A stretch of 64,000 nucleotides of DNA from Granulicella sp. S156. GTDB lineage: Bacteria; Acidobacteriota; Terriglobia; Terriglobales; Acidobacteriaceae. Shown piece by piece: positions 1 to 64,000 of this stretch (position 1 is its first letter; the number at the start of each line of letters is the position of its first letter). The position numbers and the translations under genes are program-made. Location of the stretch: contig NZ_LMUH01000009.1 in the NCBI RefSeq assembly GCF_009766105.1, positions 213,428 to 277,427 of the forward strand, in the 5' to 3' direction. Below the pieces are notes generated by a model that saw only the letters and a program-made list of their open reading frames with translations, made no database searches and was not told the origin of the DNA.

Positions 1-2694
1 GTGCTCAGCCTGAACCTCAAGCTTGCCGTTGCCTCCAACAGCGAGGAGATCCTCGTCACCGCGCCGCGTCCGCACGGGGAAGCCGAAGCCATCAACGAGA
101 CACGCACCGCCGACAATATCTTGCAGGTGCTGCCCGCCGAGGTCATTACCAGCCTGCCAAATGCCAACGTAGCCGATGCCATCGGACGTCTGCCCTCTGT
201 GTCGCTCTATCGCATCGAAGGCGAGGGCGTTTATATCCAGGTGCGTGGCACAGAGCCTCGACTGACCAATGTCACGGTCGACGGTATCACCATCCCCGCA
301 CCCGAGCCGACAGTCCGTCAGGTGCGCCTCGATGTTATCCCCTCGGACATGGTCGAAGCCGTTGAGCTGAATAAGACGCTCTCTGCGAATCAGGATGCGG
401 ACGGTATCGGCGGCTCGGTGAACCTGCGCACCAAAGAGGCTACCGAGCAGCCGACGATCAACTTCTACGGCAACGGAGGCTACACCAACATCCTCAATGG
501 CCGCAGTTCTGCCGCGACGGGTGGCACGATTGGAAAGCGCTTCGGAACGACGAAGCGCTTCGGGCTGCTTGGCAATGCGGCCTATGACTATAACGGCCGC
601 GGCATCGACAACATTCAGCCTGCACTCGATCCACTCTCCACTTTCGCAGAGCCTTTCTACGACAACAATACGATTCGTGAATACCGTTACTACCGTTACC
701 GCTACGGCTTTGCGGGCAGCGCCGACTATCGGCTCAGCGAGAACGCAAGCATCTATGCCCACGGTTTCTACTCCGACCTGAAGGACTGGGGCGATAAGTG
801 GTACTACGAGCCTGTTTCGACCGCGATCAGTTCTTCAGGAGCACTGCCTAGTCCTACGGCTGCCTCTCCGTCGCCGAAGTTCTACACCTCCAGCAAGCGC
901 CCCAATGCCTCTGTAGGAACTGTGATTCTGGGGGGAAGAGATGTCCAGGCGAAACAATGGATGTCCTGGCAGGTATCGGCTTCGCGTTCGTACGAGGTGG
1001 ATTCTGCAGGAAACCCCAAGGCTGATTTTTCATGGGTAGGCCCGGCTGTGTACTGCAACTATGCGCCCACGGGTACTACGAACCTGTACCATCCGCACTT
1101 CGGCACCTGCGATACTACGCCGACCTCTCCGTTGTTGAACTCTGCGAACTGGATCTTCAAAGACATCACCATATCGAAGGGCTTGAACGCACAGCTCGAC
1201 CTCACGGCCCAGGCTTCCTATGCCCGGAACTACACCTCGCATGGGCACTTTGGAAACTTCGAGATGGGCTTCAAGTTCAACAATGGACACCAGTCCCAGG
1301 ATTCTACGGAGACTGTCTACGACGGCTGGTCTACCAAGGCTGGTTCGTCGACTCCACTGATGAGCGGGCTGCAAAGCAACTTTCATAACTCCGACTACTT
1401 CAATGGCACGTACTTCGGTGGAAACTTCGGGCCGGTCTCGGACTTCAATCAGGTGGCGGCTTACACGCTCACGAACTTCTCCGGGTATGTAGACAACTAT
1501 AAGACGGTCGCCGATATCTATCCGAACCTCTTCCACACTATCGAGCGCATCACCGCCGGCTATGCGATGAACACCATCGACTTCGGCAAGCTGCACCTCC
1601 AGACCGGCCTGCGCTTCGAGGCCACGCAGATGGATACGTTCGGCTATAACCTGACGTTCTACGCTCCCAGTTCAGCTACGATGATGCCGTGCGCTACACC
1701 GCTCCCTGCGACGCCTACCGGTTGCTATGTGGTCGCAGGTGTCAACAACAACCCCGCATACCTGGACGTACTTCCCAGCATCCAGATGCGCTATGCCCTC
1801 ACGTCCAACTCCGCCTTGCGCGCGGTCTATGCGCGCGGCGTCGCGCGGCCCGACCCCTATCAGCTTGTGCCCTATGCTACGGAAGACTCGACGGCCAGCC
1901 CAACAACTGTCGCCATCGGCAATCCCGCGCTTCGTCCTGAGCACGCCAACAACTACGACCTGCTATACGAGGACTACCTCAACCCACTCGGCCTTATCCA
2001 GGCGGGCTTCTTCTTCAAGCAGCTTACCGCCCCGCAGATCGAAACCGTCCTTCCGGGTGGCCTCAGCCTCTCCAACTTCCCCGCAGGGTATTTTCCGCCG
2101 GCGCTGCAAACCGTACTCGCGGAGTATCCCGGCGACTCGATTACGCAGTATGTGAACGGCCAGAACGCATGGCTCTATGGCCTGGAACTGAGCTATCAGC
2201 AGCACCTGAATTTTCTTCCGGGCGTGCTCAGTGGTCTGGGGATCTCCGCGAACTATAGCTATACCGCTTCACGAGAAAAAGGTGTTCCGCTGCGCACCGA
2301 TCATCCAACGCTGATCGACCAGTCTCCCAACACCTGGAACCTCAGCCCGACGTACGACACGAAGCGTCTTTCGGTGCGTGCTGGTCTGGCTTATAACCAG
2401 GCGAGTCTCTTCTCCTATAACTACACCTCTCCTGCGTTGGTCAGCGGCTCCGATCCGAGCGGCCTCGGATCCAAGGGACCATCCGGCGATATCTTCACCC
2501 TGACTCACTATCAAGTCGACGCGCAGGCCAGCTACCGGTTCTATAAGGGCTTCAGCGCAGTGGTCTCGGGTTTGAACCTCAACAACGAGGTCTTTGGCTA
2601 CTACCAGGGCAGCACACAGTTTGTGAACCAGCGAGAGTTTTACAAGCCAACGTATACCGGTGGTATCCGCTACAACTTCGTGCGCCACGAATAG
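1..2694 (+). CDS. TonB-dependent receptor, 5'-truncated by window edge
   Basis: Outer-membrane TonB-gated transporter. The reading frame is open from base 1 and no signal peptide or TonB box start is visible, so the true start lies upstream. Residues about 30-160 are the plug domain, with the segments IQVRGTEPRLTNVTVDG and GIGGSVNLRT typical of the family; the rest is an antiparallel beta-barrel rich in Tyr/Asn/Gly. It resembles the TonB-Xanth-Caul subgroup rather than the Oar-like receptors elsewhere in the window. The next gene, 56 bp downstream on the same strand, is an exported histidine acid phosphatase, so phosphorylated substrates such as phytate are a reasonable guess. Substrate cannot be read from sequence. 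Confidence 0.92.
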   Translation: MLSLNLKLAVASNSEEILVTAPRPHGEAEAINETRTADNILQVLPAEVITSLPNANVADAIGRLPSVSLYRIEGEGVYIQVRGTEPRLTNVTVDGITIPAPEPTVRQVRLDVIPSDMVEAVELNKTLSANQDADGIGGSVNLRTKEATEQPTINFYGNGGYTNILNGRSSAATGGTIGKRFGTTKRFGLLGNAAYDYNGRGIDNIQPALDPLSTFAEPFYDNNTIREYRYYRYRYGFAGSADYRLSENASIYAHGFYSDLKDWGDKWYYEPVSTAISSSGALPSPTAASPSPKFYTSSKRPNASVGTVILGGRDVQAKQWMSWQVSASRSYEVDSAGNPKADFSWVGPAVYCNYAPTGTTNLYHPHFGTCDTTPTSPLLNSANWIFKDITISKGLNAQLDLTAQASYARNYTSHGHFGNFEMGFKFNNGHQSQDSTETVYDGWSTKAGSSTPLMSGLQSNFHNSDYFNGTYFGGNFGPVSDFNQVAAYTLTNFSGYVDNYKTVADIYPNLFHTIERITAGYAMNTIDFGKLHLQTGLRFEATQMDTFGYNLTFYAPSSATMMPCATPLPATPTGCYVVAGVNNNPAYLDVLPSIQMRYALTSNSALRAVYARGVARPDPYQLVPYATEDSTASPTTVAIGNPALRPEHANNYDLLYEDYLNPLGLIQAGFFFKQLTAPQIETVLPGGLSLSNFPAGYFPPALQTVLAEYPGDSITQYVNGQNAWLYGLELSYQQHLNFLPGVLSGLGISANYSYTASREKGVPLRTDHPTLIDQSPNTWNLSPTYDTKRLSVRAGLAYNQASLFSYNYTSPALVSGSDPSGLGSKGPSGDIFTLTHYQVDAQASYRFYKGFSAVVSGLNLNNEVFGYYQGSTQFVNQREFYKPTYTGGIRYNFVRHE

Positions 2695-2750
2695 GCAGGC
2701 ATCGATAGATCTCCGCTCGAAGGAAAGTAGCAAAGATTTTGGAGAAGTAC

Positions 2751-4064
2751 ATGAAGTTGGTTCCCCTCAATATCGCCTTGTTGTCTGTTTTGCTCCTCGG
2801 CCCTGTTCGAATGCCGGCACAGTCTGAAAAGCCCTCTGCCGGTTCAGGCGATACCTTGAAACTCGTCGTCATCCTCAGCAGGCATGGCGTACGCTCGCCG
2901 ACGCAGGCGAACACACAGCTTGATCGGCTCTCCGTAAAACCATGGCCTCAGTGGACTGTCGCACCTGGAGAGCTCACGCCGCGCGGTGCGTTGCTGCTGA
3001 GGCAGTTTGCAGGCTGGCAGCGAACCCGACTCGCTGCACAAGGCTTGCTGCAGCCGCAGGGGTGCGCCGATGCTGCACAGGTTACCGTCTACGCTGACTC
3101 CGATCAGCGCACCGTCGCTAGTGGGCACGCGCTGGCCGAGGGTCTGATGTCGGGCTGCAAGATTCGCATCGACTCATTGCCTCAAGGTACCGAGGATGCA
3201 CTCTTTCATCCGCTGGCTGCGAAGGCGATCGAAGCCGATCGCCAGCTCGCGGCGGACGCTCTCCGTGAGCGCGTGCATGGAGACCCTGCCGCGCCTGCCC
3301 GAGATCATCAAACTGTTTTGGAGGAGTTGCAGCGCATCCTGAATGATTGCGCAGCGCAGCCTTCTTCCTGCTCGAAGGTTCCTGCTGAGAAGGCAACGTC
3401 CGTGACTGGCATCGTACCGGCGATCCTGCCAGGGAAGAGCGATCATCTTGCGGACCTACGAGGCCCGCTGGCCGTGGGTTCCAGCATGTCCGAGAACTTG
3501 TTGCTGGAGTATGCGGAAGGCTTGCCCGCGGATCAGGTCGGCTGGGGACAGGTGCAGGAACAGCAGTTGCAGAAACTGCTGCCTCTGCATAGCGCCTACT
3601 TCGATCTCGTGCATCGCACGCCTTACTTTGCGCAGGTAGAAGCCTCCAACCTGCTTGACCATATTCGCCGCACTCTTGAACAGGGTGCGACCGGCAAGAG
3701 CATCGATGGCGCGATCGGTCCAAAGGGAGAGAAGGTGGTGATCCTTACGGGGCACGACACGAACCTTGCAGGCGTGGCCTCACTGCTTGGTATCCATTGG
3801 GATCTCGATGGGCGCCGCGACGATACACCGCCGGGGGCAGAGATGGCCTTCGAGCTATGGCAGCATGGCGATACCTACTCCGTACGGCTTCGCTACTCCT
3901 TGCAGACGCTTGCGCAGTTGCGCGCAGCTAAGCCACTCTCGGAGCAAAATCAGCCCGCATCGGAGCTGCCTGAGATGTCTTGCAAGGATGCAACAGGGCG
4001 ATGCAGCCTTGCGGGCTTCAAGGAACTTGTAAAGCAGGCGGTGCGTCCGGAGTTTATTCGTTAG
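2751..4064 (+). CDS. Exported histidine acid phosphatase (phytase / glucose-1-phosphatase like)
   Basis: Periplasmic phosphomonoesterase of histidine phosphatase clan branch 2. The N-terminal motif RHGVRSP (residues 44-50) contains the nucleophilic His45; the second motif GHDTN supplies His335-Asp336, the usual HD proton donor pair. Residues 1-24 form a Sec signal peptide. I chose ATG 2751 because GGAGAAG lies just upstream; a TTG at 2739 would put the ribosome site inside the gene. Length (437 aa) fits AppA/Agp-type enzymes. It probably forms an operon with the TonB receptor ending at 2694. Phytase versus general sugar phosphatase cannot be separated here. The stop codon lies inside the terminal repeat of the element at 4061-4251. 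Confidence 0.88.
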   Translation: MKLVPLNIALLSVLLLGPVRMPAQSEKPSAGSGDTLKLVVILSRHGVRSPTQANTQLDRLSVKPWPQWTVAPGELTPRGALLLRQFAGWQRTRLAAQGLLQPQGCADAAQVTVYADSDQRTVASGHALAEGLMSGCKIRIDSLPQGTEDALFHPLAAKAIEADRQLAADALRERVHGDPAAPARDHQTVLEELQRILNDCAAQPSSCSKVPAEKATSVTGIVPAILPGKSDHLADLRGPLAVGSSMSENLLLEYAEGLPADQVGWGQVQEQQLQKLLPLHSAYFDLVHRTPYFAQVEASNLLDHIRRTLEQGATGKSIDGAIGPKGEKVVILTGHDTNLAGVASLLGIHWDLDGRRDDTPPGAEMAFELWQHGDTYSVRLRYSLQTLAQLRAAKPLSEQNQPASELPEMSCKDATGRCSLAGFKELVKQAVRPEFIR

Positions 4065-4251
4065 AGCATTTCCCCTCCCGGTGTAGATCAGCGGGAGAAA
4101 GCGATGTGTGGGCTGGAACGTTGGAGACATGTCACACATGGGCAGGAGCGGTCGGGCGTTCGCCCGATACCCACCTTAGGCGCAAAAAACGCGCCGAAGA
4201 TGGGGCACCCGGATCGTGGCTCGCCCTACACCTATAGAGGAAATGCTCTAA
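4061..4251. repeat. MITE-like palindromic element, 191 bp
   Basis: The stretch is bounded by a perfect 13-bp inverted repeat, TTAGAGCATTTCC at 4061-4073 and GGAAATGCTCTAA at 4239-4251, and the repeat continues after a short gap with GGTGTAG (4080-4086) and CTACACC (4226-4232). Inside are two short hairpins, CGGGCG-TTC-GCCCG and GGCGC-AAAAAAC-GCGCC. There is no credible coding sequence. This is the structure of a non-autonomous miniature element or a large REP-like unit. Its left repeat supplies the stop codon of the phosphatase gene. No second copy is in the window. Confidence 0.6.
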
Positions 4252-4264
4252 CGCGTGCTCTCAT

Positions 4265-6118
4265 CTATCTGGCGTTCAGTGGGTGGAAGCTGTCGATACA
4301 ACTTGTGGCATCAAAAGGGGCACCTGGTGCTTTGATGTTCAATAACGCGGGGTCTGGAGTGCTTGCGCGGTCGTTATTCTGCAACACATTTTGAGATACG
4401 TCTACGCATCGCGTGTGGCTCATGGAGAAGACCGGTGCGTCTGCGGGTGAGCTCGTGGGGTAATCGTGATTGAACAGAATGCGATTATGCGTGAAGCTCA
4501 GGCCGTCCACCGAGGTGGCATATAGGAGCGGATGCTGGAATTGCTCGAACGAATTGTCCTCAATGCGTATGTTGCGAGCGTTGAAGTAATCTCCGCCTTT
4601 TGCTTCGTCGGCGGGGAAGTCGATCAAGATGGAACCCTCGCCATAATGCCCCATATTGGTATCGAGAAATCTGTTATGTCTCACCAGCACGTTATGAGCG
4701 GGAGCATTTTCAAACCAGTTGGAGGCATCGCTGTTAAAGAGAATTGCGGGACCTGAAAGATGATCGAAGAAGTTGTCTTCGACAACCGTCGAGGCCTGGC
4801 TTCCGAACAAGGCTCCTCGTGCGCGGTTATGGCGAATGTGATTATTGCGATAGATTACGTTGGGCTGCCACGCCAGATTCTCCACCGCGTCCTTGACTGC
4901 CACGGAGGAAGGGAGTGCTTCTGTGAAGCGCACCCGGAGGTGCTTGTCATCCAGTGAATGTACCTCAGCGACCTTTGCCGTAGCATAGGGTTCAAGGGCT
5001 TTGGGATGAACCAAACGGAGGATGTCGCCAGAAGACGCAAAGGGCAGGCCAAAGGTCTGTGGATGGCCGAACTCAAGAATCAGGGTATCGGGCGCCGGCT
5101 CTGCAGCTATTCGAAGGTATGAGCCATGCACGTTGATTGCGTCATCGAGCATGTTTTCGAAGAGCCCGTTCTCAACGAGGAGCTGTCCTCGGCAGTTCGA
5201 AAAATGCACCGCGTCGCCGGTCGTTGAGACGTAACGATTGCTTCCTGGTTTCAGGATGACATTGAATCTATCGAGATGAATGTCGTCGCTGTACTGAGCG
5301 ATGAAGCCCATTCCCATTGCGCTATACACTTGCGCACTGGAAACGGCGATGTGGCTGCTTTGACTGACCAGAATAGCTGGATTGGGGCGATCGCCATTCC
5401 AAAGCATGAGCACGTCACCCGGCCGGGTTTGCTGTGTCAGACCAGATAGACGCACATCATCTCGATCGATTCTTTTAGCCGTTGTCTTATCAATCTCCCA
5501 ATTGTCGCCTGTTCCGGCGACAAGCCACTTTCCCTCGGGATCAAAGACGACGCTTCCCCGCGCGAGCTGTTCTGATCCAAGGGGAGCGTCCTCGGCCCGA
5601 ATGAAGATGTGATCGTCTTTGACGCTGTAGGAAAGGGGACTATCTATATGGAGGTCGACAAACCCGTCGTGCTTGCTCACAACTTTTGCCTGCACAAGGT
5701 GCGGGTTTGCATAATCTATCGAAAAATTACGCAGAGTCACCCGGTCGGAGTCCGAAATAACGATAGGCAGCATGGAATCATGAAAGACAAATTCCGACCC
5801 GTTGCCATCCAGTTCGAGGCCGCTGGCGTGTTCGATGGAGATACCAACCGCACGCTCCGCCACTCCATCATGATTTGAGACAAAGAGGTGGCGCATCACC
5901 GCGCCTTGAGGCCAGAAGTCATACCGTCCGTGTTGGAACACTATCTTCGAGCGATGATGGCGCAATGCAAAATCGATTGCTTTTGCGACGGCCGGACTGC
6001 TGTTCTGGCCGGAGTCAGGCTTTGCTCCGTACGTCGATATGTCAACAATCTGGCCGATTGCCTCCGTGTGCATGAGTAGTGTCGACGAGACGATGATTGC
6101 GGTGTAAATCCAGCGCAT
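4265..6118 (-). CDS. GH110-type alpha-1,3-galactosidase (right-handed beta-helix)
   Basis: Exported beta-helix glycosidase. Features seen: a Sec signal peptide (MRWIYTAIIV... to GQ), an early STYGAKPDSG segment as in pectate-lyase-fold proteins, repeated helix rungs, and the motif DDAINVHGSY at residues 325-334, which with upstream TGDAVHFSNCRG is characteristic of GH110. The paired aspartates are the expected catalytic region (family knowledge recalled, not checked). I chose ATG 6118 because AGGAA lies 9 bp upstream; an in-frame start 39 bp earlier would place 13 residues before the signal peptide. A LacI-like half-palindrome, TGGTTAATCGATGCA, lies about 40 bp upstream. It would release terminal alpha-galactose, for example from branched or blood-group-like glycans. 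Confidence 0.8.
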   Translation of the reverse strand: MRWIYTAIIVSSTLLMHTEAIGQIVDISTYGAKPDSGQNSSPAVAKAIDFALRHHRSKIVFQHGRYDFWPQGAVMRHLFVSNHDGVAERAVGISIEHASGLELDGNGSEFVFHDSMLPIVISDSDRVTLRNFSIDYANPHLVQAKVVSKHDGFVDLHIDSPLSYSVKDDHIFIRAEDAPLGSEQLARGSVVFDPEGKWLVAGTGDNWEIDKTTAKRIDRDDVRLSGLTQQTRPGDVLMLWNGDRPNPAILVSQSSHIAVSSAQVYSAMGMGFIAQYSDDIHLDRFNVILKPGSNRYVSTTGDAVHFSNCRGQLLVENGLFENMLDDAINVHGSYLRIAAEPAPDTLILEFGHPQTFGLPFASSGDILRLVHPKALEPYATAKVAEVHSLDDKHLRVRFTEALPSSVAVKDAVENLAWQPNVIYRNNHIRHNRARGALFGSQASTVVEDNFFDHLSGPAILFNSDASNWFENAPAHNVLVRHNRFLDTNMGHYGEGSILIDFPADEAKGGDYFNARNIRIEDNSFEQFQHPLLYATSVDGLSFTHNRILFNHDYPTSSPADAPVFSMSHTRCVDVSQNVLQNNDRASTPDPALLNIKAPGAPFDATSCIDSFHPLNAR

Positions 6119-6254
6119 GGGGGTTCCTATTTGCGAGAGTCTCGAAAATTTGAGCAATGGTTAATCGATGCAGCTCAGGTCTAGATTATTTCAACGAGGG
6201 CGGGTCCCTCATGCGCAGTGAACGTGCCCATGAGTGGGGCACGCTGGATTCCAA

Positions 6255-7226
6255 TTACTTGGTATCCGGGATACTCTCTATTGTTCCTGGTGGCAGGGGA
6301 GGAAGAGCCAGGTGTTGCTGCAGGAACTTGATGCGGTCGAGGCGCGCCTGCGCGTTGAGCGCATGACCGCTTTCGTAGAACTTGACCTCCTTAGGCCCGG
6401 AGCTCATCGCGAAATAATCCTTGGCATCTTTGAGCGGAACCCAGTCCTCGTCCTGAAGGCCATATTGAAAGAGGGCTGGTGCTGGTCCGAGATGCGTGGC
6501 GTAGGATCCTGGATCGGCCCACGCACTGGCTTGCATTGCCTGCTCGACCTTTGCCATGTCCTTTCCCTGACGAGCCGCAATCATGCGTGGAGAGTCGGAG
6601 TCGAGGAAGTATTGCCGGTTTGACTGTGGCCCGCTCATGAAGACGAAGGCGGAGATACGTTTGTCGACTGCATCCAGGATGGCGCCGGTGCCGGCGTCCC
6701 AGCTGTGTCCAACGTAGGCGATGCGTTTGGGGTCGACATCGGGACGTGACAGCAGCAAATCTACTCCGCGGCGCAGATCGATGACCTGCTGCGCAGTCAC
6801 CACGGGATTGGGAGCCGGTTTGAAGCCAGGACGGGCCGAAGGAGCATCGATCAGGAGGGATACCACTCCGGTGGGCGCGAGAGCGATCGCTTCGTTAAGG
6901 AACTCCTCACGGCTTGAAGTGGAGGACTTCGGCATCAGCCAGTGGCCCCAGAGGATGGCTGCAAATTTGCCCGGCTGCTTTGGTACTACCAGATAGGCTG
7001 GCACTGTCCCGCCGTTGGGACTGATGTATGTGATGTCGTGAATGCTTACGCCATCGCGCTGCTGTACGGATACTTCTTTGACTTCCAACGCTGCCGAGGT
7101 GCTGTAGTCAAAGTGCCCGGCGTCAGGGGTGGCGGCATCCTGAGCAGATGCATTCCGAAACAGGAACATTACGAAGGTAACTGCGACAAGGATCTTCGAT
7201 GGGGTTCCGACGGAGGAAATTCGCAT
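6255..7226 (-). CDS. Exported alpha/beta hydrolase (dienelactone-hydrolase/acyl-peptidase-like)
   Basis: Serine hydrolase with a Sec signal peptide cleaved near NASA-Q (residues 26-29). The nucleophile elbow is GHSWD with Ser175; the probable acid is Asp259 or Asp261 in YGLQDEDW, and His288 lies in ESGHALN, giving an ordered Ser-Asp-His triad. The early segment NGGTVPAYLVVPKQPGKFAAILWGHW is the usual first strand and oxyanion region of this superfamily. The elbow is G-x-S-x-D rather than the classic G-x-S-x-G. It lies between a GH110 enzyme and a transporter on the same strand with gaps above 100 bp, so co-transcription is uncertain. The substrate is unknown; an ester is most likely. Confidence 0.82.
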   Translation of the reverse strand: MRISSVGTPSKILVAVTFVMFLFRNASAQDAATPDAGHFDYSTSAALEVKEVSVQQRDGVSIHDITYISPNGGTVPAYLVVPKQPGKFAAILWGHWLMPKSSTSSREEFLNEAIALAPTGVVSLLIDAPSARPGFKPAPNPVVTAQQVIDLRRGVDLLLSRPDVDPKRIAYVGHSWDAGTGAILDAVDKRISAFVFMSGPQSNRQYFLDSDSPRMIAARQGKDMAKVEQAMQASAWADPGSYATHLGPAPALFQYGLQDEDWVPLKDAKDYFAMSSGPKEVKFYESGHALNAQARLDRIKFLQQHLALPPLPPGTIESIPDTK

Positions 7227-7408
7227 AGTTGATTTTAGATGCGAGAACGCTCAGGCGTAGATGGCTGTTGGGCATTGGGAAGAGGCTCGCTGCCTGAAAT
7301 TCAGCGAAGATCGTGGCGGTATGCGAAGTCTGCTCGACGGGCAACCGTCGAGCTCAACTGAGACTTAGACTGACTATTTTTAAGTTAGATAGTAATAGCC
7401 TTGAAGGT

Positions 7409-8752
7409 TTAGCTTTCGCTGCGCTCTTTGAGGCTAGTATGGCCGTCTTGACCTTTGCGCGGAGTGGAAGCCGCGAATATTGCGATGAGGCCCAGCGCGG
7501 AGACGACTGCTACATAATGAGCTGGAGCAAATCGGCTCAGGTGAGCCAGCCAAGATACCAACAGCGGAGTGATGCCGCCGAAGATAGCGTACGCGATGTT
7601 GTAGGAAAAAGAGACGCCGCTGAAACGTACCGGTGGTGGAAATGCCTGAATCATGAGAATGGGTGTCAGGACGACGACTCCGCCAGCACCGATCCCCGCA
7701 AGGGCATACAGCGGCAGCAGTGCCGATGGCATGGAGGCTGCGCCAATGTAGAGGCCATACGTCGCGGCGATGAGCAACAGCGAAGCCGGAAACGCGATGC
7801 GCCTGATACCGAACCGATCTATCGCGGCGCCTATGAGCACGGTTGAGATGCATAACGTTGCTGTTCCAGCGAGGTTTGCCATCTGCGCATCACGCGGCAC
7901 GATATGGAACAGCTTCTGTAACAGCGATGGGGTCATCAGGATCACCACTACGATTGCCGCAGTGAGTGTCCAGGTACTGAGAATCGAGGTTGTAATAGCC
8001 CGTCTGTAATCGCGAAGAACGATACGCAGGGGCAGCTCTCTGGACACAGCCGCTCGCAGACGTAACTCTTCGAACACGGGCGTCTCCTCCAGCCAGCGCC
8101 GTAGAAACATCGCGATAAAGCCGAAGATACCGCCGAGCACAAAGGGGATACGCCAAAGGCCGCCGGAGATCTGAGTGGGAGTGCAGGCGATGTTGAGGAC
8201 CGTTGCAACCAGCGAGCCGAGCAGTATGCCAAAACTCAGGCCACCGGTGAGCAAGCCAACTGCGAATCCGACCCGTCCGCGCCGTGCGTGTTCGGCGACA
8301 AACACCCAGCCGCCTGGAGCCTCACCTCCGATAGCGATTCCCTGCATGATTCGCAACGCGAGCAATAGTAGAGGTGCGGCGATGCCGATGGATTGGTATG
8401 TGGGCAGAAACCCGATGAGCAAAGTGGGAATGGCCATCAGCAGAACGCTCAGCGTGAACATGCGCTTGCGGCCACGGATATCGCCGAAGTGCGCCATGAC
8501 AATTCCACCTAATGGCCGAGCCAGATAACCGGCGGCAAAGATGCCAAAGGTCTGGGTCTGTCGTACCCAGTCCGGCAGGCTGGCGGCGAAGAATAACTTG
8601 CCAATCACGGTGGTGAAGAAAACAAAGATGACGAAGTCGTAAAACTCGAGTGCTCCTCCGAGGGAGGCAAGCGAGAGTGTACGAATCTCTGTGCGTGTCA
8701 TGGGGCGGTCTGATTGGCCGTAAGTCGTTTGCATAGGGGATGACTGTTGCAT
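7409..8752 (-). CDS. MFS transporter, metabolite:H+ symporter (MHS) type
   Basis: Twelve-helix inner-membrane symporter. The N-terminus carries SLGGALEFYDFVIFVFF and then GGIVMAHFGDIRGRKRMF, the loop 2-3 signature of MHS transporters such as those for proline/betaine, shikimate or alpha-ketoglutarate. The GEAPGGWVFVAEH segment in helix 5 also fits. At 447 aa it has normal length. The substrate is likely a small organic acid or zwitterion but cannot be named. It is followed on the minus strand by the alpha/beta hydrolase after a gap of about 180 bp. Confidence 0.85.
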   Translation of the reverse strand: MQQSSPMQTTYGQSDRPMTRTEIRTLSLASLGGALEFYDFVIFVFFTTVIGKLFFAASLPDWVRQTQTFGIFAAGYLARPLGGIVMAHFGDIRGRKRMFTLSVLLMAIPTLLIGFLPTYQSIGIAAPLLLLALRIMQGIAIGGEAPGGWVFVAEHARRGRVGFAVGLLTGGLSFGILLGSLVATVLNIACTPTQISGGLWRIPFVLGGIFGFIAMFLRRWLEETPVFEELRLRAAVSRELPLRIVLRDYRRAITTSILSTWTLTAAIVVVILMTPSLLQKLFHIVPRDAQMANLAGTATLCISTVLIGAAIDRFGIRRIAFPASLLLIAATYGLYIGAASMPSALLPLYALAGIGAGGVVVLTPILMIQAFPPPVRFSGVSFSYNIAYAIFGGITPLLVSWLAHLSRFAPAHYVAVVSALGLIAIFAASTPRKGQDGHTSLKERSES

Positions 8753-8794
8753 GTCTATGTTAATGGCTTTCTACGGGCAGCCGAGTTGCAAATA

Positions 8795-8836
8795 AAGAAG
8801 GGATGACGGCTGGCAGTAAGCCAGTTTCGTCATCCC
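8795..8836 (-). terminator. Intrinsic terminator after the phosphodiesterase gene
   Basis: Inverted arms GGGATGACG...CTGGC (8800-8814) and GCCAG...CGTCATCCC (8820-8836) form a strong stem with a small internal bulge. Read on the minus strand it is followed by TTCTTTATT. It lies about 25 bp past the stop of the gene ending at 8859. Confidence 0.7.
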
Positions 8837-8858
8837 CTCGTCTGTTGCAGGCTAATGT

Positions 8859-10208
8859 TTAGCGCAGGATCTGGTTCAGCGGAGGCTGCTTCGCATCGGG
8901 CAGTTGCAGGTCGAGTATTTTGGCGATCGTTGGAGCGACCTGCAGGTTGGTGATCGAACCCAGGTCGACGCCGGGCTTGATCGCTGCGCCCGAGGCTACG
9001 AACAGGGCCTGCATGTCGGACATCGTGTTGAGGTAGCCGTGCTGGCCACGCGGTGGATTGGTGCGGGTCAGTGCGCCGCTTACGTCGTCGCCGAAGGCGT
9101 AGTCAGGTGCGGCTGCGAGATAGAGTTGGGGAGCCTGATCGGTGTCGGCGTCGGAGGGTATGCCGAGCGCGCGGGCCTCTTCGTTGGTGTAGACGTGCTC
9201 GATCCCGGGGACAGCAGCGAAGTAGGCTTTCAGTTTGGGGATCAGCTCCGCGCGGCGGCTGGCATCGCGGATATAGAGCGAGGCTGCGCCACCTTCGGCC
9301 TTGACCCACACACTGCCTGCATAGGTATTGCCTTGTTTGTGCAGCAAGCCTTGCTCGATGAGGGCGACGTTTGGGTTGATGGTATGGGTGTAGGTCGCAA
9401 AGCCGTGATCGGAGAGGATGAAGTAGGTAGTGCGGTCCTGAAGGCCTGCCTTGTGTACAGCCTCCACAACGCGCGCCAGGCACTGATCGGCGTAGGCATA
9501 AGCCGCATACGCAGCCGGTGTGAGCGGCCCGTAGGCGTGCTGGATGGAGTCCGTCTCCAGAAGGTGGAACAGCAGAAGATCCGGCGTGTGTTTTTGGAGG
9601 ATATCGATGGCGGCGTCGGTCCATATCTCATCGCGCCACGCGGGGCTGCTCTTGTCTCCGAAGTGCTCGACCTGGTGGCGCGTCACGAGGCCTTGAGCGA
9701 CTAGCTCCTGTGGTATCTCGTCCTGGATATCGGGCTTTTCGCCGAACTTCCAGCGGACTCCCTTGGCGCCATAGATGGCGACCCAGTCGACCTGGCCGGT
9801 GGTCAGGCCCTTTTCCGCAGCGGCGTCGTAGAGGGTGCGTGCATGGACTAACTTGTCCTTATCGGTCCAGGGCTCGATCTGGGGAGCGGTTCCATCGGCG
9901 GGCAGTACGATCAAGCCGTTTGCCATAACAAAGTGTTGGCTGGCATTGACTCCAGTGATCATCGCCGTGTGGTTGGGCCAGGTGACTGTGGGGTTGATGG
10001 GCTTCATGCCCGTCGCAACTGCGCCAGAGGCCGCAAGGGCGCGCAGAGTCGGCATGGGGAGCTGCGGATCCTGCAGCGCGCGGGCAGGGAAGCCGTCGAC
10101 CGTAATGACGATCACGATGGGCTTTTGCGTCGATTGTGCGGAGATGCAGCCCGTTACTCCGGCGAAGAGGAGCCCGTATAGCGTGAAGCGAGTGAGAGTC
10201 TTGATCAA
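8859..10208 (-). CDS. Alkaline-phosphatase-superfamily phosphodiesterase/nucleotide pyrophosphatase, lipoprotein
   Basis: Metal-dependent phosphodiesterase of the ENPP type. From the proposed start, ITVDGFP gives metal ligand Asp38, PTVTWPNH supplies the threonine nucleophile (Thr76) and the later TDSIQHAYGP and LSDHGF segments give the remaining Asp/His ligands. I propose a TTG start at 10208 (AGGAC just upstream), which gives a clean signal sequence ending in the lipobox VTGC (Cys21). The frame also extends to an ATG at 10316, but that adds 36 residues without export features. It probably hydrolyses phosphodiester or pyrophosphate bonds in the periplasm. A terminator follows at 8795-8836. 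Confidence 0.82.
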   Translation of the reverse strand: MIKTLTRFTLYGLLFAGVTGCISAQSTQKPIVIVITVDGFPARALQDPQLPMPTLRALAASGAVATGMKPINPTVTWPNHTAMITGVNASQHFVMANGLIVLPADGTAPQIEPWTDKDKLVHARTLYDAAAEKGLTTGQVDWVAIYGAKGVRWKFGEKPDIQDEIPQELVAQGLVTRHQVEHFGDKSSPAWRDEIWTDAAIDILQKHTPDLLLFHLLETDSIQHAYGPLTPAAYAAYAYADQCLARVVEAVHKAGLQDRTTYFILSDHGFATYTHTINPNVALIEQGLLHKQGNTYAGSVWVKAEGGAASLYIRDASRRAELIPKLKAYFAAVPGIEHVYTNEEARALGIPSDADTDQAPQLYLAAAPDYAFGDDVSGALTRTNPPRGQHGYLNTMSDMQALFVASGAAIKPGVDLGSITNLQVAPTIAKILDLQLPDAKQPPLNQILR

Positions 10209-10326
10209 ACTAGTCCTGTCCTTTTGGTTATTGAAGGTCCCTGTGTAAGACGATACAGCGGTGATGTAGGTCTCTCCACTAGGGCTACGGCGGCAAAAAA
10301 CGCCGCCTCCGGTCAAGATGACAAGA

Positions 10327-10358
10327 TAGCGGGGTGGTCAAAAAACCACATCCCGCTA
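10327..10358 (-). terminator. Hairpin after TonB receptor gene
   Basis: TAGCGGGGTGG (10327-10337) pairs with CCACATCCCGCTA (10346-10358) across an A-rich loop, 15 bp beyond the stop of the receptor gene at 10373. There is no long T-run. A second short stem, GGCGGC-A6-C-GCCGCC, lies at 10289-10307. Confidence 0.5.
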
Positions 10359-10372
10359 CCTTTAGAAACCCC

Positions 10373-13300
10373 TTAGAACATCAGCTTCAAACCGAACTGA
10401 AGCTGTCTTGGCGAGTTGTTCTGCGCGGTGATCTGGCCGAATGTTGCATCGTTCACGCCGGTGTCGGGAGAACCGAACTGGACGTGGTTGAAGGCGTTGA
10501 ACAGCTCGGTGCGGAACTGTACCTTCAGCTTCTCGAAAGGATCGAAATCTTTCAGGAGCGAAAGGTCGGTGCTGTTCAGTCCGGGCGAGCGCAGGTTGTT
10601 GTAGTACGCCGGACCGTCGCCGAGCGCGAAGGGGTTCGCGCTGGTTCCAGGCTGGCTGAAGTCGGCGGTATTGAAGTACTTGCTCAGACGCTGATGAATA
10701 TCACCGTGGTATGCCGCGTTCTGGAAGTTGGTGTTGGCGTACAGGGTCTGATAGTTGAAGTTGGAGAGATTGTTGGTTGCCGATATCTGGAGCGGAGTGC
10801 CTCCCTGAAGCGTAGTGATGCCGTTCACCTGCCAGCCGCCGGCGATAGCATCTTCCCAGCGCGACATGTTGGCGCCGAAGGTCTTGCCGCGTCCGAAGGG
10901 TGCTGCGTAGATATAGCTGATGATGAAGCGTTGATGGACGTCCTGCGAGCTGATCGCATAGTCCGCCATCGGATTGAAGCTGTCCTGATGGGTGGTTCCG
11001 TTGTCGAAGTTCTTCGCCCATACGTAGGAGCCCTGAAGCTGGAGTCCGGAGGCGAAGCGCTTGTTCACGCGGAGTTGCATGCCGTCGTACTGGTCGTTGC
11101 CTCCGGCGAGGAAGAGCGGTAGAACGCTGGTGAACTGCGAGTACTTCTTCAATAGCTGGGCCTTCGTGGTTGTCGCAGTGTTCAATGCTCCGGTCGTGAT
11201 GGAGCCAAAGTAAGGGTTGGCCACCACGGCATTCAACTGCGAGCCAAGAGCGAGGTCTTCCTTGGGAAGCTGGTCGAAGTCGATGCCACCCTCGCGGCTC
11301 TGCTGCTGTTTGCGCCCGCGATTGCCGACGTACGCGAGGTCCATGGTTGTGCCCCAGGGAAGCGTCTGCTGGATATCGAGGTCCCACTGAACGACGTAGG
11401 GTGTGGGTGTGTTCTGGAGAACGCCTTCGATCTGACCGCCGTCACCGGTGAGCAGTCCCTGCGAAGAGCCGGGAGGTGTCTGAAAGCCCTGAGGGAAGGG
11501 GTTGTCCAGCGTGTTCGAAGGTGTGATGCCGTTGCTGTTGAGCGTGCTGATCCAGTTATTCTGCACGCGGAAGCCGTACGGTCCGACCGTACCGGCCGCA
11601 GCCTGTGCCGAAGGTCCATAGACGATGGCCGCTCCGCCGTGGATGACGGTACTCTCCTGTGCCGCATAGGCAAAGCCGAAGCGAGGCGCGAAGTTGTTGG
11701 CGTCGATGTGGTACTGGTGACGGCTGTTGCCATCGACTCCGACGAAGACCAGGCCGCCCTGCAGGCCGGGGACCGCGGAGGAGAGTGGCGACGTAATCGT
11801 CGGGTTGAAATAGTTCATGCGATTGAAGCGTTCGGTGCGCGGTGTGTCGAGGTCATAGCGCAGGCCGAGGTTGAGCGTTAGCTTTTTGCTGACGCGCCAG
11901 TCGTCCTGTACGTACTCGGCCAGATAGTAGCTCTGCGAAGCATCGTCTTTGTAAGCCTGGATGAGGTCGCCGGTGCCGGTACCGAGCAGCATGGAGGCGA
12001 GACCGTTGCCGGTATTGGCGCTGGCCGAGTTTGGATTCGGGCCCGAGGTGAAGGTGGTGCCGAAGCTGAAGTTGCCTGAGCTGTCTGCGCTCTCATGATC
12101 GTTCACGCGGATCAAACGCCCGTCGAAGCCGGCCTTGATCGTATGCTGTCCGCGCACCATGGTGATGGAGGAGAGCAGGCTGTAGGTCATGAACGCGTTG
12201 TGCCGGTTGCCGTTGTTGCCGAGTCCCACATAGCCGGCCGGGGAGAAGACGGGGAAGAGGTCCGTTCCGCCAGCTGCGTTCAGGCTGGCAGGAAGACCCA
12301 GCGTCGCCGCCTGGAAGCCGAGGCTGTTGTTCAAATAGTTGTAGAGCGTTCGGGAGAAGCCGAGCCGGGCATCCACGATGGTGCGAGCATTTGGCGTTGC
12401 AGTGTAGCCCAGGGTGACTCCACGGTCGAAGTCTTCGCCATTGATCAGGCCTTCGGCGACGGCGTCCGCAGCGGGAAAGAGCGGGTTGGGGCTGCTGCTG
12501 TAGAAGCGGTTGGAGTAGCGTCCGAAGATCTTCTGCTTGTCGCTGATGGTGTGGTCGATACGAACATCCCACGCGGTGGTCTGGTTGATGGTGGTGCCGG
12601 TCGCAAAGTAGTTGTTCGCGTTCGTTACCGGATTGCCGGCTGCGTTGGGCAGGGGATAGTACGACAATGCCTTCTGGGCTACCGCGCTCATCAGGTTGGT
12701 TGGGATCTTGTTGCCTGCAAAAGGATCGCGAACATAGCTGGACCCGTTGAGACGCGTGGAGAAGGGGTTATAGATCGAGATGAGCTGTCCGTTGGCGCCG
12801 AAGGTCTGTGAGAAGTCTCCACCGCGCTGAGCGAGCGTGGGAACGGTTGCGGTCACAGAGTTGAAGTCGCCTTCGCGCAGCAGTTCGGTCGAGAGCAGGA
12901 AGAAGGTGCGATTCTTGAAGATCGGTCCGGTCAGGACGCCACCGAACTGGTTGCGGCGAAAGGGCGGGAGCGGCGTTCCATGCTGCTTGTTGAAATAGCT
13001 GTTGGCGTCCAGGTCGGAGTTGCGGATGAACTCAAACGCCGTTCCATGGAACTCATTGGTGCCCGACTTGAAGACTACGTTGAGGATGCCATCCAGACTG
13101 CGGCCAAATTCGGCGGGATAGTTCTGGGCAAGCAGCCGGAACTCGCCGATGGCGTCGACGGAAGGGAAGATACCGATGCCGGAGTTTCCGTTGACCGTGG
13201 GGAATCCGGCCGGGGTGCCGTCGACCAGAACATCGGTGTAACCCTGGCGTCCACCGTTCACGGAGAAGCTGACGGAGTTGTAGTCGTTGCCGACCGAACC

Positions 13301-13804
13301 TGCAAAACCAGGAGCCAGCTCCAGCAGGTCATAGGGGTTGCGGGTATTGAGCGGCAGGCTGCGAATCGAGGTGCCATTGACCTCGTCGCTGACCACAGAC
13401 GAGACCGTATCCAGGTCCGTAACGTCTGCGTTTACGGTCACGGTCTGCTGTACCTGTCCCACGCGAAGGGCCACATCCAGACTGGCATGTTGTCCGAGAT
13501 CAAGCCGGATGCCGGCCTGGTCGTATCCCTGAAACCCGGCCGCCTTGACGCTGAGCGAATAGGTTCCGGGTGCGAGGTTCAGGAGGGAGTATTCACCCTT
13601 CTGGTTCGAGGTCTCGACCGTGCGCGCGTTGGTCTCCGCGTTGGTCGCTGCTACCGTAGCGCCGCTGACCGTCGAGCCACCACTATCCCGCACCACGCCG
13701 AGCAGACTTGCGCCGGTGTCCTGGGTAAACCCGGTCCGGCAGAGTGCCAGCAACAAAACCATGCCCAGGTATCGGACACCTCTAAGAACTCCACGCTGTA
13801 TCAT
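10373..13804 (-). CDS. TonB-dependent receptor with carboxypeptidase-regulatory N-terminal domain (Oar-like)
   Basis: Large outer-membrane receptor (1143 aa) of the type expanded in Acidobacteria. Residues 1-27 are a signal peptide; residues about 30-115 form a carboxypeptidase-regulatory-like beta-sandwich (GVVRDSGGSTVSGATVAATN, then GEYSLLNLAPGTYSLSV). A plug domain follows (NTRNPYDLLELAPG to SFSVNGGRQGYTDVLVDG) and then the barrel, ending in the expected terminal Phe (LKLMF). The ATG at 13804 is preceded by GGAGGAG. It is divergently transcribed from a membrane-anchored putative regulator at 14084, which may control it. The ligand is unknown; oligosaccharide or peptide uptake is usual for this class. 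Confidence 0.93.
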   Translation of the reverse strand: MIQRGVLRGVRYLGMVLLLALCRTGFTQDTGASLLGVVRDSGGSTVSGATVAATNAETNARTVETSNQKGEYSLLNLAPGTYSLSVKAAGFQGYDQAGIRLDLGQHASLDVALRVGQVQQTVTVNADVTDLDTVSSVVSDEVNGTSIRSLPLNTRNPYDLLELAPGFAGSVGNDYNSVSFSVNGGRQGYTDVLVDGTPAGFPTVNGNSGIGIFPSVDAIGEFRLLAQNYPAEFGRSLDGILNVVFKSGTNEFHGTAFEFIRNSDLDANSYFNKQHGTPLPPFRRNQFGGVLTGPIFKNRTFFLLSTELLREGDFNSVTATVPTLAQRGGDFSQTFGANGQLISIYNPFSTRLNGSSYVRDPFAGNKIPTNLMSAVAQKALSYYPLPNAAGNPVTNANNYFATGTTINQTTAWDVRIDHTISDKQKIFGRYSNRFYSSSPNPLFPAADAVAEGLINGEDFDRGVTLGYTATPNARTIVDARLGFSRTLYNYLNNSLGFQAATLGLPASLNAAGGTDLFPVFSPAGYVGLGNNGNRHNAFMTYSLLSSITMVRGQHTIKAGFDGRLIRVNDHESADSSGNFSFGTTFTSGPNPNSASANTGNGLASMLLGTGTGDLIQAYKDDASQSYYLAEYVQDDWRVSKKLTLNLGLRYDLDTPRTERFNRMNYFNPTITSPLSSAVPGLQGGLVFVGVDGNSRHQYHIDANNFAPRFGFAYAAQESTVIHGGAAIVYGPSAQAAAGTVGPYGFRVQNNWISTLNSNGITPSNTLDNPFPQGFQTPPGSSQGLLTGDGGQIEGVLQNTPTPYVVQWDLDIQQTLPWGTTMDLAYVGNRGRKQQQSREGGIDFDQLPKEDLALGSQLNAVVANPYFGSITTGALNTATTTKAQLLKKYSQFTSVLPLFLAGGNDQYDGMQLRVNKRFASGLQLQGSYVWAKNFDNGTTHQDSFNPMADYAISSQDVHQRFIISYIYAAPFGRGKTFGANMSRWEDAIAGGWQVNGITTLQGGTPLQISATNNLSNFNYQTLYANTNFQNAAYHGDIHQRLSKYFNTADFSQPGTSANPFALGDGPAYYNNLRSPGLNSTDLSLLKDFDPFEKLKVQFRTELFNAFNHVQFGSPDTGVNDATFGQITAQNNSPRQLQFGLKLMF

Positions 13805-14083
13805 CGATCTCCTCCACTAGCCAAAGCCACGTTCAGTGATTTCAATTTGGGAAAAATGGACTTAGGGAGATATTTCCCTTTCGTCTTGCTGAACCTATTC
13901 GAAGCGTGCCGGAGAAGTTCAGTGATTTCTCGGAGATTCCTCATACGTTCATGCTGAAGTGATGAAAGCAAAGGACTAAGAGGCCTGGAGCAGGGCAGCG
14001 ATCAGTGGGGTGAAACGCAGGTGATTCACGGATTTGTAATGCGGCGGAAGGTACAGTTAAGCTGAGAAACGCAAAGGATTGCT
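13805..14083. promoter_or_regulatory. Divergent intergenic region between TonB receptor and putative regulator
   Basis: A 279-bp non-coding gap serves both divergent genes. Ribosome sites are visible at both edges (GGAGGAG before 13804 on minus, AAAGGATT before 14084 on plus). I see no convincing perfect palindrome, so an operator cannot be placed. Confidence 0.4.
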
Positions 14084-15487
14084 ATGACGAGGGGTACGGC
14101 GGCCGAGTATCTCGACGTGGATGCCGACGAACAAAAAAATCGGGACGAGGACCCTCGCTACCAGCTGCTCCAGCGAATCCTTGCGACTCCTGATTTTGTT
14201 CGTTCCCCCCAGCTCTCCAAATTTCTCTTCTATATCTGCACGGCCACCTTCGAGGATCGTGGCCAGACACTCAGTGAACAGCATGTGGGCGTCGCGGTCT
14301 TTGGGCGAGAGCCTGACTACGACTCGGCAGCCGACACGATTGTGCGTTCCCATGCGCTGCGCCTTCGCCGGCGGCTGGAGCAGTATTTTCAGCGTGCCGG
14401 TCGTAACGAACCTGTGCACCTGGTCATTCCGCGTGGAGGCTATGCTCCGGTATTTCTACCGGCACCGGCTTTCGGGCAGATGGAAGGGTCTCCTCTTGGA
14501 GCGCCGCAGGATGATTTTGAGGAACAGAGTTCTTCGCTGGAACTGCCTGTTGTTCCTGGGACTGGGGGCAAAGCTCGCGCCTTATCCGGTGAAATCTCCC
14601 TCGATCGGACTGTGCCTGATCCTCTAACTTTCGTGCTGTGGCGCTATCGTGCTCTAACTGCGGTTCTCGCGTTGCTCGTTATCGGTCTGGCCGTCGCCTT
14701 TGGGATGCACCTGCGTACCCACTTCCTGACGAATCGCCATCATGTTCTCTGGGGGCGGCTCTTTACCGACGATGAACCGACTCACATTGTCCTCGGCGAT
14801 TCCGGGCTGGTCCTCTTCCATAAGGAGACGCACCAGTATGTCAGCCTGCATGATTTTCTCAGCGATGATGTAAGCAAGCAGCTGCCTTTCGCCGAACATA
14901 CAGATCCAAAGTTCGCGGAATTTCTTCTACATCGCCGCTATACGTCGATGGTCGATGCTGCCACACTTGCCCGGCTGCTGCGTCTGCCGGAGGCCATTCC
15001 CGAACGAACTTTGGTGCACTATAGCCGGGACATGCACCTGAACGATTTTAAGTCCGGAAATGTCATCCTGATTGGAGCTCAGGAGGCAAACCCATGGGTT
15101 GAACTATTTGAATCCCATATGGATTTCGTTTTCAGTATCGATCCCACTGACAAACACACATTTTTTCTCAATCGGCGTCCCCTTCCAGGAGAAGCCATCG
15201 AATATAGCTCGCACACGCCGCAGACCTCCACGAAAGTCCATGCCGTGATCGCGTTTTTGCCCAATCTGAGTGCGACAGGAAATGTCCTGATTCTCGAAGG
15301 AATTTCCATGGCCGGAACCGAGGCGGCTGTTGACCTTGTTATGGATGATGACAGGCTGCTTCCCATTCTTAACAAAATCCGGAAGCCGAATGGATCGCTT
15401 CCGCACTTCGAGATGCTGCTGGAAAGCGATACGCTCGGTGAAAGCGCAGGACCTGCTCGCGTCGTTGCCATTCATTTGCACGATTGA
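14084..15487 (+). CDS. Membrane-anchored protein with winged-helix-like N-terminus, putative one-component regulator
   Basis: I do not recognise a named family. Residues 25-125 form a compact charged domain with SPQLSKFLFYIC, FGREPDYDSAADTIVRSHALRLRRRLEQYF and IPRGGYAPVF; the same motif set occurs, from memory, at the N-terminus of many bacterial regulators, cyclases and TPR proteins and resembles a winged-helix output domain. A single transmembrane helix spans about 190-210, followed by a C-terminal region of about 255 residues that would lie in the periplasm, with alternating strand/helix pattern (HIVLGDSGLVLF, GNVILIGAQEANPWVELF). The layout recalls ToxR/CadC-type membrane regulators. It is divergent from the Oar-like receptor, so it may sense a ligand and regulate that transporter. 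This is inference. Confidence 0.7.
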   Translation: MTRGTAAEYLDVDADEQKNRDEDPRYQLLQRILATPDFVRSPQLSKFLFYICTATFEDRGQTLSEQHVGVAVFGREPDYDSAADTIVRSHALRLRRRLEQYFQRAGRNEPVHLVIPRGGYAPVFLPAPAFGQMEGSPLGAPQDDFEEQSSSLELPVVPGTGGKARALSGEISLDRTVPDPLTFVLWRYRALTAVLALLVIGLAVAFGMHLRTHFLTNRHHVLWGRLFTDDEPTHIVLGDSGLVLFHKETHQYVSLHDFLSDDVSKQLPFAEHTDPKFAEFLLHRRYTSMVDAATLARLLRLPEAIPERTLVHYSRDMHLNDFKSGNVILIGAQEANPWVELFESHMDFVFSIDPTDKHTFFLNRRPLPGEAIEYSSHTPQTSTKVHAVIAFLPNLSATGNVLILEGISMAGTEAAVDLVMDDDRLLPILNKIRKPNGSLPHFEMLLESDTLGESAGPARVVAIHLHD

Positions 15488-15515
15488 ACGCGAAGGCCTG
15501 AGCCTAGAGGCTGAG

Positions 15516-15863
15516 ATGAAAGTCAGAACGAAGCGTGTCTATCTCGATCCAGGCGATGAGGATGGAACGCGTATCCTCGTCGATCGGCTTTGGCCACGAG
15601 GCTTAACCAAAGAGAAGGCCAAGGCCGATATCTGGTTGAAGGAGATCGCGCCAAGTACAGAGCTTCGCAAATGGTTTGGCCACGACCTGGAAAGGTGGAC
15701 GGAGTTCCAGACAAGGTATGCCGAGGAGTTGAAGTTGCATAGTGAACAACTTGCACTCCTGAAACTGGAGGCAGATCGAGGGCCGATCACCTTAGTGTTC
15801 GGGGCGCGAGATGAGGAGCACAATCAAGCTGTCGTCCTGCAAAGAGTGCTCCAACACAAATGA
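15516..15863 (+). CDS. DUF488 family protein
   Basis: Small cytosolic protein (115 aa) with the family pattern RVYLDPGDEDGTRILVDRLWPRG at the N-terminus, then LRKWFGHD and TLVFGARDEEHNQAVVL near the C-terminus. The function of this family is unknown. The frame is open farther upstream, but that part overlaps the preceding gene; ATG 15516 fits family length. Its stop codon overlaps the start of the DNA glycosylase gene (ATGA at 15860-15863), indicating translational coupling. Confidence 0.85.
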   Translation: MKVRTKRVYLDPGDEDGTRILVDRLWPRGLTKEKAKADIWLKEIAPSTELRKWFGHDLERWTEFQTRYAEELKLHSEQLALLKLEADRGPITLVFGARDEEHNQAVVLQRVLQHK

Positions 15864-16477
15864 CCCGTACCTTGCCGAAGCCGACCGTCCTTCCCCGCAG
15901 CTTTTATCTGAGTTCGCCAGAAGTTGTTGCGCGCGCGTTGCTGGGCAAGCTGCTCACTCATCATCGGGATGGCGAGCGTCTCACTGGCCGCATCACGGAG
16001 GTGGAAGCGTATCTTGGATTGTCTGATCCTGCCTCTCATACTTTTCGTGGGCTCACCGCCTACAACTCGGTACTTTTCGGGCCGCCAGGATTTTCGTATG
16101 TGTATTTCATCTATGGCATGTACTACTGCGTGAATGTCTCTTGTTTGCCCGATGGTGAACCCGGCGGTGTGCTCATTCGAGCGCTCGAGCCCGTCGAAGG
16201 GATTGAGACCATGGCTCGGCTTCGTGGTCTTCCGAGCGGGGCATCGCCGAAGTTGCTTACCGGCGGCCCCGGGCGGCTCTGTCAAGCATTGGGTATTACA
16301 CGTGCGACGCACAATGGCCTCGACGTGACAAGCAAGAAGTCCGTTCTTCAGATACTCGACGACGGCTATCAGGCGGAAGACATTGAAGTCACACCGCGAA
16401 TCGGAATCAGTAAAGCTGCGGATCTACCCTTGCGATTCTTAATAGGCGGGGTCGCAGCAAAGCGCCGACCTCGTTGA
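15860..16477 (+). CDS. 3-methyladenine DNA glycosylase (AAG/MPG family)
   Basis: Base-excision repair enzyme that removes alkylated purines. Family landmarks are visible: FYLSSPEVVARALLGKLL at the N-terminus, ITEVEAYLG with the catalytic Glu, DPASHTFRGLT, then the conserved YVYFIYGMYYCVNVSC segment and GGVLIRALEP. At 205 aa it has the normal size for the bacterial form. It overlaps the DUF488 gene by 4 bp and is probably co-transcribed with it. No regulatory site specific to alkylation response is seen. Confidence 0.94.
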   Translation: MTRTLPKPTVLPRSFYLSSPEVVARALLGKLLTHHRDGERLTGRITEVEAYLGLSDPASHTFRGLTAYNSVLFGPPGFSYVYFIYGMYYCVNVSCLPDGEPGGVLIRALEPVEGIETMARLRGLPSGASPKLLTGGPGRLCQALGITRATHNGLDVTSKKSVLQILDDGYQAEDIEVTPRIGISKAADLPLRFLIGGVAAKRRPR

Positions 16478-16524
16478 AGCCATCAGGCTTATTACGATTA
16501 AGCTTCCCATAAAACGGGAATAGC

Positions 16525-16986
16525 TTATTTCAGGCGATCGAAGTCGATACCCGTTGCCTGAGGGTCGAGGTTTTTCACGATCCGCAGCAGGAATATGCTC
16601 AGAGCTTCGATCTCTCGCTCGGTGAACCCTCGTAGCGCCTCCTGGCTGCCTTCCAGCAAAACTTGATTGGCACGGGGAAGCTTCTTTAAGGCTTTGGGTG
16701 TCAGAGAGACCAGAGTGCTGCGTTTGTCGTGCGGATTGGGTGTCCGTCGAATTAATTTATCTCGCTCCATCCGGTCCAATAGCTGCGCCATCGTGGGCTG
16801 CTCGATTCGAGCGAGACTGGCTAGCTCCTTCTGTGTCAGGGCAGCGCCATCCTTCAAGGCATACAGAACGGGCATCTGGGCTATCGCAAGGCCCAAAGGT
16901 TGAAAGCGTTCCTCTCCCAATCGAACGAGCAGACGAGCCGTCCGATTGATGAGATGACCAGGCCTGCGAAATATCCCTGTGTCCAT
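16525..16986 (-). CDS. MarR family transcriptional regulator
   Basis: Winged-helix repressor, 153 aa. The recognition region is LTQKELASLARIEQPTMAQLLDRMERDKLIRR, followed by the wing NPHDKRSTLVSLT; helical dimerisation segments lie at both ends. I chose ATG 16986 because GGAGG lies 5 bp upstream; an ATG at 16998 would overlap that site. The gene is divergent from a TetX-like monooxygenase, and two palindromic sites fill the short gap (16999-17039). This is the classic arrangement in which a MarR repressor controls itself and the neighbouring detoxification gene, with release by the enzyme's substrate. Confidence 0.92.
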   Translation of the reverse strand: MDTGIFRRPGHLINRTARLLVRLGEERFQPLGLAIAQMPVLYALKDGAALTQKELASLARIEQPTMAQLLDRMERDKLIRRTPNPHDKRSTLVSLTPKALKKLPRANQVLLEGSQEALRGFTEREIEALSIFLLRIVKNLDPQATGIDFDRLK

Positions 16987-16998
16987 AGGCGCCTCCAT

Positions 16999-17039
16999 TT
17001 AGATAGTATCCTATACAATTTACATAGCTACCTATCTAA
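16999..17039. promoter_or_regulatory. Twin palindromic operator between marR-type gene and monooxygenase gene
   Basis: Two related 12-bp palindromic sites, ATAGTATCCTAT (17003-17014) and ATAGCTACCTAT (17024-17035), have the same ATAG-N4-CTAT plan and are 21 bp apart, two helical turns. An outer inverted repeat TTAGATAG (16999-17006) / CTATCTAA (17032-17039) encloses them. The whole lies in the gap between the divergent start codons. Confidence 0.75.
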
Positions 17040-17051
17040 GGAGGATAGTTT

Positions 17052-18197
17052 ATGGGCAAACCAAGTATCGCGATTGTCGGAGCCGGCCCTGGCGGCTTGA
17101 CGCTCGCACGCATTCTGCACCTCCATGGCGTCCATGCTTCGGTCTTCGAGCGAGAGGCGTTTTCTTCGGTTCGGCCTCAGGGCGGGTCGCTCGATATGCA
17201 TGCGGACTCCGGTCAGTTTGCGATTCAGTGCGCGGGATTGACTGCTGAATTTAAACGCATCGCCCGTTATGAAGATCAGGAGTCACGGATCTATGACAAA
17301 CACGGCAAGCTGTTGTTCGTCGATGCTGCGATCGCGGGTAAAGATCGCCCAGAGGTGGATCGCGGGCACCTTCGGCAGATGCTGTTGGACTCGCTGCCGT
17401 CAGGCGTTGTTCGCTGGGACCATGAGCTGACCACAGTTGCGCAACAGGATGATGGAACGGTCGAGCTTGCGTTTCGGAATGGAACGAGCGAGAGGTTCGA
17501 CCTGGTCGTTGGCGCCGATGGCGCGTGGTCTCGCATACGGCCATTGGTGTCGGATGCTCGGCCTATTTATAGCGGTGTGATGTTCGTTGAGCTCGGTATC
17601 GACGATGCCGACACGCGGTATCCGGAGTTGGCACGACTCGTAGGGCGTGGCTTGATGTTTGCTCTCGGGGACTCCAAAGGGCTTCTCGGTCATCGGGATG
17701 CAAACGCCCACCTCGGTGTCTACGCGGCCATGCGGGTGCCGGAAGACTGGGTCGAGACCAGCGGGCTCGATTGGTCGTCAGGGGATGCTATTAGAACTAG
17801 CCTGACGTCCTACTTCAACGGTTGGTCGGAGGAACTGCTGCAACTCATCTCCCAATCCGGCGGATATGGTGAAAGGATTGCGCCGCGCCCGATCTATGCT
17901 CTGCCGGTTGGCCACCGCTGGGAGTATCGCCAGGGAGTGACACTGATTGGCGATGCTGCGCATCTGATGTCTCCTTTTGGCGGAGACGGGGCAAATCTTG
18001 CTATGCGAGACGCGGCTGATCTGGCCCTTGCAGTGGTGGAAGAAGAGGATTGGAGAGTAGCTGTTCAGAAAACCGAGACAGCGATGTTTGCGCGGGCAGA
18101 AGAGGCTGCGGCAGGGGCAAAGGAGGCCATTGAGGATGTCTTCTCCCCGGATGGGCTGGCCCACACCCTTCAGGTGATGGAAGAGCATCGCGGGTGA
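17052..18197 (+). CDS. FAD-dependent monooxygenase, TetX-like
   Basis: Class A flavoprotein hydroxylase (381 aa). The dinucleotide-binding motif IVGAGPGGLTLARIL lies at residues 7-21, the segment RPQGGSLDMHADSGQFAIQCAGL matches the region typical of Tet(X)-type enzymes, DLVVGADGAWSRIR is the DG motif, and TLIGDAAHLMSPFGGDGANLAM is the second FAD motif. GGAGG lies 8 bp before the ATG. It is probably a NADPH-dependent hydroxylase of an aromatic or polyketide compound; tetracycline inactivation is possible but unproven. Divergence from a MarR gene with shared operators supports substrate-induced expression. The stop codon sits inside a hairpin shared with rpsA. Confidence 0.88.
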   Translation: MGKPSIAIVGAGPGGLTLARILHLHGVHASVFEREAFSSVRPQGGSLDMHADSGQFAIQCAGLTAEFKRIARYEDQESRIYDKHGKLLFVDAAIAGKDRPEVDRGHLRQMLLDSLPSGVVRWDHELTTVAQQDDGTVELAFRNGTSERFDLVVGADGAWSRIRPLVSDARPIYSGVMFVELGIDDADTRYPELARLVGRGLMFALGDSKGLLGHRDANAHLGVYAAMRVPEDWVETSGLDWSSGDAIRTSLTSYFNGWSEELLQLISQSGGYGERIAPRPIYALPVGHRWEYRQGVTLIGDAAHLMSPFGGDGANLAMRDAADLALAVVEEEDWRVAVQKTETAMFARAEEAAAGAKEAIEDVFSPDGLAHTLQVMEEHRG

Positions 18198-18231
18198 CCG
18201 ATGAGATCAGAGATCTATCAGTCACCCGCGA
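18188..18231. terminator. Hairpin between convergent monooxygenase and rpsA genes
   Basis: TCGCGGGTGAC (18188-18198) pairs perfectly with GTCACCCGCGA (18221-18231), with further pairing toward the centre. The left arm overlaps the stop codon of the monooxygenase gene. Placed between convergent ends it probably serves both. No T-tract is visible. Confidence 0.6.
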
Positions 18232-18247
18232 ATGATGCGCAGTAAGA

Positions 18248-19948
18248 TCAGGCCAGTGCCAGTTCGATCTTTTGCGTCTCCTGATCGAGCTTCACAAGTT
18301 TAAAGCTGCGAACCTGGCCGACACTGAGGGGCTCCGGCTGGCTGCCGGCAGGTGCTGCACCACTCTTCCAGCGAGCGTTCAGCATCGATGTCAGTTGAGA
18401 GAGGTCCAGGCTGGCGCTACTGTTGTCCTTTGCGGCTGCGGGAGTGTTTTTCGTGATCGGGCAGGCCGCGCGAATTCCTTCGCCGAGCTCGATGAGGGCG
18501 GATTCGGGCGACTGTTCGACGACGCGACCAGAGACCACGTCACCCTCTTTGTGCTCCAGCAGGAACTCGCTGAGACCCGTGGGGACTAGCTGTTTCATGC
18601 TGAGCTTGATCTGCCGCTTCTCCGCATCGATGGCCAGCACCTGCGCTTTGACGACCTGACCGGTTCTCAGCACATCCTGCGGATGATGAAGATGCCGTTC
18701 GGCAGTGATCTCGCTGATGTGGATCAGCCCTTCAATACCTTCGGTAAGTTCCACGAAGGCGCCGAACTTCATCATGCGTGTAACTGGTCCCTCGATGGTC
18801 GAGCCTACTGGGAACTTCTGCGGAACGTCTGTCCACGGGTCTCCGAGCGCCTGTTTGAGTCCAAGAGAGATCCGGCGCTCTGCCGAATTTACGGACAACA
18901 CCAGCGCATCTACCCTGTCGCCTGTCTTAAGCAGGTCGCTGGGTTTGTGAACCTTCTTCACCCACGACATCTCCGAAACATGAATGAGGCCTTCGATCCC
19001 TGGCTCCAGCTCCACGAAGGCTCCGAAGTCGGCCAGGCGCGTAACGGTGCCGGTGATGCGCTGGCCCTCTTTGTACGTCTCTGCGGCGGAATCCCAGGGC
19101 TCTGCCTGGAGCTGTTTGAGTCCGAGCGAGATACGCTTGCTCTCGGGTTCGACCTTGAGGATCTTAAGCTGAAGCTGCTGGCCGACGGACAGAATGTCTT
19201 CCGCGGCATTCACGCGGCTCCAGGCGATATCGCTGATATGCAGCAGGCCATCGATCCCGCCGAGATCGACAAAGGCGCCGTAGCTGGCAAGGCTGCGAAC
19301 CTGCCCGCTGACGATATCGCCCTCCTTGAGTTCGGCGTACCGGCTCTGTTCGAGCGACCGCGCCTGCTCTTCGACGATGACGCGACGGTCGACGACCACG
19401 TCCTCTTCTGTTGTGTCGAGCTTGATGATGAGGCAGGTGATCTCCTGGCCTACGAGCTTCTCCATCTCGGCGGCATCGCGCACGCCGCTGCGGGAAGCCG
19501 GCATAAAGGCACGCACGCCGACATCGACAGTGAGGCCTCCCTTTACAACTCCCGTCACGATTCCCGAGACCGCCGCTTTTTGCGTGAAGGCCTCCGAGAG
19601 CGAGGACCAGTCTTTGGGCTGCGCTACGTGAATACGTGAAAGCTCGTAGTAGCCCTCTGGATTGCGGCCCTTCACGGAGACCGGGAACTTGCTCCCTGGG
19701 GTCAGGCCTTCGGCATTGTTTTCAAAGGCGGTACGTGGCAGGATTCCCTCGGTTTTGAAGCCGATGTCCAGATACACCGATTCCGCGTCGACGGTAACAA
19801 CGGTGCCTTCCAGCTGTTTCGTGTCGCCGTCTGTTTTGTGGGAATGGGTGCGCTCAAATTGGGCAAACAAATCGCCAAACGATTCAGTAGGGGATTCATC
19901 TGTGTTTTCAACCGGGGGCAGGGGGGTAGGGAGGGTCTCGTCGGGCAT
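18248..19948 (-). CDS. rpsA: 30S ribosomal protein S1
   Basis: RNA-binding ribosomal protein of 566 aa with six S1 (OB-fold) repeats at about 45-107, 123-189, 208-279, 294-366, 381-453 and 468-566. Repeats 3-5 show the canonical pattern GxxVxGxVxxxxxYGAFV(D/E)L...GLLHISD...ISLGLKQL. The first two repeats are divergent, as expected for the ribosome-binding part, and the sixth is also divergent with an insertion. It recruits mRNA to the 30S subunit. The gene stands alone between unrelated genes here, not beside cmk as in many bacteria. Confidence 0.95.
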   Translation of the reverse strand: MPDETLPTPLPPVENTDESPTESFGDLFAQFERTHSHKTDGDTKQLEGTVVTVDAESVYLDIGFKTEGILPRTAFENNAEGLTPGSKFPVSVKGRNPEGYYELSRIHVAQPKDWSSLSEAFTQKAAVSGIVTGVVKGGLTVDVGVRAFMPASRSGVRDAAEMEKLVGQEITCLIIKLDTTEEDVVVDRRVIVEEQARSLEQSRYAELKEGDIVSGQVRSLASYGAFVDLGGIDGLLHISDIAWSRVNAAEDILSVGQQLQLKILKVEPESKRISLGLKQLQAEPWDSAAETYKEGQRITGTVTRLADFGAFVELEPGIEGLIHVSEMSWVKKVHKPSDLLKTGDRVDALVLSVNSAERRISLGLKQALGDPWTDVPQKFPVGSTIEGPVTRMMKFGAFVELTEGIEGLIHISEITAERHLHHPQDVLRTGQVVKAQVLAIDAEKRQIKLSMKQLVPTGLSEFLLEHKEGDVVSGRVVEQSPESALIELGEGIRAACPITKNTPAAAKDNSSASLDLSQLTSMLNARWKSGAAPAGSQPEPLSVGQVRSFKLVKLDQETQKIELALA

Positions 19949-20119
19949 GATGGTCTGCCTATCATTTTGTCACGACTACTAACAGGTCTGCCAAATAACC
20001 GAGTCCCGTAAAGAGAGGGGTGACCTGGAAAGAGATCGAGAGAAGAGCCTTTGCCGGTACTAATCTATTATCGGGACTCGCAGCTAGCGCATTGGGATGC
20101 ATGAGTACGGGAGATAAGT

Positions 20120-20935
20120 ATGGTGATTCGCAGGATGTGCATGCTTGGACTGATGATGACCGTCTTACAGGGCGCTTATGCACAAAATGCTGCCCCTCTA
20201 ACTTTTGAGGTTGCGACGATTAGAGATACCGATCCCAGTAGCCCTATACCCCCCTCGATCCGCGACCTGGGCAACCGTTTGCTGGTCAGAAACATGACCC
20301 TCCAGGAGATAATTTCTATCGCTTACGATCTCAACTTTGCGTCTGAGCAGCAGGTTATTGGAGGGCCGTCCTGGATGAGCACAGAGCGGTTCGACGTGAC
20401 GGCGAAGGAAGATGAAGGTGTGGCAAAGCACATTCAGGATCTTCCGGCCGAAAAACAGGGGGATGCCAATCGCGCGTTGATGCAGTCCCTGTTGGCAGAA
20501 CGATTTGGACTGAAGGTGCATCAGGAGCAGAGAACGCTGACCACGTACACCTTAGAGATAGCGAAAGGCGGTCCAAAGCTGTCGCATGGTGTTTTGGACG
20601 CCCACCTGCCCTCTGATATTCCGCAGAACAGGGTCAATGTGAGGGGAGTTGGCTGGCTAGAGGCGCACAACACAGATATGACGCTCTTCGCAAAAACTTT
20701 GAGCTCGCAAGCGGAATTGACTGGCCGTATGGTGATGGATCGAACGGGCCTGAAAGGCAGATATAACTTCACACTCAGATGGACACCTGCAACGCTGACT
20801 GGTGACGAAGACGCTGACGCGTCGCCGTCATTGCTCAGCGCATTGCAGGAGCAGCTGGGGCTGAAGCTGACTACAAGGAAGAATCCGGTAAATGTTCTTT
20901 TAGTCGATTCTGTCGAGAGGCCATCAGCGAACTAG
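20120..20935 (+). CDS. TIGR03435-type exported protein of unknown function
   Basis: Exported protein (271 aa) of a family known mainly from Acidobacteria. Seen: a signal peptide ending at YAQ, then the family opening FEVATIRDTDPS, NMTLQEIISIAYDL, GGPSWMSTERFDVTA, LMQSLLAERFGLKVHQEQRTLTTYTLEIAKGGPKL, and a C-terminal repeat of the same type (LLSALQEQLGLKLTTRKNPVNVLLVDSVERPS). GGGAG lies 6 bp before the ATG. No function is established for the family. Neighbours (rpsA on the other strand, a kinase-like gene downstream) do not help. Confidence 0.88.
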   Translation: MVIRRMCMLGLMMTVLQGAYAQNAAPLTFEVATIRDTDPSSPIPPSIRDLGNRLLVRNMTLQEIISIAYDLNFASEQQVIGGPSWMSTERFDVTAKEDEGVAKHIQDLPAEKQGDANRALMQSLLAERFGLKVHQEQRTLTTYTLEIAKGGPKLSHGVLDAHLPSDIPQNRVNVRGVGWLEAHNTDMTLFAKTLSSQAELTGRMVMDRTGLKGRYNFTLRWTPATLTGDEDADASPSLLSALQEQLGLKLTTRKNPVNVLLVDSVERPSAN

Positions 20936-21545
20936 CTTCGACCAGAAAGCTGAGGCTGACAGCGTTTTCGCGGTTAGTTCTAGCCTTGGCAGTACCACAG
21001 CTTCATCATGTTCTATGACGGTACAGACGCCAATGGGCACCCGGAAGCCGGCTTGTGATTACACAAAGATTGCTGGACACTTAGTAACAAGTTCGTTTTG
21101 CAGGTGAACGCGAAGTGGACTGAATACTCGGTCTGTAGGTCGCAATAATTCGGCTTACCTCATGGACAGATGCATCTCTCCGCACGGGTGCCTTTCAGCT
21201 ATGCAACAGCTTTACGCGTTCTCAGTTGTGTCCGTCTCGCCCAACCGGGAGTGAGCCTTCTGTTTCATGGTCTTTGACTCTCCCGTGCCACCAACCCACG
21301 ATCCGACGCCCCCCTTTCTGTTTTGTCCCGTTTGCTCGTAATGCGCCCAACATTCTTTTCCGGCCGGTGCGTTCTGCCCCCGGATTCAAGCAAGATTACC
21401 TGTGCGTAAATCTACGCCATTGTTTGCGATAATAAACGTGACAACAAGAGCTGCTGCGTACGCACCAGCGGCTCGACTGCCTGCCTGTGTCACTCGCCCT
21501 TTCGGCATTTTGGCCTTATCCCACTCCCCACGCAGGACCTGATAT
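20936..21545. other. 610-bp intergenic region with gene debris
   Basis: No complete gene is supported. On the minus strand near 21194-21258 there is a decayed copy of the end of an isochorismatase gene (separate entry). A short plus-strand reading ends in FYDGTDANGHPEAGL at 21054, which I cannot assign. The rest shows no clear promoter or hairpin. Confidence 0.5.
21194..21258 (-). pseudogene. Relic of the 3' end of an isochorismatase-family gene
   Basis: Read on the minus strand this gives RLGETDTTEN and then a frameshift by loss of one base before the final KLL codons. It matches the end of the intact gene at 22975 (RLGETDTTENVLKLLRS) over about 57 bp with roughly 80% identity, and most differences are at third codon positions. 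So it looks like a diverged copy that later decayed, not a recent duplication. The kinase-like gene lies between the two copies. Similarity fades upstream. Confidence 0.5.
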
Positions 21546-22898
21546 ATGCAGCTATGGACCGACTATGAAGGCGTCACCATCGACGGCGCTTTCCTCTTGA
21601 AAAAACTTCTGATGCCCGAGGGCCGCAGTGCGTTCTACAGCACCACCGGGACCACGGGCGAGCCAACGGTGCTGCGCCTTATCGAGTGCCACTTCGATGA
21701 GGAGGAGATTCTTGCCCGCTGGCGTTGCGTGGAGGCGTTGAACCATCCGAACTTCCTCAAGTTCGAGAGCTTCGGACAGACCGAGATCGATGGCCGCCCA
21801 GTCGTCTATGCCGTCCTGGAGAAGGTGGACACGAATCTTGCCGAGGTCCTTGACCAAGGCCACCTGACGGTCGAGGATGTGGCGCAGTTGGCATCCAGCC
21901 TGGTGGCAGCGCTCGATGTGCTGCACACCCATGGCTTCATTCACGAGCACATCGAGCCGCGCAATATCTTTGCCTTGAGCAGCGTAGTCAAACTGCGCAG
22001 TGACTGCATCCGCGAAGCGCCGGAGGGCGAGGAAGGCCGCGTCGCGAAGCAGCGCGACGTGCGCGATCTCGCAACCGTGCTCCTCCAGGCACTTACGCAA
22101 CAGGCATCGGTTGAGGGCATTCCCGATTCCGCTATGCCTCCGCCGTTCGGCCAGATCATCCGCAATGGACTCGATGGCACATGGGGACTGGAGAACATAA
22201 AAGCCGCTCTCGGACGCCAGTTTGGTTCGAATCAACCTACAGCGCCGAAATCGGAGAAGGCGGCTCCGGCAACGACAGCCGTGGCCGAGCAGAAGACTTC
22301 GGGTGCTGCCCCCAAGCAGTCTATGCAGCCGGAGGCGCAGCTTCCTCTCCCTCTCCTCAAGGAGGACCGGAACGCGGGATCTGCTCGCGCAACCGCGCAC
22401 AAGGATACCTGGGGCGAAGAGCAGAGCTTCTCGCTGAACTCCCGCTGGCTCGGCATCGGTCTTGTTGCTGTTCTCCTGCTTCTTTCCGTATGGGGACTTG
22501 CGCACGTATGGAATGCGCGTCAGCACCCAGCCCAGCAGGCTGCCGCCGTTTCGCAACCAGCCGCTCAATCGGCGGAACAGACCGCGGCTAGCACTGCTCC
22601 CAAGCCCGTCACTGCGGATCTGCCGCGCGAAAGCCTCCCCGCATCGGCTGACTCCCGCGCCGGTTGGCGCGTGATCACCTTCACCTACAACCGCAGCACG
22701 GACGCGGAGAAGAAGGTCTCCGAACTCGCACATAGCCATCCTGAATTGGAGCCGGCGGTCTTCAGCCCCAGCGGGCACGCTCCGTACCTGGTTTCCATCG
22801 GCGGTGTCATGGACCGGGATGCGGCCTATGCTCTTGCGCACCGCTCTCGTTCCCTGAGGTTGCCGCACGACACGTTTGCGCAGAATTACAGCCATTAG
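21546..22898 (+). CDS. Pseudokinase with transmembrane helix and SPOR-like C-terminal domain
   Basis: Residues 10-225 follow the eukaryotic-like Ser/Thr kinase fold, but catalytic residues are gone: the VAIK lysine position reads TVLR (Arg44), HRDLKPEN reads HEHIEPRN (133-140, no catalytic Asp) and the DFG region reads KLRSDCI. A low-complexity Ala/Pro/Gln linker, a single transmembrane helix (about 301-322), another Ala/Gln linker and a C-terminal domain of about 75 residues (GWRVITFTYNRSTDAEKKVSELA...APYLVSIGGVMDRDAAYALA) follow. The last resembles SPOR domains that bind denuded peptidoglycan at division sites. It probably acts as a non-catalytic envelope scaffold. Function is inferred from architecture only. 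Confidence 0.8.
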   Translation: MQLWTDYEGVTIDGAFLLKKLLMPEGRSAFYSTTGTTGEPTVLRLIECHFDEEEILARWRCVEALNHPNFLKFESFGQTEIDGRPVVYAVLEKVDTNLAEVLDQGHLTVEDVAQLASSLVAALDVLHTHGFIHEHIEPRNIFALSSVVKLRSDCIREAPEGEEGRVAKQRDVRDLATVLLQALTQQASVEGIPDSAMPPPFGQIIRNGLDGTWGLENIKAALGRQFGSNQPTAPKSEKAAPATTAVAEQKTSGAAPKQSMQPEAQLPLPLLKEDRNAGSARATAHKDTWGEEQSFSLNSRWLGIGLVAVLLLLSVWGLAHVWNARQHPAQQAAAVSQPAAQSAEQTAASTAPKPVTADLPRESLPASADSRAGWRVITFTYNRSTDAEKKVSELAHSHPELEPAVFSPSGHAPYLVSIGGVMDRDAAYALAHRSRSLRLPHDTFAQNYSH

Positions 22899-22974
22899 CT
22901 AGCTTTTTCTTGCGATGTCCGGAAAATGAAGTTTGCTGGAAACGGTGTTTTCGGCAAACTGGAGAGTTGCGTCT

Positions 22975-23529
22975 TTAGCTGCGCAACAGCTTCAACACGT
23001 TTTCAGTTGTGTCTGTCTCTCCCAGCCGAGGGAAGACCTTCTCGATGCTATGACGATGCACTTCAGCGTCCCGGTCCGTCATCGCATCCACGACAAGCAC
23101 AACGTTGTAGCCATGATCGAAGGCGCTGCGTCCTGTCGCTTCCACGCCGCTACCGGTTGCTATGCCCGTCAAGAAAACCTGGCTTACACCGCGCCCGCGC
23201 AGGTACTCATCCAGCCCGGTCCCGATGAATGCGCCTGGCCGCTGCTTGCTGACGAGGTAATCGTCGGGATGCTGCTCCAACTCGGGGACAAGCTCAGCCC
23301 AATTATCTGGAAATGAAAAGTTGCGAGGTCCGGCGTCGGTGCGGCCAGGAGCAGGCGCCGTCACGTTGACCAGAACGACGGGCAGACCGCGCTCGCGAAA
23401 GGCGCGGGCGAGCTGGGCAGACCGATCGACGATCTCAGCGGTGGAGTGCACGGTCGGCATGGCGACGATGCCTTTCTGCAGGTCGATCACGATCAGGGCC
23501 GCGGTGGTATCGAGTGTTGTGAGAGGCAT
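22975..23529 (-). CDS. Isochorismatase-family hydrolase lacking the catalytic cysteine
   Basis: Cysteine-hydrolase-fold protein of 184 aa. Asp16 (IVIDLQKG) and Lys95 (LVSKQRPGAF) match the family acid and lysine, but the position that carries the nucleophilic cysteine in nicotinamidase-like members is Gly128 (GIATGSGVEAT). That is the state in isochorismatase-type members such as EntB, PhzD and YecD (from memory), so an amidase role is unlikely. It is the last gene of a four-gene minus-strand run: MarR, MFS exporter, small membrane protein, hydrolase, with gaps of 17-38 bp. Confidence 0.87.
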   Translation of the reverse strand: MPLTTLDTTAALIVIDLQKGIVAMPTVHSTAEIVDRSAQLARAFRERGLPVVLVNVTAPAPGRTDAGPRNFSFPDNWAELVPELEQHPDDYLVSKQRPGAFIGTGLDEYLRGRGVSQVFLTGIATGSGVEATGRSAFDHGYNVVLVVDAMTDRDAEVHRHSIEKVFPRLGETDTTENVLKLLRS

Positions 23530-23566
23530 GGTTGTTCCTTTCGAGGGTGGAGCGCTTGCGCGGGGG

Positions 23567-23875
23567 TTACTGGGCGTGTTTCTTGGTGAAGGAGACGCTC
23601 GCCATGATGCTGATGACAGCGATACCTGTGAAGAAAATAAGAAGTGCCAGGGTGTTTCCGCTCGAAACTTTTCCGAGCCGAAACAGGAGGAAGCCGGCGA
23701 CTAAATTAGCGAGAGCCCAGACAACGTTCACCGTTGCCGATGACAGTCCTCTTCCGGGAGGTTTCGCAAAGGGGGTTGGGAATCGGTTGCCAGAGATGCC
23801 GTGCACGTAATGAGGCACGACGTTGGCGAGAAACATTCCGGCGAAGAAGCAAGCGATGTAGCTGTGCCAGTTCAT
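23567..23875 (-). CDS. Small integral membrane protein, unknown function
   Basis: 102 aa with three predicted membrane segments: about 3-23, 47-67 and 75-95. The loop HYVHGISGNRFPTPFAKPPGRGLSS is rich in conserved-looking Gly/Pro and is probably the family signature; I recall similar short proteins in related bacteria but no function. It sits between the MFS exporter and the isochorismatase-like gene with gaps of 36-38 bp and so belongs to the MarR-controlled operon. Confidence 0.78.
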   Translation of the reverse strand: MNWHSYIACFFAGMFLANVVPHYVHGISGNRFPTPFAKPPGRGLSSATVNVVWALANLVAGFLLFRLGKVSSGNTLALLIFFTGIAVISIMASVSFTKKHAQ

Positions 23876-23910
23876 GGTGGTCTTTTCCTTTCGTGCGGCT
23901 CACTGGAGAG

Positions 23911-25257
23911 CTATTTAGCGGGTTCCAGTATGTCGGGGTTTATGGTGATGTCGGGCATGGGCAGCAGCCCCTTCTCCTGGTAGATCGGTCGCATGATCTT
24001 TCGGATCTTGGGCAGTTCGAGCGTGAACCAAAGCGATCCGGCGATGCAGAACGTGCCGGTCACGAGGACGGTGTGCGGTGCTCCTATCCGGTCAGCCAGC
24101 GCGCCCGCGAACAAGCTGCCGAACGGCGCTGAACCAAAGAAGGCCATGGTGTAGTAGCTCATCGCGCGAGCACGCTTATCTTCCGGCACCAGCGATTGAA
24201 TGATCGTGTTGCTGGCGGACGCGGTCTGCAGCATGCCGAAACCGACGAAGACCATGAGGACGAGCGATAGCCATAACGTATGCGAGAGGCCGAAGAGAAT
24301 TAGTGCTATTCCGAGCATCGCAGCAGCAATCTGGATCATGCGCGTGAGCCCGACAACCGACTTCCGGGCTGCCAGCGAAAGTCCCGATGCGAGCGCGCCG
24401 ACACCGGCGGCTCCCGTAAGCCAGCCGAGAGTGGTTGCACCGCCGTGCAGTACCCTGGCGGCAAAGACTGGCAGGAGCACGGACCAGGAGTAGCCCATAA
24501 GACTGACCAGCGAGAAGAGCAAGAGGATAGTTCGGATAGGCCGGAAGGTACGGACGTAGTCCCAACCCTCGCGCATCTGTTCGAACATGCTGGCTGTGCT
24601 GCGGCGCAGGTCTAACGGTTTGATGTGCATCAGCAGAAGCGATGCGATCACGGCAATATAGCTGAGGCCATCGATCAGGAAGCACCAGCCTTCACCGAAG
24701 GCTGCGACCACCAGGCCGGCGATGGCCGGGCCGATCAGCCGGGCACCGTTCGCCATCGACGAGTTGATGGCGATGGCATTGCTGAGGTCATTGCGATCCT
24801 CGACCATCTGTACGAGGAAGCTCTGGCGTCCCGGCATGTCGAGCGAATTGATCAAACCCTGCAAGGCGGTGAGAGCGATGATCTCCCAAAGAGTGATGAC
24901 GTGGGCCAAGGTCAGCGCTGCCAGGGCAAGTGATTGAGCTGCGGCAGCCGCTTGTGTCCAGACCAGCAGCTTGCGGCGGTCGAGCCGCTCGACCCAGACC
25001 CCTGCAAACGGCCCCAGTGCGAAGGAGATAAATTGCCCTGAAAAGCTGACAATGCCAAGCATCAGCGCCGAATGGGTCAGGTGGTAGACCAGCCATGTTG
25101 TAGCCAGCCGGGTCATCCAGGTGCCGATCACGGAGATGCTTTGGCCGAAGAAGAAGAGTTTGAAGTTGCGGTGCCGCAAGGCTCGCCAGGCATGCGACAA
25201 CGAACTTCCCGAGAGAACTTTTTTCTGTGGATCGGAACTGGTGGTGGGCTTCTTCAC
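23911..25257 (-). CDS. MFS exporter (EntS/MFS_3-like)
   Basis: Twelve-helix inner-membrane transporter of 448 aa. The opening ALRHRNFKLFFFGQSISVIGTWMTRLATTWLVYHLT and the loop AGVWVERLDRRKLLVWTQ are typical of the MFS_3 group, which includes the enterobactin exporter EntS. Position directly after a MarR gene (17 bp gap) suggests drug or metabolite efflux induced by its substrate. EntS-like export beside an isochorismatase-like protein is suggestive of catechol metabolism, but no siderophore synthesis genes are here. Confidence 0.86.
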   Translation of the reverse strand: MKKPTTSSDPQKKVLSGSSLSHAWRALRHRNFKLFFFGQSISVIGTWMTRLATTWLVYHLTHSALMLGIVSFSGQFISFALGPFAGVWVERLDRRKLLVWTQAAAAAQSLALAALTLAHVITLWEIIALTALQGLINSLDMPGRQSFLVQMVEDRNDLSNAIAINSSMANGARLIGPAIAGLVVAAFGEGWCFLIDGLSYIAVIASLLLMHIKPLDLRRSTASMFEQMREGWDYVRTFRPIRTILLLFSLVSLMGYSWSVLLPVFAARVLHGGATTLGWLTGAAGVGALASGLSLAARKSVVGLTRMIQIAAAMLGIALILFGLSHTLWLSLVLMVFVGFGMLQTASASNTIIQSLVPEDKRARAMSYYTMAFFGSAPFGSLFAGALADRIGAPHTVLVTGTFCIAGSLWFTLELPKIRKIMRPIYQEKGLLPMPDITINPDILEPAK

Positions 25258-25273
25258 AGGCTATGTTCATTTC

Positions 25274-25711
25274 TCACTGGGGGTCGCTTTCGACCATGCG
25301 CTTGATGATCCTGCCGGCCTCGAACAGCGTCTCGCGTTCCTGCTCATTGAGTTGGGCGAAGGCTTGTGCCATCCACGTTCGTTTTGCGTCGGTGGCGCTC
25401 TTTTCCTCGGCGGAACCCTTAGGTGTCAGCTCAAGATTTACCTGGCGGCCGTCGGTGGCATGCGGCTTGCGCGCGATCATGCCCATCTCCTCAAGCGACG
25501 CGACGATGGTTCGCATCGACTGCGGCCGCATGCCTTGTGAGCGTGCCAGGTCGGCGGTAGTGGCAGCGCCGTCTTTGGCGAGGCGCTTCAGAACGGCAGT
25601 TTCGGTCCAGGAGAGCTCGTGCGAAGCGCTGGCCGCGCGGGCACGCCGCACCAGTAGCCCAATAGCCTGTCCAAAGTCGGTGATAGCGGTTTCGTTGGTC
25701 TTTCGTGGCAT
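25274..25711 (-). CDS. MarR family transcriptional regulator of the efflux operon
   Basis: Winged-helix regulator of 145 aa. The helix-turn-helix region is TTADLARSQGMRPQSMRTIVASLEEMGMIAR, followed by the wing HATDGRQVNLELTPKG. It leads an operon with the MFS exporter, a small membrane protein and an isochorismatase-like hydrolase. A perfect 18-bp palindrome begins 28 bp upstream of the start and is the likely self-operator. There is no strong ribosome site before the ATG, so translation may be weak or leaderless-like. Confidence 0.9.
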   Translation of the reverse strand: MPRKTNETAITDFGQAIGLLVRRARAASASHELSWTETAVLKRLAKDGAATTADLARSQGMRPQSMRTIVASLEEMGMIARKPHATDGRQVNLELTPKGSAEEKSATDAKRTWMAQAFAQLNEQERETLFEAGRIIKRMVESDPQ

Positions 25712-25738
25712 GACAGAGTCAGTGTATGCAAAGAACAG

Positions 25739-25765
25739 TCAAACTTGCAAGTTTGACTTGCAAGT
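25739..25765 (-). promoter_or_regulatory. Palindromic operator of the MarR-MFS operon
   Basis: TCAAACTTGCAAGTTTGA at 25739-25756 is a perfect 18-bp palindrome, and a second copy of its core, ACTTGCAAGT, follows at 25756-25765, centred 13 bp away. It lies 28 bp upstream of the MarR start, where a repressor would block transcription of the operon. Confidence 0.75.
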
Positions 25766-25882
25766 TTTGCTGTTAGTAGGCGCTATTGTGCTTGCCGTCA
25801 CCGACGGAATGGAACCGTCCGCGTGTCTGAGCTGGAGAAATCGAATCAACCTCTTGCCCGCTAAGTGCAACTGGTTCTCACG

Positions 25883-25941
25883 TTGACATGCCAAGACGTC
25901 TATGGGTAGGATGAGCTATCCTAAGATGTCTAGGTGTCAAG
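25883..25941 (+). promoter_or_regulatory. Promoter and inverted-repeat operator of the padR-type gene
   Basis: TTGACA (25883-25888) and TAGGAT (25907-25912) are spaced 18 bp and fit -35 and -10 boxes. A perfect inverted repeat TAGGAT-N5-ATCCTA (25907-25923) covers the -10 box. A wider inverted repeat of the form TTGACA-N-AGAC-N-TCT is found at 25883-25902 and, on the other strand, at 25941-25925. This fits autorepression by PadR. Confidence 0.6.
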
Positions 25942-25942
25942 T

Positions 25943-26269
25943 ATGGCAAAAAACGATCTTCAGGGAACACTCGATCTATTGGTCCTCAAAACACTGTCAC
26001 AGTCGCGGGAGTTGCACGGCTATGGGATTGTGCTGCATATCCAGCGAGCTTCGGATGAATTGCTGCGCGTAGAAGAAGGATCGCTTTACCCCGCGCTTCA
26101 CCGCATGGAACAGAGCGGATGGATTAGCTCGGAATGGGCGATGACAGAGACCAATCGCAAGGCGAAGTATTACAAGTTGACTCCTGCTGGGCGAAAGCAG
26201 TTGCAGGACGCTGAAAAGAGCTTTGAACAATTGGTCAAGGGTGTCCGCGCTATGCTGCGGTACGCGTGA
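25943..26269 (+). CDS. PadR family transcriptional regulator
   Basis: Short winged-helix regulator (108 aa from ATG 25943). Signature segments: LQGTLDLLVLKTLS, HGYGIVLHIQ, EEGSLYPALHRMEQSGWISSEW and NRKAKYYKLTPAGRKQL. This matches the acidobacterial PadR subgroup that is habitually paired with an orphan ABC-type permease. The start at 25943 has AGGTG 6 bp upstream; a GTG nine bases earlier is less likely. The permease gene begins 9 bp after its stop, so they form an operon. Confidence 0.92.
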   Translation: MAKNDLQGTLDLLVLKTLSQSRELHGYGIVLHIQRASDELLRVEEGSLYPALHRMEQSGWISSEWAMTETNRKAKYYKLTPAGRKQLQDAEKSFEQLVKGVRAMLRYA

Positions 26270-26278
26270 GGTGATCGT

Positions 26279-28927
26279 ATGTCGCTTGTTCGCCGTATTG
26301 CGAATCTGCTGATTCGCTCCAGAATAGATCGGGAGATCGACGAAGAACTGCGGTCGCATCTGGAGATGCGGGTTGAAGACAACTGCGCGGCTGGGATGTC
26401 ACGAGAGGAGGCCCGCCGGGATGCGTTGCTTCGCTTTGGAAACCCGATCGTCATCAAGGAAGAGGTTGCAGAGGCTGACGCCGCGTTGGGTCTGGACAGC
26501 TTTGGAGTTGACGTTCGCTATGCGGTGCGCCAGCTGCGGCGTTCGCCAGGTTTTGCCTGGACTTCCATTGCGATTCTGGCGCTGGGAATTGGCGCTTGTA
26601 CGGCAATCTTCAGCACGATAAAACCTATCCTGCTTGATTCATTACCGTACCCACACGCCAAACAGATCATGATGATCTGGGAGATGAGGGGCGACGGTGG
26701 CCCAATGGGCGTAAGCTTTGGCACGTTTCATGGGTTGGCAGAGCGGAGCCAATCTTTCACTGCGATGGCAGTGATGAAGCCGTGGCAGCCAACGTTCGTT
26801 GCGACCGACCGGGCAGAACGATTTGAAGGTCAACGTGTCAGCGCGAACTACTTCCGAACGTTGGGCATATCGCCCTTGCTAGGCCGAGACTTCAATGCGT
26901 CGGACGACAGGTTCCATGGCGCCAATCTAGTGATCCTCAGCGAGAGGTTATGGCGTCGGCGCTTTGCGGGAGACAAGGCCATCGTGGGACAACAGGTGCG
27001 GCTCGACGATGATAGCTACACCGTAGTCGGCGTGATGCCCCCACAGTTTGAGAACGTGTTGGCCCCCTCGGCAGAGCTCTGGGCACCGCTGCAATATGAC
27101 CCATCCCTGCCGTCGGACGGCAGGGAATGGGGACATCATTTACGCATGGTAGGACGGCTTAGACCCGGCATCAGCAGGGAACAAGCCAGAAGCGAATTGG
27201 ATGTGATCCTGCCGGCGCTTGTACAGGCGAATCCAAAGGGCTATGACAGCTCGGGCGGTGCTTCGGCCGGAATGATTGTGAATGAGCTGCAGAGCGATCT
27301 CACCAACAGTGTTCGGCCCGCTCTGCTGGCGGTCCTCGGAGCGGTCTTCCTGGTCCTGTTGATTGTCTGCGTCAATGTGACGAATCTTCTGCTGGCACGC
27401 GGAGCGCAGCGGGAGGCAGAGTTTGCGATGCGCACCGCTCTAGGGGCCACACAAACTCGGCTCATCCGCCAGATGGTTACGGAGAGCCTCTTGCTGGCAA
27501 GTCTTGGCGCGGTCTTCGGGATGGCGGTAGCATTCACTGGGGTACGAGCGCTGATCGCGCTCAGTCCACCAGCGTTGCCACGGGTAAGTGCGATCCGTGT
27601 CGACGTCACAGTATTTCTGTTTGGTCTCGGTATCACTACATTGATCGGTGTCGTGGTTGGGTTGGTTCCGGCGTGGCAGGCCTCTCGCAAAGACCTGCAC
27701 ACCGCGTTGCGGCAGAACTCGCGACGTACTGCTGGCGGCCGCCATTGGATGCGCAGCATTCTTGTCATAGCGGAGGTGTCTCTGGCTGCGGTACTGCTGG
27801 TCAGCACGGGACTGTTGTTGCGCAGTATGCAGCATCTCTTCTCCGTTGATCCTGGCTTCGATACTTCGCATCTGCTGACGATGCAGGTGCAAGAGTCAGG
27901 TCATCGATTTGATAAGGATGCAGCTAGACTCCAGTTTTTTACGGAGGCGCTCGAACAGGTACGTCAGGTACCCGGCGTACTCTCGGCGGGTTTTAGCACC
28001 CAGTTGCCGTTGAGTGGAGACGCTGATACGTATGGTGTCGAGTTTGAAGGAAAGAACAATGAGGTCGGGGATCCCGCGCTTCGCTATGCGGTCACGCCGG
28101 GGTACATCGAGGCGATGCACATTCCGCTCCGTCGCGGACGCTTGCTCAGTGAGCACGACGAAGCCGGTGCTCCTGCTGTGGTGCTCATCAGCGAATCGCT
28201 GGCGACTCGGGAGTTTCCCGGACAAGACCCCATTGGCCGGCGGGTTCGTGTGGGGCCTGACGCTGGCCATGCGGACAAACCATGGGCCACCATTGTTGGC
28301 GTGGTGGGCAATGTGAAGCAAGAGTCGCTGGCGATGGGCGACGAAGATGCTTTTTATATCTCCACGAAGCAATGGGCATGGGCAGACAGCGCGCAGTCTT
28401 TGGTGGTGCGGACACGCGGCGATGCGGCTGCGCTTGCTCCTGCTATCCGCGATGCCATATGGTCCGTAGACAAGGATCAGCCCATCGTACGGCTTGCTAC
28501 CATGGACAACCTCCTGACAGCTTCCGAGGCAGAGCGGCATTTCGTTCTCCTGCTGTTTGAAGCCTTTGCGATGCTGGGATTAGTGCTGGCAGCAACTGGC
28601 ATCTATGGCTTGCTCGCTGGGAGCGTCAGTGAGCGAACCCGTGAGATCGGAGTTCGTGCCGCCCTGGGAGCTTCGCGTGGCAGCATCCTTGCGCTGGTGA
28701 TTCGCCAGGGCATGACGCTTACTGTGTTTGGATTGTTCGCTGGATTGCTGGGGGCAGTTGCTGCGAGCTCTGGCATCGCAGCGCTGTTGTTTGGCGTGTC
28801 CCGATTCGACCCGGTCACATATGTTGGCGTAACGGCTCTGCTGATCTTTGTATCTGGTGTTGCGTGCTTCGTTCCCGCGCGCCGGGCCGCATCCGTCAAT
28901 CCAGTCGAAGCCTTAAGAGCTGAATGA
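26279..28927 (+). CDS. Acidobacterial duplicated orphan permease (ADOP), MacB/FtsX-type
   Basis: Inner-membrane permease of 882 aa without an ATPase partner nearby. Residues about 10-65 are the typical N-terminal helical domain (IDREIDEELRSHLEMRVEDN, SREEARRDALLRFGN). Then come a first membrane helix (AWTSIAILALGIGACTAIFS), a MacB-type periplasmic domain, an FtsX-like three-helix block near 355-450, a second periplasmic domain and a second FtsX block (ERTREIGVRAALGASRGSILALVIRQ) near the C-terminus, which ends in PVEALRAE. These proteins are thought to act in efflux or envelope stress, but direct evidence is limited. It is controlled by the preceding PadR. Confidence 0.92.
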   Translation: MSLVRRIANLLIRSRIDREIDEELRSHLEMRVEDNCAAGMSREEARRDALLRFGNPIVIKEEVAEADAALGLDSFGVDVRYAVRQLRRSPGFAWTSIAILALGIGACTAIFSTIKPILLDSLPYPHAKQIMMIWEMRGDGGPMGVSFGTFHGLAERSQSFTAMAVMKPWQPTFVATDRAERFEGQRVSANYFRTLGISPLLGRDFNASDDRFHGANLVILSERLWRRRFAGDKAIVGQQVRLDDDSYTVVGVMPPQFENVLAPSAELWAPLQYDPSLPSDGREWGHHLRMVGRLRPGISREQARSELDVILPALVQANPKGYDSSGGASAGMIVNELQSDLTNSVRPALLAVLGAVFLVLLIVCVNVTNLLLARGAQREAEFAMRTALGATQTRLIRQMVTESLLLASLGAVFGMAVAFTGVRALIALSPPALPRVSAIRVDVTVFLFGLGITTLIGVVVGLVPAWQASRKDLHTALRQNSRRTAGGRHWMRSILVIAEVSLAAVLLVSTGLLLRSMQHLFSVDPGFDTSHLLTMQVQESGHRFDKDAARLQFFTEALEQVRQVPGVLSAGFSTQLPLSGDADTYGVEFEGKNNEVGDPALRYAVTPGYIEAMHIPLRRGRLLSEHDEAGAPAVVLISESLATREFPGQDPIGRRVRVGPDAGHADKPWATIVGVVGNVKQESLAMGDEDAFYISTKQWAWADSAQSLVVRTRGDAAALAPAIRDAIWSVDKDQPIVRLATMDNLLTASEAERHFVLLLFEAFAMLGLVLAATGIYGLLAGSVSERTREIGVRAALGASRGSILALVIRQGMTLTVFGLFAGLLGAVAASSGIAALLFGVSRFDPVTYVGVTALLIFVSGVACFVPARRAASVNPVEALRAE

Positions 28928-28929
28928 AA

Positions 28930-28974
28930 ACATGTCGGGTAATGCGGGAACAGCATACGCATTACCCGACATGT
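28930..28974. terminator. Bidirectional hairpin between ADOP and GH38 genes
   Basis: A perfect 17-bp inverted repeat, ACATGTCGGGTAATGCG (28930-28946) and its complement (28958-28974), with an 11-base loop, lies directly after the permease stop and before the end of the convergent GH38 gene. There is no T-run, so it may stop transcription from both sides or protect 3' ends. Confidence 0.65.
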
Positions 28975-29005
28975 CACTCTCGAACTCCTGCGTGTGAAGC
29001 TAACG

Positions 29006-31897
29006 TCACGCACGATCGTCGCGCAGCGTTACAAGATCCCAACCTGCAACCGTGACCTCGTGCTCCAGCCGTTGCAACCGCTGTTCGCTAACATCGCTCA
29101 GCCACATCTGCGGAGCTTCAGCTGACCACGTTACTTTCGCTTTTCGCTCTTCGCCGGAGGCGCCGAACAACCGGAGCACCCAAGCCTGGCCATCTTCACT
29201 CGTCTTAAGTGCCTGTGCCAACACATCCTGAGGTTCAACCTTTAGCAGCGGTGCTTTTAGCGCCCCCGCACTCGCCACCGTCGTCACAAGTGGCTGCGAG
29301 AGCCCAATGGCGAACCGGCTGGAAGCCGCAGCATCGTACCCCTCATGTGGTCGCAAGGCATATCGAAACTCAACTACGCCCTCCTGGTACGCGCGATAGT
29401 TAGTCCCCCAGTGATTGTTCATCACCCACGAATAGAACCGCTGCGTCGGCGCAATCTGCTTCCGCCAGGCATTCGGATCCCGCTGAGACCCGAGCATATT
29501 CGCTGTGATTCCACCTACCTCTACCAGTGGCGCATCCAGGGTTACCCATGTCACGCCATGCTCGGTGTTGGACACGTCCACCCATCGTCCTACAGGCAGC
29601 CAGTTTTTGCACGAGCCCGGCAGTTGATCGAGTTCCGTCCGCATCACGGCCAGCGGCACATCGATTCGCATTGTGCCCTCGCGCACCGCGAAAGGGAATG
29701 CAAACTGCACGCTCTCCTTTGCCTCGCGCTGCGCAAAGTCATCCCCGGGCCCACCCTTGCCCGGATGAGGGTTCAGCGGAGCCCGCTTCTTGTCGACGAC
29801 ATTCGTCAGTTCCACATGATCCTCGCCCGCAACCAACCGAACTCTCCGCACCAGACTGTTACATCCCGGCGCACTCGACTCGACTCGCACCGAAACTACC
29901 AGTGGTCCTATCTCTTCGACATGTACGGTAGCCGCTCCACTCTGCTGCACCTTCGATACATCGCTACCCTCGAGGAAGAGATACTCGTTGGCGCCCTCTC
30001 CCTTACTGCGATCGACGAGGTTTTCCGTTTTCCCGTGCAACGTTAGCTCCACGAGGTTGCCACTCACCGGATCGATCTTCACGCGCACGATACCGTTCTC
30101 GAGCACGCCTTCCGTGAACGTCACATGCTTCGCTGGAACTTGCGCCTTTGCCTTTGACAGATGAAACCGTGCACTGCCAAAGCCCGGGACATTCTGCGCC
30201 ACAAATGCCAGCTCTCCTGTAGAGAGTCTTTGTGAAGGCACCGAAGCGCCATGTTCAGTCTTCACGTGGTCCCCCGCTGTGGACAGGGCCGCCGCCAACA
30301 CTACCAACTCACTTCGTGTCCACGATGTCGAATTATGTACATCGATCGCCGCGGTGTCCGCGCCAGCCGCAGGCAGTACATCAGCGAGCAGCGCCCTCGA
30401 TAAATTCTCTGCATCCACTGCAAACTGTCGTTTCACATCCCATTGTTTCTTCGTAAACGGGTTCTCGGAGTCCGACACGCTGCACCACGCGCCCCACGTG
30501 TGTTCCGAGTAAAGCAGAATGTTCCTCCACGCCTCGTTTACTTTCGCGTTACGCAACACGGTCGGCGAGAACATCGCACCCAGCGCCTCGGACTGAGTCA
30601 GCCTGTCCGCCGCCACGCGACTCATCTTCGTCTCCAGCGACGACGACGCTGCGCCGTCCTCCCAGTAGGGCGTCAGGTCTCCATGCTTCTCCGGTATCTC
30701 CGCTCCATGCCGCTTCTCAAACGCCGCAAAGGCCTCGCTCGTCGATGAGATATGAAACTTCGGCCACTCGTACTCTTCGTTCCATCCCTTGATGAACTCG
30801 CTCAACTCTGGATCAGGCACTGCATTATCCCCATGCCCCGACCAGCGAATGTAGGAGATGTCGTACTTGAAGCCCACCGTGTCCAGGCGGTCCTGATAGG
30901 CCCCTACCCACTCTGAGCCCAGTTTCATCACGTGTGACATCGCATACCCTGTCCACGGAATCCACACCAACACCTTTTCTTTACCCGAAGGTGAAACCGC
31001 CCAGAACGGCTTGTCCTGCCACTCCACCATCAGGCTCCCGATGCGGTCAAAATAATTCGGTGCGGCCGAAAAATACCGTATTCCCGCCTCAGCCATTGCG
31101 CTCACGGTACCCCACGTAAAGCCCGGCACATCGCTCAGCATCGCCGAGTCCACACGCACCCCACACGTCTTTCCCAGCTCTGTGCCATAACGAAACAACT
31201 GCACCAGCTCCTCCGGCCGGCATAGCCCTGTCAACTCATTCGCATACATCCCGTTCAGGCTCACCCAGCCATTCTTCACTGCAGCGATAAACGCATCCTT
31301 CTCAGCTTGAGACCGCCGCCGCATAAACTGGTCTGCCCCCCACAGCACTTCCAGGTTCCACACAAACCTCGAACCCTCTGGATAGCCTGCGGTCTTGCGC
31401 GCGAGCTCCATCCCCAGCGTGATGTTCTGCGTCTGCTTCTCTTCCACATCGGCCTGCAGGTCCGTATATCCAAGGTCATGATGCGAGTGCGGCAGCACAT
31501 ACACCAGCACCTTGCGAACAGGTTGTAGCTTCACGACTGCCGAACTTGTGGTGTCTCCCACCGTCACCGTTACCGCGCCATCTCGAGCCTCCGCCACCGC
31601 AGCAATCAACACCTGGAACGTGTGATGCCCCGCAGACAGTGTTCTCCGGTCAATCTCCATTCCATCAAGCGTCGTCACCACCTCAGCGTCTCTGCCAGCA
31701 GGCTGCACAGAAATCTGAATCGGTTGCATCGGCTTTCTGTCCTTCCGCACAAGCCCACGAATCCCGACCGCCAGCGGAAGCTTGGCTGCCTTGTTCTCAT
31801 CTTCGATCGCAAGTGCCTGCAAGGAGGACGGCCCCATGCACAATGCACCCCCCGTCACAATCGAAAGCCCCTTCAATACATCCCTGCGCTTCATCAT
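29006..31897 (-). CDS. Glycoside hydrolase family 38 alpha-mannosidase-like enzyme, Tat-exported
   Basis: 963-aa enzyme. The N-terminus MKRRDVLKGLSIVTGGAL is a twin-arginine signal. The catalytic zinc-site motif LPHSHHDLGYTD lies at 135-146 and the expected nucleophile Asp256 in MLSDVPGFTWG; after a helical middle domain come large beta-sandwich domains (about 560-960), as in GH38. An extra N-terminal beta domain of about 90 residues precedes the catalytic part. GGGAG lies 7 bp before the ATG. It probably removes alpha-mannose from glycans in the periplasm and fits with the GH76 and GH92 genes 22-25 kb away, although the exact linkage is not predictable. Confidence 0.88.
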   Translation of the reverse strand: MMKRRDVLKGLSIVTGGALCMGPSSLQALAIEDENKAAKLPLAVGIRGLVRKDRKPMQPIQISVQPAGRDAEVVTTLDGMEIDRRTLSAGHHTFQVLIAAVAEARDGAVTVTVGDTTSSAVVKLQPVRKVLVYVLPHSHHDLGYTDLQADVEEKQTQNITLGMELARKTAGYPEGSRFVWNLEVLWGADQFMRRRSQAEKDAFIAAVKNGWVSLNGMYANELTGLCRPEELVQLFRYGTELGKTCGVRVDSAMLSDVPGFTWGTVSAMAEAGIRYFSAAPNYFDRIGSLMVEWQDKPFWAVSPSGKEKVLVWIPWTGYAMSHVMKLGSEWVGAYQDRLDTVGFKYDISYIRWSGHGDNAVPDPELSEFIKGWNEEYEWPKFHISSTSEAFAAFEKRHGAEIPEKHGDLTPYWEDGAASSSLETKMSRVAADRLTQSEALGAMFSPTVLRNAKVNEAWRNILLYSEHTWGAWCSVSDSENPFTKKQWDVKRQFAVDAENLSRALLADVLPAAGADTAAIDVHNSTSWTRSELVVLAAALSTAGDHVKTEHGASVPSQRLSTGELAFVAQNVPGFGSARFHLSKAKAQVPAKHVTFTEGVLENGIVRVKIDPVSGNLVELTLHGKTENLVDRSKGEGANEYLFLEGSDVSKVQQSGAATVHVEEIGPLVVSVRVESSAPGCNSLVRRVRLVAGEDHVELTNVVDKKRAPLNPHPGKGGPGDDFAQREAKESVQFAFPFAVREGTMRIDVPLAVMRTELDQLPGSCKNWLPVGRWVDVSNTEHGVTWVTLDAPLVEVGGITANMLGSQRDPNAWRKQIAPTQRFYSWVMNNHWGTNYRAYQEGVVEFRYALRPHEGYDAAASSRFAIGLSQPLVTTVASAGALKAPLLKVEPQDVLAQALKTSEDGQAWVLRLFGASGEERKAKVTWSAEAPQMWLSDVSEQRLQRLEHEVTVAGWDLVTLRDDRA

Positions 31898-32112
31898 GAA
31901 TCACTCCCTGTTACAAATTGTTCGGACACCCGCTATTACTTCTCCAGCAGTAGCTTGCACCGCAGGGTATGCAGGATGCAAGACCTTCGCCAGCTCAGTC
32001 GTGGGGTTGATGGGTGGACCTGATTGTGATTGAACCGACGACTTCTTCCATTCCATCACCAAAGGTGAATGAATATGGGCAGGGACCTGCCAAAGTCGCT
32101 GATGAATCTTAT

Positions 32113-32763
32113 TCACTCGGACATGCGCAAAAGGCCGCGGTTGATCGCTCGTGTGACTGCTTCGGTTCTGTCGTTTGCGCCTAGCTTCACAAGGCAGTTC
32201 GTGACATGATTTCTGGCCGTCTTGTCGCTGATATAGAGCTTTTCTGCGACCTGCTTGTTGGTTAAACCTTCTGCGACAAGAGCAAGCACTTCCAGCTCCC
32301 GCTGCGTCAGCTCTTCATGGGCGACGGCCTCGGAGAGCCGCACCGCAATACGTGGTGGAATATATCGCTTATTCTGATGGACCATCTCCACGGCATGAAC
32401 GATCTCTTCCTGAGGGGTACTCTTCAGCAGGTATCCCATGGCGCCCGCCTGGAGAGCCCGCAGGATGTACTCATCCTGCTCGTAGTTTGTGAGTACAAGA
32501 ATTCGTAGGCTTGGCTGTAGACGGCGCAGCTGAAGGATCGCTTCGACCCCCTCCACCTGCGGCATACGCAGATCCATCAGGACGACATCCGGAACACAAC
32601 GGGTCACTTCCTCGATGGCCTCTTCTGCTGAACTGGCCATGCCGCTGACGATGAAGCGCCTGTTACTTTCCAGCAGCGTTTTTAAGCCGACACGAACAAC
32701 GGGATGATCGTCGACGATGAGTACGCGGAGTTGATCTACATAGTTGGGGGATTCCGAAGACAC
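32113..32763 (-). CDS. NarL/FixJ-type response regulator
   Basis: 216-aa two-component regulator. Receiver domain residues 10-130 with acidic pair Asp18-Asp19 and phosphoacceptor Asp64 (VLMDLRMP); LuxR-type helix-turn-helix at about 150-212 (LTQRELEVLALVAEGLTNKQVAEKLYISDKTARNHV). The start is GTG at 32763 with AGGTG upstream. No kinase is adjacent; the only histidine kinase in the window (38745-40913) is of the HisKA_3 class that normally partners this regulator class, so they are the likely pair although 6 kb apart. Confidence 0.9.
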   Translation of the reverse strand: MSSESPNYVDQLRVLIVDDHPVVRVGLKTLLESNRRFIVSGMASSAEEAIEEVTRCVPDVVLMDLRMPQVEGVEAILQLRRLQPSLRILVLTNYEQDEYILRALQAGAMGYLLKSTPQEEIVHAVEMVHQNKRYIPPRIAVRLSEAVAHEELTQRELEVLALVAEGLTNKQVAEKLYISDKTARNHVTNCLVKLGANDRTEAVTRAINRGLLRMSE

Positions 32764-32940
32764 GTTGCACCTGAGTCGAGAGCATACGTGAACTACCTCA
32801 CGTATGTCATTTTGCCCATATGCCCGGCGTGCAGCATGACGTACGCCCTCTCGCTGTCTAGTTCATATGACCCATGCAAGGTTGGGTGTTCTATCGCATT
32901 GTGCGAACACCTCCAAAGACACTATTGTTGTGCCCGGCGA

Positions 32941-32959
32941 CAAGAAGACCATTTCAGCT
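32941..32959 (+). repeat. Leader repeat, copy 1
   Basis: CAAGAAGACCATTTCAGCT recurs with one mismatch at 33747-33765. Each copy lies upstream of a gene starting with codons for Met-Lys-Val-Leu (32986 and 33821). Between the copies lie a small secreted-protein gene and a transposon remnant. Confidence 0.55.
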
Positions 32960-32985
32960 TCTATGCCTTGTAAGGGAGGTTCAAC

Positions 32986-33453
32986 GTGAAAGTCTTGAAA
33001 AAGCTATTACTCTCAGGGGCTGCGCTTCTAGTCTGGACGAGCGTAGCCATGGCTCAACATAATGGTAGTTATAGAGATTTTGATAGCAAGAGCGGTCTTG
33101 CCAACGCAGTGGATACGACAGCGAATACATCCAGTGTAGGAGGCTGGAACATCCTTGCTGTTGCCTCAGATTCTGTCTGGGAGACCCAAACAACCAATGA
33201 GGTGACTAGTTGTAACGTAGCGCCGGATGATTCTTGCACTCTTACGGTTTATTGGCCAGTTTCATTTGCGAATTTGTCTTACAGTGCTGCATGTACGATA
33301 AGTGGAACTGAAGGATCTAATTTCACGGTTTCTTACACGCTGTATACAGGAAAGACGGAAAGCTCCCAGACAGTTATATTCTATATTTCCGATCAGTTCC
33401 TTAACGAACAAGCCTTTGTGAATTTCAGTTGCACCGCTACCGGCGATGTTTAG
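32986..33453 (+). CDS. Small secreted protein of unknown function
   Basis: 155 aa, not recognised. A signal peptide (MKVLKKLLLSGAALLVWTSVAMAQ) is followed by a Ser/Thr/Asn-rich, probably all-beta mature part with four cysteines arranged in close pairs (SCNVAPDDSC, then AACTIS and NFSCTA), suggesting one or two disulfides. The start is GTG with GGGAGG 7 bp upstream. The gene is visibly richer in A/T than its neighbours, consistent with later acquisition. It lies between two copies of a leader repeat and next to a Tn3-family remnant. No function is proposed. Confidence 0.65.
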   Translation: MKVLKKLLLSGAALLVWTSVAMAQHNGSYRDFDSKSGLANAVDTTANTSSVGGWNILAVASDSVWETQTTNEVTSCNVAPDDSCTLTVYWPVSFANLSYSAACTISGTEGSNFTVSYTLYTGKTESSQTVIFYISDQFLNEQAFVNFSCTATGDV

Positions 33454-33473
33454 TAACCCAACCTCAAATTGAT

Positions 33474-33497
33474 CTTATTGGATCCACTCCCAATAAG
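33474..33497 (+). terminator. Hairpin after the small secreted-protein gene
   Basis: CTTATTGG (33474-33481) and CCAATAAG (33490-33497) form an 8-bp stem about 20 bp after the stop codon. No T-run follows. Its right arm touches the outer end of the transposon terminal repeat. Confidence 0.4.
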
Positions 33498-33531
33498 GAC
33501 CGACTCAGCAAACGGAAAGCCGTCCGCTAAG
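33495..33531. repeat. Terminal inverted repeat of a Tn21-subgroup Tn3-family transposon
   Basis: The segment contains CTCAGCAAACGGAAA and ends CGCTAAG, matching at most positions the 38-bp terminal repeat recalled for Tn21-like elements (CTCAGAAAACGGAAA ... CGCTAAG). The transposase remnant reads toward it and its stop codon (33527-33529) lies inside it, as in intact Tn3-family elements. Confidence 0.65.
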
Positions 33532-33726
33532 CCGGTTGCAGCGGCCTGAACTTGTCAGCGCCGATCTCGGCGCTGTTGCGCCACAGGTAATCTTCGGCCA
33601 GGTTGATCTGTTCCCAATTGAGCGGCGACAGATATTGCGACAACGCGTCACATCGACAGCATGGCCGTGGTCACGCACGGCGGTCGCCGCCCTCTCCAGA
33701 TAGACCGTATTTGGGGTATGGCAACG
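33527..33726 (-). pseudogene. Tn3-family transposase, frameshifted C-terminal remnant
   Basis: On the minus strand one frame reads NTVYLERAATAVRDHGHAVD and, after a single-base frameshift, the next reads LSQYLSPLNWEQINLAEDYL followed by WRNSAEIGADKFRPLQPA and stop. These are the conserved last 65-70 residues of Tn3-family TnpA. Everything upstream of about 33726 is missing, so the element is dead. It ends inside a Tn21-like terminal repeat at 33495-33531, which fixes one outer boundary of the former insertion. The element's body would have extended to the right, toward the TonB receptor gene. Confidence 0.82.
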
Positions 33727-33746
33727 ATTCGCGACAAAATCGGCCA

Positions 33747-33765
33747 CAAGAAGACAATTTCAGCT
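33747..33765 (+). repeat. Leader repeat, copy 2
   Basis: CAAGAAGACAATTTCAGCT, 18 of 19 bases identical to 32941-32959. It lies 56 bp before the TonB receptor start at 33821. Confidence 0.55.
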
Positions 33766-33820
33766 CTGTCCAAAGGATTCTTCTCATGCCATGCAAGGTT
33801 TTATTGTCTTAGGAGGCAAG

Positions 33821-36800
33821 ATGAAAGTTTTACGAGGCACACCGGGAGCCATAGCCCGTACCTGCGTCACTGCCATTGCGATTATGATGATCTTCGGCAG
33901 GAATGCCGATGCACAGGATTACAGGGCCAAGCTGACGGTTGCCGTCACTGACTCGACAGGGGCCGCCGTTCCGGGAGCCTCTTTGAAGCTTGAACGCAGC
34001 AGCACAAAGCAGGTGACACCCGCAACCACAGATGCGACGGGTTCATTCACCTTTCAGTTCCTTGAGCCGGACACCTACCAGGTCACCGCGACGGCGCCCA
34101 CGATGAGCACGTCTATTACAACGGGTATCGTTGTGCAGGCCTATGCCTCGTCCAGCATCGTAGCGGCGCTCAAGCCGGCTACCATAACTGCGGATGTGAC
34201 TGTCACGGCGGAAGGCGCGCTCCTGCAGACGGAGTCTGCGACGCGAGCCTGGGATATCGAACACGCAGATGTCACGGACCTCCCCGTCATCAACGGAAAC
34301 CCCGTGATGTTGGGTGAAGACATCCCCGGGGTATATATGCGGCCGCTTGGAATCTATACCGATCCCTGGACTATCACGTCACAGTATCTGATCAACGGCG
34401 GTCTCATGTACCTCAACGAGTTCGAGATCGACGGCAGTCCCAACGATGCTGAACTCGGACTTAATACCTACGCCTACACGCCTCCGGTCTATGCGGTAAA
34501 GACCTTTACCGTAAGCGCGAACAATTATGACGCGGAGTACGGTCATACAAGCGGTGGGGTGATTAACCTCACCACGCTCTCTGGTGGAGCGAAGCTGCAT
34601 GGCATGGGATGGATGTCCCTTCGGCGTACAAGTTGGAACGCGAATACCTATCAGAATAAGTATGAGAACGCGATCAACAATACGAACGCCAACACGACGC
34701 CCTTCAACACTCAAACACAACTGGGCTTCCAGGTGGGCGGACCCATTGTGGCGCCACATGTGATTCCTTCGTCACAGACATACAAGCCGTACTTCTTCTT
34801 TGCCTTCGACCACTACTCAGAACTATTGCCGAGGGGCCTGTTGTTGTCCTACCCCACGGCCAAGATGAAAACGGGTGACTTCTCCGAACTACTGCCGTTC
34901 GGCGTGCAGATCGATGATCCCGCGACTGGACACGCAGGTGCTAACGGCGATTGGGTCCGCGATCCATTTCCGAACAATGTCATCCCGGCGAACCGTATGA
35001 ATCCGGTTGCCATGAATATTGCGAAGGTATTTCCAACGGTAGGCACGACGCCTGCGGGGCAGCGGCCCGGTACGGAAAATCTCAATATTCCAAACAACTA
35101 CTTCAATTGGCACTTCCACAACTTGTTGGGCCGTTTCGATTTTGACATCGGTGACAAATACAAGTTCTTTGTACGTCCCTTCTATGCGAACTTTACCGAG
35201 GTCAGCAACGCGGGCGGCATCGTGGGGCCTGGTGAATATGGTGGCCAGTTTTCACGCACAAGTAAGGGCTTCCTCGTCGACTTTATCGACGCAGTGAATC
35301 CCAAGACTGTGCTCAACGTCCGCTACGGCTATAGCTTCTTCCGAGTGTTATGGAAGAGCCCATCCAACCAGAATGTAGATCTCGCCTCGTTGGGCTATCC
35401 GGCAAGCTATGGAAGCAGTCTGCAGCAACCGAACTTCTTCGGCGACTACAATTTCCAGAACTATAGCCCTGTTGGCTGGTTTGATAACACCGAGGACACA
35501 GGCACCTATTCCACCGAAGGGAATATCTCCCGCACCATGGGAAGACACAATGTCCGCGTAGGCTGGGACGTACGGTTGGTGCATTTCACATTTATCAATC
35601 CGGGCTATCCCACGTTTACCAGCAACAGCGACTTCACGAGCGCCGACTTCAACAATACTGGTTCCGAGACGTACAGCGGCGATAGCTTTGCGACTTTCCT
35701 GCTAGGAACACCGTCCAACGGCAACACGGCGTACAACGCCACGGAGACGATCTCTACCTGGTATCTTGCACCATGGCTCCAGGATGACTGGAAGATCACG
35801 AAGAACCTTACGCTCAATCTGGGATTCCGTTACGACGTGTTGACGGCGCCCGTCGATAAATACAATTCCCTTGATATAGGATTCAATCCCAACGTGCCGA
35901 ATGCGGTGCAGGCACAACTGCCGCCGAGTGCGATCGGTATCCTGCCGCAGACGTCGAACCTTACAGGGGGCCTCGAATTTGCCAACGTGAATGGGAATCC
36001 GAGGTCTCCATTCCCGACCGTGTATCACAATATCCAGCCGCGCCTGGGTTTTGCATGGCAGCCCCTCGATCGGCTGGTGGTCCGTGGTGGCTATGGCCTC
36101 TTCTATACCAACTTCCAAAGCAACGGGATGATCCAACAACTTGGCTTCTCCTCAAATACCCCGTTGGTGACATCGAATGACGGCGGTCGAACACCCATCT
36201 CCAATGTCCTCACCAATCCGTATCCAGGCGGACTCATTCAGCCTACTGGGTCCACGTTGGGCACCCTCACAGGTGTCGGTCAGACTCTCACGACGTACAG
36301 CCAGAATTACAAGATCCCGAGCTCCAATGAATTCTCGCTCGGTCTTCAGTACCGCTTATTCAAAAACGGTGTAGTGGATGCCTCCTATGTAGGAAACCGC
36401 GTCATAGGCTACGACATGACGTACGATGCGAACCTGCCGTCGTGGGGCTTCCAGCAACAGTGCGATGAGATCTATGCACAAGGGAATAACAGCCTCTGCA
36501 CGGCTCAAAAGGCAAATCCATTTACCGGAGTATCGGCCTTCCAGAGCACGAGCTACTACACGGCATCTACCTTCGATGCGTATGACCTCAATCGTCCGCA
36601 TCCAGAGTTCCAGGCGGTCAATACCAGCGGCCTCAACCAGGGTCATAACTGGTACAACGGGCTTCAAGTCGATTACACGCAGAAGCTGGAACATGGCATC
36701 TCCTTCAACACCAGCTATGCATGGTCGAAGCAGATCGAGCAGTGGGGATGGATGAACCAGGCGTTGAATCTGCGCCAGCGCAGTCCATACTCTGAAGGGC

Positions 36801-37441
36801 TGCCCCATGTGTTCAAGGTCTTTGGAGTCTTCCAGCTTCCAATTGGCCGCGACAAACTGGTCAGGGTGCAAAATCGCGTACTCGATGCCTTCGTTGGTGG
36901 CTGGGAGGTCTCCCCGGACTTCACGGTTCAGAGTGGTGAACCCGCGTCGTTGCCGACGAATGCCATTCCGCTTCCGCACAATCGGTTCTATAACCATCAG
37001 AACTGGCACCAGCAGCAGGTACGCGCATGGAACGGTTGCGTACTAGACTATAACCCCGGTGGCTCTCCAACTATCCCGGGTGGTAACACCGGAGTAGAGG
37101 CGCAGCAATGCGGCACGAACCCTGCGAACTATGACTGGCTTGAAGTAACGGATCTGCCCTATGAACAGACTCTACCTACCAGCTCCAGCTTCGTTCGCAT
37201 GAAACCGATGATTCTTTCTGATGCCGCTCTTCAGAAGTCCTTCAAAATCCGTGAAGGCGTCAATGTAGTGGCGCGGTTGCAGGCATCGAATGTATTGAAC
37301 CACTTCAACCTTCTTACGGCACGGTTCGATACAAATCCCAATGATCCGCCCAATCTGTTTGGAACCGTCATCCAGGGACAGACTCCTTCGGCGGATTCGC
37401 CGCCGCGCAACCTGAACGTGCAAATCCATGTGAACTTCTAA
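33821..37441 (+). CDS. TonB-dependent receptor, Oar-like
   Basis: Outer-membrane receptor, 1206 aa from ATG 33821. AGGAGG lies 4 bp before this ATG; an in-frame ATG 30 bp earlier is less likely. Signal peptide to ADAQ; carboxypeptidase-regulatory domain about 25-110 (LTVAVTDSTGAAVPGASLKLERS, GSFTFQFLEPDTYQVTA); plug domain with YLINGGLMYLNEFEIDGSP; long barrel ending in Phe (VQIHVNF). It is followed 84 bp later by a secreted beta-propeller protein, and both are enclosed by the minus-strand kinase and regulator genes, so this is probably the transporter of that locus. A weak LacI-like site is at 33719-33732. Confidence 0.92.
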   Translation: MKVLRGTPGAIARTCVTAIAIMMIFGRNADAQDYRAKLTVAVTDSTGAAVPGASLKLERSSTKQVTPATTDATGSFTFQFLEPDTYQVTATAPTMSTSITTGIVVQAYASSSIVAALKPATITADVTVTAEGALLQTESATRAWDIEHADVTDLPVINGNPVMLGEDIPGVYMRPLGIYTDPWTITSQYLINGGLMYLNEFEIDGSPNDAELGLNTYAYTPPVYAVKTFTVSANNYDAEYGHTSGGVINLTTLSGGAKLHGMGWMSLRRTSWNANTYQNKYENAINNTNANTTPFNTQTQLGFQVGGPIVAPHVIPSSQTYKPYFFFAFDHYSELLPRGLLLSYPTAKMKTGDFSELLPFGVQIDDPATGHAGANGDWVRDPFPNNVIPANRMNPVAMNIAKVFPTVGTTPAGQRPGTENLNIPNNYFNWHFHNLLGRFDFDIGDKYKFFVRPFYANFTEVSNAGGIVGPGEYGGQFSRTSKGFLVDFIDAVNPKTVLNVRYGYSFFRVLWKSPSNQNVDLASLGYPASYGSSLQQPNFFGDYNFQNYSPVGWFDNTEDTGTYSTEGNISRTMGRHNVRVGWDVRLVHFTFINPGYPTFTSNSDFTSADFNNTGSETYSGDSFATFLLGTPSNGNTAYNATETISTWYLAPWLQDDWKITKNLTLNLGFRYDVLTAPVDKYNSLDIGFNPNVPNAVQAQLPPSAIGILPQTSNLTGGLEFANVNGNPRSPFPTVYHNIQPRLGFAWQPLDRLVVRGGYGLFYTNFQSNGMIQQLGFSSNTPLVTSNDGGRTPISNVLTNPYPGGLIQPTGSTLGTLTGVGQTLTTYSQNYKIPSSNEFSLGLQYRLFKNGVVDASYVGNRVIGYDMTYDANLPSWGFQQQCDEIYAQGNNSLCTAQKANPFTGVSAFQSTSYYTASTFDAYDLNRPHPEFQAVNTSGLNQGHNWYNGLQVDYTQKLEHGISFNTSYAWSKQIEQWGWMNQALNLRQRSPYSEGLPHVFKVFGVFQLPIGRDKLVRVQNRVLDAFVGGWEVSPDFTVQSGEPASLPTNAIPLPHNRFYNHQNWHQQQVRAWNGCVLDYNPGGSPTIPGGNTGVEAQQCGTNPANYDWLEVTDLPYEQTLPTSSSFVRMKPMILSDAALQKSFKIREGVNVVARLQASNVLNHFNLLTARFDTNPNDPPNLFGTVIQGQTPSADSPPRNLNVQIHVNF

Positions 37442-37525
37442 CTGGCCGCAGGTGAGTTCAAGGACGACTGGGCTCACCTGCATCTTTTCAACGACCCCAC
37501 CAGCACAGAATGACTCGAGGTTAAC

Positions 37526-38719
37526 ATGGGCCGTCAGCCAGCAATTCTTCGTTCTAACGCGAGACCCGGCTTTACAGTATGCACACTGTTGGCGATGGTT
37601 CTGGTTTCCTTTTTCAGCTTCGGCAAAGCACTTGCTCAATCTGACACACCTCTCAGCGAGAGCACAGCGCTGTATGCAAGAGTGGTGCGCACCGCTCATA
37701 GTCCTGACCACGCCAGGAACGATCGAATCATCATTAGCGTTACGGCGCCTCACGGCGGCGAATCCGAAGAAGACCTTTATTCGGGCGATGTCAGGACAGG
37801 ATTTCATCTTGCAGGCTCAATCAAAGATGCCTCCTTCAAGGAGGGCCTATGCTGTGGCACGCTCTATGAGCTTCCGCAAAAGGTTGGAGCGCTCGAAGCG
37901 GGTACGCTGCTTTGGGCAGGCTCCATCGGAGGAACGTCGAAAACCGTCGCTATGCACATCGGCATCTATAGCAGCACGGATGGAGCTGCCTCATGGCATT
38001 ACCTCTCCGATTGTGCGGTCGCACGGGGTCCGCGAGCGAGTGCGGGCGGTCTTTGGGAGCCAGAGTTTACGATCGCATCGGATGGCGCATTGGTCTGCTT
38101 CTACTCGGATGAGACACAGCCACATCACAGCCAACTGCTCAATCAGGTGCGCTCCTATGACGGTGTGCACTGGAGCGCTCCTGAACATACGGTGGCAGTG
38201 GTAGACCCCGCTGCGCGGCCCGGTATGCCGGTTGTTACGAGACTTAAGCCAAACCTTTACTTTATGACCTACGAGGTTTGTGGCACCGCCGGCTGCTCCG
38301 CTTTTTCCAGGACCTCTACCGATGGCTGGAACTGGGGAGACGCGGCGGATGCCGGCAGGAAGATTGTGAGCCAGACGGGCCAATACTTTGAGCATGCACC
38401 GACGAACACAAAGATTGTGTTGTCCGACGGTAAGACGGAACTTGTGGCCGTAGGACAGATGTTGATCGAGGCCGACGGCTCTATTTCAAAGCAGAATGGG
38501 CAAGTGCTGTTTCTGAACGACACGGCTGACGGCAGTGGTCCATGGCGCACGATGAAAGCGCCGGTCGCAGTACCCGAAGCCTACGATAACTACTGTCCAA
38601 ACTATTCATCGCCGCTATTGCCTCTTCAGCATGGTCAGCAGATCCTTGAGGTAGCTTCGCGGTATGCGGATAAGGTCTGCCGCATGTATTACGGGACGGG
38701 GGCCATGCCGGCTCGATAG
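37526..38719 (+). CDS. Secreted beta-propeller protein, sialidase/GH93-like fold
   Basis: 397 aa with a signal peptide ending near ALAQ. The body has repeated strand units and Asp-box-like motifs (STDGAASWHYL, STDGWNWGDA) of sialidase-type propellers, with GGLWEPEFTIASDG resembling the WEP region of GH93 exo-arabinanases (recalled). A CCGTLYEL stretch and several other Cys residues suggest disulfides. GAGG lies before the ATG. It may be a glycosidase acting on oligosaccharides taken up by the preceding receptor, or a non-catalytic glycan binder; the classic sialidase arginine triad is not evident to me. Confidence 0.65.
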   Translation: MGRQPAILRSNARPGFTVCTLLAMVLVSFFSFGKALAQSDTPLSESTALYARVVRTAHSPDHARNDRIIISVTAPHGGESEEDLYSGDVRTGFHLAGSIKDASFKEGLCCGTLYELPQKVGALEAGTLLWAGSIGGTSKTVAMHIGIYSSTDGAASWHYLSDCAVARGPRASAGGLWEPEFTIASDGALVCFYSDETQPHHSQLLNQVRSYDGVHWSAPEHTVAVVDPAARPGMPVVTRLKPNLYFMTYEVCGTAGCSAFSRTSTDGWNWGDAADAGRKIVSQTGQYFEHAPTNTKIVLSDGKTELVAVGQMLIEADGSISKQNGQVLFLNDTADGSGPWRTMKAPVAVPEAYDNYCPNYSSPLLPLQHGQQILEVASRYADKVCRMYYGTGAMPAR

Positions 38720-38744
38720 ATCTCTCCGCCGACAAGTAGCCGAA

Positions 38745-40913
38745 TTAAGGATGCTGTTTGACGATACGGCGAGAGAACATCTTTGTGATGGCGCGCAGCA
38801 AGCGCGTGCGCACTGCAGGTCTCTCCTGCTGCAGTGGCACGCGCACCGTTGCCTGGGTGCCACTCCCTACGTTGCTTGCGATCACCAGTTGGCCGCCGAT
38901 CTCTCTTGTCTTCTGTCGCATTCCCTGCATGCCGAGATGAGGCTTCACGCGAGCTTCCTCGAAGCCGCAGCCGTCGTCCGCGATGGTGAGATAGAGTTCA
39001 TTGCGCTCGAAGCCAAGCACGATCCGTATCTGTGTCGGCGCGCCATGCCGTAGCGAATTTGTAATCGCTTCCTGCCCGATATGCAGCAAGGCCTTGGTTA
39101 GGCGAAGGCTCAAAGGCTGCGGCGTACCTTCAATGGCGACAACTGCTTTTACCTGTTCACCGGCAATGCGCACGACTGTGTTTTCGAGTTCGTCGACAAG
39201 TCCGCCTGACCCTTCCAGGGACACGCCGAACATGGCGACGGTGCGACTTGCCTCTTCGTGGCAGCGTCGAACGAGTTGATAGGCGACGTCCAATTTATCG
39301 GCGACTTCATTCGGGCCGTTGTGGGTGCCTTGGACGATGCTGCTGCGGATGCCCTGTATCTGATAGCCTACGCCCGCGAAACTCTGCGCCATCGTGTCAT
39401 GAATATCGTGCGCGAGCCGTTCCCGTTCCTGCGTGATCGCCAGCGTCTTCCAGCGCTGAATCCGGAAGTAGATAACCTGGATGAGCAGCGCAAGCACAAG
39501 CAGGCCCGCAAAAAGCAGTATTACGTGAAATGGAGTCCACCAGGGCGGGCCAGCCAATACCTGCACATCGTCCTCGGAGCGAAGAAGCAACGCGAATGCG
39601 GTTGTTGCCTGGGTGTACTGCCGGTCCAGCACACAGACACCGCGCAATCGCAGATAGCTTCCTGGCTGAAGCTCGCGCAGATATCGCTTTGGAGCATTTT
39701 TCAGGATGGCTTTGAAGCTCTGGCTGTCCTCCCTGATCTCGAGTTCCACGTGTCCGGCAGCGTCGGTGACAACATTGCTCAGGTGTCCCTGGACTTCGAT
39801 GAACCGTGCATCATAGGAACCCGATGCCGCCTGGATTGGCGTAACCGAGATCGGTGGCACTGGTGTTCCGCTCCAGAGAAGCCGTACTGTGTCGTCTTTG
39901 AAGATCGCGCTATAGAGAGTCGGCTTTACATAGCCACTCACTTCGACGGTGTCGCCAACGTTGGCGGCTAAACCAGCGCTGTCCTCCACGCGGACGCCTC
40001 CGGTTGCATCCTGGATATAGAGTTGAGGACTGGTAATGGTTACAACGCCACGCACCATCGCATGCGTTGGAGTGTCTCGTGACATCTGTTGAAGATCGCT
40101 AATGCGCGGCTGTGGGAGCGTTTGCATCGTTTGGCTGCCGGCATCGCGAGAGGCAATATCGTGTGGCGCGGAAAAGCGGAAGAAGCTGTTGTAATCGGCC
40201 TCTCGCTTGGGAAACTCAGGCTTCTCAACGCCCGCGGCATACGTAGCCAGCTGTTCGAAGTCCTGTGCGCTCGACGGGGCAACTTCGATGTTTCTCCAAC
40301 TGCCGCCTGTCGCAAGTGAGCGCAATCCGATACGGCCAGACGTTCGACACTGCTGCTCCGAGAAGACAAGGCCAATCTTCGCGCCTGTCGTTAGATTCTC
40401 TGACGTGGCACCTATCTTGCAGCCCTCGGCAATCACGATAAGGCGATACCACGTATCGGCATGGACTCCGCCTGGCATAGGTATCGGCCGCGCCTCCATC
40501 CAGCCGTAGTCGGAACGCCCAATGATCAACGTGCCGTCGGTTGTGCGAAGCCCGACATAGTAGCCGTCATACGCGTCAACCCCCTCTTCTTCACGAGACG
40601 ATCGCAGGATGACTCCCATATCGCCATGATCGCCATCGAATCGCACGTCCGCCTGCAGCCGATAGTCAGTCCACTGGCTCGATCCGGCTAGCAGCTTGGC
40701 GCCGCGCTCGTCAGAATGGTTGTGTACGACTCCATTCGACACATCCCACGTTCCACCGTAGCTCTGCCAGTCATCCAGGCTGTTCGATTTCAAGGCGTAG
40801 GCCGGATACTGCGTTCGTCCTTGATGGCAGCCGCTGCACCAAAACGTTGCACCAACGCAAAACAGGAGGAGCATCCAGATTCGAGCCGGCAATTTGTAAG
40901 CGCCTTTCATCAT
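38745..40913 (-). CDS. Sensor histidine kinase with periplasmic carbohydrate-type domains
   Basis: 722-aa membrane kinase. After a signal or lipoprotein-like N-terminus, residues about 40-212 resemble a LamG/DUF1080 (3-keto-disaccharide hydrolase-like) jelly roll; residues about 275-450 contain two OB-like beta domains (SPQLYIQDATGGVRVEDSAG). One transmembrane helix spans 462-483. The cytoplasmic part is HisKA_3 (phosphoacceptor His502 in LAHDIHDTMAQ) and HATPase_c (N-box Asn619, DDGCGF 646-651, GMQGMRQK). Its start overlaps the stop of the sugar-binding lipoprotein gene by 4 bp. It probably phosphorylates the NarL-type regulator at 32113. Confidence 0.9.
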   Translation of the reverse strand: MMKGAYKLPARIWMLLLFCVGATFWCSGCHQGRTQYPAYALKSNSLDDWQSYGGTWDVSNGVVHNHSDERGAKLLAGSSQWTDYRLQADVRFDGDHGDMGVILRSSREEEGVDAYDGYYVGLRTTDGTLIIGRSDYGWMEARPIPMPGGVHADTWYRLIVIAEGCKIGATSENLTTGAKIGLVFSEQQCRTSGRIGLRSLATGGSWRNIEVAPSSAQDFEQLATYAAGVEKPEFPKREADYNSFFRFSAPHDIASRDAGSQTMQTLPQPRISDLQQMSRDTPTHAMVRGVVTITSPQLYIQDATGGVRVEDSAGLAANVGDTVEVSGYVKPTLYSAIFKDDTVRLLWSGTPVPPISVTPIQAASGSYDARFIEVQGHLSNVVTDAAGHVELEIREDSQSFKAILKNAPKRYLRELQPGSYLRLRGVCVLDRQYTQATTAFALLLRSEDDVQVLAGPPWWTPFHVILLFAGLLVLALLIQVIYFRIQRWKTLAITQERERLAHDIHDTMAQSFAGVGYQIQGIRSSIVQGTHNGPNEVADKLDVAYQLVRRCHEEASRTVAMFGVSLEGSGGLVDELENTVVRIAGEQVKAVVAIEGTPQPLSLRLTKALLHIGQEAITNSLRHGAPTQIRIVLGFERNELYLTIADDGCGFEEARVKPHLGMQGMRQKTREIGGQLVIASNVGSGTQATVRVPLQQERPAVRTRLLRAITKMFSRRIVKQHP

Positions 40914-41890
40914 GGCAATTGCCTCGTCCAGTTCATGTCGAGCAGGTGCTGGACCGGCTCCGAATCTGCATTCTCCCGCGTCACGAGCACAGGCTTTTCC
41001 AGGATGCGGGTTGGGGATGATCTGCGGAGCATCTGATCTTGAAGGCTTTGAACGGCGTCCGCGCCCATCTGGAACGTGTTCTCCGCTATGAGTGCGTCGA
41101 TGTCGCCAGCCCGCAGATGATTCATCAGGTCAAGGTCCTGATCGCAACCGATTAACTTGATGTGGCTCGACGCTCCAGCCTGAGACCAGGCTTGATACGT
41201 ACCTCTGCTTTGATTCACGTTGAGCATCAAAATCACCCGGAGATTCGGTACAGACTGGATCACTTCCTCCGTAGTCTCTTCCGCTTCCGCAACGCTGAAG
41301 GAAGTGCTTCGCTCTTCAACGATCTTCACCTGAGGGTCTTTCTGCCGAATGACTCGCTCGAAAGCATCTGCACGATCGATCGACCCGAGAAAATTAGGAT
41401 CGACGCCAAGTACCGCTACCGCGTCACCCGGTTTGAGATAGAGTGACGCACGCAGAGCTGCAAGCTTGCCGCCTTCCTGATCGTCATTCAGGATGAAGAC
41501 CAGCTTCGACGATGAAGGCATCGCCAGTGGAGTTCCGAGGATGACTGTAGGTATGCCCTTTAGCAGCGCTGCGCGGACCGGATCGATCAGTGAAAAGGCA
41601 TGGTCCGGTGAGAGGATGAGGCCTTGAGCTCCGTTATCGATGGCATGGTCGACAAGCTGGATCTGCCGCGCTATGTCGTCTTCTCGACTAGGGCCGTTCC
41701 AGTAGATATCCCAATGCAAAGGCAGCGCAGCTTCTTCGACTCCTGCGTGTTCGGACTCCCATATCTCCTGGGCCGTTGTCTCTGGAATAACTGCGATGCG
41801 CGTGGGCCGTTTCCCGGTGCAGCCCGCAGCGCACAGCAGCGCTCCTGTACACACGATGGAGCCGAAGACGTTCGTTAGGTGTCGCATCAT
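40910..41890 (-). CDS. Periplasmic sugar-binding lipoprotein (RbsB/LacI-fold), no ABC partner
   Basis: 326 aa from ATG 41890 (a longer frame to 41977 lacks export features). The signal ends in the lipobox AAGC at Cys24. The mature part is a type I periplasmic binding fold: RIAVIPETTAQEIWESEHAGVEEAA, DHAIDNGAQGLILSP, GDAVAVLGVDPNFLGSIDRADAFERVI and IKLIGCDQDLDLMNHLRAGDIDALIAENTFQMG. No ABC permease or ATPase gene is nearby. Instead it overlaps a histidine kinase gene by ATGA, so it probably delivers a bound sugar signal to that kinase rather than to a transporter. Confidence 0.87.
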   Translation of the reverse strand: MMRHLTNVFGSIVCTGALLCAAGCTGKRPTRIAVIPETTAQEIWESEHAGVEEAALPLHWDIYWNGPSREDDIARQIQLVDHAIDNGAQGLILSPDHAFSLIDPVRAALLKGIPTVILGTPLAMPSSSKLVFILNDDQEGGKLAALRASLYLKPGDAVAVLGVDPNFLGSIDRADAFERVIRQKDPQVKIVEERSTSFSVAEAEETTEEVIQSVPNLRVILMLNVNQSRGTYQAWSQAGASSHIKLIGCDQDLDLMNHLRAGDIDALIAENTFQMGADAVQSLQDQMLRRSSPTRILEKPVLVTRENADSEPVQHLLDMNWTRQLP

Positions 41891-42104
41891 CGCATGGTCT
41901 CTAATACGGATTACACGATTGTGGGCTCGTGCGGAACATGTCAACTGTACTATTCGAATTGGGTAAAGTCGCACCATAGGAATAGGTTTGCTGCGCGCCT
42001 ATCATTGACTGGTCTGATGATGTCTGCAGAGGCGTGCTGACATATTTCTTGTGGGGTGGCTATTCGCTCTGTGCGCATGCTGTCGCAAGGATTCAGGGGG
42101 GCGA

Positions 42105-43247
42105 ATGTTCAAGGAACGAATTGGTTGGATCGGTTGCCTATGCTTGTGCCTTGTTGCATCCGCACATAGTCAGAACACAGTAGGCCGCTGGACCGCAGAG
42201 CGAGCTAACGCCTGGTATGAGCAGCAACCGTGGCTGGTGGGCGCTAACTACGTGCCATCCGACGCGATCAACCAACTTGAGATGTTCCAGGCGGCAACAT
42301 GGAATCCCCAACTTAACGACAAAGAGCTCGGCCTTGCGGAAGGCATCGGCATGAACACGATGCGGGTGTTCCTGCAGGATCAGCTATGGGCGCAGGACCG
42401 GGAGGTTTTCAAGCATCGCCTGGATGAGTTCCTTTCCATCGCTTCAAAGCACCACATCCGTCCTATCTTCGTCCTGTTCGACTCCTGTTGGGATCCGAAT
42501 CCGCGGCTCGGGCCACAGCATCCGCCGATCCCGGGCGTGCACAACTCAGGATGGGTGCAAAGCCCCGGTGCGCAGGAACTCGCCGATCCGCAGGCGAAGC
42601 CCAGGCTTGAAGCCTATGTAAAGGGTGTAGTGGGCGCCTTCGCAAAGGATCCGCGTGTCCTTGCCTGGGACATCTGGAACGAACCTGACAATGGCAACGG
42701 AGATTACAAGGCTGGAGAGTTGCGGAATAAAGCTGAGCTTGTCGACGCGCTGCTACCGCAGGCTTTTGCCTGGGCAAGGTCCGTGCATCCGAACCAGCCA
42801 TTGACAAGTGGTCTGTGGGATGGGGATTGGTCTCATCCCGCACGGGAGAGCGAAACGACGAAGATTCAGCTCGCGGAATCCGACGTCATCTCTTTTCACA
42901 ACTACGACTGGCCTGAGGGATTCGAAGCGCGCATCCATGAGTTACTGCCATACGGCCGCCCCGTTCTTTGTACCGAATACATGGCCCGCGGCGCGGGCAG
43001 CACCTTTGATGGGAGCCTGCCGATTGCAAAGCGTTATCACGTTGCGGCTATTAATTGGGGCCTCGTCGCAGGTAAGACACAAACCTATCTTCCTTGGGAC
43101 TCTTGGCAGCGGCCCTATGTAATGGTCAAGCCGCCGATCTGGTTTCATGAAGTATTTCGCCAGGACGATACGCCCTATAGGGAACATGAGGTCGCCCTCA
43201 TTCGCGAACTCACCGGCCGCGGCACTTCAGCCGTCGCGGCGAAGTAG
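42105..43247 (+). CDS. Secreted GH5-like (clan A) glycoside hydrolase
   Basis: 380 aa from ATG 42105, which follows AGGGGG; an earlier in-frame start would break the signal peptide. Signal peptide ends near AHSQ. TIM-barrel landmarks: WLVGANYVPSDAINQLEMFQ, GIGMNTMRVFLQDQLW, acid/base Glu193 in DIWNEPDN, HNYDW and nucleophile Glu291 in VLCTEYMARG. This pattern is that of GH5-type cellulases/mannanases and related subfamilies often labelled 1,4-beta-xylanase. Substrate not predictable. It is divergent from the binding-protein/kinase operon. Confidence 0.82.
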   Translation: MFKERIGWIGCLCLCLVASAHSQNTVGRWTAERANAWYEQQPWLVGANYVPSDAINQLEMFQAATWNPQLNDKELGLAEGIGMNTMRVFLQDQLWAQDREVFKHRLDEFLSIASKHHIRPIFVLFDSCWDPNPRLGPQHPPIPGVHNSGWVQSPGAQELADPQAKPRLEAYVKGVVGAFAKDPRVLAWDIWNEPDNGNGDYKAGELRNKAELVDALLPQAFAWARSVHPNQPLTSGLWDGDWSHPARESETTKIQLAESDVISFHNYDWPEGFEARIHELLPYGRPVLCTEYMARGAGSTFDGSLPIAKRYHVAAINWGLVAGKTQTYLPWDSWQRPYVMVKPPIWFHEVFRQDDTPYREHEVALIRELTGRGTSAVAAK

Positions 43248-43327
43248 AGCGCGACAAGGAGAAAATGCGGGAATATAGCGGGCGAACAAATCATCCAATT
43301 TGTCACTCCGCTGTAATCCCCAAAGAC

Positions 43328-44236
43328 CTATACCTTCAGTCCGCGCATGTAGTCGGCGTCTACCTTCAAGGACTGCATGTAGGGCATATCGAACGCTTCC
43401 TGCTCAACGAACATGTGCTTGATCTTCTGAGTTTTTGCGGCCTGTTGGAAGATCGGACGGTAATCGATGCTTCCCAGGCCAAGTTCCGTCACCGTTGGTT
43501 CATGCGCGCCGGCTCCTGCTACTGAGCTGCCATTTGCCTTGAAATCTTTCACATGCAGCATAGAAAACCTACCCGGATAATCCCGCAGAAGATCGACCGG
43601 CTTAGCCCCAGCGACGGTTGCCCAGCCACAATCCAGTTCCAGCGTTACCTTGGATGGATCAGTTATGCGCAAGAGCTCCATATACGGGACTACACCATCG
43701 ACAACTGCGAATTCGTGCACATGATTGTGATAGCCGAAATGGATGCCAGCGGCGGCAGCCTTCTCTCCCAGGAGGTTGAATTGCTCCGCATTCCAGCGCC
43801 AGTCCTCAAGCGTGAGTACTCGCCCGCGATCTGAGCCTGCATTTGATGCGGGCGTTTTAAAGCCAGGGCTGGAGCAGATCAGATACCCAATGCCAAGTTC
43901 CTTGCTGAAGGCGAGGACCTCGTCATACCGCGCGTGCAGGTCAGCAAACGGAAAGTGCGCGCTTACGCACCGGAGGTTCGCCTTCTGCATCGCCTGCTTC
44001 ACATCCGCTGCGCTTCGTTGATAGAAGCCTGCTGCTTCGACCTCCCGATAGCCAACACTGACAACCTGGGCGAGTGTGCCTTCATAATCCTTCGCGAGTT
44101 GCTCGCGTACCGAATACAGCTGAAGGCCAAGCGGTAAACCGAGCGGCTCTGCATAGGACATAGGAGTGCGGAAGGTCACCGCAGTGTACGCAGCAGCGAC
44201 AGAGACATTACCAAGAAAGCTTCTTCGCGAAATCAT
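43328..44236 (-). CDS. Tat-exported sugar phosphate isomerase/epimerase-like TIM-barrel protein
   Basis: 302 aa of the xylose-isomerase-like superfamily. MISRRSFLGNVSVAAAY is a twin-arginine signal. Metal-site segments are present: GYREVEAAG, GYHNHVHEF, VTLELDCGWAT and SMLHVKDFK. It is third in a minus-strand run after gluconate-dehydrogenase subunit 3 and a GMC oxidoreductase (42-bp gap), an arrangement known from 3-keto-sugar pathways in which an oxidised sugar is isomerised or cleaved. Because it is exported it acts on free periplasmic sugars, not on cytosolic phosphates. Confidence 0.86.
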   Translation of the reverse strand: MISRRSFLGNVSVAAAYTAVTFRTPMSYAEPLGLPLGLQLYSVREQLAKDYEGTLAQVVSVGYREVEAAGFYQRSAADVKQAMQKANLRCVSAHFPFADLHARYDEVLAFSKELGIGYLICSSPGFKTPASNAGSDRGRVLTLEDWRWNAEQFNLLGEKAAAAGIHFGYHNHVHEFAVVDGVVPYMELLRITDPSKVTLELDCGWATVAGAKPVDLLRDYPGRFSMLHVKDFKANGSSVAGAGAHEPTVTELGLGSIDYRPIFQQAAKTQKIKHMFVEQEAFDMPYMQSLKVDADYMRGLKV

Positions 44237-44278
44237 ACAACCTCTTTTCCGTTGGTTGAACCATGCTTCGATAGACAG

Positions 44279-45859
44279 CTAGACGTTCTTTTGACGCATC
44301 TGTTCCGCAAGATATTCCGAAGCTCTCATCGAAAGCGCAAGGATCGTCAGTGTAGGATTCTGCCATCCCGCACTGGTAAAACCACTACCATCCACGACAA
44401 ACAGGTTTTTGATGTCGTGGCTCTGATTCCATTTATTCAGGACGCTGTGCTTCGGGTCATTGCCCATCCGGCACGTCCCGACCTCGTGGATACTATATCC
44501 CGGCGGATTCGGCTCGGCATTCTTCGAGAGCACCTCAAAACCAGAGGACTCCGCCAGCGCCGCGCAGGTGTCCACGGCATCCCGCGCCATATTGTGCTCG
44601 TTGTCCGTGTACTTTGTCTCGATATGCAGCACTGGAATACCCCAGGCGTCGACTACGTCTTTGTTGATTCTGACATGGTTCTCGTAGTGGCCCAGCACCT
44701 CACCCATGATCGTCATGTGGAAGGCGCTGCCGTAATACATATCCAGCTTCTTCTGGAGTTCGGCTCCATACGCGGCGAAGTTTCGCGGCTCAAACGCGCC
44801 CATGCGGCTGGTGACATTCATCGCATATCCACGTAGAAATTTGTCGGACTTCGTCGTGATGTTGCGGAAACGTGGGATGACTCCGGCGCCACCCATTAAC
44901 TCCGCTGTGGCTTTTCCGCCTTGCGCCTCAGGCACGGAGCAGGTAACGCCAACACCATAAATCTGATCCATCAGGTAATGACCGAGCACACCGCTGGAGT
45001 TTGCGAGATTAGAGTTCATCAGAAGGCGCGTGCTCTCAAGCGTTCCCGCAGCCAGAACAACAACACGGGCCTTCACGCTCATCTCGCGTCGCGTAAGCCG
45101 ATCGACGAAGTGCGCACCATCCACAAGGCCTGTCTGTTTGTCCGTCGTCAGCTCTCGGACGACAACATTCTCAAGCGCCTCCAACTTGCCAGTGGCGAAG
45201 GCATCGGGGAGAAGCAGGTTGACAGAACTGGCGAGGCCATCGCGTCCATGAGCCCGTCTCCCCCGGCACACAGGAACTCCAAGACGCTTCCCTGCCTCCT
45301 GGAAACGCAGCATAGAAGACGACCACGGCACATCATCCGGAATGAAATTGCCATCGGGATATTGAGGTATACCCTCAGCGCGCCCCGAAACCTGGAGAAT
45401 ATCCTCCGCACGAGAGTAGTACGGAGCAAGGTCCGCCAGGTTGATGGGCCAGTCCTCGCCGAAACCATCGTGAGACTTTGCTTTAAACTCGTAATCGCTG
45501 AGACGAAAGGACTGGCGCGACCAGAAGAGGGACCGGCCTCCGAAGAGCCGGACACGCACCCAGTTATAGGGATTCGCGGGATCATACGTGTAGGGGACCT
45601 CTTCCTCGTCGACCCATACGTTCGCGTTGAACTCATTGGATTGAAAAACATGGGCCAACCGGCCAGGTGGTTTGAATCCTCGAAATGGAAGTGCGTAGGC
45701 AGGCTCTTGCTTTGCGTCTCGAGCTACGTCCACAACAGGACCTGCATTCAGCATCAGACAGGAGATGCCCTTTTCGGTAAGAATCTTGGCAGCCATTCCA
45801 CCGGCATGTCCTGAACCGATGATAAGTACGTCAACCGGCTCTTTCGTCATGTCCCTCAT
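44279..45859 (-). CDS. GMC family oxidoreductase (sugar/gluconate dehydrogenase flavoprotein)
   Basis: 526 aa. FAD motif [17 protein letters not shown] at about 10-26; ESTRLLMNS in the middle; C-terminal [17 protein letters not shown] with the active-site His and [17 protein letters not shown] with the partner Asn. It has no export signal. The upstream gene encodes the Tat-signal subunit 3, so the flavoprotein is probably carried across the membrane bound to it. Start may be ATG 45859 or ATG 45850; both have weak AGG spacing. Likely oxidises a sugar or glycoside, possibly at C3. Confidence 0.9.
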
Positions 45860-45915
45860 AATCCTTGGTGATTGGTTTTCATGTCCCTTTGCAACGCCTT
45901 ATGTAGGAGCAGAAG

Positions 45916-46596
45916 CTAGGGAGTTGCTCTGTCAGTGCGAGATGTAAAAGGCATCCGAGTGATCCTATTCGGATAGATATCTGGTTCGATTGGATACCAA
46001 TACAGGCCTACTGGGGTAGACTCCTGCGCTGGACTTGAAGGAGTGTCACTCCATGCCTTGGAATTTACGGTTGCAGAGCGAATATCCGCATGCGCGATGT
46101 TGATGAAGTCGGCATGGGCCTCGATCGGTGGATGATCGGGCATCCAGGCACGCATCCACGGCTGCAGGATGCGGTCGGCTTGTACTGTCTCCAACTGCGC
46201 AAAGGGCACTGAAAATTGCTTCCTCGCTTCTGCGTCCAGCCAGTCCAAACCATCCCGATACATCTGCCTACGATCTACTGGAGAACTTCCAATAAGAAAG
46301 TCTAGAAAGGCCGGCGTCTCTGCTTGCACTGCGCCGGGTTTGTCCCCGAGAGAAGGAACGAGCACGTCACTCAGACGTTCGAGAGTGGCCATCTGTGCAG
46401 GGGTGAAGAAGCGCAAACCAGCCTGGGCTACAGCATCTTCGATTTGCGTATTCGGAATTGGCGTCGCGCCGTTGAGCCCAAGCGTCCAGGGCACGGGTGC
46501 AGCCGGAGGAGGGGCAGGACTAACGGCCTGCGCAAGCAACAGCTTCGGTGCTGCTGCCGCTGCAATCATCGCTCTAACAAAATCACGACGTCGCAT
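45916..46596 (-). CDS. Gluconate 2-dehydrogenase subunit 3 family protein, Tat signal
   Basis: 226 aa from ATG 46596, which has AAGGAG 5 bp upstream; the frame extends to 46680 without features. MRRRDFVRAMIAAAAAPKLLLAQA is a twin-arginine signal. The body has FFTPAQMATLERLSDVLVPS, ETPAFLDFLIGSSPVDRRQMYRDGLDWLDAEARKQF and the C-terminal part of the family. It is the small partner of the GMC flavoprotein encoded 56 bp downstream and probably its export chaperone and membrane link. The start of the operon lies here. Confidence 0.88.
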   Translation of the reverse strand: MRRRDFVRAMIAAAAAPKLLLAQAVSPAPPPAAPVPWTLGLNGATPIPNTQIEDAVAQAGLRFFTPAQMATLERLSDVLVPSLGDKPGAVQAETPAFLDFLIGSSPVDRRQMYRDGLDWLDAEARKQFSVPFAQLETVQADRILQPWMRAWMPDHPPIEAHADFINIAHADIRSATVNSKAWSDTPSSPAQESTPVGLYWYPIEPDIYPNRITRMPFTSRTDRATP

Positions 46597-46892
46597 CCGT
46601 CTCCTTTTTGCTCTTAAAAACAATACTCCGCCCCGGCATAGGTAGTCCATGTGTGCCCGATCCCACATGGAAAGAAACACGGGTGTTAACCTTGCCTGAG
46701 CATGAGACCATCAGCGTTGGCCACATCAACAACTTTTCCGATCAGTGGGCAAGTCATCGGATAGCTCTAGGAACGAGTGATCTCAGGTTGAACGAATGGA
46801 ACTCACGGTTTGAGGAAAGGTTCATCATTCATCGAATATGGGTCGAACAGAGCAGTATGAGGAGTAGTCCGAGACGTGGGGAGAAGCTACCG

Positions 46893-47663
46893 ATGATTCG
46901 ACCGTTTTACGCATTTTGCCACGTGTTCTGTGTGGCAGCACTTACTGCTTTTGTTGCGCCTGTGGCTGCGTCTCCGCAGGAGGCGCATACGATGCCACTG
47001 TCCTATGAATGCCACCGCACTACGACGCCGATTCAGATTGACGGGAAGCTGGACGATCCGGCGTGGAAGCAGGCGAAGTGGACGTCGGACTTTGTGGATA
47101 TTCAAGGCGCGGGTATGCCGGCGCCGCGCTTTCGCACGCGGGTGAAGATGCTGTGGGATGACAAGTATCTCTACATAGCGGCCGAACTGCAGGAGTCGAA
47201 TGTTACCGCTACATTGCGGAAGCATGACTCCGTGATCTTTCACGACAACGACTTCGAGCTCTTTCTCAAGCCGCTTCCGCAGACGGAGAGCTATTACGAG
47301 TTCGAGATGAACGCGTTCAACACCGGATGGGATCTCTTTCTAAGCAGGCCTTATAGCGAAGGAGGCAGGCCCGACAGTAGTTGGGACATCGCCGGACTGA
47401 AGACAGCGGTCGCGGTGCAGGGTACGATCAACGATGCGAAGGACAAAGACCAGGGGTGGACGCTCGAGATCGCCTACCCGCTGGATGCGTTCAACTCGCG
47501 CCAGAAGGTCCCGCCCCCACAGACGGGTACGGTGTGGCGCATCAACTTCAGCCGCGTGGAGTGGAAGCCAGGGAATCCGAAAGAGGACAACTGGGTATGG
47601 TCGCCGCAGGGGGTCATCAACATGCACGTTCCAGACCGCTGGGGATATCTGCGCTTTCAGTAG
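46893..47663 (+). CDS. Secreted carbohydrate-binding family 9-like protein
   Basis: 256 aa from ATG 46893 (GGGGAG upstream; the longer frame adds an unlikely leader). Signal peptide to AAS. One CBM9-like beta-sandwich: PIQIDGKLDDPAWKQAKWTSDFVDI, KMLWDDKYLYIAAELQES, YYEFEMNAFNTGWDLFLSRPY, GWTLEIAYPLDAF and ending WGYLRFQ. Such stand-alone modules bind glycans or occur as the N-terminus of membrane proteins; nothing catalytic is visible. It is divergent from the GMC operon and may share its inducer. Confidence 0.82.
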   Translation: MIRPFYAFCHVFCVAALTAFVAPVAASPQEAHTMPLSYECHRTTTPIQIDGKLDDPAWKQAKWTSDFVDIQGAGMPAPRFRTRVKMLWDDKYLYIAAELQESNVTATLRKHDSVIFHDNDFELFLKPLPQTESYYEFEMNAFNTGWDLFLSRPYSEGGRPDSSWDIAGLKTAVAVQGTINDAKDKDQGWTLEIAYPLDAFNSRQKVPPPQTGTVWRINFSRVEWKPGNPKEDNWVWSPQGVINMHVPDRWGYLRFQ

Positions 47664-47719
47664 GCGTTGATCGTCGATCTGCGATTACGCCAATGCGAGC
47701 AGGGAAACGGTACAAACTC

Positions 47720-49744
47720 CTACGGCTTAAAGTCCACACTCTGCCACAACGGTGCGGGATCATAAACAGCCCCCGCGGCTACCGTCCTCCAGACCTTCCT
47801 CGTATTGTGAATATCCTCCATGGGGTCTGCATCGAGCAGCAGCACATCGCCACGCTTTCCGACCTCCAGCGAGCCTGATTCTTTCTCTACCCCAACAGCC
47901 TTCGCCGCAACCAGCGTTGCAGCCTGCAACGCTTCCAGCGGCGTAAAGCCAGCTTCCACATAGAGCTCGAGCTCACGATGCAACGAGTATCCGGGTATGG
48001 CCTGGTCTGTGCCGGCAACGATGGGGATTCGCGCTGCGTGCAGCGCTCGCAAGGTGCCCATCATATTGGCCCAGCGTCTGTCGGCACTGACCGCTCTGTC
48101 ACCGGTAAGGGCGGGGCTTTCCAGCGCCTCACGCAGTTGCGGTGCCACATGCGTGATTCCCGGCTCGAGCTCCTGGAAGGGCTTGGTGTGGAGGTAGCTT
48201 TCGAACACCGCAACTGTGGGGTCCAGCACGATGTGGTGCTCCTGCAGGGCTTTGATGAAAGCCCTGGCGGTCTCCGTTTGCGGGTCGAAGACAGGAGGCT
48301 TGGTTGGGTCAGGCTTCCCGTCCGGCGTGGAAGCTGGCAGAGCGAAATACGGCACATCATAGGTGATGTGGTTGATCTGGTCCATGCCGTCGGCGATGCC
48401 GTCCATGGCCGTCATACCTTCGGGGATGTGGCCGGTGACGGTCATACCGTGCTTGTGCGCTGCGGCGGTGATCGCTCTAACAATCTCTGGCTTCACGGAG
48501 CTGTAGATCTTGATCTGCTTCGCGCCGGCATCTTTGTATCTCTGCACCCACGCCTCGGCTTGCTCGGGCGTGTCGGCGATGACGGCGCCTAGCGAGATCT
48601 TCCCGGTTCCGTCGATGATGCCTGCGAACTCAAGATGCGGGCCGACGGCGGGGTTCTGCTTGCGGTCGAGTTCGTCATGCACTGTGCGGATGAAGTCGAA
48701 CTCGTTGCCGCAATCGCGCACACTGGTGACGCCTGCGGCGAGATAGATGGGTCCCCACTCGACCTGCTCGTAGTGTGCGTGCATGTCCCAAAGACCCGGT
48801 ACGGCGAACTTGCCTGTCGCATCCAGCACGGTCGCATCTATCGGCACTTTAACTTCGTTGCGCGGTCCTGCCGCGGTGATCATGCCATCTGCGATCACGA
48901 TGACCGAGTCCTTCACGGCAGGTGCACCTGTCGAGTCCTCGAGTGTCGCGCCTACGATGGCGAGCTTCTTCGCCTCAGGCATACGTGCCATGGCGTTTAG
49001 GCGTCCCAGCTCTTTGAGGTTCGCCTTTACGGCTGCGGAGATGAAGGTGCTGAGTTGTGCGGCGTAGGGTTCGCGCACGGCTTCGAAGTGGTCGAACTCG
49101 GCATCGGTGCTGACCAGCGCGACCAGATCCGTTGCGTCGTCCATCCACAGCGTCTCCTGTCCCCAGATGAGGCCGCTGATGGTGTAGCCGTGCGCGGCGT
49201 GTTGGTCGATGGTCAAGGTCTCCGCGGGGGCGATGTGCACCTTGGTCGCTGCGGGGTATACCGTGAACTCCGCCGGCTTGTTGTGGCTGAGCCACCAGCG
49301 CATCATCTGCTCCTGCATGGCGACGGGTGAGTAGCCATCGGTGATGAACCATGGACCTGCAGGCGTCAGGGTGTAGCTCTTCGTCTCGTCGCCCTTCTCG
49401 CGTGTGAGGGTGAGGTTCGTGTCGTGCACACTCATGGTTTCGTCGATCTCGGTCTGCCGGCTCACTCGCCCCTTGGTGTAGTAGCTCACAGGCACCATAC
49501 CTTCGGTCTTCGCGGTGAAACCGCTCTTGAGCGGCACAGGCGAGCCGCGATCCGTGAAGAGAAAGTCGGAAGTCAGTGTGTACTCATCACCCACCTTCGT
49601 GATGGAATAGGTCTCTTTGCCGATAGCCTTGGCGAATTTATGGAGCACGAAGACACCGGAACTCGAGGGGCCAGACTGAGCCGTGGCGGAGACGGAAGCG
49701 ACGCTGAGGATGGAGATAGCAAGAACACGGTGTAGGGCGATCAA
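47720..49744 (-). CDS. Secreted amidohydrolase with extra N-terminal domain
   Basis: 674 aa with signal peptide to ATAQ. Residues about 25-255 are a beta-rich domain I cannot assign (KFAKAIGKETYSITKVGDEYTLTSDF). Residues about 260-670 are an imidazolonepropionase-like amidohydrolase: GLWDMHAHYEQ (HxH), KQIKIYSSVKPE, TVTGHIPEG, INHITYD and IVAGTDQAIPG (metal Asp), ending with the usual SLEVGKRGDVLLLDADP. It probably cleaves a cyclic amide or dipeptide in the periplasm. Divergent from the GxGYxYP gene, 262 bp apart. Confidence 0.88.
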   Translation of the reverse strand: MIALHRVLAISILSVASVSATAQSGPSSSGVFVLHKFAKAIGKETYSITKVGDEYTLTSDFLFTDRGSPVPLKSGFTAKTEGMVPVSYYTKGRVSRQTEIDETMSVHDTNLTLTREKGDETKSYTLTPAGPWFITDGYSPVAMQEQMMRWWLSHNKPAEFTVYPAATKVHIAPAETLTIDQHAAHGYTISGLIWGQETLWMDDATDLVALVSTDAEFDHFEAVREPYAAQLSTFISAAVKANLKELGRLNAMARMPEAKKLAIVGATLEDSTGAPAVKDSVIVIADGMITAAGPRNEVKVPIDATVLDATGKFAVPGLWDMHAHYEQVEWGPIYLAAGVTSVRDCGNEFDFIRTVHDELDRKQNPAVGPHLEFAGIIDGTGKISLGAVIADTPEQAEAWVQRYKDAGAKQIKIYSSVKPEIVRAITAAAHKHGMTVTGHIPEGMTAMDGIADGMDQINHITYDVPYFALPASTPDGKPDPTKPPVFDPQTETARAFIKALQEHHIVLDPTVAVFESYLHTKPFQELEPGITHVAPQLREALESPALTGDRAVSADRRWANMMGTLRALHAARIPIVAGTDQAIPGYSLHRELELYVEAGFTPLEALQAATLVAAKAVGVEKESGSLEVGKRGDVLLLDADPMEDIHNTRKVWRTVAAGAVYDPAPLWQSVDFKP

Positions 49745-49875
49745 GACAGTAAGACTCCTCGAGGACAGTTACACAAAAGCGTAACGCATAGTTCATTGCT
49801 GGGTTGGAACTACCGGTGGATGGCTAAGTTGAATCATTCAATCCGTAAAAATACCCGTAAATGCGGTCTTTACAA

Positions 49876-49930
49876 TTGACAGTTACTCGTAGGCGTCGCT
49901 ATAGTTCTCCTCTGGCTGGAATCGTTACCA
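49876..49930 (+). promoter_or_regulatory. Promoter and LacI-type operator of the GxGYxYP gene
   Basis: TTGACA (49876-49881) and TATAGT (49900-49905) are 18 bp apart, a near-consensus sigma-70 promoter. Directly downstream, where transcription should begin, is TGGAATCGTTACCA (49917-49930), a near-palindrome centred on CG like other LacI-family operators. The same 14 bases occur upstream of the TonB receptor gene beside the LacI gene. Confidence 0.78.
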
Positions 49931-50006
49931 TTTCAGCCTATTGCTTGGTTTTGTAGATATTGCCTCTTGGCGCTTCAAGGATTTAATCCCGCGCAAAGGA
50001 TGAGTT

Positions 50007-52031
50007 ATGTCCATATCTCGCAGAGAATTCCTGGTCCTGAGCGGCGCTGCCGCCGGGTCAAGCGCCGCAGGCCTTGCGGCTTACTCACAAACGGCTGTAA
50101 ATCTATACGGCTCTTCGGAGTTCTACTGGCCTCCGGATAGAGCGTTGCCCGTGTTTCCCGAGGCCTTTCATCTGGATGCTGCTGATCTTTCGGCACTCGA
50201 CGGTGACCAGCAGGGATTGTTGGTGTCCCTGCAGGGCATCGTGAATCGTACCCGCCCGCGGCTCTATTTCTATTGGGGTACTGATCCCACAAACCTGGAA
50301 TGGCTGAAGACGATCCATGTTCCCTATACGGTGACAACTGAGCCCTGGTCCCTGTTCGAGCGCTATCGCTCAGAGGTGCGCGGCGCAATTGTTTACGATC
50401 CTAATTTGCCGGACACGATCAATTTGGCGACTACGCTGGCTGGGGTTCACAATGCGGTGATTGCGACGGCTGATCTGGCTAACCTCTACCACCTGCCTAT
50501 TTTGGAAGATCTGCGCGGCCGGTTCTCGAACAAACTCGCGATGTATCAGTACGCCCTCAAAAATGTGTGGCCCAATCTGACCAAGCGGCTTGTGACAGCG
50601 ATCAGCCCATCCACTACGCAGACGACGGCGAATGTTCAGTGGACCACGCTGCTCAAGGTGACAGCGCCGATAACGGATGGGTCGAATAAGGCGACCTACA
50701 CGGCAGACTTATCGGCGTTCCTCGACAAGCCATCCGTTTACGTGCAGTACCAGGATGCGTATTCGAACACTGGCTGGGGGCCATCAGTCTCCCAGGTGAC
50801 GGTGACGGCGGATGGCAATGTGATCGCATCGTTTCAACCGGGTACCGATGCTGAGACACCCTTTCTCTTTGACCCCGATAGCTCGCAGATAGCGTCAGGT
50901 GGATGGCGATTCGCGGATGGGACCAACTACTTCATCTATAAATTCACGCCGCCGGTCGGAACCAAAACACTCACGCTTTCCACGCTGATGTGGAACCAAT
51001 ACTTTGTGACGGCGACTAGCACCCAGCCAAGCTATCAGGTGGTGAATCCATTATTCCGTGATTACATCGTGGCGACCAGAGCCCCTGTCTTTTGGCTCGA
51101 TCCCAACGTGGCGGAAGAGGCAGCGTTATTCGCGCAGATACTGCAGACTGTCGAGCCTAATACGGCCTATCTGGGCTGGTTTCCAAATGGAGACGAAATG
51201 TCGGGCGTGACACTTTGCGCACAACACTCGACGGTTGTTGTGGCCGCGGATGACTTGTACAACGCCAGCGTCTTCAGTGGCGTACGGGCACTTATCAAAA
51301 CGTATCAACCTCCCGCCTCAATTCCTCAACTCTCCAACAAGATCTATCTTTCGCTGACTATGGTTGAAGGCGACAACGTCCAATATGATCAGCATCGGAT
51401 GCGCCAGATGTGGGACGATCCGACCCGTGGGCAGGTACCGCTGGGATGGAGTATCAGCGTGTTGCTGTTCGATATCGCCCCGGCTATGTTGAGTTATTAC
51501 CAGCAGACACAGACTCAGAACGATCTGCTCGTTGCGGGACCATCAGGGGCGGGTTACACCTATCCTGTGATGTGGCCGGCTTCCACTCTGCCCAAATTCA
51601 TAAGCCGCAGTGGCGCGTACATGCAGCGGACAGGCATGCATACACTGTTTGCCTACAACCGCGATAACAGCACAGACCTGCCGCTATCTTCCAGTCTTGT
51701 GGACCTGTACAAGCGGAACACTCCAGGCCTCGAGGGCGTTGTGTACAACTACGAGACTACGAGCCAGGCAAGCCTCATCGATGGTCTGCCCGTGGCCACG
51801 CTACTAGGTGTGAACGATGCACCAAGCGGAATCACGGAACTGGCGAGTATCGCTGCGAGCTGGAACGGAACGAGCCCGCTCTTTGTGGCGGCTGGGTTGG
51901 AGTCGTGGAACATGATGCCGGCTGATGCAAAGACGCTGGTTGCTTCGCTCGGTTCGCAGTTTGAAGTGGTGCGGCCGGATGTGTTCTTCAAGTTGCTGCG
52001 GCAGTCTCAGACGAATCAGACGAAGAAGTAA
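50007..52031 (+). CDS. GxGYxYP-family putative glycoside hydrolase, Tat-exported
   Basis: 674 aa. MSISRREFLVLSGAAAGSSAAG is a twin-arginine signal. The name-giving motif of the family is present as GAGYTYP at 514-520. Also seen: a LDGDQQGLLVSLQGIVNRTRPRLY N-terminal segment common to the family, an inserted beta-sandwich-like region at about 190-340 (discoidin-like pattern KVTAPITDGSNKATYTADLS), and LSLTMVEGDNVQYDQHRMRQMW. The biochemical activity of the family has not been established to my knowledge. The promoter carries the same operator as the mannan-locus TonB receptor, and GH76/GH92 genes are convergent next door, so an alpha-mannan role is inferred. Confidence 0.85.
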   Translation: MSISRREFLVLSGAAAGSSAAGLAAYSQTAVNLYGSSEFYWPPDRALPVFPEAFHLDAADLSALDGDQQGLLVSLQGIVNRTRPRLYFYWGTDPTNLEWLKTIHVPYTVTTEPWSLFERYRSEVRGAIVYDPNLPDTINLATTLAGVHNAVIATADLANLYHLPILEDLRGRFSNKLAMYQYALKNVWPNLTKRLVTAISPSTTQTTANVQWTTLLKVTAPITDGSNKATYTADLSAFLDKPSVYVQYQDAYSNTGWGPSVSQVTVTADGNVIASFQPGTDAETPFLFDPDSSQIASGGWRFADGTNYFIYKFTPPVGTKTLTLSTLMWNQYFVTATSTQPSYQVVNPLFRDYIVATRAPVFWLDPNVAEEAALFAQILQTVEPNTAYLGWFPNGDEMSGVTLCAQHSTVVVAADDLYNASVFSGVRALIKTYQPPASIPQLSNKIYLSLTMVEGDNVQYDQHRMRQMWDDPTRGQVPLGWSISVLLFDIAPAMLSYYQQTQTQNDLLVAGPSGAGYTYPVMWPASTLPKFISRSGAYMQRTGMHTLFAYNRDNSTDLPLSSSLVDLYKRNTPGLEGVVYNYETTSQASLIDGLPVATLLGVNDAPSGITELASIAASWNGTSPLFVAAGLESWNMMPADAKTLVASLGSQFEVVRPDVFFKLLRQSQTNQTKK

Positions 52032-52042
52032 GAGGCAAGAAA

Positions 52043-52091
52043 GAGGCGGACGGGGCTTCACTTATGAAGTGAAGCCCGTCCGTCTCTTTTT
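52043..52091. terminator. Strong intrinsic terminator shared by convergent GxGYxYP and GH76 genes
   Basis: A stem of about 20 bp (52043-52063 with 52067-52086, one mismatch and one bulge) with a 3-base loop is followed on the plus strand by TTTTT (52087-52091). It follows the GxGYxYP stop. The right arm also encodes the last codons of the GH76 gene, whose stop is at 52058-52060. Confidence 0.85.
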
Positions 52092-53197
52092 GATATTGCC
52101 GTTGCGGCTACAAGCACGTCTAGCGCAGAGCTCTGCGTGCTCGCATTGACCTCTCCGGACGGTGCAGCCCAGATCAGGCCGAGGTGGTAGTCCGGCGGCT
52201 GTGCCCCAGCCCAGATGCTGTTTGCATTGGTATCTATAAATTTTTCATATTCTGACTGTGGTGCTGCTTCGTCGAGAGACAGCAAGTTACGTACAAAGAT
52301 ACCCTTGAACTGTGATCCATCCCCGCCGCAGTTCGGCTCGCAGGGTTCATGTAAGATCCCGTGCCTGTCGATCAAAGTAGGTGAAGAGAGTGTGGCAGTG
52401 GCGATGGTATGAGCTTCGGCGAGAAGGGAAGAGTCATGGTCAGCTTTGTACAACTCGGCCAACCCACCTATAGCAACGCCCTGGTTGTAGGTCCATGTTT
52501 GTTGGTGGTTATTGGTGCAATTTGAGTCAAGACCGTCATTGATCAGGTGATCGGCATTGATCATGCCGGAACGAGAAAACCACTGCCACTCGCGTTTTGC
52601 CCAGGAAAGGTATTCCGTACGGCTCTGCGTGCTCTTCGCTCGGACCGCGAGTTCTGCGGCCACAGAAAGAAAAAGCTCGTTGGCAATGGCATTCTTGTAT
52701 TTACGATCTTTGCTCCACCAGATTCCTCCGGAGCACGTGTCATCCCAGGCACCGGACATATCTGCAAAAATAGATTCCGCAGCCTTAAGGTATTGCTGGT
52801 CGTGAGTAATGTCATATTCATCGATCCATGCCAGCGCCCACCACCCTTCGTCATCATAAAAACGATTGATAAATCCGGGAGAAGTTTTTTGGGCAGCGGA
52901 TAAGGTATTCCGAAAGACGGAATCAAACTCTCGGGAGCCGGTAACCCTCGAGTAGTCGGCCAGTGTTGTCAGGGCGTTTGCCGAATTCCACCAGCCCGTT
53001 GTCTTATAAAGGCCGGTTTGCTCGTCGTACCAGGATTGAAGGCTATGAATCGCCAATGAGGAGCGTTGGCTCCAGGCAGCGCTCTCCGAATGAGCTGGAA
53101 CATCTGCTTTCGGGGCGGGTGTAAAGATGAAAAACAGGCTCCACGTCGTGAAGAGCAAACGGCAAAGGCGAAAGTTCCATTTTGCACTCAAGAGCAT
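52058..53197 (-). CDS. Glycoside hydrolase family 76 (endo-alpha-1,6-mannanase)
   Basis: 379 aa from ATG 53197, which has AGGAGAG 8-9 bp upstream. N-terminal signal/anchor (about 10-30). The (alpha/alpha)6 fold shows GWWNSANALTTLADYS, the catalytic pair Asp115-Asp116 in FYDDEGWWALAWI, WDDTCSGGIWWSKDRKYKNAIANELF and GVAIGGLAELY. GH76 enzymes cut the alpha-1,6-mannan backbone of yeast and fungal mannan or of actinobacterial lipomannan. It follows the GH92 gene by 63 bp in the same direction. Its last nine or so codons form part of a terminator stem. Confidence 0.9.
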   Translation of the reverse strand: MLLSAKWNFRLCRLLFTTWSLFFIFTPAPKADVPAHSESAAWSQRSSLAIHSLQSWYDEQTGLYKTTGWWNSANALTTLADYSRVTGSREFDSVFRNTLSAAQKTSPGFINRFYDDEGWWALAWIDEYDITHDQQYLKAAESIFADMSGAWDDTCSGGIWWSKDRKYKNAIANELFLSVAAELAVRAKSTQSRTEYLSWAKREWQWFSRSGMINADHLINDGLDSNCTNNHQQTWTYNQGVAIGGLAELYKADHDSSLLAEAHTIATATLSSPTLIDRHGILHEPCEPNCGGDGSQFKGIFVRNLLSLDEAAPQSEYEKFIDTNANSIWAGAQPPDYHLGLIWAAPSGEVNASTQSSALDVLVAATAISKRDGRASLHK

Positions 53198-53260
53198 GTT
53201 CTGGTCTCTCCTATTCTTCTGCATTCGTTAAGTGGCGAGGTGAATTCCATGAAAAGGAAC

Positions 53261-55591
53261 TCACCTATTGGAGGCCGACATTGAAGGTGGTGCTTGATCC
53301 GGTGCGCTGCCCCAGTTCTTGTTGGGGACCGGCCCCATATTCAACACCAGTCGTCCGCCATCAATAATGTCGGAGTGGCTAAACCACGGTTTGTTCCATG
53401 GCTTTCCGTTGAGCGTTGCGGATTGGATGTAGATGTTCTTTGCTGAGTTGTTGTGCGCAACAATCGTGAAATCTTTTTTGTTGCCCATGTGGATGGTCGC
53501 CTCATCGAAGAGAGGGCTTCCCAGAATATAGTTCGGGCTGGAGGGATCGACTGGATAGAACCCCAGAGCGCTCATCACATACCAGGACGATGTCGAACCC
53601 TGGTCGTCCATTCCTGGGAATGCGAGGCCAGTACTATCGCTGCCGTACATCTCTTTGAGGATTTGCCGCGCTAGCTTCTGGGTCTTCCATGGCTGGCCGG
53701 CCCAGTCGTAGTAATAGGCTGCCTGTTGATCGGGCTGATTACCTTGTACATACTGGCCGATGATTCCGGTGCAATCGCGGCAGATGCCTTTTGCCGTATA
53801 GGGAGTGCTAAAGAACTCATCCAGCTTGGCAGCAAAGGCATCCCGCCCACCCAGAAGATTCGTTAGGCCCTGAACATCGTGGGGAACAAGCCACAGGGTT
53901 GACCAGCCGGAGGCTTCCTTCATCATAAAGTTGTAGTAGGGTTCTTTGGGATCGAATGGTGAGATCCATTTCCCGTCTTCAGTTCTTCCGCGTATGAATC
54001 CGACAGAGGGATCAAACACATTCTGGTAGTTATGAGCCCGCTTTAGGAATAGATCATAATCGTCTTCCTTGCCAAGTTTTTTGGCATAGAGAGCGAGAGC
54101 ATAATCGTCCCAGCTATACTCCAGCGTCGTAGCCGCTCCGGCTTTACCGCCAGCATAGGGAGGGCTCGGATTACCCTTCGGAATCACATCCGAAATCCAC
54201 CCCTTCTGCATGTACTCCGCAAGATAGCCTCTGGGTCCGTGTGCATCCGTCGCATTCTTGCGTAGATATTCATAGGCGGCGGCCCAATCGAAGTTCAGGC
54301 CACGCTCCCAGTCTCCCAGGTACATCAGAACTGCGTTGTCGCCATGGAACGACGTGCCCATATAGCCGGATTCTCGAGCTATATCGAGTTGTGAGCGCAG
54401 AATGTCCAGCTTTACATCGGGCTCCAGAAGTGTGAGGAGAACAACCTGATTGCGTCCGGTATCCCATAACGGTACCTGGCCATAGCGGTCATATTCAGCG
54501 GTGCGGACTTTCCCATCGAAACCGGTGAACTGCTCACCCTTTCTCGCCATCAAGCGCGGACTGGCAAAGGAATGATAGAGGCACGAATAGAACAGTGCTT
54601 TTTCTTTCTCCGTTCCACCCTTCACTTCGATCGGGTCAAGTTTCTTCGCCCATGCGGTCTCGGCCTGAGTTTTTATACGATCGAAATCCCATCCTGGATC
54701 TTCTGCTCGTAACCTCGCCTCGGCGATGGAGTAGCTGAGACCAGACGCGACCTTTACTAGAACCTGTTCGCCCTTCGTCGTGGCAAACCGTAGATAGGCG
54801 CCGGCGTAGTCTCCGGAGATAGTGTGTGCCCCCGGCTCCACATCGCTGTAACCGACCAAAGATTCATCTCTGTTCGTATAAGTGGGAGGATAACCCTTGA
54901 ATGTCCCGGAAGTGCTGAAGGGCTTTGAAAATTCAGCGACAAAGAATGTTCTGCCATTTTTCGATGTACCGCGCAGTGTATGGTCATCTACAACTTCGAC
55001 CTCTCCGCCGGCATGGCCCAGGTCGAATACGATGTGCGCTTTCTCGGTTTGCGGAAACGTGAACCTGAAAACTCCAGTCCACTGGGTCACGGTCATCTCC
55101 GCCAGCGTGCTGAAGTCGTTCAGGTAAACGCTGTAATATCCTGGCGAAGATTTTTCACGGGCCTTGTCATAGACAGACGCACTCCGGTCCGGAGGAACAG
55201 TCCAGTCGCCTACCATAGCTGTGACTGTGGGCCCATCTTCCGAGCCGCTCGAAAACCCCATGATGGTGCGGTTCGGATAAAAGTAGGATGATCCCACCCC
55301 CGCGGGATAGACGAGGTCCAGATTCACATTGATCGGCGCAAGCTCTGTTGAACTGTGTGGCAGTGTTGCTCCCGGAGAGGTGAATCCTGAGTAGAGTCGT
55401 TCACCGGGTGGCGGCGCATTCCCAATGAACTTTTGATTATCCAATGGCGCAGTGCCAACTAGCCCATTGGCATAATCGATAGGCCGTTTGGAGGAGGCGA
55501 GTGTGTGCTGGGCTGCCATCCCTGGAAGCAAGGACGACCCAGATAGTAGAAATATGGTCAGATATATTGCTGATCGGCGCACAGGCAGCAT
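53261..55591 (-). CDS. Glycoside hydrolase family 92 alpha-mannosidase-like enzyme
   Basis: 777 aa from ATG 55591 (AGGAG 9 bp upstream). Signal peptide to MAAQ. N-terminal beta-sandwich (YANGLVGTAPLDNQKFIGNAPPPG, then PYTH-like start of GH92), then the helical barrel: GTSFHGDNAV, ATTLEYSWDDYALA, probable general acid Glu559 in KEASGWSTLWLVPHDVQG, and base region Asp662-Asp663 in GMDDQGSTSSWYVMSALGFYPV. The usual GNEPSHH segment reads GNQPDQQ here (Gln619), so leaving-group specificity may differ. Calcium-dependent exo-alpha-mannosidase acting with the GH76 gene downstream. Confidence 0.9.
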   Translation of the reverse strand: MLPVRRSAIYLTIFLLSGSSLLPGMAAQHTLASSKRPIDYANGLVGTAPLDNQKFIGNAPPPGERLYSGFTSPGATLPHSSTELAPINVNLDLVYPAGVGSSYFYPNRTIMGFSSGSEDGPTVTAMVGDWTVPPDRSASVYDKAREKSSPGYYSVYLNDFSTLAEMTVTQWTGVFRFTFPQTEKAHIVFDLGHAGGEVEVVDDHTLRGTSKNGRTFFVAEFSKPFSTSGTFKGYPPTYTNRDESLVGYSDVEPGAHTISGDYAGAYLRFATTKGEQVLVKVASGLSYSIAEARLRAEDPGWDFDRIKTQAETAWAKKLDPIEVKGGTEKEKALFYSCLYHSFASPRLMARKGEQFTGFDGKVRTAEYDRYGQVPLWDTGRNQVVLLTLLEPDVKLDILRSQLDIARESGYMGTSFHGDNAVLMYLGDWERGLNFDWAAAYEYLRKNATDAHGPRGYLAEYMQKGWISDVIPKGNPSPPYAGGKAGAATTLEYSWDDYALALYAKKLGKEDDYDLFLKRAHNYQNVFDPSVGFIRGRTEDGKWISPFDPKEPYYNFMMKEASGWSTLWLVPHDVQGLTNLLGGRDAFAAKLDEFFSTPYTAKGICRDCTGIIGQYVQGNQPDQQAAYYYDWAGQPWKTQKLARQILKEMYGSDSTGLAFPGMDDQGSTSSWYVMSALGFYPVDPSSPNYILGSPLFDEATIHMGNKKDFTIVAHNNSAKNIYIQSATLNGKPWNKPWFSHSDIIDGGRLVLNMGPVPNKNWGSAPDQAPPSMSASNR

Positions 55592-55915
55592 AAAAGCGGC
55601 TCCTATTATTTTTATTTTCGTTTGGGTGAGCGCGGGGCGTGCGCTCCGCAAAGTAAAAACTCTTTGATGTCCTACAGGCCGTATGGCTGGCTGCTTTGCC
55701 CGGACTTCTGCAGTCTCTGCTGTACTGCTTCGCCGATTCTCTTCTCCAGATCAATCAGGACTGAACTGGGTGGCTCTGGCGGTAGTGGCTTATTGTGTTC
55801 TGTCGAGACGATTGGGTTGATATCGATCAAAAGAAGGACAGGTAAAAACGATTGTCTTTGCTCAGCGCTAGGAAGTGATGAACGGTCCGTTTCTTGTTAT
55901 GCCTGAAAGGAAAAA
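55592..55915 (-). other. Leader region of the GH92-GH76 operon
   Basis: No annotated gene. On the minus strand a frame stays open from 55896 to a stop at 55672-55674 and reads ...VLIDLEKRIGEAVQQRLQKSG..., which looks protein-like but has no good start or ribosome site. A half-operator-like AACGATT lies at 55847-55853. No clear -35/-10 pair is found. Confidence 0.35.
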
Positions 55916-55948
55916 TATAGGCCCCGGCAGCTTCTGCCGGGGCCTATA
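55916..55948 (-). terminator. Intrinsic terminator of the TonB receptor gene
   Basis: A perfect 15-bp stem, TATAGGCCCCGGCAG (55916-55930) with its complement at 55934-55948 and a 3-base loop, is followed on the minus strand by TTTTTCC. It lies 10 bp after the receptor stop and separates this gene from the GH92 operon. Confidence 0.88.
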
Positions 55949-55957
55949 CCTACATCT

Positions 55958-58900
55958 TTAGAACGTGATCTTGCCCTCGAGCTGTAGCACCCTGGGGATG
56001 TTCTGCTGCTGGTAGCCCACCGTGCCAAACCCGTGCCAACCGGAACCAGCTTGGAACGTGGCTGGGCCGTCGCCAGGATTCGTATCAGGGCCCCCGAAGA
56101 GCACCGAATTCGTTGCGTTGAATGCATCCAGGCGCAGCGTGAAGTTCAAACGATTCGAGATTGGCACGGACTTTTCAAGTGAAAGATCCAAGTCAGGCAT
56201 TGTCGGATTACGCACTTGCCCCGTTGTGCCAGTCAGGTTCATCAGGCCATAGGGCGGGATGCCCTGCCAGCAGGAACTTGGATCATTTGCGGTTGAGAAC
56301 CAGTGGCCCAGCGTCGAGCCTCCTTGCGGTTTATAGCTATGATCGCAAGTGTAAAACCACCCGGTGTTGACTCCGACTGGCGTTCCGCTTTCGGCATAGA
56401 ACACACCGCCCAGTATCCAGCCACCAACCAATGCATTCAAAGGCCGGGAAGCGTTGGCTAACAGCAGGCCACCTCTCCCAATCGGCAGGTTGTAGACCGA
56501 TGTGACCGCCAGAACGTGCGTCCGATCCGAGCCGGCCAGCTGATGAATTTGTTGGATGTCCTGATAGGGCCAGCCGTTCAGGTATCCGTCCTCGTTGATC
56601 GTCTTTGAATACGTGTAGGAGATCTGGAAACTCAAGCCGCGCCCTAGGCCTCCACCCACACGTTTATTCAGCTTAACCTCCAGAGCGTTGTAGAAGTTGC
56701 CCCCGATCGGTGCGTTGTATTCTCCCACCAGTCCCGTGCCGCCGGGACTGCAATATTGTGGCAGGATCGTGCGCAGCTCGATCGCGGGGATCGTCGTCGA
56801 TGTGCCGCACTGTCCCGGCCCTGAGATGCCCGGAACGCCATAAAAAGGATTCGGTACCTGTTCGTTGAAGTAGTTCGGATTGGCGATGGCCTGCTCTTCC
56901 TGGGCGAGGCTCACGGTTCCATTGGTCCACAGGGAGGCGCGCAGGCGGGTCGTGAAATTTCCGGCATATCTGACATCGAGAACCAGTCCGGACGATAGCT
57001 CGCGCTGGAAACCCAGGGACATGACCTGTTCCTTGGGGATCTTGCGGGACGGGAAGTCTACTTGTACGGTGCCGTTGCCAAGGTCGGTCTCCAGTCCCAG
57101 GCTATTGCCAGTGGGAGCAAGCAGGCCAGTCGAAAAAGGATTCCCGCTCTTGAAGTAGTTCGTCGGCGTGTTGCCACCGTCTGTCGAGGCTGTGTAGTTC
57201 GTGGTCTGAGTCTCGCCTATGCTGGAGCCTCCCTCCAGCCCGAACGAGTACATGAGTCCCCAGCCGCCCCGGATCACCGTTTTGGGGTTGATCTGATAGG
57301 CGAAACCAAAACGAGGACCCACGTCGGTCCAATCGGTGTCATAGGCATCGCGCGACTGCCCGTTGACACCGGGAAACTCGATCCCACCCAGGACTGTTCC
57401 GAGCGAGGCCGTGTCAATGCCGGCCGCTGTCCATGCAGCGGTATTGGCCGCGTTCGTTACGTTTGACTGGTAGGCAGCCTCGTTCCCAATCGGGTTCACA
57501 CAGGTAAGGCAGAAGCCTCGGTTCAGGTTGTTGTTCCGTTCCCGGAGTCCGCGCTGCACGTCATAGCGAATTCCCAGGTTAAAGGTCAAGCGCGATGTGG
57601 CACGCCAGTTGTCTTGAAAGTAGCCCGCGTACACCGGGTAGCCTTCCATGATCGACCCGATCCAGTCGACGCCGCCGTTATAGGGATCACCCAGGTAGAA
57701 GGACGCCAAAGCGGACCCGTTCTGGTTGGCGTTCTGGGTTGTGCAAGTGGGATTGCTTCCGCCACCGGGAGAGTAGCAGTTTGAGTTTTGCGGATCATAT
57801 TGCGTGAAAGCTGAGTTGTAGCCGAATCTGCCGTTCGCGTTCCCGCCCCCGAACGGGTAGCCTCCGAATTGGAACTCATCGATCTCGCCGCCGAACTCCA
57901 TCGTATGCGACCCGTGGGTCTTCGTGAAGTCCACGTTGAGTGTGTAGTTGTTAGTTACGCTGGCGCTGAAGGCGTTGTTGCCGAAGATGTTGTTGTTGCT
58001 ATTAGGATTACCCCCTGTAAATCCGGTACCCCATCCGTCCGTCACCTTGAACTGAGGAAGGTAGCTTGCACTCGCGGTGCCGGGCAGAGGCATCGCCAGA
58101 CCGATCGCCGACGGATCCGTTTGCTGGCTCAGATTGCCATTGGGGGAGTTTGCGTAGTAGCGGTTGAAGGAGACCTTGAAATCACCTGTCAATGTCGGCG
58201 AAAAGACGTGCGTCACGTCCTGCGTCGCCACCCAGGTAGTGTGTACCGCGTTGATAGTTCCATTTTCGGCAACCCCAGTGAATCCGTTGCCGTTTTGAAA
58301 CTGGGCGCCATTGGAATATATGTAGTAGCTGTACAGTTTCGTCTTGTCGCTCAGGTTGTAATCCACGCGGATCTGTGGCTGGTTGTAGTGCAACAGGCCT
58401 GGGTTCTGCGCAAAGTAGTTATTTGCACTCGCTGAGTTTTGTGCCCCGGGAATATTGGGTAGCGGAATGTATTTCAACACGGCAGCTGCAGTCGGATTAA
58501 TCATCGACCCCGGGATGGCGTCTCCTGGAAAGAGCTGCTGGGCGATCAGATTGCTGTTGCAGGAAGTCACTGGGCCGCCCGCGAGGCAGGCTCCCGTTCC
58601 CGGTTGATAGATCGGCAGACCATTGGGAAAGGTGCTTGGGTCCATTGCCTTAACCTGGGAAAAATCTACACCGGCGTTACCGTTATATCCGGGCCGCAGA
58701 TAGGCAGGCGCGACATTTTCGAGTATCGATGCCGCCAGCGATTGATGGAATCCCTCAAAGCCGAAAAAGACGAATAGCTTGTTTTTGATGATGGGCCCGC
58801 CCGCCGTGATCCAGAACTGGTTCTGCACCTCACCGTTACGCGGAGCTCCCTCAAGGTTGTTCTGGTAGTAGTTCGCGTTCATCGTCGTGCCTTGATAGGC

Positions 58901-59695
58901 GTACCGCGCGGTCGCGTGGAACTGGTCGGTGCCGCTTTTGCTCACAGAACTCACCGTGCCGCCGCTGGTGCGCCCATAGCGCGCGTCATAGGTGGTGGTC
59001 ATCACGTTGATCTCTTGGATGCTGTCCAGGTTCGGGGAGATCGTCCACTCACCCGCGCCCTGGTTATCGTATGTGTATTGGCTCGTGATGTTCGAACCGT
59101 TCAGCGTGAATTGGTTATTGCTACCAATGCCTCCCCCGATCGAGTACGAGCTTTGCGCGTTATAACCGTTCATCTGCGTGTTCGCCGCATACGTCGGTTG
59201 ACTGCCTGGCGTCGTGCCGATCAGGGCATAGATCTGTCCGCCGTTCAAGGGAACGTTCTCAATCTCGCGCGTGCCGATGACGTTGTTGCCCGAGGCGTCT
59301 GCGGTTTCCAGTTGTGGGGGCGCGTCACTCACTACCACCTTCTCGGAGATCGAGCCCACCGCCATCTTGAAGTTCTGGTTGAATACCTGCGAGGAGAGTA
59401 ATAGCACCTTTTCCTGCACGGCCGTTGTAAATCCCTGTGCCTCCGTCGACACGGTGTAGGTTCCTGGCAGCACATAGGGAATGTAATAAACACCCTTGCC
59501 GGTCGTTTTGCCGGTATAGGTCGTTCCCGAGTCGACGTTGACCGCCTTTACCTTGGCGTTCGGGATGACAGCTCCCGTCGGATCGGTTACCTGTCCTGTT
59601 AGTACGGAACGAAAATCTTGAGCCGAGCTGTTCACAACAAACAAGAACAGGGCTAGTAAAAAAACTGGCAAGCAGCGGTACAGAGCTTTACACAT
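55958..59695 (-). CDS. TonB-dependent receptor of the mannan-type locus, Oar-like
   Basis: 1245-aa outer-membrane receptor. Signal peptide to SSAQ; carboxypeptidase-regulatory domain about 28-115 (LTGQVTDPTGAVIPNAKVKAVN, GVYYIPYVLPGTYTVSTEAQGF); plug with NVPLNGGQIYALIGTTPGSQ; barrel ending in Phe (LQLEGKITF). GGAGGAGG lies before the ATG. It is divergent from a LacI regulator at 60236 and followed by GH92 and GH76 genes, so it most likely imports mannan oligosaccharides. Its promoter region holds the 14-bp operator TGGAATCGTTACCA (minus strand). Confidence 0.93.
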   Translation of the reverse strand: MCKALYRCLPVFLLALFLFVVNSSAQDFRSVLTGQVTDPTGAVIPNAKVKAVNVDSGTTYTGKTTGKGVYYIPYVLPGTYTVSTEAQGFTTAVQEKVLLLSSQVFNQNFKMAVGSISEKVVVSDAPPQLETADASGNNVIGTREIENVPLNGGQIYALIGTTPGSQPTYAANTQMNGYNAQSSYSIGGGIGSNNQFTLNGSNITSQYTYDNQGAGEWTISPNLDSIQEINVMTTTYDARYGRTSGGTVSSVSKSGTDQFHATARYAYQGTTMNANYYQNNLEGAPRNGEVQNQFWITAGGPIIKNKLFVFFGFEGFHQSLAASILENVAPAYLRPGYNGNAGVDFSQVKAMDPSTFPNGLPIYQPGTGACLAGGPVTSCNSNLIAQQLFPGDAIPGSMINPTAAAVLKYIPLPNIPGAQNSASANNYFAQNPGLLHYNQPQIRVDYNLSDKTKLYSYYIYSNGAQFQNGNGFTGVAENGTINAVHTTWVATQDVTHVFSPTLTGDFKVSFNRYYANSPNGNLSQQTDPSAIGLAMPLPGTASASYLPQFKVTDGWGTGFTGGNPNSNNNIFGNNAFSASVTNNYTLNVDFTKTHGSHTMEFGGEIDEFQFGGYPFGGGNANGRFGYNSAFTQYDPQNSNCYSPGGGSNPTCTTQNANQNGSALASFYLGDPYNGGVDWIGSIMEGYPVYAGYFQDNWRATSRLTFNLGIRYDVQRGLRERNNNLNRGFCLTCVNPIGNEAAYQSNVTNAANTAAWTAAGIDTASLGTVLGGIEFPGVNGQSRDAYDTDWTDVGPRFGFAYQINPKTVIRGGWGLMYSFGLEGGSSIGETQTTNYTASTDGGNTPTNYFKSGNPFSTGLLAPTGNSLGLETDLGNGTVQVDFPSRKIPKEQVMSLGFQRELSSGLVLDVRYAGNFTTRLRASLWTNGTVSLAQEEQAIANPNYFNEQVPNPFYGVPGISGPGQCGTSTTIPAIELRTILPQYCSPGGTGLVGEYNAPIGGNFYNALEVKLNKRVGGGLGRGLSFQISYTYSKTINEDGYLNGWPYQDIQQIHQLAGSDRTHVLAVTSVYNLPIGRGGLLLANASRPLNALVGGWILGGVFYAESGTPVGVNTGWFYTCDHSYKPQGGSTLGHWFSTANDPSSCWQGIPPYGLMNLTGTTGQVRNPTMPDLDLSLEKSVPISNRLNFTLRLDAFNATNSVLFGGPDTNPGDGPATFQAGSGWHGFGTVGYQQQNIPRVLQLEGKITF

Positions 59696-60235
59696 GAGCG
59701 GCCTCCTCCAAAAAGGTTGATTCTTGGGTCAGTGGATACGTCGATCCACGCCCGTTTTCTTCGTCAGGTTATGTAGCTGGAAAGGTTTCCATCTTAGGAT
59801 GGTAACGATTCCACTAACATTTTTCGTTTCCGCGAAACCATACCACGTATCATCCAACGACTGTCAAGGAAAAATTTTGGAGCGATGTGGTTCCGGCCTC
59901 TGAGAAGAGGTATCAAAGGCAAACAAAAGAGTTACGGGAGTAAAGCGATTGTTCAGGACTCGTCCCATTTCAGCCTTGTGGCCTCGATGTAGCTCGCCAC
60001 AAACCTGCATAGCGCACACCTGTGCCAGGGACGTCCCCTCCCGGTATGGCGTCAGAAATGGATGAAGGCTATAAGCCTCGCGGGGCTCTTTGCCCGCTTC
60101 TGTATTTCATGGGCTGTCGCCCTGAAGCTGCAAAATAAAACAAGTCGTCCTTGCTCTTTAATCCTTTAGTATGGCACTCTGCGAACGAATGGTATTCGCT
60201 TGTGGGTGCGTAAGCCCTGATAGGATTGCTCCCGA
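59696..60235. other. 540-bp divergent region between TonB receptor and LacI genes
   Basis: Contains the receptor promoter and operator (separate entry), a 5'-leader hairpin GTGGAT-N6-ATCCAC near 59733-59748, and GGAAA-GG-TTTCC at 59779-59790. Nearer the LacI gene an imperfect GCGAA-N9-TTCGC repeat could be an autoregulatory site. No gene is supported. Confidence 0.5.
59800..59867 (-). promoter_or_regulatory. Promoter and LacI-type operator of the TonB receptor
   Basis: On the minus strand TTGACA (59867-59862) is followed after 19 bp by TATGGT (59842-59837). A short palindrome GTTTC-N3-GAAAC covers the next bases, and TGGAATCGTTACCA lies at 59813-59800, about 105 bp before the ATG. The last is identical, in the same orientation to its gene, to 49917-49930. 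Confidence 0.75.
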
Positions 60236-61282
60236 ATGAGGAAGAAGAGTACACACTCAACGCTCAATGACGTCGCCCGAAAAGCTGGCGTTGGAACTAC
60301 CACTGTCTCTCGCGTCATTAACGGCGGACAGAACGTCAATCCTGAAACACTGGCGCATGTCCGTCGTGTTATTAAGGCGTTGAGTTACACACCAAATCAA
60401 GCTGCGCGTTCGCTTAGAGGTGAACGCACTAAAACGATCAGCTTGCTCATCCCGAGCATTGCCGACCCATTCTTCTCCAGCTGTGCAGAAGTTGTACAGT
60501 CCATCGCCCAGACTAACGACTCCTTGTTGATTGTTACGGCTACGCACAACGATGCCAAGAGAGAGATTGAAAATCTCAACGTTCTGATACGTCATCGTAC
60601 TGACGGGTTGATCATTGCGCCTTCGAACCCACAGAGCGCCGCTTTGTGCGACTTGCTCGCACGTGTCGCGATACCTGCTGTTTCCATTGATCGCCCCATC
60701 TTCAAATCGAACATTCCCTCGGTTGTCGCGGATAACTATGATGGCGCTTTTACGGCTACACAGCACCTCATCGAACACGGCTACAAACGCATTTTGTGCC
60801 TAACCGGGGAAAGCGACTTCTATACAATTCGTGAGCGTATACGTGGCTACCGCAAGGCTATCGAATCGGCGGGTCTGATCGCCATGCTGGACACTTCGAT
60901 TCGAGACTACGAATCTGCCGAGCATGCCATCAAAACGTCTCTCAAAGCGGCCAATCCACCCGACGCGATCTTTACTCTGAAGAACAGTACTACCGTCTAT
61001 GCCTTTGAGGTCCTGCAACAATTAAACGTCAAAGTACCCGGTACGATCGCATTGCTGGGGTTTGATGACTTGGAGTTAGCCTCGGCACTTCGTCCGGCGA
61101 TCAGCGTGGTTCAACAGCCAATTGAAGAAATCGGAAGAATAGCCACCGAACTACTCTTCAATGAGCTTCGTGGCCCCCATAAATCTCGCAAATCGTCTGC
61201 TTCCAAGCGCCCTCAGAAGATCGAAGTGAAGACACGTCTTTTACTGCGGCACTCCTGTGGATGCCCGTCACCAAGAGTTTAA
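60236..61282 (+). CDS. LacI family transcriptional regulator
   Basis: 348 aa. Helix-turn-helix at about 10-30 (LNDVARKAGVGTTTVSRVINGGQNV) and hinge SYTPNQAARSLRGERTKTISLLIP; a type I periplasmic-binding-like effector domain follows (DPFFSSCAEVVQSIA, VSIDRPIF, VVADNYDGAFTATQHLIEHGYKRILCLTG, LLGFDDLELASALRPAISVVQQP). The end carries the Cys pair CGC common in this family. Divergent from the TonB receptor and placed at the mannan-type genes, it probably represses them until a mannose-containing sugar binds. Confidence 0.92.
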   Translation: MRKKSTHSTLNDVARKAGVGTTTVSRVINGGQNVNPETLAHVRRVIKALSYTPNQAARSLRGERTKTISLLIPSIADPFFSSCAEVVQSIAQTNDSLLIVTATHNDAKREIENLNVLIRHRTDGLIIAPSNPQSAALCDLLARVAIPAVSIDRPIFKSNIPSVVADNYDGAFTATQHLIEHGYKRILCLTGESDFYTIRERIRGYRKAIESAGLIAMLDTSIRDYESAEHAIKTSLKAANPPDAIFTLKNSTTVYAFEVLQQLNVKVPGTIALLGFDDLELASALRPAISVVQQPIEEIGRIATELLFNELRGPHKSRKSSASKRPQKIEVKTRLLLRHSCGCPSPRV

Positions 61283-61513
61283 AGCGAATACCGAGAGATC
61301 GTCATGCCTTCACACAAGCTTTATCGAGCCGTGTGTCTAAAGCCTCACACCATGAAAAGATAACGTTATGCCTGCATGTTCACTTCGAGCGGCTTCTTCT
61401 GCCGTAGTTACAATCCACGCGAATTTGGCGTGACAGTTTGTATCGAATGCTTCACATAAAGAGATGAGCACTAAGCAGTATCTGTGTATATCACCATGGA
61501 GGCAGGAAGAACT

Positions 61514-64000
61514 ATGCGTCAATCTGCGGTTTATTCTCGTTCGTTTATGTTCGCCATTTGGGCCGTCCTGTTACTACTAACAACCTCAGTACCTATGCGA
61601 TCTGCATCGGCACAGGGGTTTCAGTCGCTTCACAGTCATGTAGCCGCACCGCTAAACGCGAAGCCTTTAGCGCGCCTCCCAGCATCACAACAGATGCATT
61701 TGTCTCTTTCACTTCCTTTGCGCAACCAGCCGCAGCTGGAAACTTTTTTGCAGCAACTCTATAACCCATCCAGTCCGAACTATCACCATTTTCTTACCGT
61801 GCAGCAGTTCATCGATCAATATGGACCCACGGCGCAGGATTATGACAAGGTAACGGCATTTGCTGCAACGCATGGTTTGTCCGTGACCCGCACATTTTCC
61901 AATCGCCTTTTGGTGAACGTGAGTGGAAATAGTTCAAGTGTGGAACAAGCCTTCCACGTGAAGATGAATAGTTACCAGCATTCAACAGAGAATAGGAAAT
62001 TCTATGCTCCCGATGTAGAGCCATCTGTAGAAGCAGGCGTGCCTATTCTGAGCGTAGATGGTATAAGCACTCAGAATCTGCCTCACTCCATGCTGAAGCA
62101 CGCCGCGACAAGTGACGCCGTGCACAGCGACACCACTGGATCAGGACAAAGCGGTCAGTTTCTCGGCAGTGACATCCGTGCTGCCTATGCTCCCGGCGTT
62201 ACGCTGGATGGCAGCGGCCAATCGCTGGGCCTGATCGAACTGGGACCATACAACCTCAGCGATGTGCAGGCATACTTCAGCACCATCGGGCAACCGCTCA
62301 ATGTCCCGATCTACAACGTGCTTCTCGATGTTGATGGTGTCTGTCTGGGCACGCCCGCTGCGAATGGCTGTGATGATGGAGAAGAGGTTGCCGATATGGA
62401 GCAGTCCATCTCCATGGCACCCGGCCTCTCCGGCCTCATTATTTATGAGGCGTATGGTTCGGGCAGCGATGCTCTCACTGCATTCACCCAGGCCGCAACC
62501 GATAATATCGCCAAGCAGCTGAGCCTTTCTTTTGGTTGGGGAGGAACGCCCAGCACGGAACCGGGTTATGAGCAGATTTTCATGGAGCTCGTTGCCCAGG
62601 GGCAGAACGTCTTTGTTGCGTCCGGTGATGCGGGCGCCAATGTCGGAGGTGTTGGTTATCCTGGCAATAGCACCTATATTACTGCTGTTGGCGGAACGGA
62701 TCTGACTACATCTGGCGCAGGCGGTCCATGGCTATCGGAGATGGGCTGGATCGGTAGCGGTGGAGGGTGGAATACTCAGGCTCCAATCGCCAACTACCAG
62801 GTGCCTGTCATCAATGCTGCGAATCAGGGATCAACAACCTTCCGTAATATTCCGGACGTTGCCGCAGAAGCAAATACAGACAACTACAACTGCTTGAATG
62901 CCGCGTGTGGAGGCGGACTTGGAGGAACAAGTCTTGCAGCGCCACGATGGGCAGGGTTTCTTGCCCTCGCCAACGAACAGGCAAATGGCAGCCCCGTCGG
63001 TTTTCTCAATCCAACACTCTACACAATCGGCCAGGGGAGCACTTACACCAGCCTCTTCCATGACATAAGCACAGGCAACGATTTCAACAGCAGCAGCCCA
63101 AATATGTTTTCGGCCGTTGCCGGCTATGATCTGGTTACTGGTTGGGGAACCCCAAATGGACAAAGCCTGATCGACTCTCTTGCACCCTCCAGCGCAAGCA
63201 GCCCAAACTTCTCTGTAACTGCATCGCCCGGCACGATTACTCTGACGCCCGGTGGTAGTTCGTCAGGCACTGTAACTGTCTCAGCGTCGAACGGTTTTAG
63301 CGGCGCTGTTGCTTTGTCCGTAGCGACTATTGGAGCGCCTGCCGGAGTAACTGCTACGTTGAGCCCAACCACAATCACAGGTTCTGGCTCTTCGGCTCTG
63401 AGTGTCTCGACAACTGCAGCGACACCGGGAGGCAATCTCCTCCTGGCCATCAACGCAATCAGCAATGGCCTACAGAAGACTGCTTATGTGCAGCTTGCAT
63501 TGCCGTCGTTCGTAGTCTCTGCCTCTCCGACCACAATCTATATCAACCAAGGTTCGACGGCTACCGGCACGATCGCAGTAACACCGCAGAATGGTTTCGC
63601 AGGTACCGTAACGTTCACTGCTCCGAGCGGCTTGCCGGATGGCGTATCGGCGAAGATTCTACCGAGTGGCACAGCAGGGACAAGCACGCTGTCTCTCAAA
63701 GCCGCCAGCACTGCGGCGACTCTGCCCATTCGAGAGATAGAAGTCACGGGGACATCCGGTGGCACTACACAGGTAGTGCCTGCATTGGCCGTTGCTGTAA
63801 GCGCAGCTCTCGGTGACTGCGGTACCGGCGTGCCAGTGAACCTTGCTTCTGCGTATAACCTCACCGGCGTCTATACCGATGGCACAACCTTCACGACCAA
63901 CGGTCTGGATGGCGATGGTTATGCTTTCTCATCCAACGTTATAACCAGCGCTCGCACCTTGAATGGAGTACGGTTCCTCTTTGGGAAGCCTAACGTCCCG
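61514..64000 (+). CDS. S53 (sedolisin/kumamolisin-type) serine protease with Ig-like repeats, 3'-truncated
   Basis: Open frame from ATG 61514 to the window end (829 codons). Signal peptide to SASAQ; pro-kumamolisin activation domain about 50-190 (YNPSSPNYHHFLTVQQFIDQYGPT); catalytic domain with Glu290 and Asp294 (DGEEVADMEQS), Asp372 (VFVASGDAG) and nucleophile Ser473 (GGTSLAAPRWAG); calcium-site segments around Asp517 and Asp539. After residue 560 come two Ig-like repeats of about 90 residues (SVTASPGTITLTPGGSSSGTVTVSA and VSASPTTIYINQGSTATGTIAVTP) and the start of another beta domain. It is an acid-active secreted endopeptidase, fitting an acidic soil niche and protein-rich fungal walls. 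Confidence 0.92.
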   Translation, partial: MRQSAVYSRSFMFAIWAVLLLLTTSVPMRSASAQGFQSLHSHVAAPLNAKPLARLPASQQMHLSLSLPLRNQPQLETFLQQLYNPSSPNYHHFLTVQQFIDQYGPTAQDYDKVTAFAATHGLSVTRTFSNRLLVNVSGNSSSVEQAFHVKMNSYQHSTENRKFYAPDVEPSVEAGVPILSVDGISTQNLPHSMLKHAATSDAVHSDTTGSGQSGQFLGSDIRAAYAPGVTLDGSGQSLGLIELGPYNLSDVQAYFSTIGQPLNVPIYNVLLDVDGVCLGTPAANGCDDGEEVADMEQSISMAPGLSGLIIYEAYGSGSDALTAFTQAATDNIAKQLSLSFGWGGTPSTEPGYEQIFMELVAQGQNVFVASGDAGANVGGVGYPGNSTYITAVGGTDLTTSGAGGPWLSEMGWIGSGGGWNTQAPIANYQVPVINAANQGSTTFRNIPDVAAEANTDNYNCLNAACGGGLGGTSLAAPRWAGFLALANEQANGSPVGFLNPTLYTIGQGSTYTSLFHDISTGNDFNSSSPNMFSAVAGYDLVTGWGTPNGQSLIDSLAPSSASSPNFSVTASPGTITLTPGGSSSGTVTVSASNGFSGAVALSVATIGAPAGVTATLSPTTITGSGSSALSVSTTAATPGGNLLLAINAISNGLQKTAYVQLALPSFVVSASPTTIYINQGSTATGTIAVTPQNGFAGTVTFTAPSGLPDGVSAKILPSGTAGTSTLSLKAASTAATLPIREIEVTGTSGGTTQVVPALAVAVSAALGDCGTGVPVNLASAYNLTGVYTDGTTFTTNGLDGDGYAFSSNVITSARTLNGVRFLFGKPNVP

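Follow-up and report, generated by a model that had tools for sequence, protein, structure and literature searches.

Two copies of the 14-mer TGGAATCGTTACCA, located at the outer ends of a locus of glycoside hydrolase and receptor genes, are probably (about three chances in four) operators through which a LacI-family repressor controls alpha-mannoside utilization. The 64-kb window, i.e. the whole stretch of DNA analysed here, holds only these two exact copies, at 49917-49930 on the plus strand and at 59800-59813 on the minus strand. A sequence-only reading of the same DNA had placed them 5' of a GxGYxYP gene and of a TonB-type receptor gene, respectively, and these coordinates and strands were reproduced, as was the count of ten symmetric positions out of 14 about a central CG. 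Both copies are intergenic and have the build of LacI-type operators, being even palindromes with a central CG that lie 5' of a gene. Operator networks of LacI-family proteins for sugar use are an already known kind of system. What is new here is the regulon itself, the operator-based link to GxGYxYP, a changed operator in the genus g41, and doublets at receptor promoters with a partner devoid of the central CG. The regulon is a concrete candidate for alpha-mannoside use in a probable acidobacterium, and no acidobacterial description of this operator was found in the literature searched, most subscription journals lying outside the reach of that search.

The GxGYxYP gene (50007..52031, plus strand) encodes a putative glycoside hydrolase of 674 aa (PF14323, PF20958, PF20957, PF16216). 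It points toward three co-directional genes on the minus strand, which encode a TonB-type receptor of 1245 aa with a carboxypeptidase-regulatory-like domain (55958..59695; PF25183, PF13620), a GH92 protein of 796 aa (53261..55651; PF07971, PF17678) and a GH76 protein of 388 aa (52058..53224; PF03663), and which may constitute an operon. Since the receptor-GH92-GH76 genes and the GxGYxYP gene face each other, they make up a single convergent module with an operator at each outer end. Alpha-1,6-mannan is the substrate of GH76 enzymes. Divergent from the receptor lies the gene (60236..61282, plus strand) of a 348-aa regulator with the recognition segment VGTTTVSR. The LacI gene that had been claimed to stand beside one operator copy was thereby recovered, as the protein carries PF00356 (56.7 bits at positions 9-54) and Peripla_BP domains (PF00532 and PF13377 over positions 66-341) and belongs to the LacI/GalR family. 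The nearest named relatives of this protein are five MAG records, 61-65% identical, of which four are labelled acidobacterial and one Formivibrio, which suggests that the window comes from an acidobacterium. Two further receptor-like proteins, 27% identical to the receptor, are encoded in the window (10373-13804 and 33791-37441), and a window scan for the 14-mer at up to two mismatches detected none near either of them.

The promoter of the form TTGACA-N18-TATAGT, proposed earlier to precede the 49917 copy, was read at 49876..49905 on the plus strand (TTGACA 49876-49881, an 18-base spacer, TATAGT 49900-49905). The operator begins 11 bases past TATAGT and ends 76 bases 5' of the GxGYxYP start codon. 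PF14323 was found in 8 of 150 genomes, and a TGG-type operator is present 5' of six of these eight GxGYxYP genes, as the exact 14-mer in our own genome, G088, G066 and G072, and as variants in G019 and G117. The exact operator before GxGYxYP is thus shared letter for letter with three other genera. The distance from TTGACA to the operator is 41-44 bases in all eight GxGYxYP promoters. Five of the six genomes with the TGG-type operator carry a window-type LacI and G117 carries a C19-type LacI (see below); the co-occurrence of GxGYxYP and LacI among genomes has p 0.008 with our own genome left out. In G066 (L213:5942-9087), a distant LacI-like gene, 27% identical, is situated directly 3' of the GxGYxYP gene. 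The order in G072, which belongs to another genus, is an orthologous receptor with a one-mismatch operator, LacI, the exact operator and GxGYxYP, and the exact 14-mer also precedes receptors of G033 and G070. The G072 GxGYxYP gene (L160:10737-12725) may be broken or misassembled, because the frame from its start has stop codons.

According to the accessible part of PMC4071793, GxGYxYP genes occur in alpha-mannan loci of Bacteroides thetaiotaomicron and Caldithrix abyssi, and catalytic activity of GxGYxYP proteins has not been found so far. Common to those loci and the present one is that the neighbours of GxGYxYP include GH92 and GH38 mannosidases. The link in those loci, as far as that text could be consulted ('regulator' has 0 occurrences in it), is gene neighbourhood, whereas here a shared operator ties GxGYxYP to a regulon, which adds regulatory evidence that GxGYxYP proteins act in alpha-mannan use.

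Matches to the window LacI with an E-value of 1e-60 or lower were present in 46 of 150 genomes of the same family, our own genome counted. We fetched the neighbourhoods of 29 matches in other genomes along with three own-genome stretches (32 loci), and later 20 more. The window and the 32 loci, together 672 kb, contain 44 symmetric sites vs 1 for the reversed control. Sites of the strict form TGGWANCGNTWCCA average 4.9 per genome in the 21 genomes with a window-type LacI and 5.0 in the six with a C25- or C19-like protein, and 0.72 in the 18 with the sister clade only (see below) and 1.31 in the 104 without a match. Counts in the window-type genomes differ from those in the sister-only and no-match genomes pooled (Mann-Whitney p 2e-8), and the reversed control showed no difference across the same groups (p 0.61). 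G141, G116 and G019 have few such sites (0, 1 and 1, respectively) despite a window-type LacI. Among the close named loci L091-L095, four of five have sites; L091, with a LacI 65% identical, has none nearby. No site of the symmetric form TGGNANCGNTNCCA was found at the 22 loci of LacI relatives outside the acidobacterial group (L096-L117), and the 27 loci L091-L117 together gave 8 such sites vs 3 for the control.

Our own genome has 15 LacI-type HTH matches, three of which are close. Apart from the window protein, these are C25:71724 (52% identical, recognition segment VGVGTASR) and C19:411361 (44-47% identical, VGTTTVSR), and symmetric sites lie within 7 kb of each of the three genes. The most serious alternative, though an unlikely one, is that the 14-mers are real LacI operators whose main binder is one of these two paralogs, or for which all three proteins compete, the local LacI being one input. 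In its favour, both paralogs have symmetric sites nearby, the C19 protein has the same VGTTTVSR segment, an A/T site also occurs at one C19-type locus, and in G117, where the close LacI is of the C19 type, a TGG-type operator precedes GxGYxYP. The bases beside the central CG argue for the window type. Near window-type LacI genes, 16 of 19 sites have A/T (the rest being two A/A and one T/T), as do both window copies, whereas the sites near C25-type genes are A/A in 4 of 4 cases and 13 of 15 near C19-type genes are without A (6 C/T, 6 T/T and 1 G/T, beside 1 A/C and 1 A/T). The group difference in these bases (p 1e-6) is only indicative, because sites in related genomes are not independent. Moreover, the operator pair of G072 adjoins a window-type LacI, and such sites are in use across the genomes of G070 and G119, in which the sole close LacI belongs to the window type.

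As both window operators are A/T, like those 16 sites, the local LacI is the best fit. It likely reads the two window operators, not exclusively, since three paralogs of the genome could bind the motif. The sequence-only reading had linked the operator to the local LacI. A shared LacI-type operator does join the GxGYxYP gene and the receptor, as in the arrangement of G072, but the link to that one protein has to be loosened, because the set is genome-wide and two more paralogs have sites. Two simpler rules for the bases beside CG were dropped. A strict need for A in the half-site of the window clade is contradicted by T/T sites in G070 and G119, and the hinge residue ahead of the conserved Leu gave no clean rule for A/T vs T/C, because Ser, Val, Ile and Thr are all found in the window-type group.

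In the sister LacI proteins, which share about 34-39% identity with the window protein, Met takes the place of the Thr found in the window type. TGG-type sites are present at 16 of 20 window-type LacI loci vs 1 of 22 sister loci, whereas TGATANCGNTATCA (up to one mismatch, intergenic) is present at 12 of 22 sister loci vs 0 of 19 window-type loci; without mismatch, it occurs at 6 of the 22 sister loci. The shorter core GATANCGNTATC was found at 8 of 22 sister loci, plus two window-type loci (L160, L166). Of the 150 genomes, 19 contain the exact TGATA motif, comprising 14 of the 35 with a sister-type match vs 5 of the 115 others. Intergenic sites resembling TGATANCGNTATCA near Met-type LacI genes were seen among loci L180-L199 and L062. 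This test is post hoc, because the TGATA motif was first spotted in the G099 promoter, and the loci in which it then turned up had already been fetched. Judged from the sequences, recognition helix and operator covary between the two LacI clades, and this covariation, post hoc as it is, provides the best evidence here that it is this LacI clade, and not another factor, that would read the TGG motif. The part of PMC2978694 available to us reports that the recognition-helix residues AA-15 and AA-16 covary with NT-5 and NT-4, AA-16 being the strongest determinant of these two bases, and that Arg at AA-20 goes with G at NT-6. By our own alignment the Thr/Met position corresponds to AA-16, and the pairing of Thr vs Met with TGG[A/T]A vs TGATA half-sites is in line with that code, as far as the part available describes it.

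The remaining two GxGYxYP genes, those of G040 and G099 in genus g41, have TGATAACGCTATCT at the operator place, and their promoters carry CTGATAACGCTATCTT where the others have the operator. The closest LacI of G040 is a sister match of 38% identity. In G099, a genome 85% complete, no LacI was detected at E 1e-60, and 10 weaker LacI-type HTH matches are present. We put at roughly even odds the proposal that the conserved GxGYxYP promoter switched repressors within the family, as a natural handover of repressor and operator on an orthologous promoter, and that the doublet partner at the receptor (see below) lost its CG. In this proposal the TGG-type operator goes with the small-residue LacI clade and TGATAACGCTATCT with g41, alongside the change to Met in the recognition helix of the sister clade with its TGATA-type sites. 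Two LacI clades with matched changes of helix and operator, partly on an orthologous promoter, offer material for testing how regulon rewiring proceeds.

The operator is part of a genome-wide set and is not local. The 6.44-Mb genome holds 4 exact and 8 one-mismatch copies of the 14-mer, and all 12 are intergenic by a simple gene caller, the non-coding share of the fetched own-genome DNA being about 13%. Many unrelated copies outside promoters, which the sequence-only reading had named as evidence that would speak against it, were thus absent among copies with 0-1 mismatches. Two-mismatch copies are mixed with background, because the 30 of 36 places examined were divided into 15 coding and 15 intergenic. 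The symmetric form gave 30 sites in our own genome vs 4 for the reversed control, and the stricter form gave 17. Fetched stretches covered 23 of the 30, with 22 intergenic and one inside a weak ORF. Over the fetched loci as a whole 79 of 82 sites are intergenic, a non-random sample because the selection of loci required a site, a LacI gene or GxGYxYP. TTGACA lies 39-44 bases ahead of the nearest operator in 16 of 18 picked regulon promoters, the exceptions being the window receptor, at 54 bases, and a GH76 gene on C13 without TTGACA. The fourth exact operator, C15:498288 (L047:9289-9302), is located 42 bases after TTGACA and precedes a 76-aa cysteine-rich ORF without a Pfam match (L047:9458-9688), followed by a thioredoxin-like gene and a glycosyltransferase, with no obvious connection to mannan utilization.

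Genes beside the own-genome sites encode three GH76 proteins (one with a ricin-type lectin domain), two GH38 proteins, two GH92 proteins, a GH2 protein with mannosidase Ig domains, receptors, an MFS sugar transporter and a LacI protein, along with neighbours lacking an obvious link to mannan (a GFO_IDH_MocA oxidoreductase, a DUF4185 protein and two NHL/SGL-type proteins). For Pfam analysis, 64 targets of up to 600 residues each were hand-picked from 94 candidate genes, as a rule one per site, the nearest; near-repeats of the ROK locus (L150-L153, L158) were excluded, as were the GxGYxYP genes at L209, L211 and L213. For comparison, 64 of 94 random genes, drawn from the other genes of the fetched loci, served as control. 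The targets yielded receptor barrel 17, GH38 14, ROK 5, GH92 4, GH76 4 and GxGYxYP N-domains 3, and by its GH38, GH92 and GH76 members this hand-picked set is one of mannose or mannoside targets. The control yielded MFS 4 and receptor barrel 3, and GH38, GH92, GH76, ROK and GxGYxYP were absent among the best 25 of its 124 families. A ROK or ROK-like gene, with an MFS transporter adjoining, comes first after the LacI-side operator in six relatives; the ROK domain was confirmed for L149. ROK proteins are often sugar kinases.

These targets also bear on a reading in which the motif would serve a global carbon regulator, CcpA- or Cra-like and not mannoside-specific. The scatter of the sites over the genome, the targets outside mannan use and the presence of CcpA among the closest relatives of the protein with a solved structure are compatible with such a regulator. 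However, the identified targets are mostly GH38, GH92, GH76, receptors and ROK, and the motif count tracks the presence of this LacI clade, and we regard a global regulator as quite improbable.

The sequence-only reading had also held that an exact 14-mer in two promoter regions was very unlikely by chance, which is wrong as worded. The window contains 50 pairs of repeated 14-mers, and 60 Markov sequences have 24 on average, so that the repeat alone is a weak argument against chance; intergenic repeated pairs number 12 (Markov mean 0.47). The TGGAATCGTTACCA pair is the only intergenic pair with at least 10 of 14 positions symmetric (Markov mean 0.033, maximum 1), and the 14-mer at up to three mismatches gave 10 matches in the window vs a mean of 3.46 and a largest value of 9 in 100 shuffles. 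A chance repeat or an unrelated intergenic repeat, which those 50 pairs with 12 intergenic might suggest, has next to no probability, as this is the sole intergenic near-palindromic pair and the cross-genus conservation before GxGYxYP and receptors contradicts it.

Under the preferred reading, that of a repressor of the LacI family governing alpha-mannoside use, the local LacI, possibly with the two close paralogs, would occupy the predicted operators as dimers when substrate is absent, and would repress rather than activate. At the GxGYxYP gene, repressor bound just downstream of the -10 element would block transcription, by occlusion or as a roadblock. At the putative receptor-GH92-GH76 operon, repressor on a 22-bp doublet at the promoter would block it likewise. 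A mannose-type sugar, inferred as effector because of the target genes, would free the repressor and open both ends of the locus, and the same release would open genes for GH38, GH76 and GH92 proteins and for receptors at other places in the genome. Against this repressor stand the window receptor, which is off the usual TTGACA spacing, the paralogs, which are similar candidates, and the targets with no obvious link to mannan. The lack of a site close to lacI (see below), the low site counts of G141, G116 and G019 and the site-free locus L091 also speak against it.

LacI-family sugar regulons have been reconstructed before, ManR being the example for mannose and mannosides in the part of PMC4052901 that we could consult. 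Our regulon resembles those described there in its even palindrome with central CG, sites 5' of genes, 22-bp pairs and carbohydrate targets, and the likeness to ManR is by target genes. Unlike those regulons, so far as that text describes them, three paralogs here have one motif type, and a CG-less doublet partner recurs at receptor promoters; 'Acidobacter' has 0 occurrences in the text.

The receptor promoter of the window contains a second operator-like site, TGGAAACCTTTCCA, at 59778..59791 on the minus strand, 22 bp from the first operator. As TGGAAAGGTTTCCA, this perfect palindrome is among the window matches with up to three mismatches and matches on both strands; the sequence-only reading did not contain it. 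Its centre is CC/GG in place of the CG of LacI-type operators, and we count it as operator-like because of its 22-bp spacing and recurrence. A TTGACA at 59862..59867 (minus strand) is a possible -35 element of this promoter, for which no clear -10 was established. No site at up to three mismatches was found between 59814 and the lacI start, so lacI itself is without a proximal operator. A DNA loop joining the two operators, which are 9.9 kb apart, was considered and dropped.

Operator doublets recur in two other genera, the 22-bp doublets at receptor promoters being found also in G072, G070 (two) and G119. Pairs of LacI sites peak at 13, 22 and 32 bp, of which 22 and 32 are read as cooperative binding, and even palindromes with another central pair are listed for 49 TFs, in the portion of PMC4052901 available. 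The doublet partner at the receptor promoter may have lost its central CG, and may be filled only cooperatively. One partner has CC/GG in place of CG in the window doublet, in one G070 doublet and in the G119 doublet, and both partners have it in G072. A 21-bp doublet is also present at one GH76 gene of our own genome, and neither its partners nor those of the other G070 doublet have the CC/GG centre.
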